DNA of 64,000 nt from Alistipes sp. GTDB lineage: Bacteria; Bacteroidota; Bacteroidia; Bacteroidales; Rikenellaceae. The notes under the pieces were generated by a model. The model was not told the origin of the DNA. It searched no databases and was given only the letters and a program-made list of their open reading frames with translations. The stretch spans positions 62,001 through 126,000 of the forward strand of contig JAGAOZ010000024.1 in assembly GCA_017623505.1 (NCBI GenBank), written 5' to 3'. Of the stretch, positions 1-64,000 are shown in pieces. The number at the start of each line of letters is the position of its first letter. Within the stretch, counting starts at the first letter, position 1. Both the position numbers and the translations under genes were made by a program.

Positions 1-1428
1 ATCGTTATCCACAAATGGCACAACCTTGCGATACTTCTCCACCAAGTTCTCTATAAACTCCGACGAGCGTGCCGGACGACGGAACTCCAACGCCTGAGCG
101 CCATTCATCAGCTCGATAGCCAAAACTCTCTCGGTGTTGAGCACCACACGATATAGCTTTGTTGCTGCATTAGAACCCATACTGACGTGGTCCTCTTGAC
201 CTTGTGACGACGGGATAGAATCCACCGACGCAGGCATACACAGACCCTTTGACTGACTAACGATAGAGGCTGCGGTATATTGCGGAATCATAAAACCGCT
301 ATTCAAGCCGGGATTTGCCACCAAGAAGTTAGGCAACTCTCGCTTACCCGAAATCAGGCGATATGTTCTTCGCTCCGATATATTACCCAACTCGGCAACC
401 GCTATCGCCAAGAAATCCATCGCAAGAGCTATCGGCTGACCGTGGAAGTTACCTGCCGAGACAACCATATCCTCATCGGGGAATATCGTCGGGTTATCTG
501 TCACACTATTTATCTCTGTTTCAAGCACACCAGCCACATACTCTATCGTATCTTTCGATGCACCGTGTACCTGTGGCACACAGCGGAACGAATATGGGTC
601 TTGCACGTGAGCCTTATGACGCGCGATAAGTTCACTACCCTTTAGCAACTCACGCATACGACGAGCCGTTGTAAGCTGACCGCGATGCCCTCTGATGATA
701 TGCACCTCGTCGCAGAAAGGCTCTATTCTGCCATCAAAAGCATCCAACGACAGAGCTGCTATTCTATCTGCCCATTCGCTCAAATCCTGAGCCTTCAGAA
801 TTGACCATACTCCGAATGCACTCATAAACTGAGTACCATTAAGCAGAGCTAAGCCCTCTTTTGATTGCAACTCTATTGGCGACCAGCCCTTTGCTTTAAG
901 TATCTCTTTCGATGGAATAATCACACCATGATACTCTACCTCTCCCAAGCCCAGGAGTGGCAACGACAGATGAGCCAGCGGAGCCAAATCTCCCGATGCG
1001 CCCAGTGAACCCTGCTGATAGACCACGGGAAGAATATCGTTGTTGAAGAACTCAATAAGTCGCTCTACCGTTGCAAGCTGCACACCCGAATTACCATACG
1101 AGAGCGACTGCACCTTCAGCAGGAGCATCAACTTAACCACCTCGTTGTCTACTCTATCGCCCGTACCGCAAGCGTGTGACATAACCAGATTCTTCTGCAA
1201 ACAGCCCAACTCGTCTGCGCCTACCGAGATATTACACAACGAGCCAAAGCCTGTCGTGATACCATATATAGGAGCCTCCTGCGTAGCCATCTTACTATCC
1301 AGATACTCTCTACAATGTACTATTCTGCGTCGAGCATCCTCACTTAGCTCCAAGCAATAACCCTCCTCGATAATTTGGCGAACACGCTCCAACGAAAGGT
1401 GTTCTGCCGATATTTGATGTATCTTCAT
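1..1428 (-). CDS. hutH: Histidine ammonia-lyase, 3' end cut by window edge
   Basis: This enzyme deaminates L-histidine to trans-urocanate, the first step of cytosolic histidine degradation. The reading frame is open from an ATG at 1428 to the left edge (476 codons). The family is about 500 residues, so only a short C-terminal piece is missing. Visible motifs are GTTGFGSLCN, SHACGTGDRVD and ASGDLAPLAH. The Ala-Ser-Gly inside the last one cyclises into the MIO electrophile of this family. The start codon shares one base with the hutU stop codon (TAATG), so translation is probably coupled. It is the third gene of a leftward ftcD-hutU-hutH operon. hutI is not in view and may lie further left. The assignment is firm. 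Confidence 0.96.
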   Translation of the reverse strand, partial: MKIHQISAEHLSLERVRQIIEEGYCLELSEDARRRIVHCREYLDSKMATQEAPIYGITTGFGSLCNISVGADELGCLQKNLVMSHACGTGDRVDNEVVKLMLLLKVQSLSYGNSGVQLATVERLIEFFNNDILPVVYQQGSLGASGDLAPLAHLSLPLLGLGEVEYHGVIIPSKEILKAKGWSPIELQSKEGLALLNGTQFMSAFGVWSILKAQDLSEWADRIAALSLDAFDGRIEPFCDEVHIIRGHRGQLTTARRMRELLKGSELIARHKAHVQDPYSFRCVPQVHGASKDTIEYVAGVLETEINSVTDNPTIFPDEDMVVSAGNFHGQPIALAMDFLAIAVAELGNISERRTYRLISGKRELPNFLVANPGLNSGFMIPQYTAASIVSQSKGLCMPASVDSIPSSQGQEDHVSMGSNAATKLYRVVLNTERVLAIELMNGAQALEFRRPARSSEFIENLVEKYRKVVPFVDND

Positions 1429-3440
1429 TATTTTAACGCATTTTTAATCAACTCTTCATCTGCAAAGTTTGGCAACGTAACCTTCAACTGTGGCGTACGC
1501 TCCATCTCACGCTTTATTGCCGCTATTGCTCCCTCGTTACGTGCCCAGCTACGACGTGCTATACCATTATTCACGTCCCACAGAAGCATCTCACGAATAT
1601 GCCTATCCGACTCCTCCGAGCCGTCGATAACCATACCGAAGCCTCCATTTATCACTTCACCCCAGCCGACGCCACCGCCGTTGTGGATAGATACCCACGT
1701 AGCACCTCGGAACGCATCACCTATCACGTTATGCACCGCCATATCTGCCGTACGTGACGAGCCATCATAGATATTTGATGTTTCACGATAAGGCGAGTCT
1801 GTTCCCGATACATCATGGTGGTCACGGCCAAGCACCACAGGTGCCGAAATTACGCCCTCGGCTATTGCTCGATTAAATGCCTGAGCAATCTTTGTTCTTC
1901 CCTCACAATCAGCATAAAGGATGCGAGCCTGAGAGCCTACAACCAAGCGGTTACGTCCCGCCTCACGTATCCAATGGATATTATCCTCCATCTGCGAGCA
2001 TATATCCGCAGGTGCTGTTGCCTTAATCTGCTCCAACACCTCAGCAGCTATGCGGTCCGTCTGTGCCAAATCCTCTGCCTTACCCGATGTACAAACCCAA
2101 CGGAACGGACCAAAGCCATAGTCGAAGAACATTGGACCCATAATATCCTGCACGTATGACGGATAGCGGAATCTGCCACCCTCGCCCATCACATCTGCTC
2201 CCGCACGTGACGACTCCAACAAAAAAGCATTACCATAATCAAAGAAGTACATTCCCTGCTCTGCAAGCTGGTTAATAGCAGCCACTTGACGACGCAACGA
2301 CTCCTGTACGCACTCCTTGAAACGCTCCGGCTCCTCTGCCATCATTCGATTTGACTCCTCATAACTATACCCCACAGGGTAGTAACCTCCCGCCCAAGGG
2401 TTATGCAGCGATGTTTGGTCCGAGCCTAAATCGACCTTTATTCCCTCCTGAGCCAAACGCTCCCATAAATCGACTGCATTACCTACGTAGGCCATCGACA
2501 CAACCTCTTTACGCTCCATAGCCTCACGAATACGTGGGATAAGCTGATCGAGCGATGTATGCAACTCATCAACCCAACCCTGCGCATATCTCTTCTCTGC
2601 TGCCTTTGGGTTAATCTCTGCCACAACACTCACCACCTGCGAGATATTTCCCGCCTTTGGCTGAGCTCCCGACATACCTCCCAAGCCCGACGATACGAAC
2701 AACATACCTCGAGCATCAGTCTGTCCCTCCGTAAATCGCTTACGGGCAGCATTCATCACCGTAATTGTTGTTCCATGCACAATACCTTGCGGACCGATAT
2801 ACATATATGAGCCGGCTGTCATCTGACCATACTGCGACACACCCAAAGCATTGAATCGCTCCCAATCATCAGGCTTCGAGTAATTAGGGATAACCATTCC
2901 GTTACTCACAATCACACGTGGCGCATCCTTATGCGAGGGGAACAATCCCAGCGGGTGTCCCGAATACATAACGAGCGTCTGCTCGTCGCTCATCTGCGAG
3001 AGATACTGCATCGTCAGTCGATACTGCGCCCAATTCTGGAACACAGCACCATTACCGCCGTATGTAATCAATTCGTGAGGATGTTGCGCCACCGCCTTAT
3101 CCAGATTATTCTGTATCATCATCATTATCGCTGCCGCTTGACGTGATTGAGCAGGATACTCATCTATCGGACGGGCATACATCTCATAATCGGGACGCAG
3201 ACGATACATATATATCCTGCCATACATCGCCAACTCCTCGGCAAACTCCTTTGCCAGCGTAGCGTGATGCTTTGCAGGGAAATAACGCAAGGCATTTTTC
3301 AGTGCCAACTCTTTCTCCTCAGCCGATAGAATATCCTTTCGCTTAGGGGCGTGATTTATCTGCTCGTCGTAAGGTTTTGGTGCAGGCAACACATCGGGAA
3401 TACCCGCACGAATATCATCCTGAAACTCTTTGAGTGTCAT
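1428..3440 (-). CDS. hutU: Urocanate hydratase, long form
   Basis: It hydrates urocanate to imidazolonepropionate, the second step of histidine degradation, using tightly bound NAD+. The 670-residue protein has YGGNG at about 127, the Gly-rich GLGGMSGAQ NAD-binding segment at about 252, and GNAVDLWE further on. It is about 110 residues longer than the common 550-560 aa enzyme. The extra length is mostly an N-terminal extension before the YGGNG region plus internal insertions. It starts 3 bp after the ftcD stop and overlaps hutH by one base, so the three genes form one operon. Confidence 0.95.
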   Translation of the reverse strand: MTLKEFQDDIRAGIPDVLPAPKPYDEQINHAPKRKDILSAEEKELALKNALRYFPAKHHATLAKEFAEELAMYGRIYMYRLRPDYEMYARPIDEYPAQSRQAAAIMMMIQNNLDKAVAQHPHELITYGGNGAVFQNWAQYRLTMQYLSQMSDEQTLVMYSGHPLGLFPSHKDAPRVIVSNGMVIPNYSKPDDWERFNALGVSQYGQMTAGSYMYIGPQGIVHGTTITVMNAARKRFTEGQTDARGMLFVSSGLGGMSGAQPKAGNISQVVSVVAEINPKAAEKRYAQGWVDELHTSLDQLIPRIREAMERKEVVSMAYVGNAVDLWERLAQEGIKVDLGSDQTSLHNPWAGGYYPVGYSYEESNRMMAEEPERFKECVQESLRRQVAAINQLAEQGMYFFDYGNAFLLESSRAGADVMGEGGRFRYPSYVQDIMGPMFFDYGFGPFRWVCTSGKAEDLAQTDRIAAEVLEQIKATAPADICSQMEDNIHWIREAGRNRLVVGSQARILYADCEGRTKIAQAFNRAIAEGVISAPVVLGRDHHDVSGTDSPYRETSNIYDGSSRTADMAVHNVIGDAFRGATWVSIHNGGGVGWGEVINGGFGMVIDGSEESDRHIREMLLWDVNNGIARRSWARNEGAIAAIKREMERTPQLKVTLPNFADEELIKNALK

Positions 3441-3443
3441 ATC

Positions 3444-5141
3444 TTATCCTATTTTTTCTTCAACAATCTTCAACACCTCTTGCTCCATCGCCACAGCTCT
3501 TGCTGCAATCTGGTCAGCCTCGTCTACAAGCTCAGCAGCCTTCGCTTTATCTTTCAGTCCGGCAGCATTAATTCGCACATTGAGCCTTGCACCCAACACT
3601 GCGCTGCGTGCCGCTAATGCTCCCACACCCGCATCTGATACTGAGTTTGGATTGCCCTGCTCTGCCATAGCTTTCACAATCTCAAAAACTCGCTCTGCCG
3701 CCTTCATCGTACGCAATGGCACCTCCGTAGCATAGAGTGTCGCCACCTGCAATGCTGCACTACGCGCCGCCTTCTCCTCGTCGGTTGTCTTCGGCATAGC
3801 AAATACCGCCATTATACGGTTAAACGCCTCAGTATCCTCATCGACCAAATGAAGCAACTCTGCCATCAATGCCTGACCCTTCTCTGCCCACATAGAGAAC
3901 TCCTCCCAGCGTTCATCCCAACCGGCTTTGTGCGACGACAGATTAGCCACCATTGTTCCCAATGCTGCACCCAACGCACCCATATAAGCCGATATAGAGC
4001 CTCCACCTGGAGCTGGCGATTCACTCGCCGTCTCCTCAGCAAAGCCCTTACAAGTCATATCTATCAATCGCTTACCCGCAGGCTCTTCAAGCATATACTC
4101 TATAACCTTCTCCTGTGGATTAAAAGGCTTCAAATCATCCAAGCCCATCGACTTTATAGCGATACGGATTATCTCTTGCTCGGTAATACCCAACGAGCGA
4201 TGTTGCTTACGCAGGAAGTGTCTGCCCGCATCCAATAAAGCACGCTTTGGCACCAAACCGACAATCTCCGTTCCCGTCACTCTCACTCCACGTGCGTCGG
4301 CGCAACGGCACACCTCGTCAAAAGCTACGTGCAGAGGCGTAACGGCTATATTTGTCAGATTCATCGACACCTGCGCTATACCATACTCCTCGATATACCA
4401 TCCGATACCCTTCGTACTCTTGAGCGTTCCCGGGCGCATCACAGGCTCGCCATTCTCGTCCTTAACGATTTTGCCCACGATAGGATTTCCCTCTCTTACA
4501 GGGCGACCCTTTTCACGCACGTCAAACGCAATAGCATTGGCACGACGAGTAGATGTTGTGTTAAGATTAAAATTCACTGCAATAAGGAAATCTCTCGCAC
4601 CGACAGCCGTAGCACCCGTACGTGCTATATCTTCATCAAAGGCTCTCGCACCAAAATCTGGAGCGTCCGCCTCAGACGTCATTCTCTCCGGCAGGCCCTC
4701 ATACTCGCCCTGGCGACACACAGCCAAGTTGCGACGCTCCTCCGTAAAGGCTGCCGCCTCGTAACAATATATTGGGATTCTCAACTCCTCGGCTATTCTG
4801 CGTGCCAACGAGCGAGCCAACTCTGCACACTCCTCCAATGTCACACCCGACACAGGAATCAGCGGACAAACATCCGTCGCTCCCATTCTCGGATGCGCTC
4901 CCTTATGCTTGCGCATATCTATCAGCTCTGCTGCGCGCTTCACGCCCGCAAACGCAGCCTCAACAACTGCCTCGGGCTCTCCCACAAAGGTCACCACCGT
5001 ACGATTTGTCGCCTCACCTGGGTCCACATCCAGAAGTTTCACATCTGCTGCCGCTGTAATAGCCGCTGTAATCTGCTCTATAACGCCCTTATCTCGTCCC
5101 TCACTAAAGTTTGGAACACACTCTATAATTCGTTTTTCCAT
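3444..5141 (-). CDS. ftcD: Fused glutamate formimidoyltransferase / formimidoyl-THF cyclodeaminase
   Basis: The two-domain enzyme moves the formimino group from formimidoyl-glutamate to tetrahydrofolate and then deaminates it to methenyl-THF, feeding one-carbon metabolism. Residues 1 to about 300 are the formiminotransferase (IECVPNFSEGRD at the start, HKGAHPRMGATD near residue 80). From about 340 to 565 is the cyclodeaminase, with SPAPGGGSISAY. The domain order matches the vertebrate FTCD fusion, which many Bacteroidetes also carry. It is the first gene of the hut operon, with a TAnnTTTG element about 35 bp upstream. Confidence 0.95.
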   Translation of the reverse strand: MEKRIIECVPNFSEGRDKGVIEQITAAITAAADVKLLDVDPGEATNRTVVTFVGEPEAVVEAAFAGVKRAAELIDMRKHKGAHPRMGATDVCPLIPVSGVTLEECAELARSLARRIAEELRIPIYCYEAAAFTEERRNLAVCRQGEYEGLPERMTSEADAPDFGARAFDEDIARTGATAVGARDFLIAVNFNLNTTSTRRANAIAFDVREKGRPVREGNPIVGKIVKDENGEPVMRPGTLKSTKGIGWYIEEYGIAQVSMNLTNIAVTPLHVAFDEVCRCADARGVRVTGTEIVGLVPKRALLDAGRHFLRKQHRSLGITEQEIIRIAIKSMGLDDLKPFNPQEKVIEYMLEEPAGKRLIDMTCKGFAEETASESPAPGGGSISAYMGALGAALGTMVANLSSHKAGWDERWEEFSMWAEKGQALMAELLHLVDEDTEAFNRIMAVFAMPKTTDEEKAARSAALQVATLYATEVPLRTMKAAERVFEIVKAMAEQGNPNSVSDAGVGALAARSAVLGARLNVRINAAGLKDKAKAAELVDEADQIAARAVAMEQEVLKIVEEKIG

Positions 5142-5173
5142 CGTGGTAATCGATTCTTGTTATTTTTAACTTT

Positions 5174-5181
5174 CAAATATA
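5174..5181 (-). promoter_or_regulatory. Candidate -7 element of the hut operon
   Basis: On the minus strand this reads TATATTTG, an exact match to the Bacteroidetes -7 consensus TAnnTTTG, 33 bp before the ftcD start codon. A TTTG at the ideal upstream distance is not obvious, so only half of the promoter is supported. Confidence 0.5.
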
Positions 5182-5223
5182 ATCATTTTGCACAGATTTA
5201 GCAACACCAAACAAAAAAAACAC

Positions 5224-5231
5224 TATTTTTG
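5224..5231 (+). promoter_or_regulatory. Candidate -7 element of the patatin gene
   Basis: TATTTTTG matches TAnnTTTG and lies 22 bp before the ATG at 5254. It supports that ATG over the in-frame ATG at 5188, which would lie upstream of the promoter. Confidence 0.5.
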
Positions 5232-5253
5232 CAAAGCAAAAAGAGGAACAGCT

Positions 5254-6111
5254 ATGGGAAACGAGCACAAACAGTTCATCATAACGCCTCAAGCGGGCCT
5301 TATTCTTGAGGGTGGCGGCATGCGTGGAGTCTTCACGTGTGGCGTTTTGGATAATCTTATGGACAGAGGCATCCGTTTCCCTTACACTATCGGCGTTAGT
5401 GCCGGAGCATGTAATGGTCTATCGTATATCTCCGGCCAGCGAGGTCGTGCCAAGTATAGCACCATAGACCTTATGGCTGAGCATCACTACATCGGTTACC
5501 GCTACCTGCTCACCAAGCGCAATATCATGGATTTTGATCTACTGTTCCACACCTTTCCGGAGCAGATTATCCCTTACGACTATGAGGCCTTAGCCCGCAG
5601 CGAGCAACACTTCGAGATGGTCACCACAAGTTGCGTAACGGGTCAAGCGTGTTACTACGAGGAGAAGAACAACCCCAAGCGCGTCATAGATATTGCCAAA
5701 GCCTCAAGCAGTCTGCCTTTTGTCTGTCCTATCAGCTACGTCGATGGCGAGCCTATGCTTGACGGAGGCATTGCCGACTCCATTCCACTGCTTCGAGCCA
5801 GAGAGCTCGGCTACACCAATAACGTTGTAGTCCTCACCCGCAATAAAGGCTATCGCAAGCCCGACAAACCGGGCACGGTACTACCCTTCTTCTATCACAA
5901 ATACCCCGCAGTTAAGGAGGCTATTCGCCGTCGTAATGCACTCTATAATGAGCAAGTGTCGCTTGTCGAAGAGTTGGAAGCCAAGGGAGAGTTGATTGTT
6001 CTACGCCCCGAACGCCCCATCGAGGTAGACCGCATGGAGAAGAATATCTCGAAGCTCACCGCATTATACGACGAAGGATACCGCCTTGCTTCACAAATTG
6101 ACTTTAAATAA
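5254..6111 (+). CDS. Patatin-like phospholipase family protein
   Basis: A cytoplasmic serine lipase/acyl hydrolase of the bacterial patatin (RssA/YjjU-like) type. The N-terminus carries the oxyanion-hole motif GGGMRGVF. The nucleophile elbow follows as GVSAGA (Ser of GxSxG), and DGGIADSIP holds the catalytic Asp, giving the Ser-Asp dyad. There is no signal peptide. I chose the ATG at 5254 because a promoter-like TATTTTTG lies between it and the upstream in-frame ATG. The gene is divergent from the hut operon and followed after 24 bp by a nucleotidase gene, perhaps cotranscribed. The substrate is not predictable. Confidence 0.88.
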   Translation: MGNEHKQFIITPQAGLILEGGGMRGVFTCGVLDNLMDRGIRFPYTIGVSAGACNGLSYISGQRGRAKYSTIDLMAEHHYIGYRYLLTKRNIMDFDLLFHTFPEQIIPYDYEALARSEQHFEMVTTSCVTGQACYYEEKNNPKRVIDIAKASSSLPFVCPISYVDGEPMLDGGIADSIPLLRARELGYTNNVVVLTRNKGYRKPDKPGTVLPFFYHKYPAVKEAIRRRNALYNEQVSLVEELEAKGELIVLRPERPIEVDRMEKNISKLTALYDEGYRLASQIDFK

Positions 6112-6135
6112 ACATACATTATAACACACCGCAAT

Positions 6136-7785
6136 ATGAAACTACACAACCTCTTCACAAGGCTGATTTTATTCACTCTGGCAGCCTTCCTATCTACCGG
6201 TTGCGCCTCTACATCATCACGTGTATCAACCGCCCAAGCTATACCACAGAATCCAATAGTCATCCTCTACGACAACGACGTACACTGCGCCGTTGATGGC
6301 TATGCTCACCTTGTCAGCGTGCGTGAGATGATGGAGAATGACAACGCCTATGTCACCACCGTATCAGCTGGCGACTTCATCTCAGGAGATATTGTCGGCA
6401 CTATAACCAAAGGTGAGGCAATCATCGATATTATGAATCGTGTTCAATACGATGTTATCGCACTCGGCAATCACGAGTTCGACTTCGGTCTTCCGCACAT
6501 TTTGTCACTGACCGAAGCTTTGGATGCCACAACCGTCTGTGCCAATCTGCGCCATATCGAGAGCAACAAACCTCTCTTTACGCCCTACAAAATCATCAGC
6601 TACGATGACGTAGATATTGCCTACATCGGCATTACCACCTCTGCCACCTCTACGCTCGTTTCCGCCAATACTTTCCGCAACGAGAGGGATGAACTTATTT
6701 ACGATTTTTCAAATAACAACCTCTACGCCGTAACTCAACACTATATCGACCAAGCCATCAACGAGGGTGCCGATTATGTCGTTGCCCTTGCTCATTTAGG
6801 CGATGTAGGACAGAGCGGTCACAGCAACTCTGTCGAACTTATCAATAACACCCACGGCATTGATGTTCTTATCGACGGTCACGACCATCACACTATCGAG
6901 GGCCGCATAGTGAAGAATAATCAAGGAGAGGATGTAATTCTCACGTCAAGTGGCACCAAGTTCCAATATATCGGAGCTGTCACACTCTCCACCGAAGGCA
7001 AGTTCTCCACACAACTCATTGCTGTAAGTAGCGAGAATAGCACAGATGCGGCAACTCAGGACTACGTCAATCAGATTAAACAAGAGGCTCTCGAGGCGGG
7101 TAAACGAGTTATCGGCCACACCTCATTCCCTATATCAATGCTCGGTCCTGACGGCAAGCGCATTGTCCGCAATAGTGAAGCAACCTTGGGTAATCTCTGC
7201 GCCGACGCTATTCGCTACGGCACCAATGCCGAGATAGCGATGATTAACGGAGGAGGTATCCGCGCCAGCATTAACGAGGGCGATATCACAATCAACGATT
7301 GTTTCCAAGTCTTCTCATTCAACAACACGGTCTGCACAGCCACAATGAGCGGAGCGCAGATACTCGATGCTCTGGAGTTTGGAGCCAGAGCAACCCCTAC
7401 CGAGGTTGGCGGTTTCCTGCACGTTAGCGGTCTGCGCTATCAAATCGACTTTGTACCATCGCCTGTCGTACTCGACGATAAAGGCATGTGCTCTCATATT
7501 ACCGATGGTAAGCGTCGCGTAAATAACGTCGAAGTCTTTGACAGTAAGACCAATAGCTATAAGCCTATCGAGCTTGACAGAATCTACACCGTAGGTAGTT
7601 TTGAATACCTTATTACGGGCAAGGGCGACGCCGGTGTTCTGCAATATGCCACCCTCAAAGATGGACAGTTAGGTCAAGACCTTCAGATGCTATCCGAGTA
7701 TATCGAAAAAGCCCTCGGCGGTGTCATCAGCGAACAATATCGCAAACCAGAAGGACGTATTCTCATAAACCTTGTATTTGATTAA
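6136..7785 (+). CDS. 5'-nucleotidase / UshA-family metallophosphoesterase lipoprotein
   Basis: A surface or periplasmic nucleotidase that probably releases nucleosides from nucleotides or related phosphodiesters. The signal peptide ends in a lipobox (LSTGC, Cys23). The metallophosphatase domain shows DNDVH, GDFISGD, GNHEFDFG, ALAHLGD and DGHDHH, the ligands of the two-metal site. The C-terminal 5'-nucleotidase domain begins with GHTSFPI and contains NGGGIRASINEGDIT, part of the substrate-binding half. The length (549 aa) is normal for a two-domain UshA/YfkN-type enzyme. A strong hairpin follows the stop codon. Confidence 0.9.
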   Translation: MKLHNLFTRLILFTLAAFLSTGCASTSSRVSTAQAIPQNPIVILYDNDVHCAVDGYAHLVSVREMMENDNAYVTTVSAGDFISGDIVGTITKGEAIIDIMNRVQYDVIALGNHEFDFGLPHILSLTEALDATTVCANLRHIESNKPLFTPYKIISYDDVDIAYIGITTSATSTLVSANTFRNERDELIYDFSNNNLYAVTQHYIDQAINEGADYVVALAHLGDVGQSGHSNSVELINNTHGIDVLIDGHDHHTIEGRIVKNNQGEDVILTSSGTKFQYIGAVTLSTEGKFSTQLIAVSSENSTDAATQDYVNQIKQEALEAGKRVIGHTSFPISMLGPDGKRIVRNSEATLGNLCADAIRYGTNAEIAMINGGGIRASINEGDITINDCFQVFSFNNTVCTATMSGAQILDALEFGARATPTEVGGFLHVSGLRYQIDFVPSPVVLDDKGMCSHITDGKRRVNNVEVFDSKTNSYKPIELDRIYTVGSFEYLITGKGDAGVLQYATLKDGQLGQDLQMLSEYIEKALGGVISEQYRKPEGRILINLVFD

Positions 7786-7790
7786 ACTAA

Positions 7791-7819
7791 AAATTGGCAG
7801 GCTCACGACCTGCCAATTT
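7791..7819. terminator. Bidirectional terminator hairpin
   Basis: A perfect 11-bp stem (7791-7801 with 7809-7819) with a 7-nt loop sits between two convergent genes. It has A-rich and T-rich outer ends on both sides, so it can serve both strands. Confidence 0.8.
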
Positions 7820-8923
7820 CTATTTCAGATACTCTTCAAAAAACCTATAAACGACCTGGTTTGCTTCATCATTTGGCTCATGCAACTCACGATTTGTCAT
7901 AGCAACACGTTGCTCATAACCAAGTAGTTTATTTACCGCTATTGTATGATTTAGCACACGCCATTGTGACCTCTCGTCACTATATCCTCCCGACACCAGA
8001 AATGGTCGTGGAGCCATCAATGCGTGCAATTCGTGCAGGTCGTGCCCCTCAGCCTTCATTCTCTCGTAAGTCCCAAGAGAGCCCAGATACCAAGGCTCCC
8101 AATAATTGACCATTCCACCTTTATCTTCAGCAAAGACAATTCCGGCGTCACCCCACACTGCACACGCAAATTTATCATACAGACACGAGGCAAACATCGC
8201 CCACTTACCGCCGTATGAATGGCCCATAACACCGACACGTTCTGCATCCACCATAGGCTCCAAAGCAATGGCTTCGTACGCATTTGCTGCGGCATAAGCC
8301 AACATCGACAACGGCTCAACCTCCTCCTTACCCTTTTCCGGATAACGTATCGCATAAGTCTGAGTCTTTGTGGTCTCGGTTGTTCCCAAAGAGAGAGTTA
8401 CAAAGCCTCGACGAGCAAGTTGTATAGCAAAATCTCTGTTAGGCTTTGTACCCAATCCTATGGCTGTCTCGGGCTCGTAGAATAGAGTTATCACAGCAGG
8501 CATTGGTTTATCACTATGAGGCACCAACAAATAGCCCTCAGTAACCTCATTTGGTGTCCAGCGCAACCTAACTTTGTATCGTACTATCGCATCATCCAGC
8601 ACAACAGAATCGACCCTCTCCAATCGTTGCCCTGTAATTATATCTGGCCATTGTCCCATACTTTTATGCCATGTTTCGAGAATCTCAACACGTCGCACAG
8701 CCCATTGCTTCGCATTACAAACGCTATCCCCATTCTGCATAATCAATGGTGAACGCCACTCTCCATAATCTCCTCTCCACTCCTCAGGAACCTGAAAATA
8801 TGATACTATATCCTCAGCCCAAGCAACATTTCGAGCCTTAGCAATACGGTTTGCGCCACAAGAGCTAATTCCCGCAGCAAACACAATCAACCAAACATAT
8901 CTCAATATTCGCATACTATGCAA
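7820..8923 (-). CDS. Alpha/beta hydrolase (acetyl-xylan-esterase-like) lipoprotein
   Basis: An envelope esterase or acyl hydrolase of unknown substrate. The N-terminus is a lipoprotein signal ending in GISSC; the ATG at 8914 (MRILRYVW) is an equally likely start. The nucleophile elbow GHSYGG lies near residue 238. A late SGGYSDER (acid) and a C-terminal His (RELHEPNDEAN) complete a plausible Ser-Asp-His triad. The overall pattern resembles the dienelactone-hydrolase/AXE1 group, which in Bacteroidetes often acts on carbohydrate esters. No polysaccharide-utilisation genes lie nearby to support that role. Confidence 0.75.
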   Translation of the reverse strand: MHSMRILRYVWLIVFAAGISSCGANRIAKARNVAWAEDIVSYFQVPEEWRGDYGEWRSPLIMQNGDSVCNAKQWAVRRVEILETWHKSMGQWPDIITGQRLERVDSVVLDDAIVRYKVRLRWTPNEVTEGYLLVPHSDKPMPAVITLFYEPETAIGLGTKPNRDFAIQLARRGFVTLSLGTTETTKTQTYAIRYPEKGKEEVEPLSMLAYAAANAYEAIALEPMVDAERVGVMGHSYGGKWAMFASCLYDKFACAVWGDAGIVFAEDKGGMVNYWEPWYLGSLGTYERMKAEGHDLHELHALMAPRPFLVSGGYSDERSQWRVLNHTIAVNKLLGYEQRVAMTNRELHEPNDEANQVVYRFFEEYLK

Positions 8924-8935
8924 TCTATGAAAACT

Positions 8936-9619
8936 CTACCCTACACCCAAATCACTATTTTCCAGTAGCACCTCTATCTTTGCATCATCTTTTATCATAG
9001 GATAGACCTCTGCTGCAAACCATCCAGCCAACTCCTCGTCACGACAAACAGAGGTTGTATTGTTGCAAAATACATTGACACTACAATACTCAAACAGTTG
9101 CTTTGCAGTCGCTATATCAGCCAATATTCGCTCCTTGCTATCGGCTTCGGTGCAGCATAAAAGGCATACACCATCAAAATATTTTGCTACATCTTGCGCC
9201 GAGACCTCCTCTACTACACCCTTATTCCACGCTCTGCGCAACTCAGCCGAGAAGCTCTCAATACCACAGCGAAATTTCACCTTGACACCTTCGAATTGTG
9301 CCGCAAAACGCTCTAACTGATGCCGATACATATAGTGCGCCTCAAACCACAAAGTATGAATCCGCTTCGCCTTCACAATCTTCTTCAGCAGAGCCAAACT
9401 TCGAGCATCCAACTCCATTGCCGAGCCGGAGTTGATTACATCCAATACCCCAAACTCGCCCGTAACCTGCTCTAAAACAAGCCGATTCACCTCATACGGA
9501 TTATCACTCGTATCGCTGTAATAATCACAAAACGTACAGCGTCCCCAGCGACAGCCTTGTCCCTGCAAAAGTATAAACTCACGCGGAAACTTATCCTCTA
9601 TTTTGCTGTAACGAATCAT
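8936..9619 (-). CDS. Radical SAM protein, candidate queuine lyase (QueL-like)
   Basis: A short (227 aa) radical SAM enzyme. The Cys cluster CRWGRCTFC (C-x4-C-x2-C, residues about 22-30) would hold the 4Fe-4S cluster that cleaves SAM. The spacing is one residue wider than the classical CxxxCxxC. The gene overlaps the end of the queuosine-precursor transporter gene by 29 bp, so the two products are probably made together. In gut bacteria such as Clostridioides difficile a small radical SAM enzyme (QueL) splits queuine to preQ1 in a queuine-salvage operon with a transporter. That makes QueL an attractive but unproven identity; another radical SAM function is possible. Confidence 0.6.
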   Translation of the reverse strand: MIRYSKIEDKFPREFILLQGQGCRWGRCTFCDYYSDTSDNPYEVNRLVLEQVTGEFGVLDVINSGSAMELDARSLALLKKIVKAKRIHTLWFEAHYMYRHQLERFAAQFEGVKVKFRCGIESFSAELRRAWNKGVVEEVSAQDVAKYFDGVCLLCCTEADSKERILADIATAKQLFEYCSVNVFCNNTTSVCRDEELAGWFAAEVYPMIKDDAKIEVLLENSDLGVG

Positions 9620-10286
9620 TATAATCAGTATGACGTTTTACCCAACCTATACAGAGATATGCCAACGGAGTACCGAAAACAATCTCAATAATCAGCTTTG
9701 AGAAGTATTGGAATAGCATCATCATTATCAAATCGTGTGTCGATACCACACCCAAGAAACCTATCAGCACAAACGGCACAGAATCAAACATATAGCCTAT
9801 AATAGAGCTACCAATAGTACGTACCCACAAACGACGTCCTTTAGTCTTGGCCTTAATTCGCTCCATATAATACGCATTAGATAGCTCACCCAACAAAAAA
9901 CCCACAAGCGAGCCCAACACGATACGTGGCACATAGTTAAACATCAGATTATAAGACTCTTCCGTCGCTTGCATATAATCAGGCGAAGGCAACCACACTC
10001 CTATCTGCGTACAGACAACCATGAGGATATTAGCCACCAAAGTAATTATTATCACCTTACGTGTTGTCTTATAACCCCACAACTCAGTGATAACATCACC
10101 CAACATATATGCAAATGGGAAAGTTATTGTGCCGGCATCAAAATAGAAGTAACCAAACAGACTGATTACCTTGACTGCCATAATATTCGACACTATATAA
10201 AGTGTCGCAAACAAAACCACACACACCAAAAAGATAGTGGTGATACTGATTCGGTTTTTGAAAGGGTTTTCCGATACCTTATTCAT
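9591..10286 (-). CDS. yhhQ: Queuosine precursor transporter (YhhQ/VUT family)
   Basis: An inner-membrane importer for preQ0/preQ1 or, in some lineages, queuine. The 231-residue protein has about six hydrophobic segments. It contains the family signatures FDAGTITFPFAYMLGDVITE and WGYKTTRK, and a conserved late FDSVPFVLIGFLG. Its 3' end overlaps the downstream radical SAM gene. In the family, substrate specificity has shifted between precursors in different lineages, so the cargo here cannot be read from sequence alone. Confidence 0.88.
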   Translation of the reverse strand: MNKVSENPFKNRISITTIFLVCVVLFATLYIVSNIMAVKVISLFGYFYFDAGTITFPFAYMLGDVITELWGYKTTRKVIIITLVANILMVVCTQIGVWLPSPDYMQATEESYNLMFNYVPRIVLGSLVGFLLGELSNAYYMERIKAKTKGRRLWVRTIGSSIIGYMFDSVPFVLIGFLGVVSTHDLIMMMLFQYFSKLIIEIVFGTPLAYLCIGWVKRHTDYNDSLQQNRG

Positions 10287-10304
10287 ACGTCAATAAATTT
10301 TGTG

Positions 10305-10312
10305 CAAAAGTA
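10305..10312 (-). promoter_or_regulatory. Candidate -7 element of yhhQ
   Basis: The minus strand reads TACTTTTG (TAnnTTTG), 19 bp before the yhhQ ATG. No TTTG at 19-20 bp upstream was found. Confidence 0.4.
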
Positions 10313-10344
10313 GTAATAAAATCACAAAATTCAATATCTAAAAC

Positions 10345-11250
10345 TTAATCCTTTGATTTTAAGCCCTTTGTAATACATCGACGCATTATTACGAGATACT
10401 TGGCCTTAGCAAAACGCATCGTTACTCCATACCACAAAGCAATAGCCAAAGTGGCTACCCATTTACAGTATTCAACCATCATGACCTTTCGCTCACGATG
10501 GAAATAACGAGCTCGTTTACGCTGACTAACACCAATGTTAAAGCTCAGACGCTCAAGGTATTCGCGCGTTAGTTTCTGCTCAGGAATAATATGATACATC
10601 ACAGCCTTCGGTACGTAATAATACTTCGCGCCGGCAATCTCCAAACGCTCAAACAAATCGCTCTCCTCGCCACCTAAAAGCGTCTCGCCAACATAACCCA
10701 ACGAGGTGTCAAAAACGCCGTAACGACGTATCGCAGAGCGACGAATAGCCATATTACCACCACCCGGAATACGCCCTTTAGGAAACAGCTTCACTTTATC
10801 TCCGAAATACATCGTGTTTGCAATAGGACGCTCGGTAAAAGAGGACATCCAACGAGGCTTGCGGGCCGCATACTCTGCCACAATCGGACCTCCCGCCGCC
10901 ATTGCATCAGGCTGATTATCAAATAGTTCTATGTAAGCATCAATAAAATCGGGACCTATCTTTTCATCATCATCCAAGATAGCTATATACTCTCCCTCGG
11001 TCTCACGGAAACCGCGGTTACGAGCATACGAAAGACCTTGGTTGGGCTCATTGACCATACGGATATTAAAACCACTATGCTCTGCAATGAACTCCTCGAA
11101 GCATTTTTCGGTATCGTCAGTCGAATTATTATTCACCACAACACACTCCCAATCATATCGAGAGGCATTTTGCTCAACAAGCGATTGCAGAGTCTGCATC
11201 AACATTGCCGAGCGGTTATAAGTCGCAATAATAACGGAAAGTCGTATCAT
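10345..11250 (-). CDS. Glycosyltransferase family 2
   Basis: Transfers a sugar from a nucleotide donor to an unknown acceptor, probably for a surface glycan. The GT-A fold is evident: LSVIIATYNR at the N-terminus, NNNSTDDT, a DDDEKIGPDF metal-binding DxD region, and GGEESDLFERL later (acceptor/ED motif). A late hydrophobic stretch (ATLAIALWYGV) could anchor it to the membrane. An in-frame extension to 11313 exists, but a TATATTTG promoter element at 11270-11277 lies inside it, so I start at the ATG at 11250. The gene stands alone. Confidence 0.87.
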   Translation of the reverse strand: MIRLSVIIATYNRSAMLMQTLQSLVEQNASRYDWECVVVNNNSTDDTEKCFEEFIAEHSGFNIRMVNEPNQGLSYARNRGFRETEGEYIAILDDDEKIGPDFIDAYIELFDNQPDAMAAGGPIVAEYAARKPRWMSSFTERPIANTMYFGDKVKLFPKGRIPGGGNMAIRRSAIRRYGVFDTSLGYVGETLLGGEESDLFERLEIAGAKYYYVPKAVMYHIIPEQKLTREYLERLSFNIGVSQRKRARYFHRERKVMMVEYCKWVATLAIALWYGVTMRFAKAKYLVIMRRCITKGLKSKD

Positions 11251-11269
11251 AAAACTCAATATTCCTTCG

Positions 11270-11277
11270 CAAATATA
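11270..11277 (-). promoter_or_regulatory. Candidate -7 element of the GT2 gene
   Basis: Minus strand TATATTTG, 19 bp before the chosen start codon. It implies a leader of about 13 nt and decides between two in-frame starts. Confidence 0.45.
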
Positions 11278-11352
11278 GTGAAATGGTAAGAAAAAATATC
11301 GATTTGGTTTCATATTTTATACCATTCGATACAACTTTTCTTGAGTTTTGAG

Positions 11353-11360
11353 TATCTTTG
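11353..11360 (+). promoter_or_regulatory. Candidate -7 element of the antiporter gene
   Basis: TATCTTTG matches TAnnTTTG and lies 20 bp before the ATG at 11381. It is divergent from the GT2 promoter about 75 bp away. Confidence 0.45.
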
Positions 11361-11380
11361 CCACCTGAAAGGTTAGTGTT

Positions 11381-12835
11381 ATGAGAAAAGATTTTCAAGA
11401 GAAGACTCCATCGGTCTTCGTATCGTTTATTCCATTAGCAGTTTTAGTCGGATTACTTGCTATCACAATCCATCTGTTCGGCAGCGATGCCATAATGGGT
11501 GGAAGTCAGCTGTCGCTCCTCTCGGCATCAGCCGTCGCAGCTGCTTTAGCCACTATTATATATAAGGTTTCGTGGAAAAAACTCGAAGAGTCCATTATGA
11601 CCAATATGAAAAGCGCCACATCGGCCCTTATTATATTGCTATTAATTGGCTCAATAGCAGGCAGTTGGATGGCAAGTGGTATTATCCCGACACTCATCTA
11701 TTACGGTCTAAACATACTTCATCCGTCGTATTTCCTGGTAGCCTCGTGCGTCATCTGCGCCGGAGTATCACTTTTGACCGGCTCGTCGTGGACCACTATT
11801 GCGACGATAGGTATCGCCTTGATGGGTATTGGTCGAGCATTGGGCTTTGATGATGGTTGGATTGCCGGCGCAATCATATCGGGAGCATATTTCGGCGATA
11901 AAGTATCGTTGATGAGTGACACGACAGTCTTAGCCTCATCAACATCGGAGGTGCCTCTGTTTACGCACATTAAGTATATGATGTTCACCACTATACCATC
12001 ACTTGTAATAGCTCTTTTGGTATTCGCTATTGCAGGTTTGAGTGGCGCATCAGACGCCACAACCGACACAGCATACATTCAGGAGGCTTTGGCTTCAACA
12101 TACAATATCTCGCCTTGGCTGCTGTTGGTTCCGCTAATCACGGGTATTCTCATTTGGAAGAAGCTCCCTGCAATTGTAACTCTCTTTACATCAGTGGTTT
12201 TAGCATCAGTAGCTCTGGTTATAGCTCAGCCCGATGTGATTATGTATATCACTAAGGCAATAAGCGTTGATGCAATGTCGTCGATAAAAGCTATTGTACT
12301 ATCTGCCACATCGGACGTGGCTGTCGATACGGGCAATGAGAGAATAAATGAGCTTGTTGCCACAAGCGGTATGGGTGGTATGATGGACACTATATGGTTG
12401 ATAATCTGTGCAATGTGTTTTGGTGGAGTGATGTACGGCAGCGGTATGCTAAGTGCAATTACCAAAGTATTTATCCGCATTGCTCGACGCACGGTAAGCG
12501 TAGTCGCTTCGACAGTGAGTTCGGGAGTATTCTTCAACCTCTGCACAGGCGACCAATATATCTCTATCATTCTGACAAGTAAGCTATTCAATAAGCTCTA
12601 CGACGAACGCGGATTGGAGCGACGACTACTCAGCCGAAGCGTCGAGGACTCGGCAACAGTAACATCGGTGCTTATTCCGTGGAATTCGTGCGGTATGACA
12701 CAATCGACAGTTTTAGGTGTTGCGACAATAACATATCTACCTTATTGTATATTTAATATTGTCAGCCCTATAATGTCAATCATCGTTGCAGCGATAGGTT
12801 ACAAGATTTTCAAGCGCAAGGAGAATGAAGCATAG
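11381..12835 (+). CDS. nhaC: NhaC-family Na+/H+ antiporter
   Basis: A polytopic inner-membrane ion antiporter (484 aa, about 11-12 hydrophobic segments) that would exchange cytoplasmic Na+ for protons or a carboxylate. Family signatures are LTGSSWTTIATIGIALMGIG and GAIISGAYFGDKVSLMSDT in the first half, and a late PWNSCGMTQ loop typical of NhaC/ArsB-type transporters. The substrate cannot be told; some homologues exchange malate for lactate. It overlaps the next gene by 11 bp. Confidence 0.82.
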   Translation: MRKDFQEKTPSVFVSFIPLAVLVGLLAITIHLFGSDAIMGGSQLSLLSASAVAAALATIIYKVSWKKLEESIMTNMKSATSALIILLLIGSIAGSWMASGIIPTLIYYGLNILHPSYFLVASCVICAGVSLLTGSSWTTIATIGIALMGIGRALGFDDGWIAGAIISGAYFGDKVSLMSDTTVLASSTSEVPLFTHIKYMMFTTIPSLVIALLVFAIAGLSGASDATTDTAYIQEALASTYNISPWLLLVPLITGILIWKKLPAIVTLFTSVVLASVALVIAQPDVIMYITKAISVDAMSSIKAIVLSATSDVAVDTGNERINELVATSGMGGMMDTIWLIICAMCFGGVMYGSGMLSAITKVFIRIARRTVSVVASTVSSGVFFNLCTGDQYISIILTSKLFNKLYDERGLERRLLSRSVEDSATVTSVLIPWNSCGMTQSTVLGVATITYLPYCIFNIVSPIMSIIVAAIGYKIFKRKENEA

Positions 12836-13481
12836 AGTGATTATATTTGATTTGGATGGTACGCTGCTCAACACAATAGGTGATTTGGCAGCGGCGTGCG
12901 AGGATATGCTCCGTAAGAGAAATCTACCACAACATACACTCGCAGAGTATACTTCGTTTGTTGGCAACGGAATCCGAAACCTTGTCAAACGTTCTCTTCC
13001 AGAGCAGTTGCGCACGGATGATTATGTAGAGCAGGCCAAGGCCGACTTTGTTGAGTATTATACGCATAATATCCACAACAACACAGCACCATACGAAGGT
13101 ATTACGGAGTTGCTTGCCGAGTTGCAATCGGCAGGGGTAAAAATAGCTGTGGCATCGAATAAATTTCACGAAGGCACACTGCAACTTATCAATTACTTCT
13201 TCCCCAATATAGAGTTTATTGCAGTCTACGGCAATCGTGAGGGCTACCCTCTCAAACCCGACGCTCAACTTATCGAGGAGATAATGAGAATAGGCGGTGC
13301 AACAAACTCTGAGTGTGTGATGGTTGGCGATTCGGCCGTTGATATTCAAACGGCGCACAACGCAGGCATTGACTCGATAGCCGTTAGTTGGGGTTTCCGC
13401 CTTATGGAAGAGTTGGAGCAGGCCAATCCGACTCATATTGTAGGGAGTGTCAAGGAGCTGCGAGAGCTGCTTTTAGGATAA
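12825..13481 (+). CDS. gph: HAD hydrolase, phosphoglycolate phosphatase-like
   Basis: A cytosolic HAD-superfamily phosphatase. Motif I is FDLDGTLLNT (nucleophile Asp and acid Asp), motif II is VASNKF, motif III the Lys in PLKPDAQL, and motif IV MVGDSAVD. The helical cap between motifs I and II is of the subclass that includes Gph and pyrophosphatase PpaX. The real substrate may be phosphoglycolate or another small phosphate ester. It is translationally coupled to the antiporter gene by an 11-bp overlap. Confidence 0.82.
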   Translation: MKHRVIIFDLDGTLLNTIGDLAAACEDMLRKRNLPQHTLAEYTSFVGNGIRNLVKRSLPEQLRTDDYVEQAKADFVEYYTHNIHNNTAPYEGITELLAELQSAGVKIAVASNKFHEGTLQLINYFFPNIEFIAVYGNREGYPLKPDAQLIEEIMRIGGATNSECVMVGDSAVDIQTAHNAGIDSIAVSWGFRLMEELEQANPTHIVGSVKELRELLLG

Positions 13482-13519
13482 GATTTCCATAATTTTTCAT
13501 ATTTTTGTAAAAAATGTGG

Positions 13520-13548
13520 GTGGGCAATGTTATATTTTGCCCACTTTT
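13520..13548 (+). terminator. Terminator hairpin after gph
   Basis: An 8-bp stem (13520-13527 with 13537-13544) and 9-nt loop followed by TTTT. It lies 38 bp after the gph stop and just before the sigma-factor gene. Confidence 0.55.
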
Positions 13549-13576
13549 GCGTATTACAGATGAACGAGCCTCACAA

Positions 13577-14086
13577 ATGGGGCGTGCAAAGATGAGAAGC
13601 GAAGAACTAAACAGAGAATTTTTACTCGTTAAAGATGCGGCATATAGCTATGCCGTCAGCATCCTGCACGACCCAATAACGGCGGAGGATTTGACACAAG
13701 ACCTCTATGAGAAGCTTTGGAATCGTCGTCTGTTTATCCGTCAGAAAGGTTTTCGTTCGTTGGCAATGACAGCAATGAGAAATATGTGTATGGATACTCT
13801 ACGCAAACGACATCGGGCATACGACGAGGTGGAATATGAACAAGCCTCCGCAGAGGCATACACCCCGCCAGATGAGGAGGATATGGGTAAGATTGTTAAG
13901 GGACTGATTGCCCAACTACCCGTCAAAGAGAGAGAGGTGATACACCTAAGAGATTGCGAGCAGATGGAGTTCTGCGATATATGCGAGATAATGGGCACAA
14001 CAGAACAGGCTGCGAGAATGGCTTTATCGAGGGCCCGCACAAAGGTAAAAAATGAACTTTTAAAGATAATGAATTATGGATTATAG
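13577..14086 (+). CDS. RNA polymerase ECF-type sigma factor
   Basis: A sigma-70 family regulator with only regions 2 and 4. Region 2 is visible as ITAEDLTQDLYEKLW and FRSLAMTAMRNMCMDTLRK. Region 4 is VKEREVIHLRDCEQMEFCDI with a helix-turn-helix (MGTTEQAARMALSRARTKVK). The start is either the ATG at 13577 or the one at 13592; the longer frame from 13514 lies in a terminator hairpin. It overlaps the next gene by 11 bp. That gene encodes a small membrane protein with the layout of an anti-sigma factor, so the pair probably senses an envelope signal and drives the following two genes. Confidence 0.88.
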   Translation: MGRAKMRSEELNREFLLVKDAAYSYAVSILHDPITAEDLTQDLYEKLWNRRLFIRQKGFRSLAMTAMRNMCMDTLRKRHRAYDEVEYEQASAEAYTPPDEEDMGKIVKGLIAQLPVKEREVIHLRDCEQMEFCDICEIMGTTEQAARMALSRARTKVKNELLKIMNYGL

Positions 14087-14504
14087 AGAACTTGCCGAGA
14101 AATGGCTCAAGGCAGAGACCTCACTCGAAGAGGAGCAGCTGCTGCGAGAGCACTGCGACGAGCCATCGTCAGCCGAAGAGCGCGCAGTGGGGGCTATTAT
14201 AAGCCATAATACTCTTCAACGCAAGCAGAGCGTAGAGGTAAAGATGAGTTCAAGCAAACCATACTGGGCAGTAGCCTCAGCACTTAGCGCATGCTGCATT
14301 GCCTTGATACTGTTGTTCAGTCTTAAGGGTGGAACGACACCTGCGACACTCGCCACTGAGCCAAATGTATATTGCTATGTCAATGGTCAGGAGATTACCT
14401 CTGAGAGTGAGGCAAGATTGTATGCCCAGCAGGTAATGAGCAGTATGCAGAGTGAGAACCTTGCACAAGCAGATATATTGGGAAACTTATTTACATTGGA
14501 ATAA
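14076..14504 (+). CDS. Small single-pass membrane protein, probable anti-sigma factor
   Basis: The 142-residue protein has an acidic, helical N-terminus (MDYRELAEKWLKAETS, about 60 residues inside the cell) and one membrane helix at about 68-84 (AVASALSACCIALILLF). A short outside tail follows. The layout and the overlap with the ECF sigma gene fit a cognate anti-sigma factor, but I see no zinc-binding motif (ZAS) or FecR domain. It could also be a different accessory membrane protein. Confidence 0.6.
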   Translation: MDYRELAEKWLKAETSLEEEQLLREHCDEPSSAEERAVGAIISHNTLQRKQSVEVKMSSSKPYWAVASALSACCIALILLFSLKGGTTPATLATEPNVYCYVNGQEITSESEARLYAQQVMSSMQSENLAQADILGNLFTLE

Positions 14505-14522
14505 AACCTTAAAACAGAGAAT

Positions 14523-15299
14523 ATGAAACGTATTATCACAACATTTTTACTTGTGGCGAGTATCTTCACTCTCGCCGACACAGCATCAGCACAAGGAATA
14601 AGCATCTCATCAAAGGGATTATTTTATAATCAAGGTCGCACAGAGCCAATCACTGTCCGCACTTTGGTACATCGTGACAAGCAAAAGGGAGCTTGGATCT
14701 TGGGTTCTGCCTCAATGATTCCGTTCTTTGAGTTGGGTTGGAACGTAATGAGCACACCCGACTACTCTATCTACAATGGTACGGATGGCGACTTCTTCGA
14801 CCTAAACAATTGGAAATCGACACAGGTTACAATCAACTTGCTCAACGCCTCAATCCGCTCACGCTCCAACAAGGTAGGATTGGATATGGCACTCGGTATC
14901 AGAGCCAATAACTACCGCCTGAGCAGCGATATTTCGATGACACGCGTGGATGGGATTGTCACACCTTATGAGATAGAGGGCAACCCAAAGAAGAGCAAGT
15001 TCAACGTCGCCTCGCTCCACATTCCTATTGAGTTTTGGGTAGGCAAACCAAGCAAAGTAGCATTTGGCGTAGGAGGTTATGTCGATATGGTGATGAACTC
15101 TCATACAAAAATCAAATTCAATGGCGGCAATAAGCACAAAGAACATAACTTCCCTGTGAACTTTATCCAAGCAGGTGTGACGGCACGTATCAAGGTTAAG
15201 GGCATCTCAATCTACGGCTCTTACAACCCTACATCTCTCTTCAAGACGGGCAGAGGCCCTGAAATGCAACAATGGTCATTTGGTATCGGTATTTGGTAA
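14523..15299 (+). CDS. Predicted outer-membrane beta-barrel protein
   Basis: A signal peptide (MKRIITTFLLVASIFTLADT, cleavage near ASA-QG) is followed by about 235 residues of alternating amphipathic strands. It ends in an aromatic/hydrophobic C-terminus (WSFGIGIW) typical of outer-membrane barrels. It shows the PorT/OMP_b-brl style rather than a TonB receptor. The gene lies 18 bp after the anti-sigma-like gene and is probably in the same operon, so it may be a target or sensor of that sigma factor. The exact role is unknown. Confidence 0.68.
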   Translation: MKRIITTFLLVASIFTLADTASAQGISISSKGLFYNQGRTEPITVRTLVHRDKQKGAWILGSASMIPFFELGWNVMSTPDYSIYNGTDGDFFDLNNWKSTQVTINLLNASIRSRSNKVGLDMALGIRANNYRLSSDISMTRVDGIVTPYEIEGNPKKSKFNVASLHIPIEFWVGKPSKVAFGVGGYVDMVMNSHTKIKFNGGNKHKEHNFPVNFIQAGVTARIKVKGISIYGSYNPTSLFKTGRGPEMQQWSFGIGIW

Positions 15300-15307
15300 T
15301 AGGCACT

Positions 15308-15841
15308 ATGAGAAATCAGATTATTTTAATATTCGTCGTCATATTCACGCTCTTTGGGGTAATGTCTGCTGATGCTCAGAGCAAGGAGTTTATGACAATA
15401 TACGATTACGCTAACAGCGAGTTGGTAAGCAAATATCGTATCAAGACGTCGGAGATACCGGGCGAGTTAATAGCCCAATCTGTAAAGAAGGATGCAGATA
15501 GGATTCTGGCGCGCAAGATAGATGTCATATACCAGATTTTGGTCGATGGCAACTCTTATTACAATGGCGAACGTTGCACATTTCACACAGATATTGACAA
15601 CGCTATTCGTGGAGAGTGGAGACTGACCGAGCCTCACTTCTCGTTCAAAACGGTATTTGAGAAGCAGATGGATATCAAGATAAATGACACAACGTATGTC
15701 ATCTTCTCGAAAGAATTAGGAAACGATAAGCGGGAGTATGTGGTCTACATCCACAACACGAAGAGATTCGACAGCAATCTCACGTGCATAATCGGAATGC
15801 TAACGCTTAGCGATGTAACGTCAATGATTATCAGAGAGTAA
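15308..15841 (+). CDS. Secreted protein of unknown function
   Basis: A 178-residue protein with a signal peptide (MRNQIILIFVVIFTLFGVMS, cleavage near ADA-QS). I recognise no domain with certainty. The remainder is mixed alpha/beta with no Cys residues before the last 20 residues. The ATG at 15308 is preferred over one at 15272, which lies inside the preceding gene. It is the last gene of the sigma-factor operon and is followed by a very strong terminator. Confidence 0.7.
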   Translation: MRNQIILIFVVIFTLFGVMSADAQSKEFMTIYDYANSELVSKYRIKTSEIPGELIAQSVKKDADRILARKIDVIYQILVDGNSYYNGERCTFHTDIDNAIRGEWRLTEPHFSFKTVFEKQMDIKINDTTYVIFSKELGNDKREYVVYIHNTKRFDSNLTCIIGMLTLSDVTSMIIRE

Positions 15842-15842
15842 C

Positions 15843-15881
15843 AAAAATGGCGTGTCTAACAATTTTAGACACGCCATTTTT
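15843..15881. terminator. Strong bidirectional terminator
   Basis: A 17-bp perfect stem (15843-15859 with 15865-15881) and 5-nt loop, with A5 and T5 at its ends. It lies between convergent genes and starts 1 bp after the upstream stop codon. Confidence 0.9.
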
Positions 15882-15925
15882 GCAGGCAAGGCAGATGCCG
15901 AAAGAGCCTTGCAAGACAGCTTCTT

Positions 15926-17056
15926 TTATTGGCAGTACATCTCCACATCACGACGCGTAATACGCTCGCCGCTCAGTATCATCAGCCGTTCGACAACATT
16001 ACGCAACTCGCGGATATTGCCACTCCATGGCATGCTTTTAAGTATTGTCATGGCATCGTCATCCACACTCTTTGTGGCGATATGATGTTCGGCAACGCTC
16101 TGCGAGATGAAGTATTCGACCAACAAAGGAATATCGCTACTACGTTCACGCAAGGGCGGCACTTTAATCGGGATGACACTCAGGCGATGGTATAAATCTT
16201 CTCGGAAATTGCCTTTGGAAATCTCTTGCAGGATATTTTTGTTGGTGGCAGCAACCACACGCACATCAACCTCGACATCTTTATCGCTACCTACGCGGCT
16301 AATCTTATTCTCCTGCAAAGCACGGAGCACCTTAGCCTGCGCCGATAGCGACATATCTCCTATCTCATCCATAAACAAGGTGCCACCATTGGCCTGCTCA
16401 AACTTACCTTTACGTTGCTTAATGGCAGAGGTAAAGGCTCCTCGCTCATGACCAAAAAGCTCGCTCTCAATCAATTCGGAAGGGATGGCTGCACAATTAA
16501 CCTCAACAAAAGGGGCGGCGGCTCGTTGGCTGCACTGGTGCAAGAAGCGGGCAACCAACTCTTTACCTGTACCATTCTCGCCTGTAATCAAGACTCTGGC
16601 GTTGGAGGGCGCAATACGCTCAATGAGCTCCCGAACGTGCTGTATGGCTGGAGAGTTGCCTATAATCTGGCCAGTGGAGGTTGCGTGACGACGTACCTTA
16701 ATCGGTACGGGCTTCTCGGTCGGATGCTCCTCCTCGCTGGTAATGCGACGCAGGGAGCCCAACAGACGATTCATATCGACAGGGGTGGTCAGATAATCCT
16801 CCGCCCCACTCTTCAGCGCCATGATAGCTCCGTCGATAGAGCCTTGAGGTGTTATTATGATATAAGGTATGCCTAACCGAGCCACCTCACCGCACGCTCC
16901 GGCAGCAACGATAGCATCGTAGCCATGGCGAGCGCAGACGTTCTCACTCACCTCGCTACGTTCAGCAACAGCAGTGGTAAAACCCTCAAACTCCAACCGC
17001 TCACGCAGCGTGTTTCGTATGCTTTTTGCTTGATCTAATATTAAAACTTTAGCCAT
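15926..17056 (-). CDS. Sigma-54 activator with degenerate receiver and no DNA-binding domain
   Basis: An NtrC-family AAA+ ATPase that remodels sigma-54 RNA polymerase. Residues 1-120 resemble a receiver domain. The acidic pocket reads LILDQ, the phosphoacceptor position falls in IVAAG with no Asp, and the conserved Lys of YLxKP is Thr (YLTTP), so phosphorylation looks impossible. The AAA+ module has Walker A GENGTGKE, the sigma-contact loop GAFTSA (GAFTGA in most), and Walker B LFMDEIGD. The protein ends at RRDVEMYCQ, where a Fis-type helix-turn-helix normally follows. I start at the ATG at 17056, not 17098. Confidence 0.88.
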   Translation of the reverse strand: MAKVLILDQAKSIRNTLRERLEFEGFTTAVAERSEVSENVCARHGYDAIVAAGACGEVARLGIPYIIITPQGSIDGAIMALKSGAEDYLTTPVDMNRLLGSLRRITSEEEHPTEKPVPIKVRRHATSTGQIIGNSPAIQHVRELIERIAPSNARVLITGENGTGKELVARFLHQCSQRAAAPFVEVNCAAIPSELIESELFGHERGAFTSAIKQRKGKFEQANGGTLFMDEIGDMSLSAQAKVLRALQENKISRVGSDKDVEVDVRVVAATNKNILQEISKGNFREDLYHRLSVIPIKVPPLRERSSDIPLLVEYFISQSVAEHHIATKSVDDDAMTILKSMPWSGNIRELRNVVERLMILSGERITRRDVEMYCQ

Positions 17057-17262
17057 ATTTTGATTTTTGACATTTTTGCATTTACTTTGCAGTATCAAAG
17101 GTAGCCCTTTATTCGGAGTTTACAATCACAAGTTTAATAGGACTCCGAAACTGAAAAGGATGCAAAAACCTCTCCTAAAAGTCTATTTGCAAAGTCTAAA
17201 AAGGATTTTATTTTGACTCTTAAAGCTACCGGTCTATGGGAGGGATATTTAGCCGAGATTGT

Positions 17263-17934
17263 ATGAAAAAAAATTACAACTACACGCGTCGCAAACTTTA
17301 TTTGCCAGAGTACGGTCGCCATATTCACGAGATGGTGGACCAACTATTATTAATCGAGGATAGAGAGGAACGCAACAAGCAGGCCCGCGCAGTAATCGCT
17401 GTAATGGGTAATCTGAATCCGCTGCTGCGAGATACAGCAGATTTTACGCATAAGTTGTGGGACCACCTGTTCATTATGTCTGATTTCCAGCTGGATGTGG
17501 ATTCACCATACGCTCGTCCGACACGACAAGAGCTGATGATGAAACCCAGAAAATTGCAATATTCACAGGAGCGTATCGCATACAAACATTACGGTAAATA
17601 TGTGGCACATACGCTCAAAGCCCTGCGCGAGGAGAAGGACCAGGCGGCACTGGATGTAGCGATAGGTTCCCTGGCGCGTTACATGCGAGCCAAGAGCTTC
17701 GAATACAACCAAGAGCACCCCAACAACGAGGTCATCATAAAAGATATAAAGATTATGTCCGAAGATGGAATAAAACTCGATGAAGTGGCTCTAAATAATA
17801 TCCGTAGTGATTATAAACAGCACCATTTGTTGCGTCAGCAGAAAAATCAGCCAAAAGCGGGTCAGAGAAGCCAAAATGGCAAGGCTCATACCAACGCAAA
17901 AAAAAGAGCGCAAAATAAATCTGCCAAACGCTGA
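17263..17934 (+). CDS. DUF4290 family protein
   Basis: A Bacteroidetes-specific cytosolic protein of unknown function, recognised from its N-terminus (YNYTRRKLYLPEYGRHIHEM) and the segment DFTHKLWDHLFIMSDF. It is helical and ends in a Lys/Arg/Asn-rich tail of about 35 residues that looks disordered and could bind nucleic acid. The ATG at 17263 fits the family start better than one at 17236. Its presence supports the Bacteroidetes assignment. Confidence 0.85.
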   Translation: MKKNYNYTRRKLYLPEYGRHIHEMVDQLLLIEDREERNKQARAVIAVMGNLNPLLRDTADFTHKLWDHLFIMSDFQLDVDSPYARPTRQELMMKPRKLQYSQERIAYKHYGKYVAHTLKALREEKDQAALDVAIGSLARYMRAKSFEYNQEHPNNEVIIKDIKIMSEDGIKLDEVALNNIRSDYKQHHLLRQQKNQPKAGQRSQNGKAHTNAKKRAQNKSAKR

Positions 17935-17968
17935 CAAATTCCTTTCAAGACACAATTAGTGACGCAAA

Positions 17969-18000
17969 TTTGCGTTTTATAGGGAAAAACACTAAATTTG
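17969..18000 (+). promoter_or_regulatory. Bacteroidetes promoter upstream of the thioredoxin-like gene
   Basis: TTTG at 17969-17972 and TAAATTTG at 17993-18000 are separated by 20 bp, a full match to the -33/-7 consensus, 24 bp before the ATG at 18025. Confidence 0.75.
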
Positions 18001-18024
18001 TGAATTATAAAAACCCATTTTAGA

Positions 18025-19149
18025 ATGAACAAACTACTTTATATTGCTATTCTGCTGTTAGGATTATCGTCTTGTAGCGACTATGAAATGAAGATAAGCG
18101 GTCGATTCATCGGCACAGACGGCGACATGGTTTATTTGGAGAAGAACTCTACGCTGGAGCAGGTAATCGTCGATTCGGTTAAGTTGGACGACAACGGCAA
18201 CTTCCAACTGGCACTCAAAGAGGTGCCTCATACTCCTTCGCTCTATCATATCATTCACGACGGCAACAGGATTCCATTGCTGATTCAGTCGGGAGATAAT
18301 ATCGAAGTCGAGGCAGCAGGCAACATAGCCTTCACGTACAAGGTAACAGGCTCACAGGAGTCGGAGTTGCTCAAGGAGTTTAATACCGAGTATTTGGCCG
18401 GAGCAAAGCAGATTAACGACATCGTGGCTCAATATCAGGAGGGTATGAGCCAGGAGGAGATTGCACAGCTCAATAAGCAACTCAACGCAGCATATATCGC
18501 AACAAAGCAGATGCAGTTGCGATTTATCAATGAACACAAGGGTAATATAGCTGCTGTGTATGCGCTCTATCAGCGTCTGCCAGGCGACCAGCACCTATTC
18601 AAGGGAGATAGCGACATCATCTATTACAAGACTGTAGCTGAGGCAATTGGTAAGAATTATCCAAACTCTCCTTACCTCTCTATCCTGAATAGTCAGATTG
18701 CACGTATGGATGCACAGCTCAGCTTAGAGTCGATGATTACAGAGACAAATCTGCCGGAGCTGGAGTTGCCGGATATGTATGGCAACAAAGTGGCTATTTC
18801 ATCGCTTGAGGGCAAGGTATTTTTGATTCAGTTCTGGTCAGCAGAGTTGGGTAACTCAAATGCCTTCAATGCAGACCTTAAGGAGCTTTATGCCAAGTAT
18901 CACGATAAGGGATTTGAGGTATATCAGATTGCAATCGACACATCGAGAGCACTCTGGATTGATGCCGTTCAGCAGCAGGCTCTGCCTTGGATTTCGGTTT
19001 GTGATTTGATGGGTATGCAATCGCCATCTCTGATTCTGTACAACGTGCAGGGTCTGCCTTATAGTTTGCTGATTGACGCCGAGGGTAATATCGTAAGTAA
19101 GCCAACATCGGTTGAGCAGATTGAGCAGGAACTTCAAGCATTGATGTAA
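18025..19149 (+). CDS. DUF4369 / thioredoxin-fold lipoprotein lacking the CxxC active site
   Basis: The signal peptide ends in LSSC (Cys17, lipobox). Residues about 20-120 are a DUF4369 beta domain. The C-terminal 140 residues have the TlpA/AhpC-TSA fold (LPDMYGNKVAISSLEGKV, then a core strand FLIQFWSA). Where TlpA proteins have WCxxC, this one reads WSAELGNS, so both active-site Cys are absent and thiol oxidoreductase activity is unlikely. It may bind a partner or ligand. It lies 2 bp before lpxH and probably heads an operon with lpxH, thyA and folA. Confidence 0.82.
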   Translation: MNKLLYIAILLLGLSSCSDYEMKISGRFIGTDGDMVYLEKNSTLEQVIVDSVKLDDNGNFQLALKEVPHTPSLYHIIHDGNRIPLLIQSGDNIEVEAAGNIAFTYKVTGSQESELLKEFNTEYLAGAKQINDIVAQYQEGMSQEEIAQLNKQLNAAYIATKQMQLRFINEHKGNIAAVYALYQRLPGDQHLFKGDSDIIYYKTVAEAIGKNYPNSPYLSILNSQIARMDAQLSLESMITETNLPELELPDMYGNKVAISSLEGKVFLIQFWSAELGNSNAFNADLKELYAKYHDKGFEVYQIAIDTSRALWIDAVQQQALPWISVCDLMGMQSPSLILYNVQGLPYSLLIDAEGNIVSKPTSVEQIEQELQALM

Positions 19150-19151
19150 AG

Positions 19152-19892
19152 ATGTATTATTTCGCATCGGATGTGCATTTAGGAGCGGGCAATGAGCAGG
19201 AGGTTCGTTGCACCGAGGAGTTGTTCGTGCGATGGTTAGAACATATAGAGAAAGATGCTAAGGCACTCTATCTGATGGGCGATATATTCGATTTCTGGTT
19301 TGAATACAGTCGCGTCGTTCCCAAAGGGTTTGTTCGCACATTGGGCAAACTTGCCCAAATGAGCGATAAAGGTATAGAGATTCACTACTTTATCGGCAAT
19401 CACGATATGTGGTGCCGGGACTACTTCGAGAAGGAGTGCGGGATGAAGCTACATCTAAAGCCCGAAGAGGTTACGTTGGCCGGCAAGCAGATAATGTTGG
19501 CACATGGCGACAACCTCAACATCGGGAACAAAAAGATGTTGCGCTTGATGAATTCCGGATTTCGTTCTTCAATTCTAAGAGCTATATTCTCGTGGTTGGT
19601 ACATCCTAATCTTGCCATGAGATTTGGCAAGTGGTGGAGCGGAAAATCCCGCAAGAGCCACAATGGCGTAAAAATCACTCCCGACTCATTAAAATTCTTA
19701 ATTGAAGCCGCAAAGGGTTTCAAGTGCAGTTCGCCAGAGATAGAGGATGTAATATTCGGACACATGCACCTGCCCTATCAATGCTCTGAGGAGGGGCTGC
19801 GAATACATTTCTTGGGCAACTGGGAGGATGGCGTCGGCTCATACGCACAAATGGACCAGAGAGGTAATATCGAATTAAAAAGTTTTCAATAA
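19152..19892 (+). CDS. lpxH: UDP-2,3-diacylglucosamine diphosphatase
   Basis: Cleaves UDP-2,3-diacylglucosamine to lipid X in lipid A synthesis at the inner membrane. This calcineurin-like metallophosphoesterase shows all blocks of the two-metal site: [24 protein letters not shown] and GHMH. The 246-residue length fits LpxH. Its stop codon shares one base with the thyA start. Confidence 0.9.
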
Positions 19893-20791
19893 TGCAACAA
19901 TATCTTGACCTTCTAAAAAGAATTAACGACGAAGGTGTAGTTAAAAGCGACCGCACCGGAACAGGTACTCGTAGCGTATTCGGCCATCAAATGCGATTCA
20001 ATCTCGCAGACGGATTCCCGCTCCTGACAACAAAGAAGGTTTTTTTGAAGGGTGTAATTCACGAATTGCTGTGGTTTCTCGCAGGCGACACCAATATAAA
20101 GTATTTGGTGGATAATGGTGTGCATATCTGGGATAACGACGCTTATCGCTACTACAATGAATTGTGCATCAAGCACGGCGTTTTGCCTGTAACGATGGAG
20201 GCATTTTTGGAGGCTGCACAGAAGAGTATTCCATCGCCTATCGAGGGTTATATATTTGGAGATTTAAACCACGTATACGGCTATCAATGGCGCAGTTGGC
20301 CTAAGCCAGACGGCTCACATATCGACCAGATTCGAGAGGTGATTGACACGATTAAACACAATCCCGATTCACGTCGTATGATTGTGTCGGCGTGGAATGT
20401 TGCTGAGGTGGCAGATATGGCTCTTCCTCCTTGTCACGTACTATTCCAATTCTACGTTGCCGAAGGAAAGCTATCGTGTCAGTTGTATCAGCGCAGTGCC
20501 GATACATTCTTAGGGGTACCATTCAACATTGCATCATACGCATTGCTGACAATGATGATTGCTCAAGAGTGCGGGCTAAAGCCGGGAGAGTTTATTCATA
20601 CATTGGGCGACACTCACCTCTACCTCAACCACGCAGAGCAAGTTCAGGAGCAGCTTTCACGTCAGCCACGCCAATTACCACGAATGATACTCAATCCTGA
20701 GATAAAGTCTGTCTTTGACTTCAAATTTGAGGACTTCACACTCGAAGGCTACGACCCATATCCTACAATCAAAGCTCCGATGTCATTCTAA
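19892..20791 (+). CDS. thyA: Thymidylate synthase
   Basis: Converts dUMP to dTMP with methylene-THF. The folate/dUMP residues are plain: SDRTGTGT near the N-terminus, the catalytic Cys in [12 protein letters not shown], and [18 protein letters not shown]. At 299 aa it is longer than E. coli ThyA (264) because of an insertion around residues 88-120 (between the HIWDND region and GDLNHVYG), seen in many longer homologues. It is coupled to lpxH by overlap and followed after 11 bp by folA, its usual partner. Confidence 0.97.
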
Positions 20792-20802
20792 ATATTGAGT
20801 TT

Positions 20803-21285
20803 ATGGTAAGTATAATCGTTGCAATTGCTCAGAATGGTGTAATAGGCGACAAGAATGCTCTGCTATGGCATATCAAAGAGGATATGCGTTTCTTTCGCCA
20901 AAAGACAACATCGCACCCTGTAATTATGGGTCGTAAAACATACGAATCATTAGGACGACCTCTGCCCAACAGAACCAACGTCGTAGTGTCACGTACGGTA
21001 GAGGCTATCGAGGGTTGCACGGTAGCTCACTCACTGGAGGAGGCTATTGCGATGTTTAGCGCAGAAGAGGAGGTATTTATCATAGGTGGTGCCCAGATAT
21101 ATGCTCAAGCATTGGCATTGGCCGATAAGATGTATATAACACAAATCGAACACTCTTATCAGGGTGATACATCTTTTCCGGAGTGGGATAGGAGCCAATG
21201 GAGGCTCGTTGAGAGAGAGTCGCTGCCATGCGGAGAGAGTTTCCGATATGGCTTCTCATTCGAGACTTACATCAGAATACGATAA
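20803..21285 (+). CDS. folA: Dihydrofolate reductase
   Basis: Reduces dihydrofolate produced by thymidylate synthase, using NADPH. It has the usual 160-residue length with AIAQNGVIGDKNALLWHIKE at the start, PVIMGRKTYESLGRPLPNR, and EVFIIGGAQIYAQAL. The acidic active-site residue is Glu in HIKED. It closes the lpxH-thyA-folA run. Confidence 0.96.
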   Translation: MVSIIVAIAQNGVIGDKNALLWHIKEDMRFFRQKTTSHPVIMGRKTYESLGRPLPNRTNVVVSRTVEAIEGCTVAHSLEEAIAMFSAEEEVFIIGGAQIYAQALALADKMYITQIEHSYQGDTSFPEWDRSQWRLVERESLPCGESFRYGFSFETYIRIR

Positions 21286-21329
21286 CCATTTTAGGTATTT
21301 GTACTAACCTATAAAAGAGGGATAAAGAG

Positions 21330-21359
21330 TAACTTTGCTGGCGCAAAGTTGCTTTTTTT
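21330..21359 (+). terminator. Hairpin with T-tract between folA and the Hdr operon
   Basis: Bases 21331-21338 pair with 21343-21350 (8 bp, 4-nt loop), followed by GC and T7 that run directly into the HdrC ATG at 21360. The same bases contain TAACTTTG (21330-21337), a match to TAnnTTTG. The site may end folA transcription and also be the start region of the next operon. Confidence 0.6.
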
Positions 21360-22055
21360 ATGGGTAAATATATCGAAATGCTATCTGAGGATGTGCGCTT
21401 CAAGGAGGGACTAAAAGCCTGCATGAATTGTGGCGTATGTACTGCTGTATGTCCGGCAGCATCATTCTATAATTACGACCCTCGTCAATTGATTTCAATC
21501 GTTCAACGAGGAGAAGATGAAGATATTGAGGCACTGCTGAAGAGTGATACTATATGGTATTGCGGTGAGTGTATGTCGTGCCGACCTCGCTGCCCTCGCG
21601 GTAACACCCCAGGATATATAATCCAAGCACTTCGCACACTATCTCAGCGACTCGGTCTGTTTGTCGAAAGCGAGAAAGGCAGACAACAGCTGGCAATAAA
21701 ACGAACCATAGGCGATAATATACTCAGTACGGGGTATTGTCTTGTGCCTAAGCATATTAAACCTGCGATGCATCCCGAACAAGGTACCGTTTGGGAGTGG
21801 ATTGTAGAGCACGACCAAGATATATACACCAAATTCACTCCATCGTATTGTAAGGTCGGTGCCGGAGCACTACGCAAAACAAGCGACGAGACACTGGCCG
21901 AGCTGGAGAGGATATTTGAAGTGACGGGTGGCAAGGCTCTCTTCGAGGCTATCGAGCAACACTCCGAACGTAAAGCACGCGAGATGGGTTACGAGGGTGC
22001 TGACGAGAAGTATTTTATGGATGTATATACCCACAACTCCAACCAGCATTATTAA
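21360..22055 (+). CDS. Heterodisulfide reductase subunit C-like ferredoxin protein
   Basis: An electron carrier with two 4Fe-4S clusters: CMNCGVCTAVCP and CGECMSCRPRCP. In methanogen and sulfate-reducer Hdr/Qmo complexes, HdrC passes electrons between the HdrA flavoprotein and HdrB. The 231-residue protein carries an extra C-terminal helical part of about 110 residues beyond the ferredoxin core. It is the first of five tightly spaced genes (HdrC, HdrB, HdrA, a small ferredoxin, a membrane HdrD-like protein). Confidence 0.82.
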   Translation: MGKYIEMLSEDVRFKEGLKACMNCGVCTAVCPAASFYNYDPRQLISIVQRGEDEDIEALLKSDTIWYCGECMSCRPRCPRGNTPGYIIQALRTLSQRLGLFVESEKGRQQLAIKRTIGDNILSTGYCLVPKHIKPAMHPEQGTVWEWIVEHDQDIYTKFTPSYCKVGAGALRKTSDETLAELERIFEVTGGKALFEAIEQHSERKAREMGYEGADEKYFMDVYTHNSNQHY

Positions 22056-22063
22056 TTTAAGTT

Positions 22064-23149
22064 ATGAAACGTTCTTCGTGGACTGATTACCAAAAAGAGA
22101 TAGCCGACAATAATTACTATTATGCTCGCAGCTGTATTCGTCAGAACTTTTTTCCAGGCAGCGAGAAGGCTTTTCTCAACATACTAAGTAAGGATTTAGG
22201 GCGTGATATATACGACGACCCGCTGCATACGTCATGTACCGGCATCGGATATCATGGCGATATTGTCCCTCTGGAGACGATAATGACTGTCGTAGCTCGA
22301 CAATTTGCACTGATGAGTGAAGCCGGATATGAGAACTTCACCTCGTCGTGCATAACATCGTTTGGTATATACACCGAGTTGCTTGCAACATGGGAGGAGT
22401 TTCCCGAAACGGAGGAACGCACAAGAGAGAATCTATACAAGGCGACAGGACGAGAGTTTACAAAACCAAAGAATCTTGCCCACACGTCGGATGTGATATT
22501 CCACCACCGCAAGGAGATTGGGCAGAAGGCAAAGCGTAAGTTGATAAATACCTACACAGGTGAGCCGCTGAAGGTGGTAGAACATATCGGATGTCACTAC
22601 GCAAAGATTTTCCCTAAATCGGGTATCGGAGGGTCGGAATTTCCATACGTTTTGGCAGGAATGGTCGAAGAGTGGGGAGGAGAGATTGTAGACTATCCAG
22701 AGCGCAGGCACTGCTGCGGCTTCGGCTTCCGCAACTACTTAGTACAAGCGAACAGAGGATACTCGATAGCTAACTCACACAGAAAGTTGGAGAGTATGGC
22801 CCCATTTAAGCCGGACTTCATAGTAACCAACTGCCCCGGATGCTCGATGTTCCTTGACAAATGGCAATATACGATAGCTGAGATGGAGGGTACAACATTC
22901 GGCCAGAATGGATGCGGAATACCCGTCCTAACGTATGAGGAGATGGCGGGTTTGGTATTGGGATACGACCCCTGGGAGTTAGGTATGCAGATGCATCAGG
23001 TAGATGTTGAGCCTCTGTTGGATAAGATGGGTGTGGAGTACGACCCTTCGGCAAAGTATCTCGGAGTGAATGGTAAATATATTGGTAAGCCGAAAAAGGC
23101 AATTGTAAATAGCAGATCGAAAGAGACACTGTACAGAATAAAGAGATAG
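22064..23149 (+). CDS. Heterodisulfide reductase subunit B-like CCG-domain protein
   Basis: In HdrB the two cysteine-rich CCG domains hold the noncubane clusters that split a heterodisulfide. Here the second CCG domain is clear (GCHYAK, HCCGFGF, CPGCSMF). The first is partial (SCTGIGYHG and a later SSC), so the cluster set may be reduced. The true substrate in a non-methanogen is unknown; disulfides, quinones or partner proteins are possible. The gene follows HdrC by 8 bp. Confidence 0.78.
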   Translation: MKRSSWTDYQKEIADNNYYYARSCIRQNFFPGSEKAFLNILSKDLGRDIYDDPLHTSCTGIGYHGDIVPLETIMTVVARQFALMSEAGYENFTSSCITSFGIYTELLATWEEFPETEERTRENLYKATGREFTKPKNLAHTSDVIFHHRKEIGQKAKRKLINTYTGEPLKVVEHIGCHYAKIFPKSGIGGSEFPYVLAGMVEEWGGEIVDYPERRHCCGFGFRNYLVQANRGYSIANSHRKLESMAPFKPDFIVTNCPGCSMFLDKWQYTIAEMEGTTFGQNGCGIPVLTYEEMAGLVLGYDPWELGMQMHQVDVEPLLDKMGVEYDPSAKYLGVNGKYIGKPKKAIVNSRSKETLYRIKR

Positions 23150-23151
23150 AG

Positions 23152-24165
23152 ATGAAGCATGTAGTAGTTATCGGCGGAGGAGTAGCAGGTATCAGATGTG
23201 CCATCGAATTGGCAGAGATGGGTATCGAGGTTACTATCGTCGAAAAGCAGAAACATATAGGAGGCAAGGTGCGTAATTGGCATAAGCTATTTCCTTCGTT
23301 CACGCCGGCCGAAAATGTAGTTGAAGAGCTGATAAAGCGTGTTCAAAACTGTCAAAATGTACAGATTAGGTGCTGCTGCGAGGCAGAAAATATAACACCT
23401 CATCAGGTAACGATATCGGGTGGGGAAACGCTAAACTGCGACGCCGTGGTTGTCGCTTCAGGATTCACTCTATTTGACGCGAGAATCAAAGAGGAGTATG
23501 GTTATGGCATATATGATAATGTGATAACATCGGCCGATTTGGAGGATATGTTGAATCGTCGAGCTGTGAAATTAACCAACGGAGCCTCACCTCGCCGTAT
23601 CGCCCTACTCCACTGCGTAGGCTCTCGCGACGAAAAGGTGTGCCAACGACACTGCTCAAAGGTGTGTTGCGTGACGGGAGTAAAGCAGGCAATGGAGCTA
23701 AAGCGTCTATTCCCGACAGCAGATGTGTTTAACTTCTACATGGATATACGAATGTTTGGCCCGGGATACGAGGAGATGTATCGTGAGGCTCAAGCAGATT
23801 ATAATATCCACTTCGTGCGAGGCCGTATCTCCGAGGTAAGCCCAACGATTGACGGTAAACTCCAGATAAAAGCGGAGGATACGCTGACAGGTCGGCCACT
23901 AAAGATGGGAGTGGATTTGCTCGTGTTGCTTATAGGAATGAAAGCCGGAGATAGCAACAAACGCTTCGAGCTATCTTGTCATCTGCGACGACAAGATAGC
24001 GGATTCATGCAGCCAAAAGATTCATTCTTGGGCAATGTGGAGAGTAATATGAATGGCGTGTTTTACGCAGGCACGGTAACCGCGCCTAAGACTATCGGAG
24101 AGTCACTTAATGAGGCTGTAACGGCAGCCCATTCGGTGGCAGAATGGATTAAACACACGGCATAG
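23152..24165 (+). CDS. HdrA/QmoA-like FAD oxidoreductase
   Basis: The flavoprotein core of the Hdr-like complex. The N-terminal Rossmann motif is VVIGGGVAGIRCA. The middle carries HCVGSRDE followed by CQRHCSKVCC, the HdrA cluster motif, and the C-terminus has the FAD-closing GVFYAGTVTAPKTI. At 337 aa it lacks the ferredoxin and thioredoxin-reductase-like extensions of bifurcating HdrA, so simple electron transfer is more likely than bifurcation. Confidence 0.82.
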   Translation: MKHVVVIGGGVAGIRCAIELAEMGIEVTIVEKQKHIGGKVRNWHKLFPSFTPAENVVEELIKRVQNCQNVQIRCCCEAENITPHQVTISGGETLNCDAVVVASGFTLFDARIKEEYGYGIYDNVITSADLEDMLNRRAVKLTNGASPRRIALLHCVGSRDEKVCQRHCSKVCCVTGVKQAMELKRLFPTADVFNFYMDIRMFGPGYEEMYREAQADYNIHFVRGRISEVSPTIDGKLQIKAEDTLTGRPLKMGVDLLVLLIGMKAGDSNKRFELSCHLRRQDSGFMQPKDSFLGNVESNMNGVFYAGTVTAPKTIGESLNEAVTAAHSVAEWIKHTA

Positions 24166-24180
24166 AGGATAAGATAAGAT

Positions 24181-24510
24181 ATGATTAATTTTGGTTTCTC
24201 GATAAGTAAGCCCCGAACAATTGATATTGACCGCAACAATCTCCACAAAAGTAACGAGATTATTGAGGCAATGCCCGAATTGCAGACCTGCATTGGATGC
24301 GGTTCGTGCACGGCGACATGCACAGCCGGAAATCTTACGGAATTTAATTTTCGCAAGGTGCATACTTTAGTGCGACGTGGCGAATATCAAGGAGCTTACG
24401 AGGAGATGAACAAGTGTATGCTTTGCGGGAAATGTCGCTTGGTGTGCCCACGAGGTATCAATACACGTGGTGTGGTGATGCTCATAAAACGTAAAATTGG
24501 AGATTTCTAA
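24181..24510 (+). CDS. Small two-cluster 4Fe-4S protein (HdrC-like)
   Basis: A 109-residue protein with CIGCGSCTATCTAGN and CMLCGKCRLVCPRG. In the first motif the usual final Pro is Thr. It resembles the soluble half of HdrC or QmoC and probably links the HdrA flavoprotein to the membrane subunit encoded next, whose ATG follows 2 bp after this stop codon. Confidence 0.8.
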   Translation: MINFGFSISKPRTIDIDRNNLHKSNEIIEAMPELQTCIGCGSCTATCTAGNLTEFNFRKVHTLVRRGEYQGAYEEMNKCMLCGKCRLVCPRGINTRGVVMLIKRKIGDF

Positions 24511-24511
24511 G

Positions 24512-26317
24512 ATGACTTTTTTTGCCGATTTTTGTATCCCTTTTATCGTCGGTGCCGCATATATGGCATTGGTGGTTGCATGGAAATATGTGACCTGGCT
24601 TCGTCATCTACCCAAAAGCGATTTAAAACTGATTGCTAAAGGTATCTTCTCGCTAAAGAGCCTATCGGCAACGTGGGAGGTCATTCGCGAGTCGCTGCTG
24701 CATGCCCGAATATGGCGTGTAAATCCTCGCTTGGGATACATGCACACATCGCTGGCGTTCGGTTGGTTTCTGCTCATAGCAATAGGCTGGATTGAGACCA
24801 TTGCATACCTGGGATTTAGATGGGTCCCACTGCAAGGACACGTATTCTTTAAATATTTTGTGCCAAAGAATAATATCGAGACTCATCTACCGGCATTCGA
24901 TTTTGTGATGGACCTATTGCTTCTTTTTGTACTATCGGGAGTGGCAATGGCTTGGTACAAACGCCACAACTCGAAGAGTGTAGGCATGAAACGCACAACA
25001 CGCCATACACGTTTCGACAGGATAGCTCTTACGGCCTTATGGTTCATTTTCCCGGCTCGTCTGATAGCAGAGAGCATCACAGCAGCACTATATGGCGGCG
25101 GAAGTTTCCTTACAGGAGGATTAGGCGATGTGCTCGATTCTATATTTAGCCGTACTACCCTATACTCTATATATGAGGCTTCATGGTGGGCATATTCTTG
25201 CGCGCTCGGACTTTTCTTCGTAGCGATGCCGTTCTCCCGCTATATGCATATCTTTACGGAGATTCCTCTGATTTTTCTCAGACACTACCGATTACGCCCA
25301 ACAGCCGAGGAGAGTTCGTATGACAGATTTGAGATTGAGGCTTGCTCTCGTTGCGGAATATGTATAGACCCTTGTCAGCTTCAAAGCCAATTGGGAAACA
25401 ATGAGGTGCAGTCGGTATATTTCCTACGCGATAGACGTTACAACATGCTACAACAGAAGATTGTTAATGACTGTCTGATGTGTGGTCGTTGCGAACAAGT
25501 GTGTCCGGTGGGTATAAATCTCAACACCCTGCGACTAAATTCACGTGTCACAATGCGTAACACACCTAACGAAGGGCGTTACAAGTATCTTAAGGGTATT
25601 GACACATCACAAGGCGAAGGACGAGTGGGATATTTTGCAGGCTGCATGACACTCCTAACGCCTAAGACACTTCACTCAATGCAACAGATATTTGATGCCG
25701 CAGGAGAACAGGTTTGGTGGGCAGACAAAAGCGGTGGAGTTTGTTGCGGACGTCCGATGATGCTGTCGGGAGAGGTAGATGCTGCACAAAAGATGGTTGA
25801 GAAGAACAAAGAGCTATTCCGCGTACACGGCATCACTACCCTGGTAACATCATGCCCTATCTGCCTGCGTGTGTTCCGAGAAAATTACGATTTGGAAGGT
25901 ATTGAGGTGTTGCACCACTCTGAATATATACTCCGTCTGATTAAAAAAGGAAGGCTGAATATCACGCATAACGCACAACTGACCTTTACGTACCACGACC
26001 CTTGCGAGTTAGGACGAGGAAGCAACATATATGACGAACCACGTGCTGTGATTGAGACCATAGGTCAGCTGATTGAACCAGAGCATAATCGCAAAAATGC
26101 CTTCTGCTGTGGCGCGTCAGTGGCAAACACAGCAATATCAGATGCCCAGCAACGGACAATTGCACAAAAAGTTGGCGCAGAATTAGAAGCAACGAACGCC
26201 GAAACAGTGGTAACGGCATGTCCGCTATGCAAGAAAGCAATAAACAGAGGTGTCGAGCGTCGTGTGGCGGACTTATCGGAGATTGTAGCCGAGAATATTA
26301 AAAATATTAATCGCTGA
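24512..26317 (+). CDS. Membrane-bound HdrD/HdrE-like Fe-S oxidoreductase
   Basis: A 601-residue fusion. The first 270 residues contain about five membrane helices with His residues near helix ends (GYMHTSL, SRYMHIF), like the NarI/HdrE b-type cytochrome that exchanges electrons with quinones. Next is a dicluster ferredoxin (CSRCGICIDPC, CLMCGRCEQVCP). Two CCG domains follow (GCM, CCGRPMM, SCPICL; DPCELGRG, CCGASV, CPLCKK). The complex therefore probably couples the menaquinone pool to a cytosolic thiol or flavin couple. I use the ATG at 24512; a TTG at 24497 also exists. Confidence 0.83.
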   Translation: MTFFADFCIPFIVGAAYMALVVAWKYVTWLRHLPKSDLKLIAKGIFSLKSLSATWEVIRESLLHARIWRVNPRLGYMHTSLAFGWFLLIAIGWIETIAYLGFRWVPLQGHVFFKYFVPKNNIETHLPAFDFVMDLLLLFVLSGVAMAWYKRHNSKSVGMKRTTRHTRFDRIALTALWFIFPARLIAESITAALYGGGSFLTGGLGDVLDSIFSRTTLYSIYEASWWAYSCALGLFFVAMPFSRYMHIFTEIPLIFLRHYRLRPTAEESSYDRFEIEACSRCGICIDPCQLQSQLGNNEVQSVYFLRDRRYNMLQQKIVNDCLMCGRCEQVCPVGINLNTLRLNSRVTMRNTPNEGRYKYLKGIDTSQGEGRVGYFAGCMTLLTPKTLHSMQQIFDAAGEQVWWADKSGGVCCGRPMMLSGEVDAAQKMVEKNKELFRVHGITTLVTSCPICLRVFRENYDLEGIEVLHHSEYILRLIKKGRLNITHNAQLTFTYHDPCELGRGSNIYDEPRAVIETIGQLIEPEHNRKNAFCCGASVANTAISDAQQRTIAQKVGAELEATNAETVVTACPLCKKAINRGVERRVADLSEIVAENIKNINR

Positions 26318-26363
26318 TAATCTGAGCATTAGGATATAGGCGAACAAAAAAGTGTAAAATAGT

Positions 26364-26394
26364 TTTGCGATATTAAAAATTTTCACTATTTTTG
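26364..26394 (+). promoter_or_regulatory. Bacteroidetes promoter of the tRNA-fMet gene
   Basis: TTTG (26364-26367), 19 bp, then TATTTTTG (26387-26394): a full consensus match about 48 bp before the tRNA. Confidence 0.75.
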
Positions 26395-26442
26395 CACTCA
26401 CAAACAACGAGATATCGGGCATCAGCCCATATAACGATACAT

Positions 26443-26518
26443 CGCGGGGTAGAGCAGTTGGCAGCTCGTCGGGCTCATAACCCGGAGGTCGGAGGTTCGA
26501 GTCCTCCCCCCGCTACCA
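26443..26518 (+). tRNA. Initiator tRNA-Met (CAT)
   Basis: A full cloverleaf with encoded CCA and anticodon CAT. Initiator features are the unpaired first position (C1 opposite T72) and the G-C-rich anticodon stem with GGG/CCC next to the loop. The acceptor stem 2-7 is all G-C. It marks the last host gene before the prophage. Confidence 0.93.
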
Positions 26519-26520
26519 TA

Positions 26521-26552
26521 GAGGAAATCCGAGAGGGTTTCCTCTTTTTTTT
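26521..26552 (+). terminator. Terminator after tRNA-fMet
   Basis: A 9-bp stem with one G-T pair (26521-26529 with 26536-26544) followed by T8, three bases after the tRNA CCA end. Confidence 0.85.
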
Positions 26553-26570
26553 GGTAGCGGGGGAAGGACT
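26552..26570 (-). repeat. Inverted copy of the tRNA-fMet 3' end
   Basis: These 19 bases are the reverse complement of 26500-26518 (T-arm to CCA of the tRNA) with one mismatch. Direct copies of a tRNA 3' end normally mark integration; an inverted copy 33 bp away is unusual. Confidence 0.75.
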
Positions 26571-26752
26571 GATGTCCTCGGCTACATTTACATAAGCACA
26601 TATAAACCAATATACGATAATTTTCAATCCACTCAACAAAGAGGATAACGCTTATTGGTCAAAACAGGGCTTATTGGCTTATTGGAATATCATACGATAA
26701 AATTGTATCTGGATTCACCCGATTTTATTGGATTGCAAAGTGCAAGTATGCA

Positions 26753-26975
26753 GGATTGACTTCGCTATGCTCATTTTTTGCTTGGTATAGAGTGTGCAAG
26801 GTTTATTGAGTGTCGGGATTGACTACTCCGCAGACAGAGTCTGCTCCGCTTAACGTCTTTCCCTTGGAGTCCTCGGCAGAGAGAGCAGGTATCATTTAGC
26901 GGCGGGATTGACTTCGCTACGCTCGTCTTTCACTGCGTCGGCTCGGCAATATATATCCATTTAGGCGGGATTGAC
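26753..26975 (+). repeat. Four degenerate REP-like units starting GGATTGAC
   Basis: GGATTGAC occurs at 26753, 26816, 26905 and 26968 (spacing 63, 89, 63 bp). Three copies are preceded by CG or GCG, and all are followed by CG-rich, partly self-complementary tails such as TTCGCTACGCTCG and GCAGCGGCTGCGC. It looks like a decayed intergenic repeat array, not a CRISPR: units differ and spacers are not constant. Confidence 0.6.
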
Positions 26976-27023
26976 GCAGCGGCTGCGCTTTACTGCGCCT
27001 TTCCCGCACGGAACCTCGGATAT

Positions 27024-27159
27024 AAACAAACATCATTGGCAAGTTCTGCATAGCAGAATACCTTTTGTAATATAAGCAGTTGTAAGTGTGCAAGCACCCA
27101 CAACTGCTTATATTACAAAAGCCACCCCTAAAGGAGTGGCTTGCCAATGATGTTTGTTT
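27024..27159. repeat. 136-bp element folding into a four-way cruciform
   Basis: The outer arms (27024-27043 and 27140-27159) are a perfect 20-bp inverted repeat. Inside are three hairpins in a row: 27044-27058 (6-bp stem, 3-nt loop), 27063-27120 (perfect 21-bp stem, 16-nt loop) and 27122-27139 (7-bp stem with one mismatch, 4-nt loop). Only one base separates the second and third hairpins, and the first and third directly abut the outer stem. No reading frame is present. It could be a MITE-like element, a recombination or replication site, or a structured RNA. Confidence 0.8.
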
Positions 27160-27240
27160 GCATCGCTCGTGATTCCGGCGGAAACACTCCGCACGCTTGC
27201 AACTCGCTAACCTTGTGCAAATTGCATTTGGGTTCAAAAA

Positions 27241-27262
27241 TTTTTGTCGACTTTTTGTCGAC
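27241..27262. repeat. Perfect 11-bp tandem repeat (TTTTTGTCGAC x2)
   Basis: Two head-to-tail copies end exactly before the stop codon of the leftmost prophage gene. They may be protein-binding sites (for example arm sites for an excisionase) or part of the prophage end. Confidence 0.7.
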
Positions 27263-27592
27263 TTAGCGATTTTTCCGACGACATATTTGCAACACATCAT
27301 CACGCAGAAAGAGGTTCTTACCACCTTTCTTTATAGGCGTGATAATACCTCTCGCGATCCAATTACTCAGGGTGCTCTGCGAAACATCGTAGTCTCGCTT
27401 CACCTCCTCCGTGGTGCAAAACTTCATCGTGTCGCCCATTGCCAACTTGATAGCGTCAACAGTCTGGGATGACATCTGCTCAGCAACGCTATTCGCTATA
27501 TCCCGAGCAAAGCTCCGCAACTCATCTGCCGTCATTGTTATTGTGATGTTAGCCCCTGCTGAAGCCAAAGCATCAATAAACTCTCTACCCAT
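27263..27592 (-). CDS. Helix-turn-helix DNA-binding protein, excisionase-like
   Basis: A 109-residue protein. The C-terminal 50 residues form a MerR/excisionase-type winged helix (CTTEEVKRDYDVSQSTLSNW, then GIITPIKKGGKNLFLRDDVL). The N-terminal half is a short helical segment (TADELRSFARDIANSVAEQM) that may dimerise. Such proteins are common at the ends of Bacteroidetes integrated elements and act in excision or regulation. It is the last gene of the leftward early arm and sits next to a tandem repeat that could be its site. Confidence 0.75.
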   Translation of the reverse strand: MGREFIDALASAGANITITMTADELRSFARDIANSVAEQMSSQTVDAIKLAMGDTMKFCTTEEVKRDYDVSQSTLSNWIARGIITPIKKGGKNLFLRDDVLQICRRKNR

Positions 27593-27594
27593 AC

Positions 27595-27891
27595 CTATGT
27601 TTTATAAAAATCCCACAAATCCTCTGCGGTAACAACATTGAAAGGCTCATTTATGTTACCATTAATATAATACATTCCTCCACCCTCAAAGAGCAGGTTG
27701 TCGATGCAATCCTTATCTATGCCACTCATCTCGGCAAGCATAATGATATACTGCTCGATAAGGTCGCCACCAAACGATACTACCGAGTACCCGTCAAGGA
27801 GGAATTGGTGGAGCATATCTCCAAGCTGTGCCTGTTGAGCGTGGAATGTATCCAACGCATCGAAACGATCGATAAATTCTTGTTTAGTCAT
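27595..27891 (-). CDS. Hypothetical phage early protein
   Basis: A 98-residue acidic protein from the ATG at 27891 (MTKQEFIDRFDALDTFHAQQ); an ATG at 27912 is possible. No family recognised. The fold looks mixed helix/strand with no membrane segment. It is cotranscribed with the HTH gene (2-bp gap). Confidence 0.6.
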   Translation of the reverse strand: MTKQEFIDRFDALDTFHAQQAQLGDMLHQFLLDGYSVVSFGGDLIEQYIIMLAEMSGIDKDCIDNLLFEGGGMYYINGNINEPFNVVTAEDLWDFYKT

Positions 27892-27930
27892 TTTTTTGTG
27901 TCTAAAATACAATTTATGTGCCCTTGTCGG

Positions 27931-28284
27931 CTAAAATAATGTTTGTTGTACAAATGTTCTGTTTCGCAACTCTTCTTCTGCGAGCTTCAGCACCGCCCTC
28001 GTGCGGCGGAGGTCGGCAGAATAATCTCTGCCGGCTTTCTCATACCACTGAGCATCTTTCGATAGCCATCGAATAAGATGTTTCAGTCCCTCCCTTATGG
28101 CATCATCCTTTGTGGGGTATACACGAATGTCTTTCATACAAGGAGAGCCTCCATTGTCGGCTGTAAAACCGTATACCCACACACCGTCACCACATTGAGC
28201 CACCTCTACCCTCACCCAGCCGTCAATACGTATTATGTCGGGATTAGTGCAGACACCGTGTTTGTTAAATTCATATACCTTCAT
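27931..28284 (-). CDS. Hypothetical phage early protein
   Basis: A 117-residue protein starting MKVYEFNKHGVCTNPD. The first half is beta-rich (GWVRVEVAQCGDGVWVYG). The second half is a long charged helix. No known domain. Its start overlaps the end of the next upstream gene by 14 bp. Confidence 0.6.
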   Translation of the reverse strand: MKVYEFNKHGVCTNPDIIRIDGWVRVEVAQCGDGVWVYGFTADNGGSPCMKDIRVYPTKDDAIREGLKHLIRWLSKDAQWYEKAGRDYSADLRRTRAVLKLAEEELRNRTFVQQTLF

Positions 28285-28462
28285 CGTTCTCTTCCTTACT
28301 AAAAAACACCCAATCAAAATAACCTATAACACAAACTACCGTCATTGCCGGTACAAAAAACCACAACCCGAAACGAGCTGTAAGGACCGCACAAATAGCA
28401 TATACAATGGCTATGACAAGCATGTAAGCCAACCACCCAAGAATGATTAACAAAATCTTCAT
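28271..28462 (-). CDS. Small membrane protein
   Basis: A 63-residue protein from the ATG at 28462 with two predicted membrane helices (ILLIILGWLAYMLVIAIVYA and WFFVPAMTVVCVIGYF) and an acidic tail. The longer in-frame version from 28552 would overlap the upstream gene and has no better start. The role is unknown; small phage membrane proteins often affect host or superinfecting phage. Confidence 0.55.
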   Translation of the reverse strand: MKILLIILGWLAYMLVIAIVYAICAVLTARFGLWFFVPAMTVVCVIGYFDWVFFSKEENDEGI

Positions 28463-28463
28463 A

Positions 28464-28727
28464 TTACTCCTCTTTAGGTTCAAAATGTCGGCATAGCCCG
28501 GCGTTACTTGTACAACCATACCGGCAGTTATCGCAGCATATGCCTTTAGCAAAGCGAGGGAGCCAGGTGTCTACCGTCTCCTCTGCCTTTGAGAGGGCAA
28601 AGTATGCGTGGCGTAGTTCTGTTTTGCTTGGTGGTGTATCGCTCTTTGTTTGCAGGGATAGATCCTCCCACTGCTGAGAGGCTTTTCGCAGATTGAGTAC
28701 TGCGTTGATAAATTCGTCTTGTGTCAT
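28464..28727 (-). CDS. Hypothetical protein with C-terminal Cys cluster
   Basis: 87 residues. A helical N-terminal part (MTQDEFINAVLNLRKASQQW) is followed by CCDNCRYGCTSNAGLC, which may bind zinc. Its N-terminus resembles that of the 98-residue protein further down the operon (MTKQEFIDRF). Function unknown. Confidence 0.55.
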   Translation of the reverse strand: MTQDEFINAVLNLRKASQQWEDLSLQTKSDTPPSKTELRHAYFALSKAEETVDTWLPRFAKGICCDNCRYGCTSNAGLCRHFEPKEE

Positions 28728-28728
28728 T

Positions 28729-29103
28729 CTATATTAAATTTTCAAGTGCATATTTAAGGGCATCTTCGAGGGCGAGTTCGTAGGTATCGTAACCAGCATT
28801 TGTGTTCACGACTCTATTGTCTCTACAATGAATATTATATACGATATACGAATAACCCCCAGTATATAACGGGACTATTGCAATATCAATATTTTTCTCC
28901 TCTCGTAACCACCTTTGCAGTAGGCTTTGAGTGGGAGCAAGACAATCCGTTTGCATTACTCGTTCTTTGCCGTCAGGCATATTTGAAAAGTAAAATAATG
29001 TACCGTCTTTTCTATATCCTTGATAGCAACTTGCCATTTCGCCAAACCCCTTCTCCTTTGCTAACTTGCACACCTCGTAGGTGCAGATTTCTTCGTGTAT
29101 CAT
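28729..29103 (-). CDS. Hypothetical phage protein
   Basis: 124 residues beginning MIHEEICTYEVCKLAKEKGF and ending YDTYELALEDALKYALENLI. The pattern matches small proteins common in Bacteroidetes phages and integrated elements, with no assigned function. It forms part of a run of short, closely packed early genes. Confidence 0.65.
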   Translation of the reverse strand: MIHEEICTYEVCKLAKEKGFGEMASCYQGYRKDGTLFYFSNMPDGKERVMQTDCLAPTQSLLQRWLREEKNIDIAIVPLYTGGYSYIVYNIHCRDNRVVNTNAGYDTYELALEDALKYALENLI

Positions 29104-29105
29104 AA

Positions 29106-29354
29106 CTATTCATTTATTGGATTCCAAATATAACCCACTTCCTTTGGGTAAATCCCAACGACCTTATTCTTGTCGAATATGCTGTTGTTGTACACAGATT
29201 TTACTTCATAATGATTTTTAATCGTAGTAACTGAATATCCAACAACCGTTGTAGTCGTGCCATCATTAAACTTTACTTCATACTCTGTTTCGTGTATTGC
29301 ACTATTACAAGACACCCCGCATAAAGCAATAAGTATTATGAGTAGTTTTTTCAT
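29106..29354 (-). CDS. Small predicted lipoprotein
   Basis: 82 residues. The N-terminus MKKLLIILIALCGVSCNSAI is a lipoprotein signal with Cys16. The rest is a small beta-rich domain with a Thr-rich turn (DGTTTTVVGYSV). A surface or periplasmic lipoprotein in a phage early operon could serve superinfection exclusion, but nothing proves it. Confidence 0.6.
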   Translation of the reverse strand: MKKLLIILIALCGVSCNSAIHETEYEVKFNDGTTTTVVGYSVTTIKNHYEVKSVYNNSIFDKNKVVGIYPKEVGYIWNPINE

Positions 29355-29683
29355 ATTACGCCCTTCCCTTTAAGTTTGACAATCATATCGTAGAGCACAT
29401 CTACGAGTTCTGTATTACAAAATTCAAAGTCAGTCCCCAAGAAGTCGGCATACTGAACGCACCACTCGCCATTTAATAAACTGATGTTTAATGTAGAGGG
29501 CATTTCGTTCTCTTTCGCTATATTTTCAGGTAAGAACGAAAGTAACTCGCCAATAGTATATGCTTTCGCTACGCTGATACCACCCATTCCATAGATAGGC
29601 TCTACCGATGCGATACTACTCGGCTTCTCAAACCCCAGCTCAATCAGCTTGGCGGTCTGGTCGAATGTTAAATATTGTTTCAT
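29351..29683 (-). CDS. Hypothetical phage protein
   Basis: 110 residues beginning MKQYLTFDQTAKLIELGFEK, with a central strand pair (LNISLLNGEWCVQYADF) and a helical tail. I recall this type from Bacteroidetes mobile elements, without an assigned function. It overlaps both neighbours by a few to 44 bp. Confidence 0.65.
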   Translation of the reverse strand: MKQYLTFDQTAKLIELGFEKPSSIASVEPIYGMGGISVAKAYTIGELLSFLPENIAKENEMPSTLNISLLNGEWCVQYADFLGTDFEFCNTELVDVLYDMIVKLKGKGVI

Positions 29684-29939
29684 TCACTAAAATTTGTTCT
29701 TCGGTTATTTTATTACAACAATCTCTTAAATTGGTATCTAAACTACCTATGGCATCAAGCATTTTGGCATCAAGATTTACCCTACTCTGCATCGCTAATA
29801 CCGATATGGTGGTTTTTAGAGTTTCAAACGCTCCCGCCTTGTAAGCATCTACAATGGTCGTTTTTGTGTACTCTCCATCTTCGGTGTGCAAATCTTCTCG
29901 TTGGGCGTAATCTTCCGCTAATTCTTGTAAGGTTTTCAT
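29640..29939 (-). CDS. Hypothetical helical phage protein
   Basis: 99 residues, mostly helical and acidic (MKTLQELAEDYAQREDLHTE). Its last 44 bp overlap the next gene in another frame, which is long but tolerated in phage operons. No family recognised. Confidence 0.55.
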   Translation of the reverse strand: MKTLQELAEDYAQREDLHTEDGEYTKTTIVDAYKAGAFETLKTTISVLAMQSRVNLDAKMLDAIGSLDTNLRDCCNKITEEQILVNETIFNIRPDRQAD

Positions 29940-29942
29940 ACT

Positions 29943-30317
29943 CTACAAACTTTTAATCAGTTCAGGATTATCGAAAATGTTACCGATGACCTCCAACCCC
30001 AAATCAGGGTCCATAAAGTGAATATCGTCTCCACCGCAATCAACTCGTATGCTACAATCGTGGAACCATACTATTTTCCCAATATCGCCATACTTATTAC
30101 GAACAATGTCTCCAAAATAAATCTCCTTGTCGTTTATGTCGTACAAGCCTATAAACTGACCCACGGTATTTGGATTTACTAAATATCTATCGTAGCTATT
30201 AGGAGCATCGGGTGGAAATATAAAAGCCGTGGGAGTGTTGTTTATATTATCGTTAATTAAGTCCCCATAAAGCCATTCCCCTTTTATGTTCCTACCTCTA
30301 AACTTAATCTCTCTCAT
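29943..30317 (-). CDS. YopX family protein
   Basis: A 124-residue member of the phage YopX family (named after Bacillus phage SPbeta). The marks are MREIKFRGRN at the N-terminus, GEWLYGDLI, and TVGQFIGLYDINDKEIYFGD followed by a small SH3-like barrel and NIFDNPELI at the end. The family's function is unknown; it occurs in early regions of many temperate phages. Confidence 0.85.
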   Translation of the reverse strand: MREIKFRGRNIKGEWLYGDLINDNINNTPTAFIFPPDAPNSYDRYLVNPNTVGQFIGLYDINDKEIYFGDIVRNKYGDIGKIVWFHDCSIRVDCGGDDIHFMDPDLGLEVIGNIFDNPELIKSL

Positions 30318-30319
30318 AA

Positions 30320-30523
30320 TTACAAACTCTTTAACAATTCTTCTTTGGTGGGGAAAAGTCTATCCTCTCTATGTGGAAACTTACCTTCGGAATTATAGTA
30401 TATATGAGTTTCCCCATTTTTACCCACATCAATTTCGATATGGTCTATTATTTCGTGATACACATTCCCTTTTAGGGAATACCACACCTCATCCCCGATG
30501 TTGTACTTCGTTTCGATTGTCAT
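30320..30523 (-). CDS. Small hypothetical protein
   Basis: 67 residues (MTIETKYNIGDEVWYSLKGN) predicted to form a small beta barrel resembling the barrel part of YopX-type or KOW-like proteins. The next gene downstream is the YopX family gene. Function unknown. Confidence 0.55.
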   Translation of the reverse strand: MTIETKYNIGDEVWYSLKGNVYHEIIDHIEIDVGKNGETHIYYNSEGKFPHREDRLFPTKEELLKSL

Positions 30524-30529
30524 ATCTTT

Positions 30530-30787
30530 TCAATTATTGAACTTTTCTGTTTTAATATATCCACACTTCTTACAACGATACTTTTTAACTGTTACATCAT
30601 AACTATAAAAACCACCCAATTCCCAGTCATTTCCTTCGTCAACAGTTTCCGTAATAGTATCTGTACCAATATATTCAAAGTCGTGCCTTGATTTGTCCGG
30701 ACAACGTAGATCGTCATTATTCATACACAATGACCAACCGACCAACACTCCGATAATGAACGCAATTGTTAAATATAACCAAATCAT
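30530..30787 (-). CDS. Membrane-anchored zinc-ribbon-like small protein
   Basis: 85 residues. An N-terminal membrane helix (MIWLYLTIAFIIGVLVGWSL) is followed by a soluble part with CPDKSRHDF and CKKCGY, which could form a zinc ribbon. It overlaps the PAPS-reductase-fold gene by 4 bp. Function unknown. Confidence 0.55.
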   Translation of the reverse strand: MIWLYLTIAFIIGVLVGWSLCMNNDDLRCPDKSRHDFEYIGTDTITETVDEGNDWELGGFYSYDVTVKKYRCKKCGYIKTEKFNN

Positions 30788-31605
30788 AGTTTAATCTTAA
30801 AAAAGTCCTCTAATCGCTGCTTCCAATCCTCTTTGCCGAAGAGTGATGTAGAGGCTGCTTGAAATGTATCGTAATCTCCGAAGAATACGTCGTGAGCGAA
30901 CAAAGCATAAGCGTTGCCATATTTCTTTACCGATGCAACGTAAGGATGCTGTTCTAAATAGATTTTTCCCGCATCGCACCACGCTTTGACCATCCTCGGG
31001 TATCGCATAAAGTCGCTCAAGCCATTATCCGATGCCATCGGGCAACCTATACAACCAAGCCTCTCTTTCACGTTAAACTTGCCCTGTTCATCGTAATATA
31101 TAGGATGGCATTGTATTCCGTGAGCCTCGATAAAGTCTTTGACATCCCTATCGCTCCAATCGAGGATAGGAAGAAACACATTAACGTGGTCGTGCTTGTT
31201 GTACATTCGGCAGATGACAGGCTCTTTGTATCGCTTCGCCCTCGCTGTACTCTCGCACTTACGAATCCCTTGCACTGCATTGTCGAGTATCTTATACTCT
31301 TTCAGCACCTCGCAGCAGAATCTCGCTCTGCGTGTAGGGAATCCCTTTTTACGCACAATGTCGAAGAACGACATCGTAGGTCTCATAACCTCCACTCCAT
31401 TGTCCTTGCAATGCTTTATAGTGTAGGGTGGGTCTATCGTGGTATTCTTGTAGATTGCTCGATAAGGTATGCCAGCCTCCTTTGTTAAAGCAAGAATAAC
31501 ATCGCTGTCCTTGCCACCGCTATAAGATACCTCTATCGGGTCATCGCCCTTATACATCCGCAGAATCTTGATTGCTCTGCGTTCTTTATCCGCTAACTCA
31601 CTCAT
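30784..31605 (-). CDS. PAPS reductase-fold (CysH/DndC-like) protein
   Basis: An adenine-nucleotide alpha-hydrolase of the PAPS reductase family. The PP-loop is SYSGGKDSDV. Downstream come RRARFCCEVLKEY and LGCIGCPMAS, the paired-Cys pattern of phage and DndC-like members that may hold a Fe-S cluster, absent from simple CysH. In phages such proteins are thought to modify nucleic acids or nucleotides rather than assimilate sulfate, but the reaction here is unknown. The ATG at 31605 is preferred; a TTG lies at 31611. A second, different member is at 46738. Confidence 0.8.
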   Translation of the reverse strand: MSELADKERRAIKILRMYKGDDPIEVSYSGGKDSDVILALTKEAGIPYRAIYKNTTIDPPYTIKHCKDNGVEVMRPTMSFFDIVRKKGFPTRRARFCCEVLKEYKILDNAVQGIRKCESTARAKRYKEPVICRMYNKHDHVNVFLPILDWSDRDVKDFIEAHGIQCHPIYYDEQGKFNVKERLGCIGCPMASDNGLSDFMRYPRMVKAWCDAGKIYLEQHPYVASVKKYGNAYALFAHDVFFGDYDTFQAASTSLFGKEDWKQRLEDFFKIKL

Positions 31606-31942
31606 ATTCAAACGTTTCTATGAATATTCCTATACATTTATCACGTTGCCATATTTCTATCCTATGTTGTTTGGAATCAAAAATATGTCTTTGCTTAATC
31701 CCTCGCCATCGCAGCTTATTTTTGGTTATCTCACCCTTGATGGGTGGTGTTACATTATTGCGAAGAACATACTCTGACCACTTGTGTATCTTTTGCGACA
31801 CCTCATTTAGCTTCTTCTCTATCTCTTTTTCAGCCTCCGCAAGCAAAGCATCCACTCCCTCTTTATCGTAGGTACTTATCGCCCAATTTAGATTGACACT
31901 TTCGCCTATAGTTTGAAGTGTCTTGCTTACTATACTACTCAT
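31598..31942 (-). CDS. Hypothetical phage protein
   Basis: 114 residues. The first 60 are helical and acidic (EGVDALLAEAEKEIEKKLNE), followed by a basic segment (ITKNKLRWRGIKQRH). Its stop codon lies 7 bp inside the PAPS-reductase-fold gene. No family recognised. Confidence 0.55.
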   Translation of the reverse strand: MSSIVSKTLQTIGESVNLNWAISTYDKEGVDALLAEAEKEIEKKLNEVSQKIHKWSEYVLRNNVTPPIKGEITKNKLRWRGIKQRHIFDSKQHRIEIWQRDKCIGIFIETFEYE

Positions 31943-32355
31943 ACCACAATCTCCTTTTCTACGCCAGCTAACCTCAAAGCGTGTTGGAGTTGGTGGACAT
32001 TCCTTAGTCCCCTTATTATCGCTAATAACTCTCCTATTCGTCTTTTTTCTCGCTTGAGTTCAAACATATAACCATCTGATTGTCGGCGTACACCAATGGT
32101 TATATTATCATCTATATCTATCTTGTGTAGGTATGCGTCATTCTTTACAAACCCATTCTTCTCCAATATCTCTGGCGTGATGGGGATAGGACAAACTCCG
32201 GCTTCCGTAAGGTTAGTGATGGTCCCTGCTTTTGTTTGCACATTGATTACATATCCATCGCTCCAACACTCCATACCTCTAATTTGTGCGATAATTCCGT
32301 TTTTATCACTCACCCAATCCCCTACGGATAGGTCGTTAATCTTTAATTGTGCCAT
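31939..32355 (-). CDS. Hypothetical phage protein
   Basis: 138 residues starting MAQLKINDLSVGDWVSDKNG, with a small beta barrel at the start and a helical end (RGLRNVHQLQHALRLAGVEK). Similar proteins are common in Bacteroidetes phages. It overlaps the end of the reverse transcriptase gene by 13 bp, so it is probably translated from the same transcript. Confidence 0.6.
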   Translation of the reverse strand: MAQLKINDLSVGDWVSDKNGIIAQIRGMECWSDGYVINVQTKAGTITNLTEAGVCPIPITPEILEKNGFVKNDAYLHKIDIDDNITIGVRRQSDGYMFELKREKRRIGELLAIIRGLRNVHQLQHALRLAGVEKEIVV

Positions 32356-33539
32356 AACTTTTTACTAAGTAATCGTTGAATTTTCTGTTTCATTTTATAT
32401 CGTGCCCGAAGGCTTATTTTGCCATAATCTCTGCCTATAATGATAAACTTTCGCCACTTGGATAATAGACGGCTGACCAACCTCTTACGAATGTTGTATG
32501 AGCTGTGATGTCGCATTAGTCCTAAATAGCTATTGACCGGAGCTATGATACTCTCAGGAGTGGCGTATGTATCCAGGTGCCGCACAGATTGGAAAGCATT
32601 ATTGACTGTCCTATTAGCTACATATGTTCTATAGGGCTTAATGACTGCTCCGACAAACTTAACCCCTTTAGTGTAGTGCTGTAGGTAAAACTTAGTAGGA
32701 TGTAACTCCACCCCAGCTGTATGCAACAGTATTGCTCTTATCTTTGGGATAGCATCAAGTAGAATGCTCTTGCTGTCGCTTATCAGGACCATATCATCAA
32801 CGTATCGTGCCATCTGTATCCCGAGCGTGTCAGTTATGAAATGATCTACGTCGTTAAGCAACAAGTTTGCAGCCATCTGAACAACCAAATCGCCAATAGG
32901 CAATCCCTTATCTCTGCCGTTGGTAAATAGGCTTTTGTGGGGCTTTATGTGCCGCCATAACGAGACATTGCCACATCTGCGACAATATCTCTCTGGGGCG
33001 TTGAGCAACACTTTACGCAATAGGAACAAGAGAGTATCTTTGTCCTCCTCCTGATAATACTCAGAAATAATGTTTACAACCTTTTCGCAGACAAGAGCTC
33101 TGTCTATTGACATAAAGAACCCTTTAATATCTACCTTCATCACGTATCCATCAGAGGTATAATTATTGGTAATATCGCGGGTGGTCTTAAACACATATTG
33201 CTGAGCCGCCAACACGCCTTTTTGCCGGCGACAATTGAAAGTTGCAGGTATCATCAGTTGTTCTGCGATTGGCTCTATCCTCTGCCTTATCCAATGGTGG
33301 ATAATGCGGTCCCTAAAATGCGACGCAAAAATCTCTCTGTAATCTGGTTTAGTGATAACAAAGGAAATAGCCTCTTTTTGGGTATAAGTGCCTGATGTAA
33401 TCTCGTTGTGTAGGTTTATTAACTCCTCTTCATAGTGCACCTCGAACTCGGAAGCACTTGCTGTTCTACTCTTATTTCGTCGACAATCCCAATATGCTTC
33501 GAATAGGCTTTCCAGGGATATGCGATACATAGCTTTCAT
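32343..33539 (-). CDS. DGR reverse transcriptase
   Basis: It copies the template-repeat RNA into cDNA with errors at adenines, driving diversification of the target genes. RT motifs are present: FRDRIIHHWI, VDIKGFF (first catalytic Asp), GLPIGDLVVQ (motif 4; DGR enzymes usually have IGxxxSQ, here Ser is Val), ARYVDDMVLIS (catalytic YVDD) and GVKFVGAVIKPY. A maturase or endonuclease domain is absent, unlike group II intron RTs. I start at the ATG at 33539. A GTG at 33563 is in frame, but it lies inside the template repeat. The length (398 aa) and the neighbours (avd, TR, two VR genes) confirm a DGR. Confidence 0.93.
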   Translation of the reverse strand: MKAMYRISLESLFEAYWDCRRNKSRTASASEFEVHYEEELINLHNEITSGTYTQKEAISFVITKPDYREIFASHFRDRIIHHWIRQRIEPIAEQLMIPATFNCRRQKGVLAAQQYVFKTTRDITNNYTSDGYVMKVDIKGFFMSIDRALVCEKVVNIISEYYQEEDKDTLLFLLRKVLLNAPERYCRRCGNVSLWRHIKPHKSLFTNGRDKGLPIGDLVVQMAANLLLNDVDHFITDTLGIQMARYVDDMVLISDSKSILLDAIPKIRAILLHTAGVELHPTKFYLQHYTKGVKFVGAVIKPYRTYVANRTVNNAFQSVRHLDTYATPESIIAPVNSYLGLMRHHSSYNIRKRLVSRLLSKWRKFIIIGRDYGKISLRARYKMKQKIQRLLSKKLWHN

Positions 33540-33556
33540 ATATTTGTATTGAAATT

Positions 33557-33640
33557 CGGACACCGCACGAGCATTGTAGTTGTTGTTACGGTTTTCATTG
33601 TTGACATTTCCATTGTTGGTATTGACAACAAACGCAGTAT
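33557..33640 (-). repeat. DGR template repeat (TR)
   Basis: On the coding strand the repeat is rich in AAC/AAT codons (a VNNEN stretch, then RNNNYNARAV), the codons whose adenines DGRs mutate. The match to VR1 covers 33557-33635 and to VR2 33557-33640. The constant 3' end (CTCGTGCGGTGTCCG) is shared. After it the TR reads GAATTT where both VRs read GCTTTT, the expected IMH* versus IMH difference. It lies 17 bp upstream of the RT start codon. The frame continues into the RT gene, but a TAG closes it upstream. Confidence 0.92.
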
Positions 33641-33746
33641 ACCTCGCAATAGTGATATAACTCTAAATGAGAGTCAGCGAGCTCCTTTTCATTAAAAATA
33701 TGCTCTGGATAAGTAGCCGTAGCCACTTAACATCTGGCTTGCTATG

Positions 33747-34097
33747 TTAGTCAAGTTTTTCTTTCGTCGCACGCTTCCATCCAGAGAGCTGTTTCTTAAT
33801 ACCGCTGAGTTCAACAAACAGATGTGTTGCTCGTTTAAGCGATATAATTTTCGTTTCGTTAGCGAGCCTGAGATATGTGGATAATAGCTCTAATTCACTC
33901 AGCATAATAGATATCTCGTGCAGCCGCTCGAGGTGCGTTGAAGAGTCGTATGCCCTTTGCAATGATTGTAGAGCATTTAACGCTGAGTCTATGATTCTAT
34001 TACCTATCGTATACCGATGTATCTTAGGTATATTCTCTACATCTTTCAGCAAAGTGGCATTGAGCCGAAATAAATCTCTATATATAGGTAAATTCAT
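33747..34097 (-). CDS. avd: DGR accessory variability determinant (Avd)
   Basis: A small basic four-helix-bundle protein (116 residues) that binds the RT and template RNA and is required for retrohoming in studied DGRs. Typical marks are LPIYRDLFRLNATLLKDVEN at the N-terminus, then KIHRYTIGNRIIDSAL in helix 2 (family pattern FPKxxRYTLGxxI), and a Lys/Arg-rich end (GWKRATKEKLD). It lies between target 1 and the TR, a common place. The ATG at 34097 is preferred over a TTG at 34103. Confidence 0.88.
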   Translation of the reverse strand: MNLPIYRDLFRLNATLLKDVENIPKIHRYTIGNRIIDSALNALQSLQRAYDSSTHLERLHEISIMLSELELLSTYLRLANETKIISLKRATHLFVELSGIKKQLSGWKRATKEKLD

Positions 34098-34114
34098 TTG
34101 CAAAGGGTTTAAGA

Positions 34115-34138
34115 CCGCCGCCTGTTAACAGACGGCGG
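34115..34138. repeat. Hairpin/cruciform downstream of VR1
   Basis: A 24-bp near-perfect palindrome (6-bp GC stem, one C-A mismatch, then CTG/CAG around a TTAA centre) begins 12 bp after the target 1 stop codon. In the Bordetella phage DGR a similar hairpin just past the VR stimulates homing. No T-run follows on the coding strand, so a terminator is less likely. Confidence 0.65.
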
Positions 34139-34150
34139 AAGAGTTAAAGT

Positions 34151-34513
34151 TTATTGAAAAGCGGACACCGCACGAGCATCGTAGTTGTGGCTACGGTTCT
34201 CATAGCAGACAAGTCCATAGTCGGTAAGGACAACAAACGCACATCCACTATAACGCCACGAGAGTTCGGAGGTCCAATACCAACCCTCAATGAGGTCTTT
34301 GCCTAATGCAGCTAACTCTTTATTGATAGCGTCTTGATACTTGGCTATAAGTCGCCAATTCTCTACTGTCTCATCACCGCCGCCATTTTCCTTACAGAAT
34401 TGCATCGAAGATTCGTGATTGCCTGTATGCTCAGCATACGACACTCTTAACTTTTTGCCTTCAGCCTCGAGGATGAAACTATTCTCCTCGGCTGTAAAAA
34501 TCATATTTTCCAT
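34151..34513 (-). CDS. DGR target protein 1 (120 aa)
   Basis: A short protein whose C-terminus is the variable region in a C-type-lectin/DUF1566-like fold: GWYWTSELSW, then AFVVLTDYG and ARAVSAFQ. The N-terminal 75 residues are a small helical domain (RLIAKYQDAINKELAALGKD) with no signal peptide or recognised virion-attachment domain. Diversified residues lie in the VR at 34162-34240. It shares the last layout with target 2 but is about half its length and may be a reduced copy. It is probably a ligand-binding module acting with another protein. Confidence 0.82.
   Translation of the reverse strand: MENMIFTAEENSFILEAEGKKLRVSYAEHTGNHESSMQFCKENGGGDETVENWRLIAKYQDAINKELAALGKDLIEGWYWTSELSWRYSGCAFVVLTDYGLVCYENRSHNYDARAVSAFQ
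34162..34240 (-). repeat. DGR variable repeat 1 (VR1)
   Basis: Same length as the template (79 bp), no gaps. The 13 differences (coding strand, for example AAT to CTT, AAC to TGC, AAC to CAC) all fall on template adenines; every G, C and T is unchanged. The chance of this without adenine-directed mutagenesis is negligible. Confidence 0.93.
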
Positions 34514-34524
34514 ATACTTAAAAA

Positions 34525-35211
34525 TTAAAATTCAAAGTCTTCAAAATGAAAAGCGGACACCGCACGAGCATTGTAGCCGTTGATGTGACGGTAGTCAATG
34601 AAGACAAGACCATTGTTGGTATTGACAACAAACGCAGTATTATTGCTCTTTTTAATAGTCGAGGTCCACAACCAGCCACACACTACAAATCCACCCATTG
34701 TAAGCATCGCTTTATTAATGTCCTTGAGATGCTTAGCTATCACTTTGGCTGTGGCTAATGTCGGGAGGTCTCCGCCACATTTAGCACAATATGCAGTTGC
34801 CGGAGAGCCTTCGAAGGGATATTTTGCGTCATTCCACATATCACCTTTCACGCCATTGTGAGCGAGGAAAATAGCGCTTGTTGCTGCACAGTTGTCAAAG
34901 GTCTCGGTATCATAGACAATATCATCATACTCTTTTACATCTGTTGAGCCGAAAGGTACAGCAGCCTGTGGTTCCAAGTGCACCATAAATGCCGTGTCAT
35001 CCGTAACGACACCAACAGCCAATGGTGTATAGCTATCATTCCACTCTGTTGCTTTGACCGCTCTCTTATCTTTCGTCAGGCACCACACACCGAGGGGTCG
35101 GCTGAATAAGGATTTTCCAAAATTGATTTCCAATACTTTCTTGAAACTCTCGTCGGCGGTCTTATATATTCGCCGAGCATCGTCTAAGGATAATTTAATT
35201 GTCTTTTCCAT
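34525..35211 (-). CDS. DGR target protein 2 (228 aa)
   Basis: The larger diversified protein. Residues about 1-110 form an N-terminal domain I do not recognise (SLDDARRIYKTADESFKKVL). From about 140 on is an FSMP/DUF1566-like lectin fold (CGGDLPTLATAKVIAKHLKD, CGWLWTSTIKKS). It ends in the variable region (NGLVFIDYRHINGYNARAVS) and a tail FHFEDFEF. There is no signal peptide. The gene overlaps the VRR-NUC gene by 17 bp, so it is embedded in the early operon and not next to tail genes. Confidence 0.83.
   Translation of the reverse strand: MEKTIKLSLDDARRIYKTADESFKKVLEINFGKSLFSRPLGVWCLTKDKRAVKATEWNDSYTPLAVGVVTDDTAFMVHLEPQAAVPFGSTDVKEYDDIVYDTETFDNCAATSAIFLAHNGVKGDMWNDAKYPFEGSPATAYCAKCGGDLPTLATAKVIAKHLKDINKAMLTMGGFVVCGWLWTSTIKKSNNTAFVVNTNNGLVFIDYRHINGYNARAVSAFHFEDFEF
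34554..34640 (-). repeat. DGR variable repeat 2 (VR2)
   Basis: Aligns to the template with substitutions only at adenines and one extra codon (GGC) next to the AAC run. If the template that wrote VR2 had four AAC codons instead of today's three, GGC is explained by two A-to-G changes. Its 5' (coding) 21 bp, including AATACCAACAATGG, are unmutated. Confidence 0.9.
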
Positions 35212-35596
35212 AACTTTCCAAATGTTCTATAAATAGATTTCTACATACATCTAAGTCTCGTACTACCTCATATCTGTAGCCCATCAGTATCGCCAACCTC
35301 TGGAATCGCTTCTGAGGCTTCGACTGCGTGCCGCTCAGGGCTTTAAGCTCGATAAACAGGCCTCGGTAATCCCTACTACCCACGCAGAGGAACAGGTCGG
35401 GGAAACCGGCTCTTACACCAAGAGCTTTGAAGCGCATTGCCTCACGGCTGTTACGTTTACCGCCGTTTGGCGAATGATGTAACAGCATCTCCCAATCTTC
35501 GAGATTATCTATGCCGAGCTTATCTCCATACTCGCAGAATAAGTTGCGCCATACCCTAATGACTGCCATTTGCAGGCTATCCTCTAAGTGTCTCAT
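35195..35596 (-). CDS. VRR-NUC domain nuclease
   Basis: A 133-residue PD-(D/E)XK nuclease of the stand-alone phage VRR-NUC type. The core is GVRAGFPDLFLC (catalytic Asp in PDLF) followed by GLFIELKALSGTQSKPQ (ExK plus the conserved Q). Such proteins act on branched DNA intermediates, fitting the replication genes upstream. It overlaps target 2 at its 3' end and the DUF4406 gene at its 5' end. Confidence 0.88.
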   Translation of the reverse strand: MRHLEDSLQMAVIRVWRNLFCEYGDKLGIDNLEDWEMLLHHSPNGGKRNSREAMRFKALGVRAGFPDLFLCVGSRDYRGLFIELKALSGTQSKPQKRFQRLAILMGYRYEVVRDLDVCRNLFIEHLESYGKDN

Positions 35597-35906
35597 TATC
35601 TTCGTAGATTATGTTAATACCTAATATGCGAGCTATGCGGTACTCGATACGAGCTCCTTTACTATCTCGCCAATCAGTGAGCATGTATACATCGTCACAT
35701 CTCACCAGATGCCATATGCACACTACCATACATCGGAGCCAGGACCACCACTCTCGACATAAGCGAGTGGGATTAACGGTAGTATATCCTTGGTGGCGTA
35801 AACGCACCTCTGCTGTGTGGAACTTTTGTACAACTCGCATATAGTCAAGCCCTGATATTTTGCCGGCGATATATATGCGTCTATCGTCGGTAGCTATCCC
35901 CTTCAT
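35577..35906 (-). CDS. DUF4406 protein (nucleoside deoxyribosyltransferase-like)
   Basis: A 109-residue protein with RRIYIAGKISGLDY at the N-terminus and YMLTDWRDSKGARIEYRIAR further on, as in DUF4406, a phage family related to nucleoside 2-deoxyribosyltransferases. It may act on nucleotide pools. The segment between, around VNPTRLCREW, is expected for the family. Two starts are possible; the ATG at 35906 keeps the overlap with the DnaC-like gene short (26 bp), while 35957 would add 17 residues. Confidence 0.75.
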   Translation of the reverse strand: MKGIATDDRRIYIAGKISGLDYMRVVQKFHTAEVRLRHQGYTTVNPTRLCREWWSWLRCMVVCIWHLVRCDDVYMLTDWRDSKGARIEYRIARILGINIIYEDNETLRG

Positions 35907-36588
35907 AGTTGATCTTATTACAAATCTCTTTAATTCTATCCTCTGTTCGGTCGCCATATATGGATGCTATGCCAACCTCGTCAAGGTTAGTTGTGATAAT
36001 CGTTGGCAGGCACTTGTCGTAGCGGTAGTTGATTATATCCACCATATATGTGCGCTCAGTGCCGTAGTTTTTAACTACCGAAGGCTCTACACCTAAGTCA
36101 TCGAGCAGTAGTAGTGATGCCGTCTTACAGGCCCGGAGTGCCTTCTCATCCATATCTACCACCTCACACGCTGTTGCAAAATGTGGAGCTCCTACATCAT
36201 ACTCCCAATATCTGGCATAGGCAACCTCCTCGGCTGTCATTCTGCCACAATTAGCCAGAGCCTTATGATAATATCCCTTGATGTTATCTATCATCGATTG
36301 TACGGCCCGCAGCAGCGTTGTCTTGCCGGTGCCTTTGTCGCCATAGAGCAACAATGATGGCTTATGTGCAGGGTTATCCTTAATGAGCCAATGCGCTACT
36401 TTCTCGATGCGCTGAAGAGTTTCAGAATCTATCTCGATACTACCGTTGCGGTATGTTACTACCCTCTCGTATGCGGAGCGCAGTAGAGCGATAGACTCTT
36501 CCGCAGTAAGCCGTAGCTTATATGTCTGTGATGCGGTTGCCTGACCTGCCATAGGTTGAGTCAAGGCGGTAAGCAGTTCTTTGTTCAT
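35881..36588 (-). CDS. DnaC-like ATPase, helicase loader
   Basis: An AAA+ ATPase that would load the host DnaB helicase at the phage origin. Walker A is YGDKGTGKTTL, Walker B is LLLLDDLGVEP, and the sensor region is PTIITTNLDEV. The N-terminal 80 residues resemble the small helical part of Bacteroidetes phage DnaC proteins. It overlaps the initiator-like gene by 71 bp in a different frame. The phage encodes no helicase of its own in this window. Confidence 0.85.
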   Translation of the reverse strand: MNKELLTALTQPMAGQATASQTYKLRLTAEESIALLRSAYERVVTYRNGSIEIDSETLQRIEKVAHWLIKDNPAHKPSLLLYGDKGTGKTTLLRAVQSMIDNIKGYYHKALANCGRMTAEEVAYARYWEYDVGAPHFATACEVVDMDEKALRACKTASLLLLDDLGVEPSVVKNYGTERTYMVDIINYRYDKCLPTIITTNLDEVGIASIYGDRTEDRIKEICNKINYEGDSYRR

Positions 36589-37273
36589 TGTGGTTTACTT
36601 TTTCTTTTAGCGCAACTTTTCTTTTTGCCCAGGTGCGAAATGTAAGATAGGCTGAGCGGTTGTTTTTAATCAGTGGCTCCCAGTTATGCATCTCCTCGAG
36701 GAGCTCTTGCATCAGCGATACGCCATACTCCTCTTTCGCCCTCACGAACTGCGAGGGAGTAAACGGCTCTTTCATCTCAAGCACCCTCGGAGCATTGTTT
36801 TTGAGCCACGTATTAAATTTCTCAAAATCTGTGGGGGGAATATCTACGTTAGTAGATAGGGGGGTATTGTTGTTTTCTTTAAGGGTTATATCTTTCCCTT
36901 TGCTTCTTTCCCTTTCTGTAAGGGAAGTTTCTTTTTCGTCTGTCCGATTTTTGTCCGATTTGCTGTCCGATTTTTGTCCGACGCAAGTATCATAATCAAC
37001 TGAAACACAAGAAGTTTGCTGTCCGATTTTTGTCCGATTTGCTGTCCGATTTTTGTCCGATTCCATATAGCCTTTGAGCTCTATCTCCTTGAGGAAAGAG
37101 TGCACCTTATCCCTACCCCATTGGAATAACTGAGCGAGGCAACGGATGCTCGGCAACTCCTCTACCGACATTAAGTAGAGGAGTGCTTCTGCTTCGGAGA
37201 AAGTACGTCTCTTGGTCCAATGTTTGGAGATCAAAAACGAACTCGGGAACTTTAAAAATCGGGGATTACTCAT
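36518..37273 (-). CDS. Phage replication initiator-like protein
   Basis: A 251-residue protein in the position of lambda O, just before the DnaC-like gene. Residues 1-70 contain a winged-helix-like part (RTFSEAEALLYLMSVEELPS, then FQWGRDKVHSFLKEI). The middle is a low-complexity linker with repeated S-DKNRT units. The C-terminus (about 150-235) resembles a DnaD/DnaC-interacting helical region (WEPLIKNNRSAYLTFRTWAK). The linker DNA carries eight iteron-like repeats, a likely origin. Confidence 0.7.
   Translation of the reverse strand: MSNPRFLKFPSSFLISKHWTKRRTFSEAEALLYLMSVEELPSIRCLAQLFQWGRDKVHSFLKEIELKGYMESDKNRTANRTKIGQQTSCVSVDYDTCVGQKSDSKSDKNRTDEKETSLTERERSKGKDITLKENNNTPLSTNVDIPPTDFEKFNTWLKNNAPRVLEMKEPFTPSQFVRAKEEYGVSLMQELLEEMHNWEPLIKNNRSAYLTFRTWAKRKVALKEKVNHNEQRTAYRLDSTYGRSGNRITDI
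36940..37060. repeat. Eight TGTCCGA iterons, candidate phage origin
   Basis: TGTCCGA occurs at 36941, 36952, 36964, 36975, 37020, 37031, 37043 and 37054, that is every 11-12 bp in two blocks. The blocks 36940-36981 and 37019-37060 are identical over 42 bp. All copies face the same way and lie inside the initiator-like gene, as the iterons of lambda ori lie inside gene O. Confidence 0.7.
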
Positions 37274-38402
37274 TTGCTTGCTGTTCTTTCAGTGCTAACC
37301 TTGCGTATGCAGGCAGCTCAAATCGGATTAGACCCTTAGCACCCTCCTCCGCAAAGGAGTCGAATGAAGGGTAGTTATTGTTACGTTTACACTCGGCGAG
37401 AGTGTTAATTGCTTGGTGATACTTGTATCTGCCGCTCTCGAGGTCTTCAGGCGACCAATAAAGCATCATCACCTGATACGGATGTACAGTCTGGAGCACT
37501 ACCATTATCGTGGCAGTAAACTTACGACCTGTGACGTGAGAGATGACATCGAGGTACATACCCTCGGAGAGATCATAGCGATACTTCGTGGCATCGCGCG
37601 CAAATTGGTCAAGAGTCTCAGCAGAGGTGGTCTTGAGTGAGATAACAGCGTTAAAGCCCGCATTCTCCTCTAAGAGGAGTGCATCGGGGCGTACCTTAAC
37701 CTTTAAGCCAGTATCGGGGTCATTAGCGTAGAATGACACCTCACTATCTGCCAATCGCAGCAGCTTAGGGAGTATACCACCGCCATATATCTTATATGCT
37801 CTGCGGATAACCTCAATAATCTGCTTATGCTCGGCAGAGACCGCTATCATACCCGCCTCAGCAAATTTCTGCTTGAGCGACGCCAATATCTCACGCAGTG
37901 CCACCATCGATACATCACGTAGATCGCTTGCCGGCAGAGCAAGTTCCTCTTGGTACCACTCTATCATATTAGTAAGACCCTCCTTTGTGTTGAGCGCAAA
38001 GTCAGGCTCTACACGCACCAGGTCAAACTTGCGAGGCTCAAGGAATGCCGAGTGGCAGAATGTGCCGAGTGTAAAATGGCTCTTCTCCTTCTTGAGACGT
38101 GGGTCCTGGTATATGAGGTAGTGGCGAGGCGTCTTAAGCACCTCTTTGAGTGCCGAGGATGATGTTGCAGGGTGTTCCAGATACGACGACATTGCATCTG
38201 CTGCGACACGGCCATTAACACCTAAGCTCTTACGCGGTACTCGCTTCTTGTGATTGGGGAGATTGTTAAGGCAGTTAATTACAAAGTCATAATCGCTATA
38301 CTTTGTGTGGTCGAACTGAAGTGAGGCTGACATATCGCCAACCTCACAATCAGTCGCAGCCGCCGACAGATCTCTAACCTGGAAAGGAAGATTCTCAGCC
38401 AT
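37266..38402 (-). CDS. PD-(D/E)XK nuclease-like (RecE/Cas4-type) protein
   Basis: A 378-residue phage recombination nuclease. The segment FTLGTFCHSAFLEPRKFD, then VKVRPDALLLEE (Asp) and AVISLKTTSAETLD (the ExK-like S-LKTT) match the phage PD-(D/E)XK exonuclease group (DUF3799-like). It would degrade one strand to start annealing-type recombination. No RecT-like annealing protein is obvious nearby, unless the 131-residue protein encoded just upstream has that job. Confidence 0.8.
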   Translation of the reverse strand: MAENLPFQVRDLSAAATDCEVGDMSASLQFDHTKYSDYDFVINCLNNLPNHKKRVPRKSLGVNGRVAADAMSSYLEHPATSSSALKEVLKTPRHYLIYQDPRLKKEKSHFTLGTFCHSAFLEPRKFDLVRVEPDFALNTKEGLTNMIEWYQEELALPASDLRDVSMVALREILASLKQKFAEAGMIAVSAEHKQIIEVIRRAYKIYGGGILPKLLRLADSEVSFYANDPDTGLKVKVRPDALLLEENAGFNAVISLKTTSAETLDQFARDATKYRYDLSEGMYLDVISHVTGRKFTATIMVVLQTVHPYQVMMLYWSPEDLESGRYKYHQAINTLAECKRNNNYPSFDSFAEEGAKGLIRFELPAYARLALKEQQANE

Positions 38403-38404
38403 AG

Positions 38405-38800
38405 TTAGTCTACGATTAAGCGTTTAACGCTCCAATTGTCGCTCTTGAAGGCGTTGTTTTTATTCTTCTTCTTGCCCAGATAGGTAATCTCGAAGGCATC
38501 GCCAGGGCGGATGACATTGCCCAAGCTCTCGAAGATACCTACCAAGCGACGTGAACCATTACGGAGCACACGCACACCATCGGCTGTGGGCTCTGCGAAC
38601 TTAACTACCAACAAGTCGCGCGTCTCGCCACTCTCAGGCTCGATGACGCACTCTGGCATAAGCTCTACGAAGTACAATCGCTTAGTCTCGCCAGGATTCT
38701 CTGGTGTCCAATACTCGCCTGATAATTCTACTGGCTCTGCCTTAGCCTTGCTAAGGTCAGGAAGGTTGCCGCCAAATACGGCTAATGCTTGTTCACTCAT
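38405..38800 (-). CDS. Hypothetical protein, partner of the phage nuclease
   Basis: 131 residues with a beta-rich core (KRLYFVELMPECVIEP, then FEITYLGKKKNKNN) and a Lys/Asn-rich loop, resembling an OB-fold layout. Its position 2 bp upstream of the exonuclease gene suggests a single-strand-binding or annealing function, but I see no sequence signature that proves it. Confidence 0.6.
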   Translation of the reverse strand: MSEQALAVFGGNLPDLSKAKAEPVELSGEYWTPENPGETKRLYFVELMPECVIEPESGETRDLLVVKFAEPTADGVRVLRNGSRRLVGIFESLGNVIRPGDAFEITYLGKKKNKNNAFKSDNWSVKRLIVD

Positions 38801-38837
38801 AATTGAAAAATTTAAGTTTACTGAAAAAAGGAATGTG

Positions 38838-38908
38838 TTGAGCTACTGAGATTCGAACTCAGAATGACAGAACCAAAATCAGCAGTGTTACCATTACACC
38901 ATAGCTCA
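38838..38908 (-). tRNA. Phage tRNA-Gln (TTG)
   Basis: A full cloverleaf: 7-bp acceptor stem (TGAGCTA/TAGCTCA), D arm, T arm with TTCGAAT loop and 5-bp stem, and anticodon loop TTTTGGT giving anticodon TTG. The anticodon stem has one T-T mismatch and one G-T pair. No CCA is encoded. It is a standard glutamine reader, not a stop suppressor. Confidence 0.82.
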
Positions 38909-39009
38909 AGGAAGCAGCCCACAAGAAAAAAACACCTAAAACAAACTAAAACCTAATTAAATACTAACTGTATGAAAAAGTAATGCAAAGCGTGGGCTGC
39001 TATGTCTAT

Positions 39010-39195
39010 TTATTCATCGTAATCGTGGTGTGGATACCCTCGCACTGCGAGCTCTCTACTACGCTGTACACTCTCTTTGTAGGCCTTGATATGCTTCTGT
39101 GTGGCCTTGTCGGGAGGCAACAGCACCCACGTGTGCGGGTCTATTTGCACAGGCACGAGCTTCTTGCCGTTGTGCAATAATATATCATTCTTCAT
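39010..39195 (-). CDS. Small hypothetical protein
   Basis: 61 residues from the ATG at 39195 (MKNDILLHNGKKLVPVQIDP), with a short strand-rich part and a basic helical tail. No family recognised. It lies in the early leftward unit between two structured, gene-poor stretches. Confidence 0.5.
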   Translation of the reverse strand: MKNDILLHNGKKLVPVQIDPHTWVLLPPDKATQKHIKAYKESVQRSRELAVRGYPHHDYDE

Positions 39196-39648
39196 AGTCG
39201 AAAATTTCAAAAAAGGTGGGACACAGATGTTTCACAACGGCTGTGCCCCGATTAAAACTACTAACCCAAACTTAAATAAATGAAGAAAGCCTTGCGGCTT
39301 GTGGGTAGGCGAGGTATCAATCTCACCTGCCCAGGTAGCGAGCTTCTCAGGTGGCTACCGCATTAACACACTTTTAACTTTAATTATGAAAAAAACTCTT
39401 TCGAGGATGTGGATGGCAGAGCTATCATACTCTACCACCCCGGCTGACTGAGCACGGAAATAGGATTAAGTTTTACTAAATTTTGTCAGCCTTGTGCCCT
39501 GTGGTGCGGTCAAGCCCCCACAAGGCTATAATCGGTCGTTGATGGTATTCTTATTGGTAGACCGCCATCGTCGGTCTCGTATGTCAATGAACGGTTGGTC
39601 GTTTGTCTTGGTGAGTGGCGAGGCGGTCAAGCCCACACCACCCTATCG
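39196..39648. other. Gene-poor structured stretch in the early region
   Basis: No frame above 60 codons. It contains a 9-bp inverted repeat (39488-39496 with 39519-39527) and two copies of GCGGTCAAGCCC (39506-39517 and 39624-39635). On the minus strand the second copy begins a 34-codon frame with a TTG start (39630 to 39526) that reads protein-like (DIRDRRWRSTNKN). On the plus strand two tiny frames start MKKALRLV and MKKTLSRM after AT-rich leaders. None is convincing alone. Confidence 0.4.
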
Positions 39649-39801
39649 TTAGAAGCTCTTGCGTCGAGCCATCTCGAAGTTGTAGAAGAACATCTTAATC
39701 TTGCGTGTGATTGCCTTGCGAAGCTTGTACTGAAGGGCCCATAAGCGGTAGTACAACACCTTGAATCGACTCGTCTGCGTGGTAATAATCATATCTTCCA
39801 T
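39649..39801 (-). CDS. Small basic protein (50 aa)
   Basis: A short frame from the ATG at 39801, beginning MEDMIITTQTSRFKVLYYRL and rich in Arg/Lys/Tyr, ending ARRKSF. The 4-bp gap to the upstream gene and the coding-like composition support it. The high charge (about 12 basic residues) suggests nucleic acid or membrane binding. No family recognised. Confidence 0.5.
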   Translation of the reverse strand: MEDMIITTQTSRFKVLYYRLWALQYKLRKAITRKIKMFFYNFEMARRKSF

Positions 39802-39805
39802 AGCT

Positions 39806-40237
39806 CTATACTCTTGACATGTTAAACTGATATTCTAAGTTGCGGAGGTTCTCTTTTTCATCATCGCGCTCTTTGATCGCAGCGACAAGTCGGCGAGTGA
39901 CATAGTCATATATGAGTCCAGAGAAATCGCGATGAGAGAGGGATGTCTGAATGTAGTCATTCTCTTCATTGACGCAGAAGATGTGCGCGTCATAGACCTC
40001 TACCCACGCTGGCTCACGATAGCCCTCATTGAATGATAGGCGAGCAGATAGTTGCCATGTAAGCCCTGTTGCAGGGTCCTCATACTCATCGTCGTAGTCA
40101 ATAGTGTTGTCTATCTTGTCCCAGGCTCTATCACAGAGCTTGTCGAGGAACGACATCATGAATGAATGTGGGACAATTGGTGTAGATGTGCAGCTACTCT
40201 GCTTCACTGCGTCACCTGTCGTGTTAAGTCTTGGCAT
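39806..40237 (-). CDS. Hypothetical phage early protein
   Basis: 143 residues, or 117 from the ATG at 40159, which would drop a Ser/Thr-rich start. The core (DYDDEYEDPATGLTWQLSAR) is acidic and mixed alpha/beta with a helical end (ATRRLVAAIKERDDEKENL-like). It is the first long gene of the leftward unit, about 150 nt after the predicted start of transcription. No family recognised. Confidence 0.6.
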   Translation of the reverse strand: MPRLNTTGDAVKQSSCTSTPIVPHSFMMSFLDKLCDRAWDKIDNTIDYDDEYEDPATGLTWQLSARLSFNEGYREPAWVEVYDAHIFCVNEENDYIQTSLSHRDFSGLIYDYVTRRLVAAIKERDDEKENLRNLEYQFNMSRV

Positions 40238-40395
40238 ATTACGAACACTTTAGGTTAATATTTGTGCAAAAAGAAAGAGCGTACCCTTGAAATCCGCCAA
40301 GACTTACATATAGACGATTGCTCGTTAATATGTCGTAGGTACGCTCTATAAATGAGCGAAACGAACAATGTCTATCTTTGTATGTCTTGGCACTA

Positions 40396-40426
40396 CAAAT
40401 GTAGCTATTATTCACGAATCGACAAA
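40396..40426 (-). promoter_or_regulatory. Leftward early promoter
   Basis: On the minus strand TTTG (40423-40426), 19 bp, TACATTTG (40396-40403): a full consensus match. It would drive the early arm towards 27 kb. The leader holds a 10-bp inverted repeat (40276-40285 with 40338-40347). Confidence 0.7.
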
Positions 40427-40493
40427 CTTTTAGGGCTAAATTTTTCATCTTGGTGGTGTTTTTTTGATACCTATTTTAATAAATAATAGGGGG

Positions 40494-40730
40494 TTATTGC
40501 TGCTTAGGAGTGAATCCCCAGGGGTTGTGAATGCCGAACTGCTTAAAGAGCTCTTCAATCTTCTGAGCCTTGATCACATCGAGTGGCATCTTGCCGGCTG
40601 CGTAGGCTGCTAAGCCCGCTCGCGTATTAATACCCAGGATATTCATTAGACCCTTGCGGAGCTCAATGCGAGCATTGTCCATCACGTCTAACCCTCGACG
40701 GAACGCTCGAATCTCATTAATTTCTGCCAT
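40494..40730 (-). CDS. Small phage regulator-like protein (Cro position)
   Basis: 78 residues (MAEINEIRAFRRGLDVMDNA). It lies divergent from the CI-like repressor across a 180-bp operator region, where Cro-type proteins are encoded. The part RKGLMNILGINTRAGLAAYA then KMPLDVIKAQKIEELFKQFG fits a small helical DNA-binding protein, though I cannot place a clear HTH. Confidence 0.65.
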   Translation of the reverse strand: MAEINEIRAFRRGLDVMDNARIELRKGLMNILGINTRAGLAAYAAGKMPLDVIKAQKIEELFKQFGIHNPWGFTPKQQ

Positions 40731-40814
40731 AGTCTTGTTTTTTAATTTACAAAGTGTTAATTTTGTGGTAGTGTTTATGGTTTCTCAACCAGCCACAGTG
40801 CAAATATAGCGTAT

Positions 40815-40892
40815 ACTATGAATATTCGCAAATAATATTGCTGAAAATTCATAGTTTTTGCGATTGTATTTTCTTATAGAATTTTACAAAAC
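40815..40892. promoter_or_regulatory. Operator-like repeats between the divergent regulators
   Basis: ACTATGAAT (40815-40823) and ATTCATAGT (40847-40855) form a 9-bp inverted repeat with 23 bp between. A further AAACTAT-type half site lies near the repressor start. They probably bind the repressor and its antagonist. Confidence 0.55.
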
Positions 40893-40910
40893 TATAAACA
40901 CATTGATTTT

Positions 40911-41393
40911 ATGACACTTAAACAACGAGTAAAAACGTATTGCGACTATAAGAATATCGCAATAACAAATTTTGAAAGAAAAGCAGGTCTATCAAATGGC
41001 TATTTCAGAGAGAGCTCAAATAGAATGTCTGATGAAAAAGCTATGAAGATACAAAGAGCTTTTGATGACCTCAACATCGATTGGCTACGCACCGGCAATG
41101 GCGAGATGTTACAGCAGCGTGGGCACACGGTCATAGCGGGGGATGTTACCGGCAATGGCAACAACTTCGTTGCAGGCAACAACAACCACATTGGCGTTCA
41201 AGGTATTGCGGAGGATGCAGAGGTATTAGGTGAACAATATCCACAATGCAATTCAAACATAATAGAGATCGTTAGGAGTCAAAATAAGCAAATAACTATG
41301 CTTATCGACCAAATAGATAAATTAGTGGATGAGATAGGGAAAAATGGAGAAAGAGAAAGTCGCCTTATCTCCCTCCTCGAAAAGAAGTATTAA
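40911..41393 (+). CDS. Phage CI-like repressor with HTH and C-terminal coiled coil
   Basis: 160 residues. The N-terminus is an XRE-type helix-turn-helix (ITNFERKAGLSNGYFRESSN). It continues as LNIDWLRTGNGEML, typical of Bacteroidetes prophage repressors. The middle is a Gly/Asn-rich stretch (TGNGNNFVAGNNNHIG). The end is a coiled coil for oligomerisation (ITMLIDQIDKLVDEIGKNGE). There is no LexA-type peptidase, so induction would not use RecA cleavage of this protein. Confidence 0.85.
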   Translation: MTLKQRVKTYCDYKNIAITNFERKAGLSNGYFRESSNRMSDEKAMKIQRAFDDLNIDWLRTGNGEMLQQRGHTVIAGDVTGNGNNFVAGNNNHIGVQGIAEDAEVLGEQYPQCNSNIIEIVRSQNKQITMLIDQIDKLVDEIGKNGERESRLISLLEKKY

Positions 41394-41408
41394 CCTAACT
41401 ATACCGAT

Positions 41409-42464
41409 ATGGACCTAAAAGAAAAACTTCAATCAATCGCGGAGCGAATAGCTAAATCCCGCGATACAGTAAAGACCGAGGAGGCTGTTAAGACTTCTTT
41501 CGTACTACCATTCCTCCAAGCATTGGGATATGATGTTTTCAACCCAGAGGAGATTATCCCCGAGAGCATATGCGACTACGGCACGAAGAAGGGGGAGAAA
41601 ATAGATTACACCATATGTATTGACGGAGCACCTGTAATGCTTATAGAGTGTAAGCATTGGAGCATTGACCTTGACAAGTTCCAGGATCAACTATATAGAT
41701 ATTACACGGTATCGACAGCTAAATTCGGCATATTGACAAATGGTATCGTGTATAAGTTCTTTACCGACCTGGATAAGGGTAATGTTATGGATGATAAACC
41801 ATTTTTTGTTATAGATTTGCTCAACCTTAAAGATAGCCACATCGAGAAGCTCAAGCAGTTTAGCCGAGAGCGATACGATACCGGCACAATCCTTAGCTCG
41901 GCAACAGAGATGAAGTATGTAAATGCTTTCAGGGAAGTAGTAACCGAGCAGTTCCAGGAGCCATCGGAAGAGTTAATAAAGCTCTTTATCAAGCAGGTGT
42001 ATAGTGGTGTAGTAACGAAGAATGTCATTCAAGACTTTAAGCCTATGCTTATGCGTGCGTTCCAGCAGTTCATTAACGACAATGTTAATGACCGCCTGAT
42101 GCAAGCCATTACACCAGAAGTTCCATCGGTCGCACAAGAAACTAAAGAGGAGGTTGCCGAGGATGCCAAGAGTAAGATTATTACAACGGATGATGAGGTG
42201 CAGGCATTCTATATCATCTGTGCTATACTATGTTCTGCAGTAGATGTTGAACGTGTGGTGATGCGTGATGCCCAGAGCTATTGTGCCATCCTCTTTGATG
42301 ACAACAACCGCAAACCTATATGCCGTCTACACTTCAATGGAGGCAAGAAATATGTAGAGACATTTGATGCGAATAAGGTAGGCACTAAGCATCCTATCAG
42401 CACACTAAATGACATCTACAAACTATCAGAGGAATTATTATCAATTGTGAAAAGCTATTTGTAG
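41409..42464 (+). CDS. HsdR N-terminal-like restriction nuclease domain protein
   Basis: 351 residues. The first 170 residues match the type I restriction HsdR_N nuclease fold: EEAVKTSFVLPFLQALGYDV, EKIDYTICIDG (catalytic Asp) and VMLIECKHW (ExK). There is no helicase, specificity or methylase partner. The remaining half is a helical segment and a small alpha/beta domain without a family. Directly after the repressor (15-bp gap), it is likely expressed in the lysogen and may protect it against other phages. Confidence 0.8.
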   Translation: MDLKEKLQSIAERIAKSRDTVKTEEAVKTSFVLPFLQALGYDVFNPEEIIPESICDYGTKKGEKIDYTICIDGAPVMLIECKHWSIDLDKFQDQLYRYYTVSTAKFGILTNGIVYKFFTDLDKGNVMDDKPFFVIDLLNLKDSHIEKLKQFSRERYDTGTILSSATEMKYVNAFREVVTEQFQEPSEELIKLFIKQVYSGVVTKNVIQDFKPMLMRAFQQFINDNVNDRLMQAITPEVPSVAQETKEEVAEDAKSKIITTDDEVQAFYIICAILCSAVDVERVVMRDAQSYCAILFDDNNRKPICRLHFNGGKKYVETFDANKVGTKHPISTLNDIYKLSEELLSIVKSYL

Positions 42465-42465
42465 T

Positions 42466-43029
42466 ATGAATAAGTTTTTTATCATCTCGATATTAACTTT
42501 ATTTACTGTTGGAGTACACGCACAAAGTATCAAGGTAAATGAAACAGACCCATTTAATGGCAAGTCTAAAATACAAACATCAGCAGTAAAAACATCATAT
42601 CCAAAGGGCGAAATGTCAATGAAAGTAAATGATGGCATTGCCTATTTTTGCATAATGGCTACTGCTGACTATGTAGATATGGAAGAGGGAGATGAAGCAA
42701 AGATACTTTTTCTCACGAAAGAAAACAACATCGTTGAACTCGATGTTGAGTCGGTAAATACTGGAGTCGTGGAAAAGAAAAGTAACATACATTGGGGATT
42801 TGGTATATCATCTGGTAAAAGCAAACAGCTCACTTCATTATTCCTGGAGGCTATTGTTCCAGTAGAGGCTTTTGAGCAGATATACACTGAGCGAGTAAGC
42901 ATTATTAGGCTTATAGCCGGCAAGACAGAAATAGATATCGATATAGCATCGCCGACAAAGAACTCCTGTGAAAATAGCTTATGGAGGTTATTTAAGATAA
43001 CGAGGAAATACATTATTCCTGAAGAGTAA
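42466..43029 (+). CDS. Secreted protein expressed with lysogeny genes
   Basis: 187 residues with a signal peptide (MNKFFIISILTLFTVGVHAQ), so exported to the periplasm or surface. The rest is a beta-sandwich-like domain (GIAYFCIMATADYVDMEEGD) of unknown family. The adjacent repressor and nuclease genes suggest a lysogenic conversion gene. It is followed by a terminator. Confidence 0.7.
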   Translation: MNKFFIISILTLFTVGVHAQSIKVNETDPFNGKSKIQTSAVKTSYPKGEMSMKVNDGIAYFCIMATADYVDMEEGDEAKILFLTKENNIVELDVESVNTGVVEKKSNIHWGFGISSGKSKQLTSLFLEAIVPVEAFEQIYTERVSIIRLIAGKTEIDIDIASPTKNSCENSLWRLFKITRKYIIPEE

Positions 43030-43046
43030 CCCTACTAACTCCCCTA

Positions 43047-43076
43047 CCGCTCAGCACTCCGCTGGGCGGTTTTTTG
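43047..43076 (+). terminator. Terminator of the repressor operon
   Basis: A GC-rich hairpin (CCGCTCAGC paired with GCTGGGCGG, one mismatch) followed by T6, 18 bp after the stop of the secreted protein gene. Confidence 0.85.
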
Positions 43077-43197
43077 TTGCCAACCCCCAAGATAACCCTC
43101 AAACAAACATCCTTTGGTGGGCTGATTTTGATGTGGCACGGATGTTTGCAAACCCACAAAAATAATGACTATACCCCTGAAAATTAAGCACATGTAT

Positions 43198-43228
43198 TTT
43201 GCAGAATGAGAAAATTTTTGTATATTTG
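43198..43228 (+). promoter_or_regulatory. Full promoter with no long gene behind it
   Basis: TTTG (43198-43201), 19 bp, TATATTTG (43221-43228). The predicted transcript (from about 43235) ends at a terminator near 43504 and has no frame longer than 49 codons. Confidence 0.7.
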
Positions 43229-43234
43229 AATATG

Positions 43235-43504
43235 CTAATAGGGCAAAAAAATACCGCCTACCTGTTAGCATCGCAAGAAACAACAAGTGGCGGTAGTGGT
43301 TCTTTTATGATTACCTTTAGTGTAGTTATGAAGGTGCTAAAGAAAGGCTTGAGCGTTTCCTTCTCAATTAGATTGAGTTAGCACCAGTGGCTGGCAGTAG
43401 CCCCTGCCAGCCACGAGAACCATCACAAAGGAATAAAAAAAAAATGACATACGCAAGGAAGTAAGCAAAAAACCGAGGTGGGAGGCCTCGGTTTTCTTTT
43501 TTTT
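43235..43504 (+). ncRNA. Candidate short transcript (sRNA or peptide mRNA)
   Basis: About 270 nt bounded by a consensus promoter and a strong terminator. It contains overlapping alternative stems (43232-43242 with 43261-43271; TACCGCC with GGCGGTA) and a 10-bp hairpin near 43387-43412. A frame from 43307 encodes a 24-residue cationic peptide (MITFSVVMKVLKKGLSVSFS, then IRLS). It could be a regulatory RNA, a type I toxin-like peptide gene, or both. Confidence 0.45.
43469..43504. terminator. Strong terminator between convergent units
   Basis: A 10-bp perfect stem (43469-43478 with 43486-43495), 7-nt loop, then a CT8 tract; A-rich on the other side, so it can act on both strands. Confidence 0.88.
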
Positions 43505-43563
43505 AATCGGATGTGTTATCAATGTCTCAAATAAATAATACACGGAGTACACCTGCTTTTCAA

Positions 43564-43803
43564 TTATCCTTTCTCGATCTTTATAGCACCTCCACAATGA
43601 GGACAACACACAGTGCCGGCGGATGTAGGCACAAACAACTCTGTAAGCGGAACATCGAGGGCATTAGCAATAGCACTGAGACGATCCAGGGTTGGGTTTC
43701 CTGAGAGGGATGAGGAGAGCGCAGCTTCTGTGATACCTAAAAGGGCAGCAAGTTCTTTTGCTGTCATCCCTTTTTTCTTGAGAATCTCTTTTACGCGTAA
43801 CAT
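43564..43803 (-). CDS. XRE-family regulator with C-terminal zinc ribbon
   Basis: 79 residues. A canonical HTH_3 fold (MTAKELAALLGITEAALSSS, LDRLSAIANALDVPL) is followed by CCPHCG, a one-half zinc-binding knuckle. It is divergent from the amidoligase cluster, and three AATTAAGGTA-type repeats lie between them, so it probably represses that cluster and itself. Confidence 0.83.
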   Translation of the reverse strand: MLRVKEILKKKGMTAKELAALLGITEAALSSSLSGNPTLDRLSAIANALDVPLTELFVPTSAGTVCCPHCGGAIKIEKG

Positions 43804-43805
43804 AT

Positions 43806-43893
43806 AATTAAGGTATATTTAAAGTTGATTAACGTTGGCAAAGATAGGCAAAATAAAGGTATAATGCAAGAGAAGAAAAAAAATTAAGGTAAA
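43806..43893. promoter_or_regulatory. Three operator-like repeats (A-TAAGGTA)
   Basis: AATTAAGGTATA (43806-43817), AATAAAGGTATA (43852-43863) and AATTAAGGTAAA (43882-43893) share a core; an inverted copy occurs near 43970. They lie between the XRE regulator and the amidoligase promoter, where a repressor would bind. Confidence 0.55.
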
Positions 43894-43915
43894 ATGTAAT
43901 TTTTTATGCAAAATA

Positions 43916-43947
43916 TTTGGTAGGTAATTAAATTATACTTAAATTTG
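43916..43947 (+). promoter_or_regulatory. Promoter of the amidoligase cluster
   Basis: TTTG (43916-43919), 20 bp, TAAATTTG (43940-43947): a full consensus match 40 bp before the ATG at 43988. Confidence 0.75.
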
Positions 43948-43987
43948 CACCAAGAAAATTAAAACAAACCTTAATACCTTTTTAATT

Positions 43988-44878
43988 ATGAACAACTATT
44001 TCGCAACTATCAAAGACATTGTATTGAGCGTAGGCACAACAAAAGAAGACAAGATCAAGAGATTGCAGTCAGATCTTAAGTGCTCAAAGTATGAGGCAAA
44101 CCACTACTATCAGTTAGTGATGCACGTAGAAGGTAACAAGCCAAAAGAGCCAACAACAGCCTTTACCCTGGGTGTAGAGATTGAGTGCTTTGGCATTAAC
44201 AAGATGCAAGTACGCTCAATGTTGGCAGATAAGGGCATTACAGCCTTTGAGACCGGCTACGACCATAACGACCAGAAAAAGGCTTACAAGTTAGGGCACG
44301 ACGGCTCAATAGCAGGTTCTCAGCCTTGCGAGGTAGTATCGCCTATATTGCACAACCTGGCGTCGCTCAAAAAGGTGTGCGAGGTGATCAATGCTTGCGG
44401 TGCACAAGTAAATCGCTCTTGCGGTATGCACATACACGTAGGTGCTGCAAAGTTCACTGTTGAGCAGTGGGTGCGTATCATTAAGAATTATGCAGCGATA
44501 GAGGGCATTATAGACAGCTTTATGGCTCAATCGCGTAGAGGCGATAACAACCACTATTGCAAGAGCATCAAGGGCTGTGCAGAGCGTTTGCAGGGCGTAA
44601 GCGATATGGGCGATATTATGACAGCCTTTTACCACGACCGCTACCACAAGCTCAATGTAATGTCATACCGCAATCACAAGACAATCGAGTTTAGACAGCA
44701 CCAGGGCACAACAGACTTTACCAAGATTAAGGCATGGGCTGAGTTCTTAGTGGCTCTCATCAAGCACTCGATGACCAATACCGAGGTAATAACAGCAACA
44801 ACAATAGACGAGTTGCCATTCTTGACCGCTACACAAAAGGCGTATTTCAATGACCGCAAACAACAACTAAACAGATAA
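43988..44878 (+). CDS. Amidoligase family (COOH-NH2 ligase) enzyme
   Basis: A glutamine-synthetase-fold ligase that joins a carboxyl to an amino group using ATP. Family marks are FTLGVEIECFG (metal/ATP Glu residues), HDGSIAGSQPCEVVSPIL, and SCGMHIHVGA with the conserved His pair, then TIEFRQHQGT. The N-terminal 45 residues are an extra helical region. Phage and bacterial members occur with a class II glutamine amidotransferase that supplies ammonia, as here in the next gene. The substrate (peptide, cell-wall or protein side chain) is unknown. Confidence 0.88.
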   Translation: MNNYFATIKDIVLSVGTTKEDKIKRLQSDLKCSKYEANHYYQLVMHVEGNKPKEPTTAFTLGVEIECFGINKMQVRSMLADKGITAFETGYDHNDQKKAYKLGHDGSIAGSQPCEVVSPILHNLASLKKVCEVINACGAQVNRSCGMHIHVGAAKFTVEQWVRIIKNYAAIEGIIDSFMAQSRRGDNNHYCKSIKGCAERLQGVSDMGDIMTAFYHDRYHKLNVMSYRNHKTIEFRQHQGTTDFTKIKAWAEFLVALIKHSMTNTEVITATTIDELPFLTATQKAYFNDRKQQLNR

Positions 44879-44881
44879 GAT

Positions 44882-45391
44882 ATGTGTATTTTAATCGTCA
44901 AGCCTGCTGGGGTAAAGTTACCACCTCAGCAGGTACTCAAAAGATGTGCTCACCGCAACCCACACGGCTGTGGCTTTGCAACAGCAGACAAGTGTTTCAA
45001 GAGCCTTTCGCTTTCAGCCTTTACAAGAGAGCTAAGCAAGGTAGACCCTCGCGAGGCTATGATTATACACTTTAGGTATGCCACACACGGCTCAGTCAAT
45101 CGCTCAAACTGCCACCCTTTCAAAGACGAGCAGATAGGCGTTGCTTTCGCTCATAATGGCGTGTTGCCTATCATACCCTACCAAGATAAGACCGACAGCG
45201 AAACAGCCTTTATAAGGCTATTTAAGCCTATAATCGCTAAATGTGGGCTATACTCAGCAGAGCTGCGTGATATGGTAGACGCGGTAATTGGTGGCTCTAA
45301 ATTCGCCTTTATCGACGAGAACGGCAACCTCAAGACCTTTGGGCATTTCATTGACATAAACGGCGTGTATTACTCAAATCTAAACTTTTAG
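44882..45391 (+). CDS. Class II glutamine amidotransferase-like protein
   Basis: 169 residues starting Met-Cys; after Met removal Cys becomes the N-terminal nucleophile that takes ammonia from glutamine. Supporting motifs are RNPHGCGFA (glutamine-site Arg-Asn-x-x-G), IIHFRYATHG and AFAHNGVL. It follows the amidoligase gene by 3 bp, so the two probably form an ATP-driven ammonia transfer pair. The domain is shorter than in metabolic Ntn amidotransferases and has no synthetase part. Confidence 0.86.
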   Translation: MCILIVKPAGVKLPPQQVLKRCAHRNPHGCGFATADKCFKSLSLSAFTRELSKVDPREAMIIHFRYATHGSVNRSNCHPFKDEQIGVAFAHNGVLPIIPYQDKTDSETAFIRLFKPIIAKCGLYSAELRDMVDAVIGGSKFAFIDENGNLKTFGHFIDINGVYYSNLNF

Positions 45392-45393
45392 CT

Positions 45394-45702
45394 ATGAATT
45401 TTTCAGCATATAGAATCACCTGGGTAGAGTTAAGACCAACAACCGGGTATAAGATGACGAAAGCAGATGCTAATAAATGTGGTGCCATAGTGCGTCAAGT
45501 GCGTTATCATAATGGGTATGGCTATAAGCACTTTGCATCACGTGAACGTGCCTTAGAGTGGCTCAAAACGCACCACTCATTATCTAAGGTGTATGAGTGT
45601 AGGCTATTCACTGACAAGCAATTCGGTATGGCCCGGGCTTCGACCGGCTATGCTATACCCTTTACAAGCAAGCAATATAGCGAGGTGTTTTATGTAGGGT
45701 AA
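45394..45702 (+). CDS. Hypothetical protein of the amidoligase cluster
   Basis: 102 residues (MNFSAYRITWVELRPTTGYK), basic, alpha/beta, with AIPFTSKQYSEVFYVG at the end. It follows the amidotransferase by 2 bp and so belongs to the same operon. No family recognised; it could be a substrate-binding partner or an acceptor. Confidence 0.6.
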   Translation: MNFSAYRITWVELRPTTGYKMTKADANKCGAIVRQVRYHNGYGYKHFASRERALEWLKTHHSLSKVYECRLFTDKQFGMARASTGYAIPFTSKQYSEVFYVG

Positions 45703-45826
45703 AAACTCTAATTGCCAAATATAAATAGCCTAAAGTCCTAAACTTGCGAGAAAATGAGCATTTTTTTTGCATTTGTCAAAATTCTTTATACATTAGAAGC
45801 GAGATAGTTGAGTAAATCTCAACCTA

Positions 45827-45898
45827 TGCGGGGTAGTGCAGTGGTTACCACGGTTGGGTCGTGTCCAACAGACACAAGTTCGATTCTTGTCCCCGCTA
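45827..45898 (+). tRNA. tRNA-like gene, anticodon by position CGT (Thr)
   Basis: A cloverleaf folds with a perfect 5-bp anticodon stem (GTTGG/CCAAC), T arm with TTCGATT loop and 6 G-C acceptor pairs. Position 1-72 is an unpaired T-T. The loop GTCGTGT gives CGT at positions 34-36, but the loop is atypical (G32). The acceptor (GCGGGG/CCCCGC) equals that of the host initiator tRNA. The CCA is not fully encoded (ACA). A His (GTG) reading would need a shifted loop. Confidence 0.6.
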
Positions 45899-45929
45899 CA
45901 AGTTCTTTCAACCAATAAACTGTAAAACT

Positions 45930-46337
45930 ATGAAGATTTTAACGCTTATTATTAGCAAAAAGTGGTTCGATGCCATTTTGTCAGGCGAAAAGACCACAGA
46001 GACACGAGAGGTGAGACCGACCAACACAAAGTACATCTCTTATCGAGACAATAACACCGGCATAGTCTATAAGAAAGACTCTGACGTGCCAGAGGCAGCC
46101 TGGGACACTGAAAGAGGTGTAGAGGTTCTTATTAACCATTATGACGCTATTCAGTTCTGGGTAGGCTATGAGACAAATAGACCTGGTGCCTTAGTTGAGG
46201 TAAAAGGTGCAGAGCTCATCGATGTGTGCGACGAAGAGACCAAAGAGCCTATTATCTATGACTATAACGGCGTAGAGTATCAGATGACAGAGATTGACTA
46301 TCGTTTGGGTAAAATCATAAGTAAAACTAATTGCTAA
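45930..46337 (+). CDS. ASCH domain-like protein
   Basis: 135 residues starting MKILTLIISKKWFDAILSGE, the conserved ASCH strand-helix opening, followed by KTTETREVRPTN, where the family has its basic motif. It then has GALVEVKGAELIDV in the barrel. ASCH proteins bind RNA or modified nucleobases, and some are acetylcytidine amidohydrolases. The start at 45930 avoids overlap with the tRNA-like gene. Confidence 0.75.
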   Translation: MKILTLIISKKWFDAILSGEKTTETREVRPTNTKYISYRDNNTGIVYKKDSDVPEAAWDTERGVEVLINHYDAIQFWVGYETNRPGALVEVKGAELIDVCDEETKEPIIYDYNGVEYQMTEIDYRLGKIISKTNC

Positions 46338-46563
46338 ATATCAATATCACGAGACGACGTAGAAAGACCGTAGATCAGCTGTTTGAACAAGCATATCGAC
46401 TCAGTGATCAAAACTGGGCGAGAACAAATGCCACTTCTTGGGGGGGGCAGATGGTGCAAGAGCAGCTAAAGAGAGCAGAGACCGGCTTATAAATAGGGCT
46501 TTGACAAACGAATTACAGAGACTACAACGACGACGTAAGGCATCAGCACTAAGCGTCGGATAA
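46331..46563 (+). pseudogene. Small phage gene with a frameshift in a G8 run
   Basis: From a TTG at 46331 (no ATG in frame) the frame reads TRRRRKTVDQLFEQAYRLSD and NWARTNATSWGG. At a run of eight G (46440-46447) the frame that continues the protein-like sequence changes by -1. After it, GADGARAAKESRDRLINRAL and LQRRRKASALSVG run to a TAA at 46561. Nine G would restore one frame. It is a decayed gene, a phase-variable or slippage gene, or a sequencing error. Overlaps the ASCH stop. Confidence 0.6.
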
Positions 46564-46583
46564 TAATGAGTATTAACAATTAA

Positions 46584-46735
46584 ATTTTAAGCTACACGAG
46601 AAGAGGAGTAAGAAGTCTTATCAATCGTACAACCGGCGTTAACCGAGTACGTTACCGCACCGTAGGCGGCAGAGCGACTAATCGACAGGGTCGTTACCGC
46701 GATATCAGAGCAGCTTTTGGTCTTTCAGTAGGTTA
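46584..46735 (+). CDS. Small basic protein with unclear start
   Basis: A frame rich in Arg (GVRSLINRTTGVNRVRYRTV, then GRATNRQGRYRDIRAAFGLS) ends at a TAA just before the IbrA-like gene. The only ATG in frame (46566) is followed after five codons by a TAA (46581-46583), so either a rare start codon is used or the gene has a nonsense mutation. The coding-like composition argues it was once real. Confidence 0.45.
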
Positions 46736-46737
46736 AT

Positions 46738-47427
46738 ATGCTGCCCATTGAACACGCACAACAAGTGATAGCTTCGGTCAGGAAGAACACTGACCGGGCT
46801 ATCCTTTTCTATTCCTGTGGAAAAGATAGTGAGGTGCTGTTAGATCTTATGGCACCCCACTTCAAGGAGATTATATGCGTGTTTATGTACTTCGTAAAGG
46901 GTTTGGATCATATTGAGAATAACCTAAGATCTGTTAAAAGCAGATACCCCAATGTAAAGATAATGCAGGTGCCACACTGGACACTCAGCCGAGTGCTAAG
47001 ATGTGGATTGTATTGCGTCCCGAATCCAAATATTAAACTCATATCCTTGAAAGATATTGACGAGTCTGTACGGCTAAGGACAGGAATACAATACACATTT
47101 TATGGAATGAAGCAAAGTGATGGGCTCAACCGCAGACTAATGCTTAGGGGCTATGATATGGAGGCTATAAGCAACACTAAGAAAGTATACCCACTTAGCA
47201 CCTGGAAGAAGGCTGATGTTATGGCATACGTGAAAGCAAGAAAGCTCCCAGAGCCAATAGCATACAACAATAACAAATCGCAAGGATTAACATTTGTTCC
47301 AGAGGTGTTTAATTACCTTAAAATGAATTATCCTCAAGATTTAGAAAGAATATATGATGCATTCCCATTATCTCGCAATGTCCTAATCCGCTATGACGAA
47401 GAAAAAAGAAAAACAGCCCAAGTATAA
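46738..47427 (+). CDS. PAPS reductase-fold protein, IbrA-like
   Basis: 229 residues with the adenine-nucleotide alpha-hydrolase PP-loop variant FYSCGKDSEVLLDLM, and STWKKADVMAYVKARKLPEP late. It overlaps by 35 bp a ParB-fold gene. This pair matches the IbrA/IbrB pair first named in E. coli prophages. The biochemical role of such pairs is unknown; nucleotide or DNA modification is a common proposal. Just upstream of the terminase genes, it is likely a late or packaging-linked function. It is not close to the other PAPS-reductase-fold protein of this prophage. Confidence 0.78.
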   Translation: MLPIEHAQQVIASVRKNTDRAILFYSCGKDSEVLLDLMAPHFKEIICVFMYFVKGLDHIENNLRSVKSRYPNVKIMQVPHWTLSRVLRCGLYCVPNPNIKLISLKDIDESVRLRTGIQYTFYGMKQSDGLNRRLMLRGYDMEAISNTKKVYPLSTWKKADVMAYVKARKLPEPIAYNNNKSQGLTFVPEVFNYLKMNYPQDLERIYDAFPLSRNVLIRYDEEKRKTAQV

Positions 47428-48115
47428 GCAGAGTGAGACGATAGTAATCCGACGCTCACAAATTAACTTTGCACCATACAACCCCCGCAAGGAAGACCCC
47501 GAAGTGGTTAAGAAACTCAAAAAGAATTTTAAGTCAGTAGGCTTCTTGGGTGGCATCGTATGGAATACAAACTCCTCGTATTTGGTTTCTGGTCATAAAA
47601 GAGTGCAAACACTCGATATTATGAACGACTACGATGGCACGGAGTCTACAGACTATGATATTAAGGTTGAGGCTGTAGAGTTAGACGATAAGACCGAAAG
47701 AGAGCAGAACATATTTATGAACTCCCCTTCTGCAATGGGTGAGTTTGATATGGAGAAGATGAAGATATTGGTCCCTGAGATAGACTATCACAACGCCGGT
47801 CTCTCGGAGGCTGATATGAATATATACGGCATTGCAATAGCCGAGGAGACCATTAGTGTAGGAGTGGCAAGCATTGTTGATGACTTCGAGGCCGTAGAGA
47901 AACCATATGAAGAGCGAAAGGCAGCCGTAAAGGAGATGAAGAATCAGATAAAGAAACAGGCAGAAGCAAAAGTAGATGACATAGAGAGTTTTGTAATGAT
48001 TAACTTCAAATCCTATAAGACTAAGTCATCATTTATGTTACGCTTCGGATTTCCACCTGATGGTCAGTATATCGACGGCGAGACATTTGCGGATATGATT
48101 GAGAGAGTTGAATAA
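47393..48115 (+). CDS. ParB/Srx-fold protein, IbrB-like
   Basis: 240 residues. The ParB N-terminal nuclease-like domain begins RRSQINFAPYNPRKED and continues GGIVWNTNSSYLVSGHKRVQ, whose SGHKR equals the GxxR NTP-binding motif of ParB. No C-terminal helix-turn-helix like that of partition ParB is seen, so chromosome partition is unlikely. The C-terminal 80 residues are a charged helical region. It is translationally coupled to the IbrA-like gene. Confidence 0.82.
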   Translation: MTKKKEKQPKYKQSETIVIRRSQINFAPYNPRKEDPEVVKKLKKNFKSVGFLGGIVWNTNSSYLVSGHKRVQTLDIMNDYDGTESTDYDIKVEAVELDDKTEREQNIFMNSPSAMGEFDMEKMKILVPEIDYHNAGLSEADMNIYGIAIAEETISVGVASIVDDFEAVEKPYEERKAAVKEMKNQIKKQAEAKVDDIESFVMINFKSYKTKSSFMLRFGFPPDGQYIDGETFADMIERVE

Positions 48116-48141
48116 AATCGCATTATTAAGCATATATAAAA

Positions 48142-48585
48142 ATGGGAGCACCTACTAAGAAAATAAGTATTCAGACCTTTCGTAAAGTCGCAAATGCTTG
48201 TGGCGGTATTAAATCCGATATGGCAGCCAACATTGGTGTAGATAGAAATACTATTGCCAACTGGTGCAAGAGCGATGCGAGATATGCACAAGCAATAGAG
48301 GATGCTCAAGAGCGATTTGTAGATCTCGCAGAAAGCAATCTGCGGAAACTCGTTGCCGGAGTGCCGGCTATAAAGAAAGATGAAAATGGGCAATCGCAAT
48401 TCGCAGGGTGGATTGAAAGACCGTCTGAGACAGCAATACTTTTTACACTCAAGACACGAGGAAAGAACAGAGGTTATGTAGAGAGAACAGAGGTAAAAGC
48501 CGACGTAGACGCAACGGTTAAGCCTCGCACTCTAACGCCACAAGAGGCAAAAGAATACGGAATAAAATTGGAGGATGAATATTAG
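48142..48585 (+). CDS. Terminase small subunit
   Basis: 147 residues. An N-terminal helix-turn-helix (RKVANACGGIKSDMAANIGV, then TIANWCKSDARYAQAIED) recognises phage DNA for packaging. The second half (TAILFTLKTRGKNRGYVER) is common in small terminases of this type. The stop overlaps the GTG of the large subunit (TAGTG). Confidence 0.84.
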   Translation: MGAPTKKISIQTFRKVANACGGIKSDMAANIGVDRNTIANWCKSDARYAQAIEDAQERFVDLAESNLRKLVAGVPAIKKDENGQSQFAGWIERPSETAILFTLKTRGKNRGYVERTEVKADVDATVKPRTLTPQEAKEYGIKLEDEY

Positions 48586-50039
48586 TGGTACGAGATGTTG
48601 ATATAGAGAGGACGTTTTGCCTGTCGAGTATGCTAAACTTTACTCGTTATATGTTTAAGCATAAGACAGGTAATAAATTTATCATCGGAGACCACCATCG
48701 TCGTATATGCGCCCTTCTTGACGATATAGTGAGGGGTAAGGTCAAAAGAGCTATTATAAACATTGCACCTCGATACGGCAAGACAGAGCTCGTGTCCAAG
48801 AATTTCATTGCGTATGGGCTTGCCTTAAATCCTCGAAGTAAGTTCATACATCTATCGTACTCCGACGATCTTGTGCTTGACAACTCAAAAGAGATCAACG
48901 AGACTGTTAAATCAGACTACTATCAGCGGCTATTTCCTGAAGTTATAGTTGAGAGTAAGAACACAAAGAAATGGTACACATCAGAAGGTGGCGGCGTTTA
49001 TGCTGTATCATCCGCAGGTCAGGTAACAGGTTTCGGAGCTGGACAAGTCGATAATCCAGACGACGTTCAAGTGGAATTAGACGAGTTTGTCCCTGCGTGG
49101 GAATCCTCATTTGCCGGGGCCATAGTCATAGATGACCCTATAAAGCCAGAGGATGCACTATCAGAGACGATAAGAGAGCGAGTTAACAATCGCTTTGAAT
49201 CAACCATACGAAACCGTGTAAACTCCCGAAATACTCCTATTATAATCATTATGCAAAGGCTGCACGAACACGATCTGTGTGGCTACTTGCAAGAGATAGA
49301 ACCTGAAGACTGGACTGTGCTTTCACTACCTTGTATTTGGTATGATGAACAAGGGACTCCACAACCGTTATGGGAGTTTAAGCATACGCTTGAAGAGCTG
49401 TATAAGATACAAAAATCTAATTCCTTTGTATTCGAGACACAGTATCTGCAAAACCCTAAGCCGCTTGAGGGCTTGATGTACAGTGAATTTAGAACATACG
49501 ATATCATTCCCTACAATAAAAAGTCTATACGCAAGAATTATACTGATACGGCAGACACGGGAAGTGATTATCTATGCTCAATATGTTATGTAGAAACAGA
49601 GACGGCTAACTATATTACAGACATTCTTTTTACTCAAAAGCCAATGGAGTATACAGAACCTGCTACCGCTGAGCTACTCTCGCGTAATCAGGTTGAGATA
49701 TGCTATATTGAAAGCAACAATGGTGGTCGCTCCTTTGGGCGTAATGTGGAAGCACAATGCAGAATAATAGGCAACTATCAAACGACGTTTTTGGCTTTCA
49801 CTCAGACCGACAATAAAAGAGTAAGGATATTTACCCGCTCAAACGAGGTGCAAAACTTAACATTTTTCCCTTTTGGATGGGAACACAAATGGCCCGAGTT
49901 TGCATCACATATTAAGGCATACCGCAAACAACAGGAGTATAATAGTCACGACGATGCAGAGGATGCTCTTACCGGCACAATAGAGAAAAGAGAATATTAC
50001 ACCAAACCGATAATTAGAGACAAGATAGGAATATGGTAA
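48585..50039 (+). CDS. Terminase large subunit
   Basis: The packaging motor (484 aa). The ATPase has Walker A APRYGKTELVSK and Walker B IVIDDPIKPEDA, then TIIIIMQRLHEHDLCGY-like coupling region (PIIIIMQRLHEHD). The RNase H-type nuclease follows: DTADTGSDY, a Glu in CYIESNNGGRSFG, and a final SHDDAEDALTG. The start codon is a GTG overlapping the small subunit stop. It is intact, so packaging is probably functional. Confidence 0.93.
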   Translation: MVRDVDIERTFCLSSMLNFTRYMFKHKTGNKFIIGDHHRRICALLDDIVRGKVKRAIINIAPRYGKTELVSKNFIAYGLALNPRSKFIHLSYSDDLVLDNSKEINETVKSDYYQRLFPEVIVESKNTKKWYTSEGGGVYAVSSAGQVTGFGAGQVDNPDDVQVELDEFVPAWESSFAGAIVIDDPIKPEDALSETIRERVNNRFESTIRNRVNSRNTPIIIIMQRLHEHDLCGYLQEIEPEDWTVLSLPCIWYDEQGTPQPLWEFKHTLEELYKIQKSNSFVFETQYLQNPKPLEGLMYSEFRTYDIIPYNKKSIRKNYTDTADTGSDYLCSICYVETETANYITDILFTQKPMEYTEPATAELLSRNQVEICYIESNNGGRSFGRNVEAQCRIIGNYQTTFLAFTQTDNKRVRIFTRSNEVQNLTFFPFGWEHKWPEFASHIKAYRKQQEYNSHDDAEDALTGTIEKREYYTKPIIRDKIGIW

Positions 50040-51475
50040 CGCTTGTGAAGGAGCAAGCAAAAAACACATACGATATGACGTTCATAAGTAACATCTACAA
50101 CACTCTCCGCAATATGACACTCAACTCATTGGGTGTAGAGAGAGATTTCACGAAGCTATTAGCAGATAAGGATATCGGCAAAGTCCGAGACTTAATGCAG
50201 AATAGAGACACAACTGTGCTCGACACTCTTAAGGAGTTTTTGCCAGCAGAGCACAAGATACATCTTAAGCAAGATAAACAACGAGAAGGCAAAGACCCAT
50301 ACCGCTCTGAGAAGCTCCCACGTGCAAGACAGCGATATATCAACGAGGTGGAGCTCTTCTTCCTCCTGGGCAATAATATCAAGTGGGAGGTAGGGAATGC
50401 GACAAAGAATGGCGATAGATTCTCGATGTATCAGTCTATGCTGACTAAGCTACGTTTCGATAGCATTATACGCCTGGCGAAGCGATTGGCGGGAGCAGAG
50501 ACGGAGAGTGCTATACTCTTCCACCTCTACCGCACAGCCGACGACCAGCCCGCCGCAAAACCTATCGTATTAGCCTACTCTAAGGGCTATACACTGCGGC
50601 CACTCTTTGACCAATATGGCAATATGCTCGCCTTCGGATATGGGTACTATCTGAACGAGGGCAACAAAAATGTAGAGCACTTCGACATTCAGACACCAGG
50701 CATAATCTATAAGGCAAAGAAGGGTATCTCGGGATGGGAGGTAGAGGCACAGCCTAACCCTACAGGCAAGATCAATGCCGTATACATTCAGCAGCCTAAA
50801 GCGTGGGATGGTGTGCAAGAGAGATGCGACAGAGAGGAGAGCATTGACTCACGCATCGCTGACACGAATAACTACTTCTCCGACCCTATGGCAGTCGCCA
50901 CCGCAGATGTCGTTAATGGATTAGCGGGCACGGATAAACCAGGCAAGTTAATACAATTACGAGGACCTGACTCCAAATTCGAGTATATCAATCCACCTAT
51001 GGCATCAGACCTACAGGCGGCAGAGCGTAAGGCGTTGAACGACTCTATACTTTTTGACTCGTTCACTCCCGACCTATCGTATGAGGCAATGAAGGGCGTA
51101 GGTACACTATCAGGCGAGGCAATGAAGCGTGCCTTAGCTCTGGGCTATATGAAGCGTGCCAACCTTGAGGAGATATACGACGTTGTCGTAGACCGCTGCA
51201 AGAATATCATCCTGGCGATAATGGAGAAGGTGACACATATAGGGCAGTTCACAGCCAAAGACTTAGAGATTACACACTCTTTCGCTGAGCCATTCAACGA
51301 CGACGTAGACAAGTTATGGAGCCAGGTAGGTAGAGCCTATGCCGACGGCATACTCTCGTTAGAGCAAGCAGTGCAGATGCTCGGTGCGACCGACGATGTG
51401 GAGGCTGAGATAGCACGAATCAAAGAGGCAAAGGCGCAAGCACAGTCGGCAGCACTCTTTGAGCCTACATATTAG
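50033..51475 (+). CDS. Portal protein
   Basis: 480 residues, of the SPP1 gp6-like portal family, which forms the 12-fold ring for DNA entry and tail attachment. Visible are KLRFDSIIRLAKRLAGAETE and the wing region, and a helical stem and crown near SYEAMKGVGTLSGEAMKRAL with a C-terminal helical tail (SLEQAVQMLGATDDVEAEIA). Overlaps the terminase stop by 7 bp. Confidence 0.87.
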   Translation: MVTLVKEQAKNTYDMTFISNIYNTLRNMTLNSLGVERDFTKLLADKDIGKVRDLMQNRDTTVLDTLKEFLPAEHKIHLKQDKQREGKDPYRSEKLPRARQRYINEVELFFLLGNNIKWEVGNATKNGDRFSMYQSMLTKLRFDSIIRLAKRLAGAETESAILFHLYRTADDQPAAKPIVLAYSKGYTLRPLFDQYGNMLAFGYGYYLNEGNKNVEHFDIQTPGIIYKAKKGISGWEVEAQPNPTGKINAVYIQQPKAWDGVQERCDREESIDSRIADTNNYFSDPMAVATADVVNGLAGTDKPGKLIQLRGPDSKFEYINPPMASDLQAAERKALNDSILFDSFTPDLSYEAMKGVGTLSGEAMKRALALGYMKRANLEEIYDVVVDRCKNIILAIMEKVTHIGQFTAKDLEITHSFAEPFNDDVDKLWSQVGRAYADGILSLEQAVQMLGATDDVEAEIARIKEAKAQAQSAALFEPTY

Positions 51476-51532
51476 TAAAGTATACAAATAGACCAATAAA
51501 ATTAAACAATCTCGATATTTTACCTACGGAGA

Positions 51533-52624
51533 TTGTTCCTAAATAGACCATTTTACGTGCCACGATTAGCAGTAGAAAAGTGGGAGCAAGCCCACAGACA
51601 ACACGTTATAGAGTATCTACGCCAGATAGATGCTCTATACGATGCTGCCATAGAGGACATGGTGCGCTTGGGTATGGCATATCCCTATGATGTAGGGGCA
51701 GCAACGCCTATATCGTTTAAAACGGGTCACATTTTGGACGAAGATATAGCCAAGACCATAACAGCTCTTCACGACAAGATGTATGCTACTATATCGGCAG
51801 GCGTATCAGCGGAGTGGGCGTTTGCTAATGCTAAGACAGACTCATGGGTCTCGCAACTCTTTACAGACCCCAAGCGTGGCTATATGCTCCACAACCTCGA
51901 AGCTCTGAAAGCCTTCCAAAACCGCAAGGTATATGGACATACTCTATCACGCAGAGTATGGGATTATGCGAAGCAGTTTCAGCAACATATAGAGCTTTCT
52001 ATATCTGTAGGGCTATCCGAGGGCCGCAGTGCACAGCAGATAAGCAAGGATGTGCGTCTATGGCTCAACGAGCCTGAGAAGCTGTTTAGGCGCGTGCGCA
52101 ATAGGTATGGCGAATTAGTGTTATCTAAAGCAGCAAGACTATACCACCCTGGACAAGGAGTATACAGAAGCTCGTACCAGAATGCTATGCGATTGGCACG
52201 CACAGAGATCAATATGTCATACCGGGAGTGCGACAGCGTGCGATGGCAACAGCTCGACTTTATTGTTGGTATTGAGGTGAAACGATCTAAGACACACGCA
52301 GCGTGGTTGGCAAAAGATTGGATACCGCGATTCCGCAACAGGCTCATTGTACCACAAGAGATATGCGACACCATGGCGGGACGTTATCCTAAAGACTTTA
52401 AGTTCATAGGATGGCACCCTAACTGCCGGTGCTATGCCGTGCCAATCTTAGCAAATGAAGACAACGATAGCGATTTCTGGGAAACTCCGCGAAACGTAGT
52501 GACACAACTACCTAAAGGATGCCAAGAGTGGATGGAGACGAACAAAGGCCGCATAGCCGAAGCTAAAGGACGCGGAAAACTGCCATATTGGCTCAAAGAA
52601 AACGATAAAATGCTTGATAAATAG
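51533..52624 (+). CDS. Phage head morphogenesis (SPP1 gp7/Mu gpF-like) protein
   Basis: 363 residues; a minor capsid protein that goes with the portal. Typical for the family are a long helical N-terminus (WEQAHRQHVIEYLRQIDALY), NAMRLARTEINMSYRECDSV, and the closing GWHPNCRCYAVPIL that ends the Mu F-like domain. There is no ATG; a TTG at 51533 or a GTG at 51557 must start translation. Confidence 0.87.
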   Translation: MFLNRPFYVPRLAVEKWEQAHRQHVIEYLRQIDALYDAAIEDMVRLGMAYPYDVGAATPISFKTGHILDEDIAKTITALHDKMYATISAGVSAEWAFANAKTDSWVSQLFTDPKRGYMLHNLEALKAFQNRKVYGHTLSRRVWDYAKQFQQHIELSISVGLSEGRSAQQISKDVRLWLNEPEKLFRRVRNRYGELVLSKAARLYHPGQGVYRSSYQNAMRLARTEINMSYRECDSVRWQQLDFIVGIEVKRSKTHAAWLAKDWIPRFRNRLIVPQEICDTMAGRYPKDFKFIGWHPNCRCYAVPILANEDNDSDFWETPRNVVTQLPKGCQEWMETNKGRIAEAKGRGKLPYWLKENDKMLDK

Positions 52625-52755
52625 CGAAAATGCGCAAAAAATTTGCAAAATCATTTTTTTTTTGAAATTTACAGCAGAGCATATGATGATGTATGCCACA
52701 GTTTACTGAACGAAGGGATGAGACAAACGATGTTGGTTGGTTAGTAGTTTGTCGT

Positions 52756-52786
52756 AGGCTGTTGGCGCGAGCTGGCAGCCTTTTTT
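52756..52786 (+). terminator. Terminator between head genes
   Basis: A 6-bp stem (52756-52761 with 52776-52781) with a GC-rich 14-nt loop followed by T6. It lies in the 219-bp gap between the head morphogenesis and scaffold genes, and could set the ratio of capsid to packaging proteins. Confidence 0.6.
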
Positions 52787-52843
52787 CGTTTAGCACGAAG
52801 CACGAATGTGAAGAAGCATTCTAAATATTTAGACGAAATAACT

Positions 52844-53461
52844 ATGAAGACAAAAATTCTCGGAGCATTGAAGACTAAGTATGCTAACTTAGGTTTCAAT
52901 CAGAAGGCTTTGGATGGGGTTGCCTCGGTTCTCGAAAAAACCATCACAGAGGAGGCTCAGATAGATGATGCAGTAGCAAACATCGAGCCTATGCTCAAAG
53001 TGTTCCAGGCTGATATTGACCGTATGCGAACAGAGCATACCACACTCAAGAATCAGTACGACGAACTTCTCAAGAGACAATCAAATGGTGATGGGGGCGA
53101 CCACACAGAACCCAACAACGCAGAGCCGGCGTGGTTTACTGCCTACAAGGAGCAACAGGAGGAGCGTTACAACGCACTCAAGAGCGAGAGCGACGCTCTG
53201 AAGGCAGAGAAAGCTGCAACAGCTCGCAGAGAGCTCATTATGAGCAAAGCTAAAGAACTCGGTATTCCGCAGTGGCGAATGGATGAGGGCTTTGTGATTG
53301 CTGACGATGCCGACGAGGCAGCGATAGGCAACGCATTAGCAAGCATTCAGAAGAACTTAGTTGCCGCAGGGCTTGACAAACAAGGCGGATTCCCGCTGGG
53401 TAACAATGGTGAGGTGTCTAAGGAGGAGGCTTCATCAATTGTTGCTGGAATGAAAATCTAA
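52844..53461 (+). CDS. Scaffold-like capsid assembly protein
   Basis: 205 residues, helical, with a long coiled coil (VFQADIDRMRTEHTTLKNQY, ALKSESDALKAEKAATARRE). It sits directly before the decoration and capsid genes, as scaffolds do. The ATG at 52844 fits better than 52808. No protease gene is adjacent. Confidence 0.72.
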   Translation: MKTKILGALKTKYANLGFNQKALDGVASVLEKTITEEAQIDDAVANIEPMLKVFQADIDRMRTEHTTLKNQYDELLKRQSNGDGGDHTEPNNAEPAWFTAYKEQQEERYNALKSESDALKAEKAATARRELIMSKAKELGIPQWRMDEGFVIADDADEAAIGNALASIQKNLVAAGLDKQGGFPLGNNGEVSKEEASSIVAGMKI

Positions 53462-53473
53462 AACATTTAACAA

Positions 53474-53869
53474 ATGGCAACAGTAAATCTTATCAACGAA
53501 AAGAAGCAGGTGATGGATGGCAATGATAACATTGTCATCGTAAACTACTTTGATGGCATTCGTGGTGGACGCACGTTGGATGTAACAGGCTTCAAGCCCG
53601 AGGTAATCCACGCTGGACACGTCATTGTTAAGCTCTCATCAGGCGAGTTTGCTCCTATGCCTCTCGCAGAGAGTGGCAACGCGTATGCCGCACTTCCCGA
53701 GGGTGCCTCTTATGCAGGTTTCCTCGTAGCATCTATCTCTACAAAGCAGCCTTTCGCTGCTATTATGGTTCGAGGCACTATCAACCCCGCAGCATCTCCT
53801 TTCCCTCTCACAGACATTATGTCTGCTGTTAAGGAGGCTCTGCCACTAATCGATTATCAGGAGGACTAA
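53474..53869 (+). CDS. Head decoration / head fibre-like protein
   Basis: 131 residues, Gly-rich and beta-rich (HAGHVIVKLSSGEFAPMPLA, then GASYAGFLVASISTKQPFAA), as in capsid decoration proteins found just before the major capsid gene. The gap to the capsid gene is 3 bp. Confidence 0.68.
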   Translation: MATVNLINEKKQVMDGNDNIVIVNYFDGIRGGRTLDVTGFKPEVIHAGHVIVKLSSGEFAPMPLAESGNAYAALPEGASYAGFLVASISTKQPFAAIMVRGTINPAASPFPLTDIMSAVKEALPLIDYQED

Positions 53870-53872
53870 ACT

Positions 53873-54961
53873 ATGGAGAAATCATTGTTTTTTCAGTATG
53901 TAGAGAAATACTTCCCACAGCTTGTATTGTCAGTTGTGGAGAAGCTGAACGACAAGACGCAGAGCACACTCTCGTACTTGTTTAAGACCCTCCTTCAGAC
54001 AGAGTATTCTGTGGATGGTCGCTGGGAGTCAATCTATGGCGAGTACAACCGTGTAGCAGCCGACGTAGTGGCAATGGATAGCCCACTGCCATTGAAGAAG
54101 CGTGACTCAGCAGGTCGTGCTAATGGCAACATCCCTAAGATGGGTATGGAGCTCTTCCTCAATGAGAAGCAGATGGCAGACATCGACGCTATGATAGCTC
54201 AGGGTATCGACAATCAGACTATCGTGCGTAAGATATTCGAGGATACACCACGTGTGATCTCAGGTATCTATGAGCGTCTTGAGTATATGTTCCTCGAGGG
54301 ATTGTCTACCGGTGTTGCTCTTGCAGACCAGAATAACGTAGGCACAGGTGTTCGCCTCGACTATGGCTACCTCGACTCTCACAAGTTCGGCGTGCCTACA
54401 GCGTGGGCAGGTAATGCTGCATCAGCAACTGCTATCAGCGACATTGACCGCGTTATCAAGAAGGCAACAGAGGATGGCAACCGCATCATCAAGGCTTATG
54501 CCGACAAGTTCTGGTTTGACGAGTTTGCTAAGAATCAGCAAGCGCGCGAGCAGTATGCCTTCATTCAGGGCTTCGTAGGCCAGAACATTCCTAACCTCAC
54601 TAACGACCAAGTATCTGCTGCGTTCCAGAATAAGTATGGCTTCAGCGTAGAGCTCGTGGATCGTGCTGTGAAGACTGAGAAGAATGGCAAGCAGACCGTG
54701 GAGCGTCCTTGGGCTGAGGGTACTATCGTATTCGTATGCGATAACCAGGTAGGCTCATTGGTTTGGACTCGCACAGCCGAGATGAATCACCCAGTAGCGG
54801 GCGTGACATATCAGACAGCGGATAACTATATCCTCGTGTCTAAATATCGCGAGAATCGCCCAGCATTGCGTGAGTACACCTCATCACAGGCGCGTGTGGT
54901 ACCGGTAATCGCTAATCCTGACCGCATCTATACCCTTAACATCAAGACAGTGCAGGCGTAA
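53873..54961 (+). CDS. Major capsid protein
   Basis: 362 residues. It has the order and features of an HK97-type capsid of Bacteroidetes phages: the loop MDSPLPLKKRDSAGRANGNI, then KMGMELFLNEKQMADIDAMI, and a late EYTSSQARVVPVIANPDRIY. Its high expression fits the regular codon use. The stop overlaps the next start (TAATG). Confidence 0.85.
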   Translation: MEKSLFFQYVEKYFPQLVLSVVEKLNDKTQSTLSYLFKTLLQTEYSVDGRWESIYGEYNRVAADVVAMDSPLPLKKRDSAGRANGNIPKMGMELFLNEKQMADIDAMIAQGIDNQTIVRKIFEDTPRVISGIYERLEYMFLEGLSTGVALADQNNVGTGVRLDYGYLDSHKFGVPTAWAGNAASATAISDIDRVIKKATEDGNRIIKAYADKFWFDEFAKNQQAREQYAFIQGFVGQNIPNLTNDQVSAAFQNKYGFSVELVDRAVKTEKNGKQTVERPWAEGTIVFVCDNQVGSLVWTRTAEMNHPVAGVTYQTADNYILVSKYRENRPALREYTSSQARVVPVIANPDRIYTLNIKTVQA

Positions 54962-55140
54962 TGAAGGTGCGAGTGCTCATAGAGTTCCGTGACAAGGATG
55001 ATTATGCGAAGATCTACACCGCGAATAGCGTGGTAGAGTTCGACAAGGATCGTAGCCGAGAGCTTCTTGCTCTCGGTCTTGTCGAGGAAGTCAAAGACAC
55101 CACAACCCGCAAAAATAGAAAAGCAAATGAGAGTATCTGA
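54961..55140 (+). CDS. Small head-region protein (59 aa)
   Basis: A short frame between the capsid and connector genes starts MKVRVLIEFRDKDDYAKIYT. It overlaps the capsid stop by one base (TAATG) and the connector start by 14 bp. The size and position match small head-completion genes after the capsid gene in many Bacteroidetes phages; the family is not recognised. Confidence 0.7.
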   Translation: MKVRVLIEFRDKDDYAKIYTANSVVEFDKDRSRELLALGLVEEVKDTTTRKNRKANESI

Positions 55141-55453
55141 TGCCATAACAGCACAACTTTATCCGTATGAGGTAGATATGCTCTTGATAGAGAAGGCATG
55201 TATCGACAACGAGATGACTGCCGCAGAGGAGTACTTTGCCGACATGAAGCAAGGCGTAGCAAAGGCGACTATAACAGTATTACGCCACCTAATAGTCTTG
55301 CAGAGTGAGAGCAATGGCGGTTACTCATTGTCATACGACATTGAAGCCCTCAAAGAGCGAATATACAACCTTGCAAAGGATAACGGTTTGACTGATATAG
55401 CAGAGGAATATGACAGGCGTTCACACATAATCGACCGAACAAGTATATGGTAA
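55127..55453 (+). CDS. Head-tail connector protein (gp6/DUF6706-like)
   Basis: 108 residues, helical (MRVSDAITAQLYPYEVDMLL; CIDNEMTAAEEYFADMKQGV), matching the first adaptor ring under the portal. The start at 55127 is chosen because upstream codons overlap the preceding gene in full. Confidence 0.68.
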   Translation: MRVSDAITAQLYPYEVDMLLIEKACIDNEMTAAEEYFADMKQGVAKATITVLRHLIVLQSESNGGYSLSYDIEALKERIYNLAKDNGLTDIAEEYDRRSHIIDRTSIW

Positions 55454-55812
55454 GATACCCCTACATACTTGAGATGTGGAAAGAGGCTGAGGCAGTCTTA
55501 AATGATGACGGCTCCTGGACTGAGGGTAAAGCTCGATGGTGCTATGTGTGTCGTTGTAACGCACGACGCAATGGTAGCGCATCAGAGCGAAACGGAGTGG
55601 ATGGCAAAGCCTTCGTATACTCATACGAGGTGATAATGCCCGCAACATCTCCGACAATACCTCTCGGCACAAAGGTCCGCATACTTAATGGGCAAGAGAA
55701 TAATATCCTTGAGAATGCTCCTTGCCAATGCGAGAAAGGGCAAAACGTCTACCGAGTGAAAGGTTTTGATCGCAGTGGACAACGCTTCCAAAATGTCAGA
55801 TTGTGGCTTTAA
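55447..55812 (+). CDS. Head closure-like protein
   Basis: 121 residues with a beta-barrel layout (FVYSYEVIMPATSPTIPLGT, then KVRILNGQENNILENAPCQC), resembling SPP1 gp16-type head-closure proteins. Overlaps both neighbours by 7-10 bp, typical of connector modules. Confidence 0.65.
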   Translation: MVRYPYILEMWKEAEAVLNDDGSWTEGKARWCYVCRCNARRNGSASERNGVDGKAFVYSYEVIMPATSPTIPLGTKVRILNGQENNILENAPCQCEKGQNVYRVKGFDRSGQRFQNVRLWL

Positions 55813-56294
55813 AGGATAACACTAATTGGGCGCAAGTAGCCTACAAATTGGGGACAAAGGCTGTGCTTGACTATAAAACTAAAGCGGTGAAATACCTAAG
55901 CGTCCTGGGAGAGAGGTGCGTCAAATATGCAAGAGAGGATATGAGCTCAGCTAAGCACTTCACAGATCGCACAGGTAACCTCCGCAACTCAATAGGTTAT
56001 ATCGTAGTTCAAGACGGCAATGTGAAGCTGGACTCTTTTGTAGGCGACACTCCTCCAAGCGAGGGTGTGGGTGATATGAATATGGCACACCAAAAAGGCC
56101 TATCATACGCAGAGCAAGTCGCTCGTGACTATTCGCCTGACAAGACATATCTCATTGTTGTAGCGGGACTGGATTATGCGGTATGCGTCGAGGCTAAAGG
56201 CTTTGATGTCATAACCGGAACTCATGATTGGCTTGAGTCTAATGTAGCGTCATTCAGAGCAGAGTTTAAACGATTTTTACAAGCTATGGTATAA
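55803..56294 (+). CDS. HK97 gp10-like neck/tail-joining protein
   Basis: 163 residues from a GTG at 55803. The helical start and the segment TDRTGNLRNSIGYIVVQDGN are hallmarks of the gp10 family (the conserved TGNLRxSI). The end AGLDYAVCVEAKGFDVI is the second family block. It closes the head-tail interface. Confidence 0.85.
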   Translation: MALKDNTNWAQVAYKLGTKAVLDYKTKAVKYLSVLGERCVKYAREDMSSAKHFTDRTGNLRNSIGYIVVQDGNVKLDSFVGDTPPSEGVGDMNMAHQKGLSYAEQVARDYSPDKTYLIVVAGLDYAVCVEAKGFDVITGTHDWLESNVASFRAEFKRFLQAMV

Positions 56295-56719
56295 TGAAAG
56301 GCTTAACAACAACGGAAATATTCCACTTTGTGTGGGAGGCGATAAAACTATCGCCACTAAGCGAAGTAATCCCCACAATGTATGCCGACCACTACCCTAA
56401 TCAAGGTGGTAGCGGCAAGCCTCTACCTAAGGAGTTTATTGTCGTTAATTCTCTGTCTAATGCCGTGGGCGATATGCAAGTGGCTACGCTGAACGTAAAC
56501 ATCTACGTTCACGACCAGACACCTACAATCAATCGCCAGGAGCAACGCTACCCAGACCGAGCACGTCTTATGGAGCTTACACTGATAGCCTACGACTCTC
56601 TTAGGGGCTACCCTACTGATGGGCGATGGTTTTTCGATGTGAGCAACGAAACTCTCATTAGTGAGGATGCTATTCCTTACACGCTATCGAACATTAAAAT
56701 CACATTTAGAAAATACTAA
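56294..56719 (+). CDS. Tail terminator-like protein
   Basis: 141 residues (LTTTEIFHFVWEAIKLSPLS). Position between the gp10-like and tail tube genes and a mixed alpha/beta fold with the segment DMQVATLNVNIYVHDQTPTI fit the tail terminator that caps the tail tube. Confidence 0.66.
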   Translation: MKGLTTTEIFHFVWEAIKLSPLSEVIPTMYADHYPNQGGSGKPLPKEFIVVNSLSNAVGDMQVATLNVNIYVHDQTPTINRQEQRYPDRARLMELTLIAYDSLRGYPTDGRWFFDVSNETLISEDAIPYTLSNIKITFRKY

Positions 56720-56724
56720 GAATT

Positions 56725-57237
56725 ATGCAATTTGTAGGACTTAACAAGGTATATGCCGGTGAGCCTCTGCCTAATGGTGTAAAGGATGCCGGTGCAACCG
56801 CAGCAATGCAGGCTTGGGCTAAGATTACACAGCCTTATCAGGGCGGTGTTACTGCTAACTTCTCGATGCCAACCTCTAACGACTTCTATCGTGAGGGTGA
56901 GTCAGAGCCATTCTACTCAGCTGTAGATTCGACATCCGCAACTAAGGAGATCACTTATGAGGTTGCCGACATGGATGACGAAACTATGGCATTCTATTTC
57001 GGCACTAAGGAGCCTCAGGAGGGTAAGATTTACGAAGGCGTTAAGGGCTTCGCATTCGTATCTAACTCAGGCGTAACAATGGCCTTTGCGCGCTTGAAGT
57101 ACACAGCAATCATTACCGGTACTATGAGCTCTTCTGAGCCTATGCGTATCAGCGTATCAGCTAAGGTGCTTGCTCCGGAAAATGGCGGTGTAGCATGGTG
57201 GCCACTCAAGGGCGACATCTTCGAGACTGAAGAGTAA
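56725..57237 (+). CDS. Major tail tube protein
   Basis: 170 residues, beta-rich and acidic (TANFSMPTSNDFYREGESEP; FVSNSGVTMAFARLKYTAII). It lies before the tail chaperone and tape measure genes. Together with the long tape measure and absence of a sheath gene, it indicates a siphovirus with a non-contractile tail. Confidence 0.78.
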   Translation: MQFVGLNKVYAGEPLPNGVKDAGATAAMQAWAKITQPYQGGVTANFSMPTSNDFYREGESEPFYSAVDSTSATKEITYEVADMDDETMAFYFGTKEPQEGKIYEGVKGFAFVSNSGVTMAFARLKYTAIITGTMSSSEPMRISVSAKVLAPENGGVAWWPLKGDIFETEE

Positions 57238-57311
57238 ACATTTAACCCACCTGAGAGCTCAAGACTTGCAGATAGGAGCGAGACCTATGGTGGGTGCTAA
57301 ATCCCAATACT

Positions 57312-57824
57312 ATGGCAAAGAAAACAAATAGGGCAACAGAACAGCGAGCATTGGCAATACTCACAGAGAAATGTGAGACATTTGACATCGAAGCATTAGA
57401 TGGCTCTAAGCAGAAGCTTGCAATATATCCATTACAACTTGGTAGGCTATGTATGATTAGCCAACGACTGTTAGATCTTGATCTATGTTTTGAGAAGGCT
57501 GATGACAACGCGGTTAAACGAATGTGGCAGATTTGCGCCGAAAAACCCAAAGAGGTAGCAGAGATTATAGCTATAGGCACACTGCGGACCAAGGAGGAGT
57601 TAGACACGCAATTGGAAGAGAGGACGAATCTAATTCTACACTCCCCTACTATGACGGCCAATGCTGTAGCAAACGTATTGACGTACATCGTATTCAGCTC
57701 CTTTTTCGCGGATTTTATGACAGCTATTCGCTCGGTAAGAACTCTTCAGGTAGAGATTTCCCAGTCAAAGAAGAGAGAGAGGATAGCTACTACGGAGGGC
57801 AAAGCATTTGGGGAGCTAAGATAG
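57312..57824 (+). CDS. Tail assembly chaperone, first frame (gpG-like)
   Basis: 170 residues (LAILTEKCETFDIEALDGSK). It lies between the tube and tape measure genes, as gpG does. A second frame at -1 continues past its stop with a typical C-terminal domain, so a share of ribosomes probably shifts to make a gpGT-like fusion. The ATG at 57312 is preferred to one at 57294. Confidence 0.78.
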   Translation: MAKKTNRATEQRALAILTEKCETFDIEALDGSKQKLAIYPLQLGRLCMISQRLLDLDLCFEKADDNAVKRMWQICAEKPKEVAEIIAIGTLRTKEELDTQLEERTNLILHSPTMTANAVANVLTYIVFSSFFADFMTAIRSVRTLQVEISQSKKRERIATTEGKAFGELR

Positions 57825-58048
57825 ATCCACTACTTGAGCGTTATGGGTGGACATTGGACTATGTAATGTGGGGAATATCATGGGCCAACGCTCAAATCTT
57901 GCTCGGTGATAGCATACGCGTAGACTACGATTGCGACAAAAATAAGCACCAAAGCCCACTCAAAAAGAATATCGACAAAATAGACCTTAATGACCCTAAT
58001 GCTTTTGCCATACTGGAACGCATGGCCGGGGCTGGGCGTAATAGATAG
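57771..58048 (+). CDS. Tail assembly chaperone, second frame (gpT-like, via -1 frameshift)
   Basis: The -1 frame overlaps the end of the first frame and encodes REDSYYGGQSIWGAKIDPLL and YVMWGISWANAQILLGDSIR, with no good start codon of its own. That is the layout of the lambda G/GT pair. Slip candidates are A-AAG (57767-57770) and CTTTTTC (57701-57707). Neither is a perfect X-XXY-YYZ heptamer, so the site is not settled. Confidence 0.7.
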
Positions 58049-58053
58049 ACGAT

Positions 58054-61000
58054 ATGATAAACCTTACAGCAGTAATAGATAACTCAGAAGCTCTGCGCAA
58101 ATTAAAAGAGCTGAAAGAAGCAGCAGAGGAATCCACATCAGACATCGTATCAGATGCTGACCGTATGGATGTTGCAATGCGAAAGATAGGCAGCGCACTG
58201 GCTGGACTTGGCTTGGGTATATCCCTAACGAGCTTCGCCAAACAAGTAGCTATGGTAAGAGGCGAATTCCAACAGTTGGAGGTCGCCTTTTCAACTATGT
58301 TATCCTCTAAAGAGAAAGCAGATGCCTTGATGGCCGAGGTGACAGACTTTGCCGCAAAGACGCCATTTGATTTGCAGGGCGTAGCACAAGGCACAAAGCA
58401 GCTCCTCGCATACGGCTCTACCGCCGAGGAGGTGGTGGGCGAGTTGCGTATGCTTGGCGATATAGCAGCGGGATTATCTATCCCTCTTGGTGATATAGTA
58501 TACCTATACGGTACGACGCGCACCCAGGGTAGAATGTACACACAAGACTTGCGACAGTTTATGGGCCGTGGTATTCCTCTTGCTGAGGAGTTGGCCAAGC
58601 AGTTTGGCGTATCAAAGGATAGAGTTGGAGAGTTGGTAACGCAAGGTAAGGTTGGCTTCGAGGAGATGCGCAAAGCCCTGGTATCAATGACTTCTGAGGG
58701 TGGCAAGTTCTACAACCTTATGGAGGCTCAGTCGGCAACAATCACCGGTAAGATGTCTAACCTTGGTGATGCGATAGATCAGATGTTTAATGAGATTGGA
58801 AAATCTCAGGAGGGAGTAATTGCCAGCATGTTGGATGGTGCTACGTATCTTGTTGAAAACTACGAGAAGGTGGGCCGCATCATAATGAATCTCGTAGCAG
58901 CCTATGGCGCGTACAAGGCTGCCGTTATCATAGTGACAACTTGGCAAAAGGTGGAGTTATATTTGACTGAACAAATGGCCCTCGAAAAATATTTTTTAAC
59001 GCAGAAAAACCATGCGCTCTCTGCCTCAGCTCTCCGTGCTGCGGCGGCGGAGAAACTCTTTGCTGCTGCGACTCTTAAGGTGAAAACAGCATTGAAAGGC
59101 TTAGCGGCAACTATGACCAATCCTTATGTGTTAATGGTGGCAGCTATCGGTACGGCGATATATGCGATATACGATGTAATCTCTAAATCAGAAATCGCAG
59201 CCAAAGCCGTGCAAGGTATTGAAGAGAGTATCGCTAACGCAAAGGAAAAACTCAACGAGGAGAGAGAGGAAATCGACAAGTTAGTTGATTCTGTAACGGA
59301 TGCCAACGCCGCTAATTACGAGAGAGTGCGTAGCCTCCACAAACTTGTACAAGAGTACCCTCAGTTGTTGGAGGTATATGGCAGCGAGAAAGAGATGCTT
59401 AATGACATTGTTGGCCTGCAAAAACAACTTAATATCCTACGAGCTAAGGAAGACCTAAAGCTGATCCAAGACAAGAAAAAGACTGTAGAAGCGGATGTAG
59501 CTAATCAGCTTAGAGATAAAGAGTCTTGGTTTTTTGCCCGAGCCAGAGAAGCTGGTATCGGACAGATGGACTTAGCCAGCACCTTAGCGATACCATACGA
59601 TTATTTGTTTGGTACCAACTATAGCGAAAGAGCAGCGAATTGGGTGAATCGAGCAGACACTGACAAAGGCGTCATATACTCTCACGGCGAGGAGGGCCAA
59701 AAGGCTCTTGCTGATGCGATAGATGTACTCAACGAGGAGGAGAAACAAGGCCTGATTGCACTCGAAGATGCCCTATTTGATGCTCAGTCTCTCGAAGATA
59801 AGACGGCCCAAACAGAGGAGAAGATAGCAGGCATATACTTCCGTTTGAGAGGCGGTAAAACTGAGGACCAGCTAAGAACTGCTTTTGAGAATTTAGCCGA
59901 AGATGAAAAGCGGAGTTACGAAAATTTTAACGATTATCAGCAACATATATTCGACCAGAACGATAAAGATTGGAAAAACCGAGCAACTGCCGACGCATTC
60001 CTGGGGACGGCAAACTACGTCGAAAAACGAGGCCTAAAGGGCGAGCTCGAATACCAACAGAATATATTATCGGCGCTGAAGAACCCTGCCACAGAAGCTG
60101 AGAGGGATGAGGCAGTAAAAAATGTGCGAGAGAAACGCCTGGCCGCTATCGAGGCGGCTAATGAGGCTGAGATAGAATTGGAGAAGGAGCGTATCGACAG
60201 CAAAGCTGAGCTTTTAGAGTACGAGAAAAGCCTTGAGCTCAAAGAGCTGGATGCGAAGATTGCCGCTGCGGACAAAGACAATGACACTGAAACCGTAGAG
60301 GCTTTTAATAGGCAGAAAGAGGCAGTAACTAAACTCTACGACATGAAGATCGCAAAAGCCCGTAAAGAGGAGGCCGAGAGAGATAAACAAGAGCGAGAGC
60401 AGAAAGAAGAGGAAGAGAAGCAGCACCTTAATAAGATGCTGGCCGAGTTTGGTACATACAACCAAAAGCGTCAGGCTATAATTGATGAATATAAAGAGAA
60501 GCGCAATAGTATGTATGCCACCGACAAAGATGGCAAGTATATTACAGATGATAATGGCAACAAGCAGCTCAAAGAGGGCTTCATACAAGAGAATATCGAC
60601 AATCTCAACGCACAAGAACAGGAGGCTCTAAGCGACTTTGCCAGCGATTTCTACGCCGAGAATGATGAGTTTGAGACCTGGTTAGAGACTATTGTCGATA
60701 TGTCTGTGGATAAGCTTCGAGCGCAAAAACAAGCCCTGGAAGAGCTTTTGCCTACAATTAGCGACGAAGCAAGCAAGGGATATATTCAAGCTCAGATAAA
60801 CGCCATGGACAATGTAATATATCAGCAGAAAAAGCCTAAGGGTAAGGATAAAAAGGAGGAGCAGGCTGCTCAACTTATGCAAGCAATCAGCGAAGTTGGA
60901 AGTGCCGCCAAAGACGCCTTGGAGAATATCGAAGGCATGGACGAAGGGCTGAAAAAGATGTTCTCTGATACATTAGACCTAACCATGGGTGTAGGCAACC

Positions 61001-62301
61001 TTGTTATAGCAATAATGAGCATTAAAGACGGCATGGCTGCGCTAGAGAAAGCCTCGGCGATATTGATGATCATATCGGCAGCAATCCAGGTGGCAAGTAT
61101 GCTATTCAGCTTCCTAAGTGGTAAAGAGACATCCTTCGAGCGCAACCTACGTTTGTTGCGTGAGTTCAACGAAGAGCTCAGGATAATGAATCAGCGCGCA
61201 AAGCTCGAAAATTTTGAGGGCACAATTTTCGATGGAGCAGAGTTCGCAAAGGCCGCAAATGCCATCAATGTGTATAACGAGGCTTTGAAGCGATACAATG
61301 ATACTGTAAATAAGATAACTCAAACGGCTAATGGGTTGTCACTGGGGCAACAATTAGGATTTTATGGCCCAAATTCGTCGTTTGCAGCGGGCTCAGTCAA
61401 TGACTTAGAGGACGCATTGGGGAATATGTTAATACAAACACGTCATAAGACATGGTTTCGCAGTGCAAAGTATTCGAGTCTGAAAGATGTACTGCCGGAG
61501 TTGTTTGGCGAGGATGGCGTAAATATGGAAGCTCTCAAGGAGTTTACAAGCAACGACCTCTTTGAGAATTTGTCATACGAGAATCAGCAGCTCATCAAAT
61601 CGCTTTTAGCAGATTGGGAGCTGTATGAGGATGCAATGTCGGAGGTTAGAGACTATCTGTCGGGCATTTTTGGTGAGATGGGTAGCGAGATGACAGATGC
61701 ACTTGTCACAGCATTCCAGAGTGGCACAGATGCGGCAAAAGATTTCATTGATAGCATGTCTAACATGCTCGATTCTTTCGCAAGAGATATGGTTAATTCG
61801 CTCATCTTTGCCGACCTATTCAAGGAGGCGGAGGATGCTTTATTTGGCGTAATGAAAGACACTAATCTAACGGACGAAGCGAAGTTTGCCAAGTATACCA
61901 AGATATTTGGCGAGTTGGCAAGCCAGAGCGCAGCAATGCAAGATGAAGCGTTTGCGCTGATGGATGCATTGCAGAAACAAGCCAAGGAGCAAGGCTTCGA
62001 CATATTCAACGATGCCGATGAACAGACAGCCACATCACGAGGATTCCAAGCAATGTCGCAAGAGACAGGCTCAGAGCTCAACGGCAGATTTACCGACATG
62101 CAAGGTAAGATGACAGAAGTGCGAGATTTTGTATTTCAAACGGTCGTAGACGGACAACATAGGCTCAATGAGCTTGTAAACATCCGTGATATAGCAATAC
62201 AGCTCAATGGCAATGTGGAGCAGATAAAGACCTACTCAAAGGTACTGCCGCAAATGAATGATACACTAACATCGATGAACCGAAAATTAGACGCACTATA
62301 A
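58054..62301 (+). CDS. Tape measure protein
   Basis: 1415 residues, mostly helical. Residues about 60-260 contain the tape-measure domain (EFQQLEVAFSTMLSSKEKAD; TRTQGRMYTQDLRQFMGRGI). Two hydrophobic stretches follow (about 285-300 and 350-370, YVLMVAAIGTAIYAIYDVIS), then long charged coiled coil (about 580-820) and a hydrophobic region near 975-1010. At about 1.5 Angstrom per residue the length suggests a tail near 200 nm. No peptidoglycan hydrolase motif is seen. Confidence 0.92.
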   Translation: MINLTAVIDNSEALRKLKELKEAAEESTSDIVSDADRMDVAMRKIGSALAGLGLGISLTSFAKQVAMVRGEFQQLEVAFSTMLSSKEKADALMAEVTDFAAKTPFDLQGVAQGTKQLLAYGSTAEEVVGELRMLGDIAAGLSIPLGDIVYLYGTTRTQGRMYTQDLRQFMGRGIPLAEELAKQFGVSKDRVGELVTQGKVGFEEMRKALVSMTSEGGKFYNLMEAQSATITGKMSNLGDAIDQMFNEIGKSQEGVIASMLDGATYLVENYEKVGRIIMNLVAAYGAYKAAVIIVTTWQKVELYLTEQMALEKYFLTQKNHALSASALRAAAAEKLFAAATLKVKTALKGLAATMTNPYVLMVAAIGTAIYAIYDVISKSEIAAKAVQGIEESIANAKEKLNEEREEIDKLVDSVTDANAANYERVRSLHKLVQEYPQLLEVYGSEKEMLNDIVGLQKQLNILRAKEDLKLIQDKKKTVEADVANQLRDKESWFFARAREAGIGQMDLASTLAIPYDYLFGTNYSERAANWVNRADTDKGVIYSHGEEGQKALADAIDVLNEEEKQGLIALEDALFDAQSLEDKTAQTEEKIAGIYFRLRGGKTEDQLRTAFENLAEDEKRSYENFNDYQQHIFDQNDKDWKNRATADAFLGTANYVEKRGLKGELEYQQNILSALKNPATEAERDEAVKNVREKRLAAIEAANEAEIELEKERIDSKAELLEYEKSLELKELDAKIAAADKDNDTETVEAFNRQKEAVTKLYDMKIAKARKEEAERDKQEREQKEEEEKQHLNKMLAEFGTYNQKRQAIIDEYKEKRNSMYATDKDGKYITDDNGNKQLKEGFIQENIDNLNAQEQEALSDFASDFYAENDEFETWLETIVDMSVDKLRAQKQALEELLPTISDEASKGYIQAQINAMDNVIYQQKKPKGKDKKEEQAAQLMQAISEVGSAAKDALENIEGMDEGLKKMFSDTLDLTMGVGNLVIAIMSIKDGMAALEKASAILMIISAAIQVASMLFSFLSGKETSFERNLRLLREFNEELRIMNQRAKLENFEGTIFDGAEFAKAANAINVYNEALKRYNDTVNKITQTANGLSLGQQLGFYGPNSSFAAGSVNDLEDALGNMLIQTRHKTWFRSAKYSSLKDVLPELFGEDGVNMEALKEFTSNDLFENLSYENQQLIKSLLADWELYEDAMSEVRDYLSGIFGEMGSEMTDALVTAFQSGTDAAKDFIDSMSNMLDSFARDMVNSLIFADLFKEAEDALFGVMKDTNLTDEAKFAKYTKIFGELASQSAAMQDEAFALMDALQKQAKEQGFDIFNDADEQTATSRGFQAMSQETGSELNGRFTDMQGKMTEVRDFVFQTVVDGQHRLNELVNIRDIAIQLNGNVEQIKTYSKVLPQMNDTLTSMNRKLDAL

Positions 62302-62302
62302 T

Positions 62303-62731
62303 ATGACGCACGACATTACAATTAATGGCAAGCTCCTCTCAGAATGGGGTGCTACAATGCTAAGCGGGAGCATGGCAGAGCTGCTAAAGCCTGCACCAGT
62401 TAAAGATAAAATAATCAATGATAATCCTCTTAGGCAAGGCGTGGAAGTTGTGCCTATTCATCCAAGGGTAGACCAAAGAGATGTGACGTTGGAGTTTATT
62501 ATTGAGGGTGAGGATAGAATAGACTTTTTCCGCAAGTATAACTCGTTCCTGAATGAGTTACGCTCCGGCGAGGTAACATTATGCATCCCTACCTTGAATA
62601 ATTGGCATAGACTGTGGTATCTCAGCGCAACATCATTCGACCATTTTAGGTTCACAGCATGTCGGTTGGCTATCAAATTCAAAGAGCCGGATCCAAACTT
62701 CCTCCAGGAACCAGAAGATCAACCAGAATAG
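62303..62731 (+). CDS. Distal tail-like protein
   Basis: 142 residues after the tape measure. HDITINGKLLSEWGATMLSG and HPRVDQRDVTLEFIIEGEDR resemble the N-terminal domain of Dit, which links tube to baseplate. It lacks the larger C-terminal galectin-like part of long Dit proteins. Its stop is followed by a terminator. Confidence 0.72.
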   Translation: MTHDITINGKLLSEWGATMLSGSMAELLKPAPVKDKIINDNPLRQGVEVVPIHPRVDQRDVTLEFIIEGEDRIDFFRKYNSFLNELRSGEVTLCIPTLNNWHRLWYLSATSFDHFRFTACRLAIKFKEPDPNFLQEPEDQPE

Positions 62732-62740
62732 TATTTTGAG

Positions 62741-62772
62741 TGCATCTATATTACATAGGTGCATTTTTTTTT
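62741..62772 (+). terminator. Terminator after the distal tail gene
   Basis: A 9-bp stem with one G-T pair (62741-62749 with 62755-62763), 5-nt loop, then T9. Confidence 0.85.
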
Positions 62773-62801
62773 GTACTTTGAGAAAAAATAATATATATTT
62801 G
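62770..62801 (+). promoter_or_regulatory. Promoter of the tail-tip gene
   Basis: TTTG (62770-62773), 20 bp, TATATTTG (62794-62801): full consensus. The tail-tip genes thus have their own promoter, separate from the head-tail operon. Confidence 0.7.
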
Positions 62802-62871
62802 TAGGGACTAAGGCACTAATTGCCTAACAGTTAGTAACGGTTGTGATGGCGCAACCTAAATCAACGACGAA

Positions 62872-64000
62872 ATGACCATATATAGCCCTCTGGGGGATAT
62901 ACTTATTGTAGATGTCCCTATTACTAAATCAGCGGTCATAACCCACAAGTTGATGGGTGACTACTATATTGAGCTGCCGTTCAGTATAGCGTCTTATGTG
63001 CATTTCGCACGTGGCAGCTACATTCGCTATAAAGGTCGTAAGTTCGAGATAATGTCAGACGTATATCCTGACACATCTAAGGGTGCATACACCTATACCC
63101 TACGCTTCGAGGCACAGCAGAACCACCTCAAGAGGTGTCGGCTGTTTTGGCTCGGCGGCGAGGAGGATGAAGTGACATTCAACAACACCACAGACTTAGC
63201 ATCATTCGGCAAGCTCATAGTGGCTAACATAAACAAGTTTCTCGGCACAGAAAACTGGGTGCTTGGCGGTGTGCCCGCAGACCTTGAGAAGCCAACAAAG
63301 CTCGTATCATTCAACGGAGATAGCTGTTGGAATGCTCTGACGCATATTGCCGAGACTTTTGAGGTGGAGTGGTGGACCATAGAGGATGGCGATCGAGTGT
63401 CACTATATTTCGGCAAATTAGAGTTCGGTACAGAAGAGGTGTTTAAAGCCGGGGATGTCGTTACAAGTATACCTAATCGCAAAGGCGACAACACCAACTA
63501 TGGCACACGCTTCTATGTGTTTGGATCAACACGCAATTTGCCTGCATCATACCGAAAGAATGCGCAGGGCGGAGTAACAAATCATGTATCTGAGCCACGT
63601 CTACATCTACCTGACGGATTGCAATACATCGATAGCAGAGACAACTTAATGCGAGATGATATAGTTGAGCAAGTGGCCTTTTTTGAGGATATATATCCCA
63701 AAAATGTAGATACAGTTACCTCAGTATCAACAGTCAATAGAGAGATTATTGAGGGTGAGACAAACCTTGCATACGTAATACATTGCGACGACACGCCATT
63801 CACACCTGATGACCTTATCGAGGGTGAGGAATTTAAGTGCGTATTCACAAGTGGCAGCCTAATGGGCCGCGAGTTCCAGCTAATGATTGATAAAAAAAAC
63901 TTTGATAAGAAGTTTGAGATTGTCCCGGATGTAGAGACGTATGGAGATGGCGATGCTATTATCATACCTAATGAGAATCTGCACCCAGAGGCTGGCGATA
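62872..64000 (+). CDS. Tail-tip (Tal/endopeptidase-type) protein, 3' end cut
   Basis: The frame opens at ATG 62872 (MTIYSPLGDILIVDVPITKS) and runs to the window edge (376 codons plus one base). The opening (IELPFSIASYVHFARGSYIR, then YKGRKFEIMSDVYPD) resembles the barrel domains of phage tail-tip hub proteins. WNALTHIAETFEVEWWTIED is a frequent block of Bacteroidetes phage tail-tip proteins. The C-terminal part, which would hold any peptidase or receptor-binding region, is outside the window. Confidence 0.78.
   Translation, partial: MTIYSPLGDILIVDVPITKSAVITHKLMGDYYIELPFSIASYVHFARGSYIRYKGRKFEIMSDVYPDTSKGAYTYTLRFEAQQNHLKRCRLFWLGGEEDEVTFNNTTDLASFGKLIVANINKFLGTENWVLGGVPADLEKPTKLVSFNGDSCWNALTHIAETFEVEWWTIEDGDRVSLYFGKLEFGTEEVFKAGDVVTSIPNRKGDNTNYGTRFYVFGSTRNLPASYRKNAQGGVTNHVSEPRLHLPDGLQYIDSRDNLMRDDIVEQVAFFEDIYPKNVDTVTSVSTVNREIIEGETNLAYVIHCDDTPFTPDDLIEGEEFKCVFTSGSLMGREFQLMIDKKNFDKKFEIVPDVETYGDGDAIIIPNENLHPEAGD

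Follow-up and report, generated by a model that had tools for sequence, protein, structure and literature searches.

The stretch of DNA analysed here (the window, 64,000 nucleotides) carries on its minus strand a five-part module in the order T2-T1-Avd-template repeat-RT, in which the components of a diversity-generating retroelement (DGR) adjoin two target genes, and which resides in a prophage of an Alistipes-related gut bacterium (Table 1). The prophage spans about 27.2 to 80.1 kb, possesses an integrase in addition to the excisionase-like gene, and has its structural genes on the strand opposite to that of the DGR and replication genes. The minus-strand genes overlap in the order exonuclease VIII, DnaD-like, DnaC-like, DUF4406, VRR-NUC, T2, T1, Avd, template repeat (TR), RT, with 17 nt shared by T2 and the VRR-NUC gene, and this neighbourhood bears out the claim of an earlier note on this DNA that both targets lie within the replication arm. 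The targets occupy 34.2-35.2 kb, the terminase lies at 48.6 kb, the major capsid gene at 53.9 kb and the tape measure gene at 58.1 kb, and the tail-fibre region extends to 71.4 kb. The note's statement that the targets are far from the structural genes therefore stands, with the correction that the tail-fibre region passes the end of the window, so that the tail fibres lie ~28-37 kb from the targets.

Table 1. Features of the DGR module and of the prophage that carries it (window coordinates).
Feature	Position	Strand	Evidence and remarks
Left candidate attachment repeat, 25 bp	27240..27264	+	right copy at 80077 (window frame, L069), near tRNA-Arg gene
Excisionase-like, prophage left end	27263..27592	-	phrog_66 E 2.1e-8
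Gene 3' of RT	31939..32355	-	overlaps RT by 13 nt; phrog_10066 E 5e-6; no function assigned
DGR reverse transcriptase (RT)	32343..33563 (start possibly 33539)	-	RVT_1 E 1.6e-17; phrog_1423 'Reverse transcriptase' E 1.2e-75; RT tree
Template repeat	33547..33640 (core 33557-33635)	-	overlaps 5' end of RT ORF, in frame with it
Avd accessory protein	33747..34103	-	bAvd PF22296 E 2.1e-13, 51.1 bits, above cut-off 40; phrog_3206 E 3.8e-16
Hairpin 3' of VR1	34115..34138	-	10-bp stem, 4-nt loop, -11 kcal/mol, z -5.32
Target 1 (T1), 120 aa	34151..34513	-	nearly all C-type-lectin-like domain, VR1 at end; weak Lcl_C E 0.096
VR1 core	34162..34240	-	13/13 substitutions at template A; hypergeometric P 7.6e-8
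Target 2 (T2), 228 aa	34525..35211	-	helices at N-terminus, then beta region; VR2 in C-terminal domain
VR2 core	34554..34635	-	10/10 substitutions at template A, P 5.9e-6; 3-nt insertion
VRR-NUC endonuclease-like	35195..35596	-	phrog_824 E 2.1e-29; VRR_NUC E 2.3e-4, 21.6 bits, just below cut-off 23.8
DUF4406 / nucleoside deoxyribosyltransferase-like	35577..35957	-	profile matches
DnaC-like helicase loader	35881..36588	-	phrog_50 E 1.6e-26
DnaD-like helicase loader	36518..37273	-	phrog_186 E 3.4e-9
Exonuclease VIII-like	37266..38402	-	phrog_412 E 1.1e-46
Terminase large subunit, near structural-arm start	48585..50039	+	phrog_38 E 2.2e-86

Repeats, reverse transcriptase and Avd

A search of 31-37 kb for direct repeats (minimum length 30) returned a single family with three copies, the template and two variable repeats (VRs). 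The template core of 79 nt, 27 of them adenine, served as the reference for the substitution counts. The differences in VR1 proved to be confined to template adenines, as had been claimed; VR2 follows the same rule and also contains a 3-nt insertion that had been overlooked. Taken together, and with the 3' junction left out, 23 of 23 substitutions in the two VRs fall on template adenines. Just past the core the template AA is changed to CT. The window phage and two related phages (L020 and L021) have six VRs between them, and since every one shows this same change we took it for a fixed junction and left it out of the counts; a further relative, L019, has it in one VR only. No third variable repeat was detected in the 94-kb contig stretch or in the 2.0 Mb genome, and thus the DGR appears, on its sequence, to serve early-operon proteins only.

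The RT gave the sole RVT_1 match of the genome in our profile search, and it groups with RTs that are adjoined by A-biased TR/VR pairs. We also checked for a grouping with group II introns or retrons, which the earlier note had named as evidence against a DGR, and found none, both models scoring far under their cut-offs (group II intron RT, 84.6 bits vs 300; retron RT, 45.1 bits vs 235 for St85, the only retron model listed). The start assigned earlier at 33539 is an internal ATG, equally possible as the ORF start at 33563. Among named phages in the phage collection the best RT relatives are those of the Bacteroides uniformis phages F2, F4 and Bacuni_F1 (45-42% identical), and in F2 and F1 a TR/VR pair adjoins the RT. 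Avd is common but not universal in DGRs; the NCBIfam model DivGenRetAVD matched the protein encoded here with E 9e-14, yet at 51.7 bits fell under its cut-off of 80. The hairpin that follows VR1 is a candidate homing element or terminator; a hairpin is also present after VR1 in L021 and in another related phage, L074, and none follows VR2 of the window phage (z 0.76).

With RT, Avd, template and two VRs all in place, the complete two-target DGR described earlier is confirmed, and by the kind of RT, the adenine pattern of TR and VRs, the presence of Avd and the transfer of template into the VRs of relatives (see below) the element is, as judged from its sequence, a member of the DGR class. A tail-targeting DGR has its target encoded with tail or structural genes; both targets here are in the replication operon.

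Target proteins

The T1 and T2 frames of the window phage both stay open despite the 23 substitutions, and neither protein shows a clear signal for secretion or a clear membrane segment. Structure models leave the variable domain poorly defined (mean pLDDT 54.7 for T2 and 75.1 for T1). Residues 38-222 of T2 align to the Bacuni F1 target that lies beside the tail genes (hhalign, probability 97.6, 186 columns, a single template sequence), which suggests that the body of T2 shares common descent with a tail-type target and that T2 might still be part of the virion. The only models that matched in a search for defence families beside T1 and T2 were RT models, which hit the RT itself, and BrxP/DndC-like ones, which hit the downstream PAPS gene.

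Related phages

The same five-part module was found near replication genes in four further phages, so that the order T2-T1-Avd-TR-RT holds in 5/5 phages in which T1 and T2 were found to adjoin an RT. The five RTs form one clade in the tree (support 100/99), and the T1 and T2 frames and their order are kept in every module, with 41-56% protein identity to those of the window. Comparison of the related phages also upheld the expectation that variation would be limited to template adenines: the differences sit at template A in 24/24 cases in L021, 30/30 in L020 and, less purely, 31/34 in L074. Between L020 and L021 the VRs differ at 20/90 (VR1) and 25/95 (VR2) positions, as against 18/393 in avd, 80/1215 in the RT, 4/90 in the TR and 68/615 in upstream T2; between L074 and L021, VR divergence (24-25%) is no higher than that of upstream T2 (24%). 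The rule is broken in G106/L019, where 15/28 substitutions are at template A and the template, to judge by its bases, seems to have lost adenines, so that DGR decay apparently occurs.

Six non-adenine template columns differ among L020, L021 and L074, and in all of them both VRs match their own template (36/36 cells). These concerted marks are evidence for retrohoming that rewrites both targets, as far as sequence comparison can speak, given that ordinary gene conversion could also spread them.

In Mu-like phages a T2 relative adjoins the transposase at 4/4 loci, and its repeats fit the L058 template only in part, with 17/22 (L080), 12/20 (L081) and 17/29 (L075) differences at A. The contigs of these Mu-like Alistipes prophages end within the template. 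One Mu-like contig additionally includes a VR-bearing gene at the tail end, and because it has both, the role of T2 is probably unlike that of the tail target.

Phages F1, F2 and F4 of Bacteroides uniformis (the Bacuni phages; MT635598, MT806186 and MT806185) allowed a closer comparison. Across 10,391 aligned bases of the replication module, the cultivated F1 and F2 have 16 mismatches, all of them in one distal target and 15/16 at template A, a pattern which shows, by sequence, that a target in the replication module has recently been rewritten.

Discussion

Phage DGR cassettes usually alter the tail. The DGR of Bordetella phage BPP-1 resembles that of the window in its adenine-limited changes, C-terminal VR, and avd and RT beside the target, but its target is the tail fibre tip. 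The placement off the tail genes that the earlier note had stressed stands, but it is not without precedent, since the available parts of three reports already describe distal, non-structural DGR targets in phages (PMC8008677, PMC12629997, PMC8143477). In our literature search we came across no cassette that serves the replication operon alone. The Bacuni phages (PMC8143477) share with the window phage a related RT, bAvd, DUF1566-type targets and a second, distal target among DNA polymerase A, methyltransferase, primase and VRR-NUC genes, but their RT cassette and other target are at the tail end, and the distal target matches T2 over the variable domain only (73 columns). The Quimbyvirus DGR, in the sections available, likewise has a target off the structural genes with a proposed role in phage-host conflict; unlike the window phage, for which no structural target was found, it has one target in the structural module, and its RT is in three frames (PMC8008677). 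In excerpts on four gut prophage species (PMC12629997) a VR is distal from tail genes and near counter-defence genes, but the second VR is far from the RT cassette, whereas in the window phage the cassette and both targets are together. Two VRs per template are described, in the accessible text, for Faecalibacterium Lelie, Lagaffe_CP and CP11, of which Lelie and CP11 pair a large target with a small one (PMC11792537), and also for the nd4/nd12 tentaclins, which are however presented there as receptor-binding proteins (PMC10743442).

We consider it somewhat more probable than the contrary that a temperate tailed phage here carries a functional DGR within its replication operon, with T1 and T2 serving as variable binders inside the infected cell. 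The adenine-only differences and, in relatives, the concerted marks are observed directly, and the steps behind them can be modelled on known DGRs: the operon would provide Avd, template RNA and RT, the RT would copy the template and insert bases at random wherever it meets an adenine, and the resulting cDNA would replace the 3' ends of the neighbouring genes T1 and T2. Encoded as they are with replication proteins, T1 and T2 would presumably be made early, and their most likely role would be to supply a repertoire of variable C-type-lectin-like binders aimed at some host factor that itself varies, for instance a defence protein, rather than to act in tail receptor binding.

On the other hand, T1 and T2 could be virion proteins (receptor-binding or decoration) with genes merely sited in the replication operon, and the DGR would then alter host range, as it does in other phages. 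The alignment of the T2 body with the Bacuni tail-adjacent target is consistent with this proposal, as is the use of one template for both targets, which implies the same kind of binding surface, but the N-terminus of T2 lies outside the reach of that match, and the Mu-like contig carries a separate tail-end target besides T2. Moreover, because no structural target was found, T2 is tightly overlapped with a replication-arm gene and the early position recurs in 5/5 modules, the tail explanation is weakened, and we regard it as unlikely, if still deserving of serious attention.

Given that the element has the integrase and excisionase of a prophage, and that DGR-diversified bacterial conflict proteins have been described (PMC10907252, in the part available), it was also reasonable to consider that T1 and T2 are produced in the lysogen and shield the host from other phages, by superinfection exclusion or prophage-encoded sensing. 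A replication operon would, however, be expected to be repressed in the lysogen, and neither protein has a clear signal or membrane segment, which makes this quite improbable. We give very little credence to the proposal that the DGR landed beside T2 and drifts without benefit as a selfish element: the apparent loss of adenines from the G106 template indicates that decay happens, but the conservation of T1 and T2 across the five modules, and the open frames of the window phage, argue against it.

Returning to the reading of T1 and T2 as intracellular binders, the cassette suggests that in some phages the proteins subject to hypermutation are ones at work within the infected cell. A broader proposal, which we put forward tentatively and at somewhat less than even confidence, is that some temperate phages relocated an entire DGR to the replication operon so as to make, early in infection, hypervariable binders that act inside the cell and either neutralise rapidly changing host defences or evade them, that a tail-type lectin body was recruited by swapping the virion-attachment N-terminus, and that the Mu-like and Bacuni phages, with one tail and one early target, represent an intermediate stage. 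The available text on Quimbyvirus leaves the function of its non-structural target for future investigation (PMC8008677), and since Bacuni F1 and F2 are isolated phages with recent target rewriting, the question is testable with existing material. If products of the T1/T2 type bind host defence proteins, phages would own an adaptive repertoire that acts after DNA entry.

A diversity-generating retroelement with two targets

All the parts described in the earlier note, a reverse transcriptase (RT), Avd, a template repeat (TR) and two variable repeats (VR1 in target 1, T1; VR2 in target 2, T2), were recovered, and we regard the element as close to certainly a diversity-generating retroelement (DGR). 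Substitutions were counted over a 79-nt template core containing 27 adenines, leaving out the change of template AA to CT in both VRs, which lies in a fixed 3' junction. Over this core VR1 differs from the template at 13 positions, reproducing the number noted earlier, and every one is a template adenine (13/13, P 7.6e-8); the same holds for VR2 (10/10, P 5.9e-6). It is very likely that the DGR rewrites both T1 and T2. VR2 (34554-34635) carries a 3-nt insertion and therefore cannot be a same-length copy of the template as it now stands. A stable hairpin, a possible homing element or terminator, lies 3' of VR1 in the window, in L021 (a relative, genome G166) and in the IMG/VR contig L074; none was found 3' of the window's VR2.

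The window belongs to a 2.0 Mb genome of 29 contigs that is 93.7% complete. Scoring the non-adenine template bases along 94 kb of the prophage-containing contig gave no site above background other than the TR, VR1 and VR2, and a DNA search of the genome returned the same three places plus one 18-base chance match.

Features of the window prophage and of related loci
Feature	Position	Strand	Remark
RT	32343-33563	-	RVT_1 and phrog_1423 matches
Avd	33747-34103	-	bAvd match
TR	33547-33640		one of three repeat copies
VR1	34152-34241		one of three repeat copies
VR2	34547-34640		one of three repeat copies
Excisionase	27263-27592		one end of prophage
Integrase	78701-79789		window frame
25-bp repeat	27240 and 80077		candidate attachment site; second copy near tRNA-Arg gene
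L019 (G106) TR	9537-9626	-
L019 (G106) VR1	10147-10229	-
L019 (G106) VR2	10537-10626	-
T2 relative, L080	2421-3242		transposase end of Mu-like Alistipes phage
T2 relative, L081	9887-10729		transposase end of Mu-like Alistipes phage

Apparent placement in the replication operon

The minus-strand genes run exonuclease VIII, DnaD-like, DnaC-like, DUF4406, VRR-NUC, T2, T1, Avd, TR and RT, and on towards the excisionase. VRR-NUC overlaps T2 by 17 nt, T2 and T1 are 11 nt apart, the 183 nt between Avd and RT hold most of the TR, and RT shares 13 nt with the gene at 31939-32355. On the opposite strand, at 48.6-73.2 kb, lie the genes for terminase, portal, capsid, tape measure, tail fibre and endolysin. 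From this order, the overlaps and the position of the structural genes, the entire DGR therefore appears to form part of the replication operon, which bears out the earlier placement of both targets in the replication arm. Judged from the arrangement, early expression of the targets is likely.

Downstream of the DGR lies a PAPS-reductase-like gene (30784-31611) that is also BrxP-like (E 4e-15), and by eye a second gene (46738-47427) resembles it. The prophage also carries tRNA-Gln (38837-38908), tRNA-Thr (45827-45899) and, between the regulator region and the structural arm, an amidoligase-like gene (43988-44878; phrog_2443, E 7.9e-49).

Relatives and signs of activity

At a threshold of E 0.001, T2 was matched in 9 of 250 genomes of the family, the window's own included. 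The match covers the T2 body in the window's genome, G106, G122, G166 and G201, and is confined to the C-terminal half in G116, G139, G182 and G193. A G193 contig (L025), absent from that genome's RT search matches, has a TR (3703-3807) and a VR (1348-1452) 2.4 kb apart, with 8/10 mismatches at A. The order T2-T1-Avd-TR-RT is kept in L019 (G106), L020 (G122), L021 and L074. Replication genes are among the neighbours: DnaD-like and SSB in L019, an SSB-like fragment (by eye) in L020, and a DnaD-like gene about 4 kb upstream in L074; in L021 the module is preceded by exonuclease and SSB and followed by a terminase and by a phrog_824 gene resembling the VRR-NUC of the window. One set of left-arm genes is common to the window and G106 and another to G166 and G122, so that the module spans at least two phage backbones. 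A tree of 33 rows, all found with the window RT, groups the five module RTs in a single clade (support 100/99); it shows grouping among relatives rather than a place among all RTs. The named records that carry these genes are without exception filed under Alistipes sp., and five of the six derive from ruminant gut; G106, G122, G166, G201, G256 and G259 are listed in the same genus as the window's genome.

Over the module, identity between L020 and L021 is about 92%, yet they differ at 20/90 positions in VR1 and 25/95 in VR2; the corresponding figures are 4.4-6.6% for TR, avd and RT, and 11% for the upstream part of T2. Relative to their own templates, all 54 of 54 counted substitutions in their VRs fall at A, as do 31/34 in L074. 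Six template columns differ without adenine among these three loci, and both VRs carry their own template's base in 36/36 cells; copying from the template would explain these concerted marks, which independent point mutation could not easily produce. Two observations count against activity: VR divergence between L074 and L021 is no greater than that of upstream T2, and only 15/28 substitutions in L019 lie at template A. At several sites where its VRs read A, the L019 template has another base (8 differences in total, C>A or T>A, the normal pattern reversed); it has perhaps been overwritten or is decaying. The AA to CT junction change is identical in 6/6 VRs of the window, L020 and L021, and present in one of two in L019, whose VR2 retains the template's junction.

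Distal targets in other phages

T2 relatives also lie immediately left of a transposase gene in 4/4 cases, the Alistipes MAGs L079, L080 and L081 (whose contig includes just the first 42 residues of the transposase) and the IMG/VR contig L075; we read these phages as Mu-like from the transposase (phrog_310) and its neighbours. Neither RT nor Avd was found beside these T2 relatives on the contig parts examined. L080 and L081 differ at 14/726 T2 bases outside the VR and at 19/95 inside; the L081 VR has a 1-nt deletion that shifts the frame. About 25 kb from T2, the L080 contig has a tail-like cluster (by eye) whose last gene ends in a VR, then the first half of a template, where the contig breaks; another contig of the genome starts in a template and continues into an RT. 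We infer a link between the two contigs; their template halves do not match at every base. Against the half on the L080 contig, mismatches at A number 7/7 for the tail VR and 6/9 for the T2 repeat (counted by eye). When the T2 repeats are compared with the complete template of a similar phage, L058, junction included, substitutions at A number 17/22 (L080), 12/20 (L081) and 17/29 (L075). Judged from these alignments the Mu-like T2 is hypervariable, with a partial fit to the L058 template. In the RT tree the Mu-like RTs are the first to join the window clade, and support for their branch (84/86) is not strong. Contigs of the prophages L106, L107 and L057 break at the TR, and remote DGR targets are therefore probably under-counted in MAGs.

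F1 and F2, two cultivated phages of Bacteroides uniformis, have their RT cassette at the tail end and a second target elsewhere. The GenBank annotation, rather than PMC8143477, places this second target in the replication module: it is flanked by DNA polymerase A and cytosine methyltransferases, and further out come primase, VRR-NUC and helicase genes. Over that module (10,391 aligned bases) F1 and F2 show one gap opening and 16 mismatches, all 16 within the distal target, 15 at template A and one at G. F1 and F4 differ at 18 positions in the tail-adjacent target, 17 at A, and at none in the distal one. The passages cited from PMC8143477 assign the SNPs of F2 to a 'secondary variable repeat' and put the first target far away in the genome.

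As a contrast set, 17 IMG/VR contigs whose RTs are 30-44% identical each carry a single TR/VR pair adjoining RT in the stretch examined (17/17); in L113-L115 the cassette follows tail-like genes (by eye, these three). T1 or full-length T2 occurs in 0/17, and partial matches occur in five, two of them spanning L080 T2 residue 108 to the end. In L122 (7007-7970) the same pair is reported on both strands, so TR and VR are indistinguishable by the adenine rule alone.

A proposed role for the targets

The global survey, in the part cited, reports mostly tail proteins as DGR targets in viral clades (PMC8144416), and the passages cited for Quimbyvirus (PMC8008677) and four gut prophages (PMC12629997) describe non-structural or distal targets near defence or counter-defence genes. 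Unlike the systems in those passages, the window DGR has its whole cassette and all targets found inside the replication operon, an arrangement that recurs on at least two phage backbones.

T1 (120 aa) is scarcely more than a variable domain. In T2, helices at the N-terminus and a beta region are predicted with fair confidence and the variable domain poorly. In hhalign comparisons of single template sequences, T2 38-222 matches the F1 tail-adjacent target over 186 columns and the F1 distal target over the last 73 columns only; on one reading, T2 would be a tail-type target body reused with a different N-terminus. By hydropathy, neither target has a clear signal peptide or a clear membrane segment. 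T1 and T2 might instead reside in the virion, which we consider about half as probable as the role we favour: our best guess is that the targets act in binding inside the cell.
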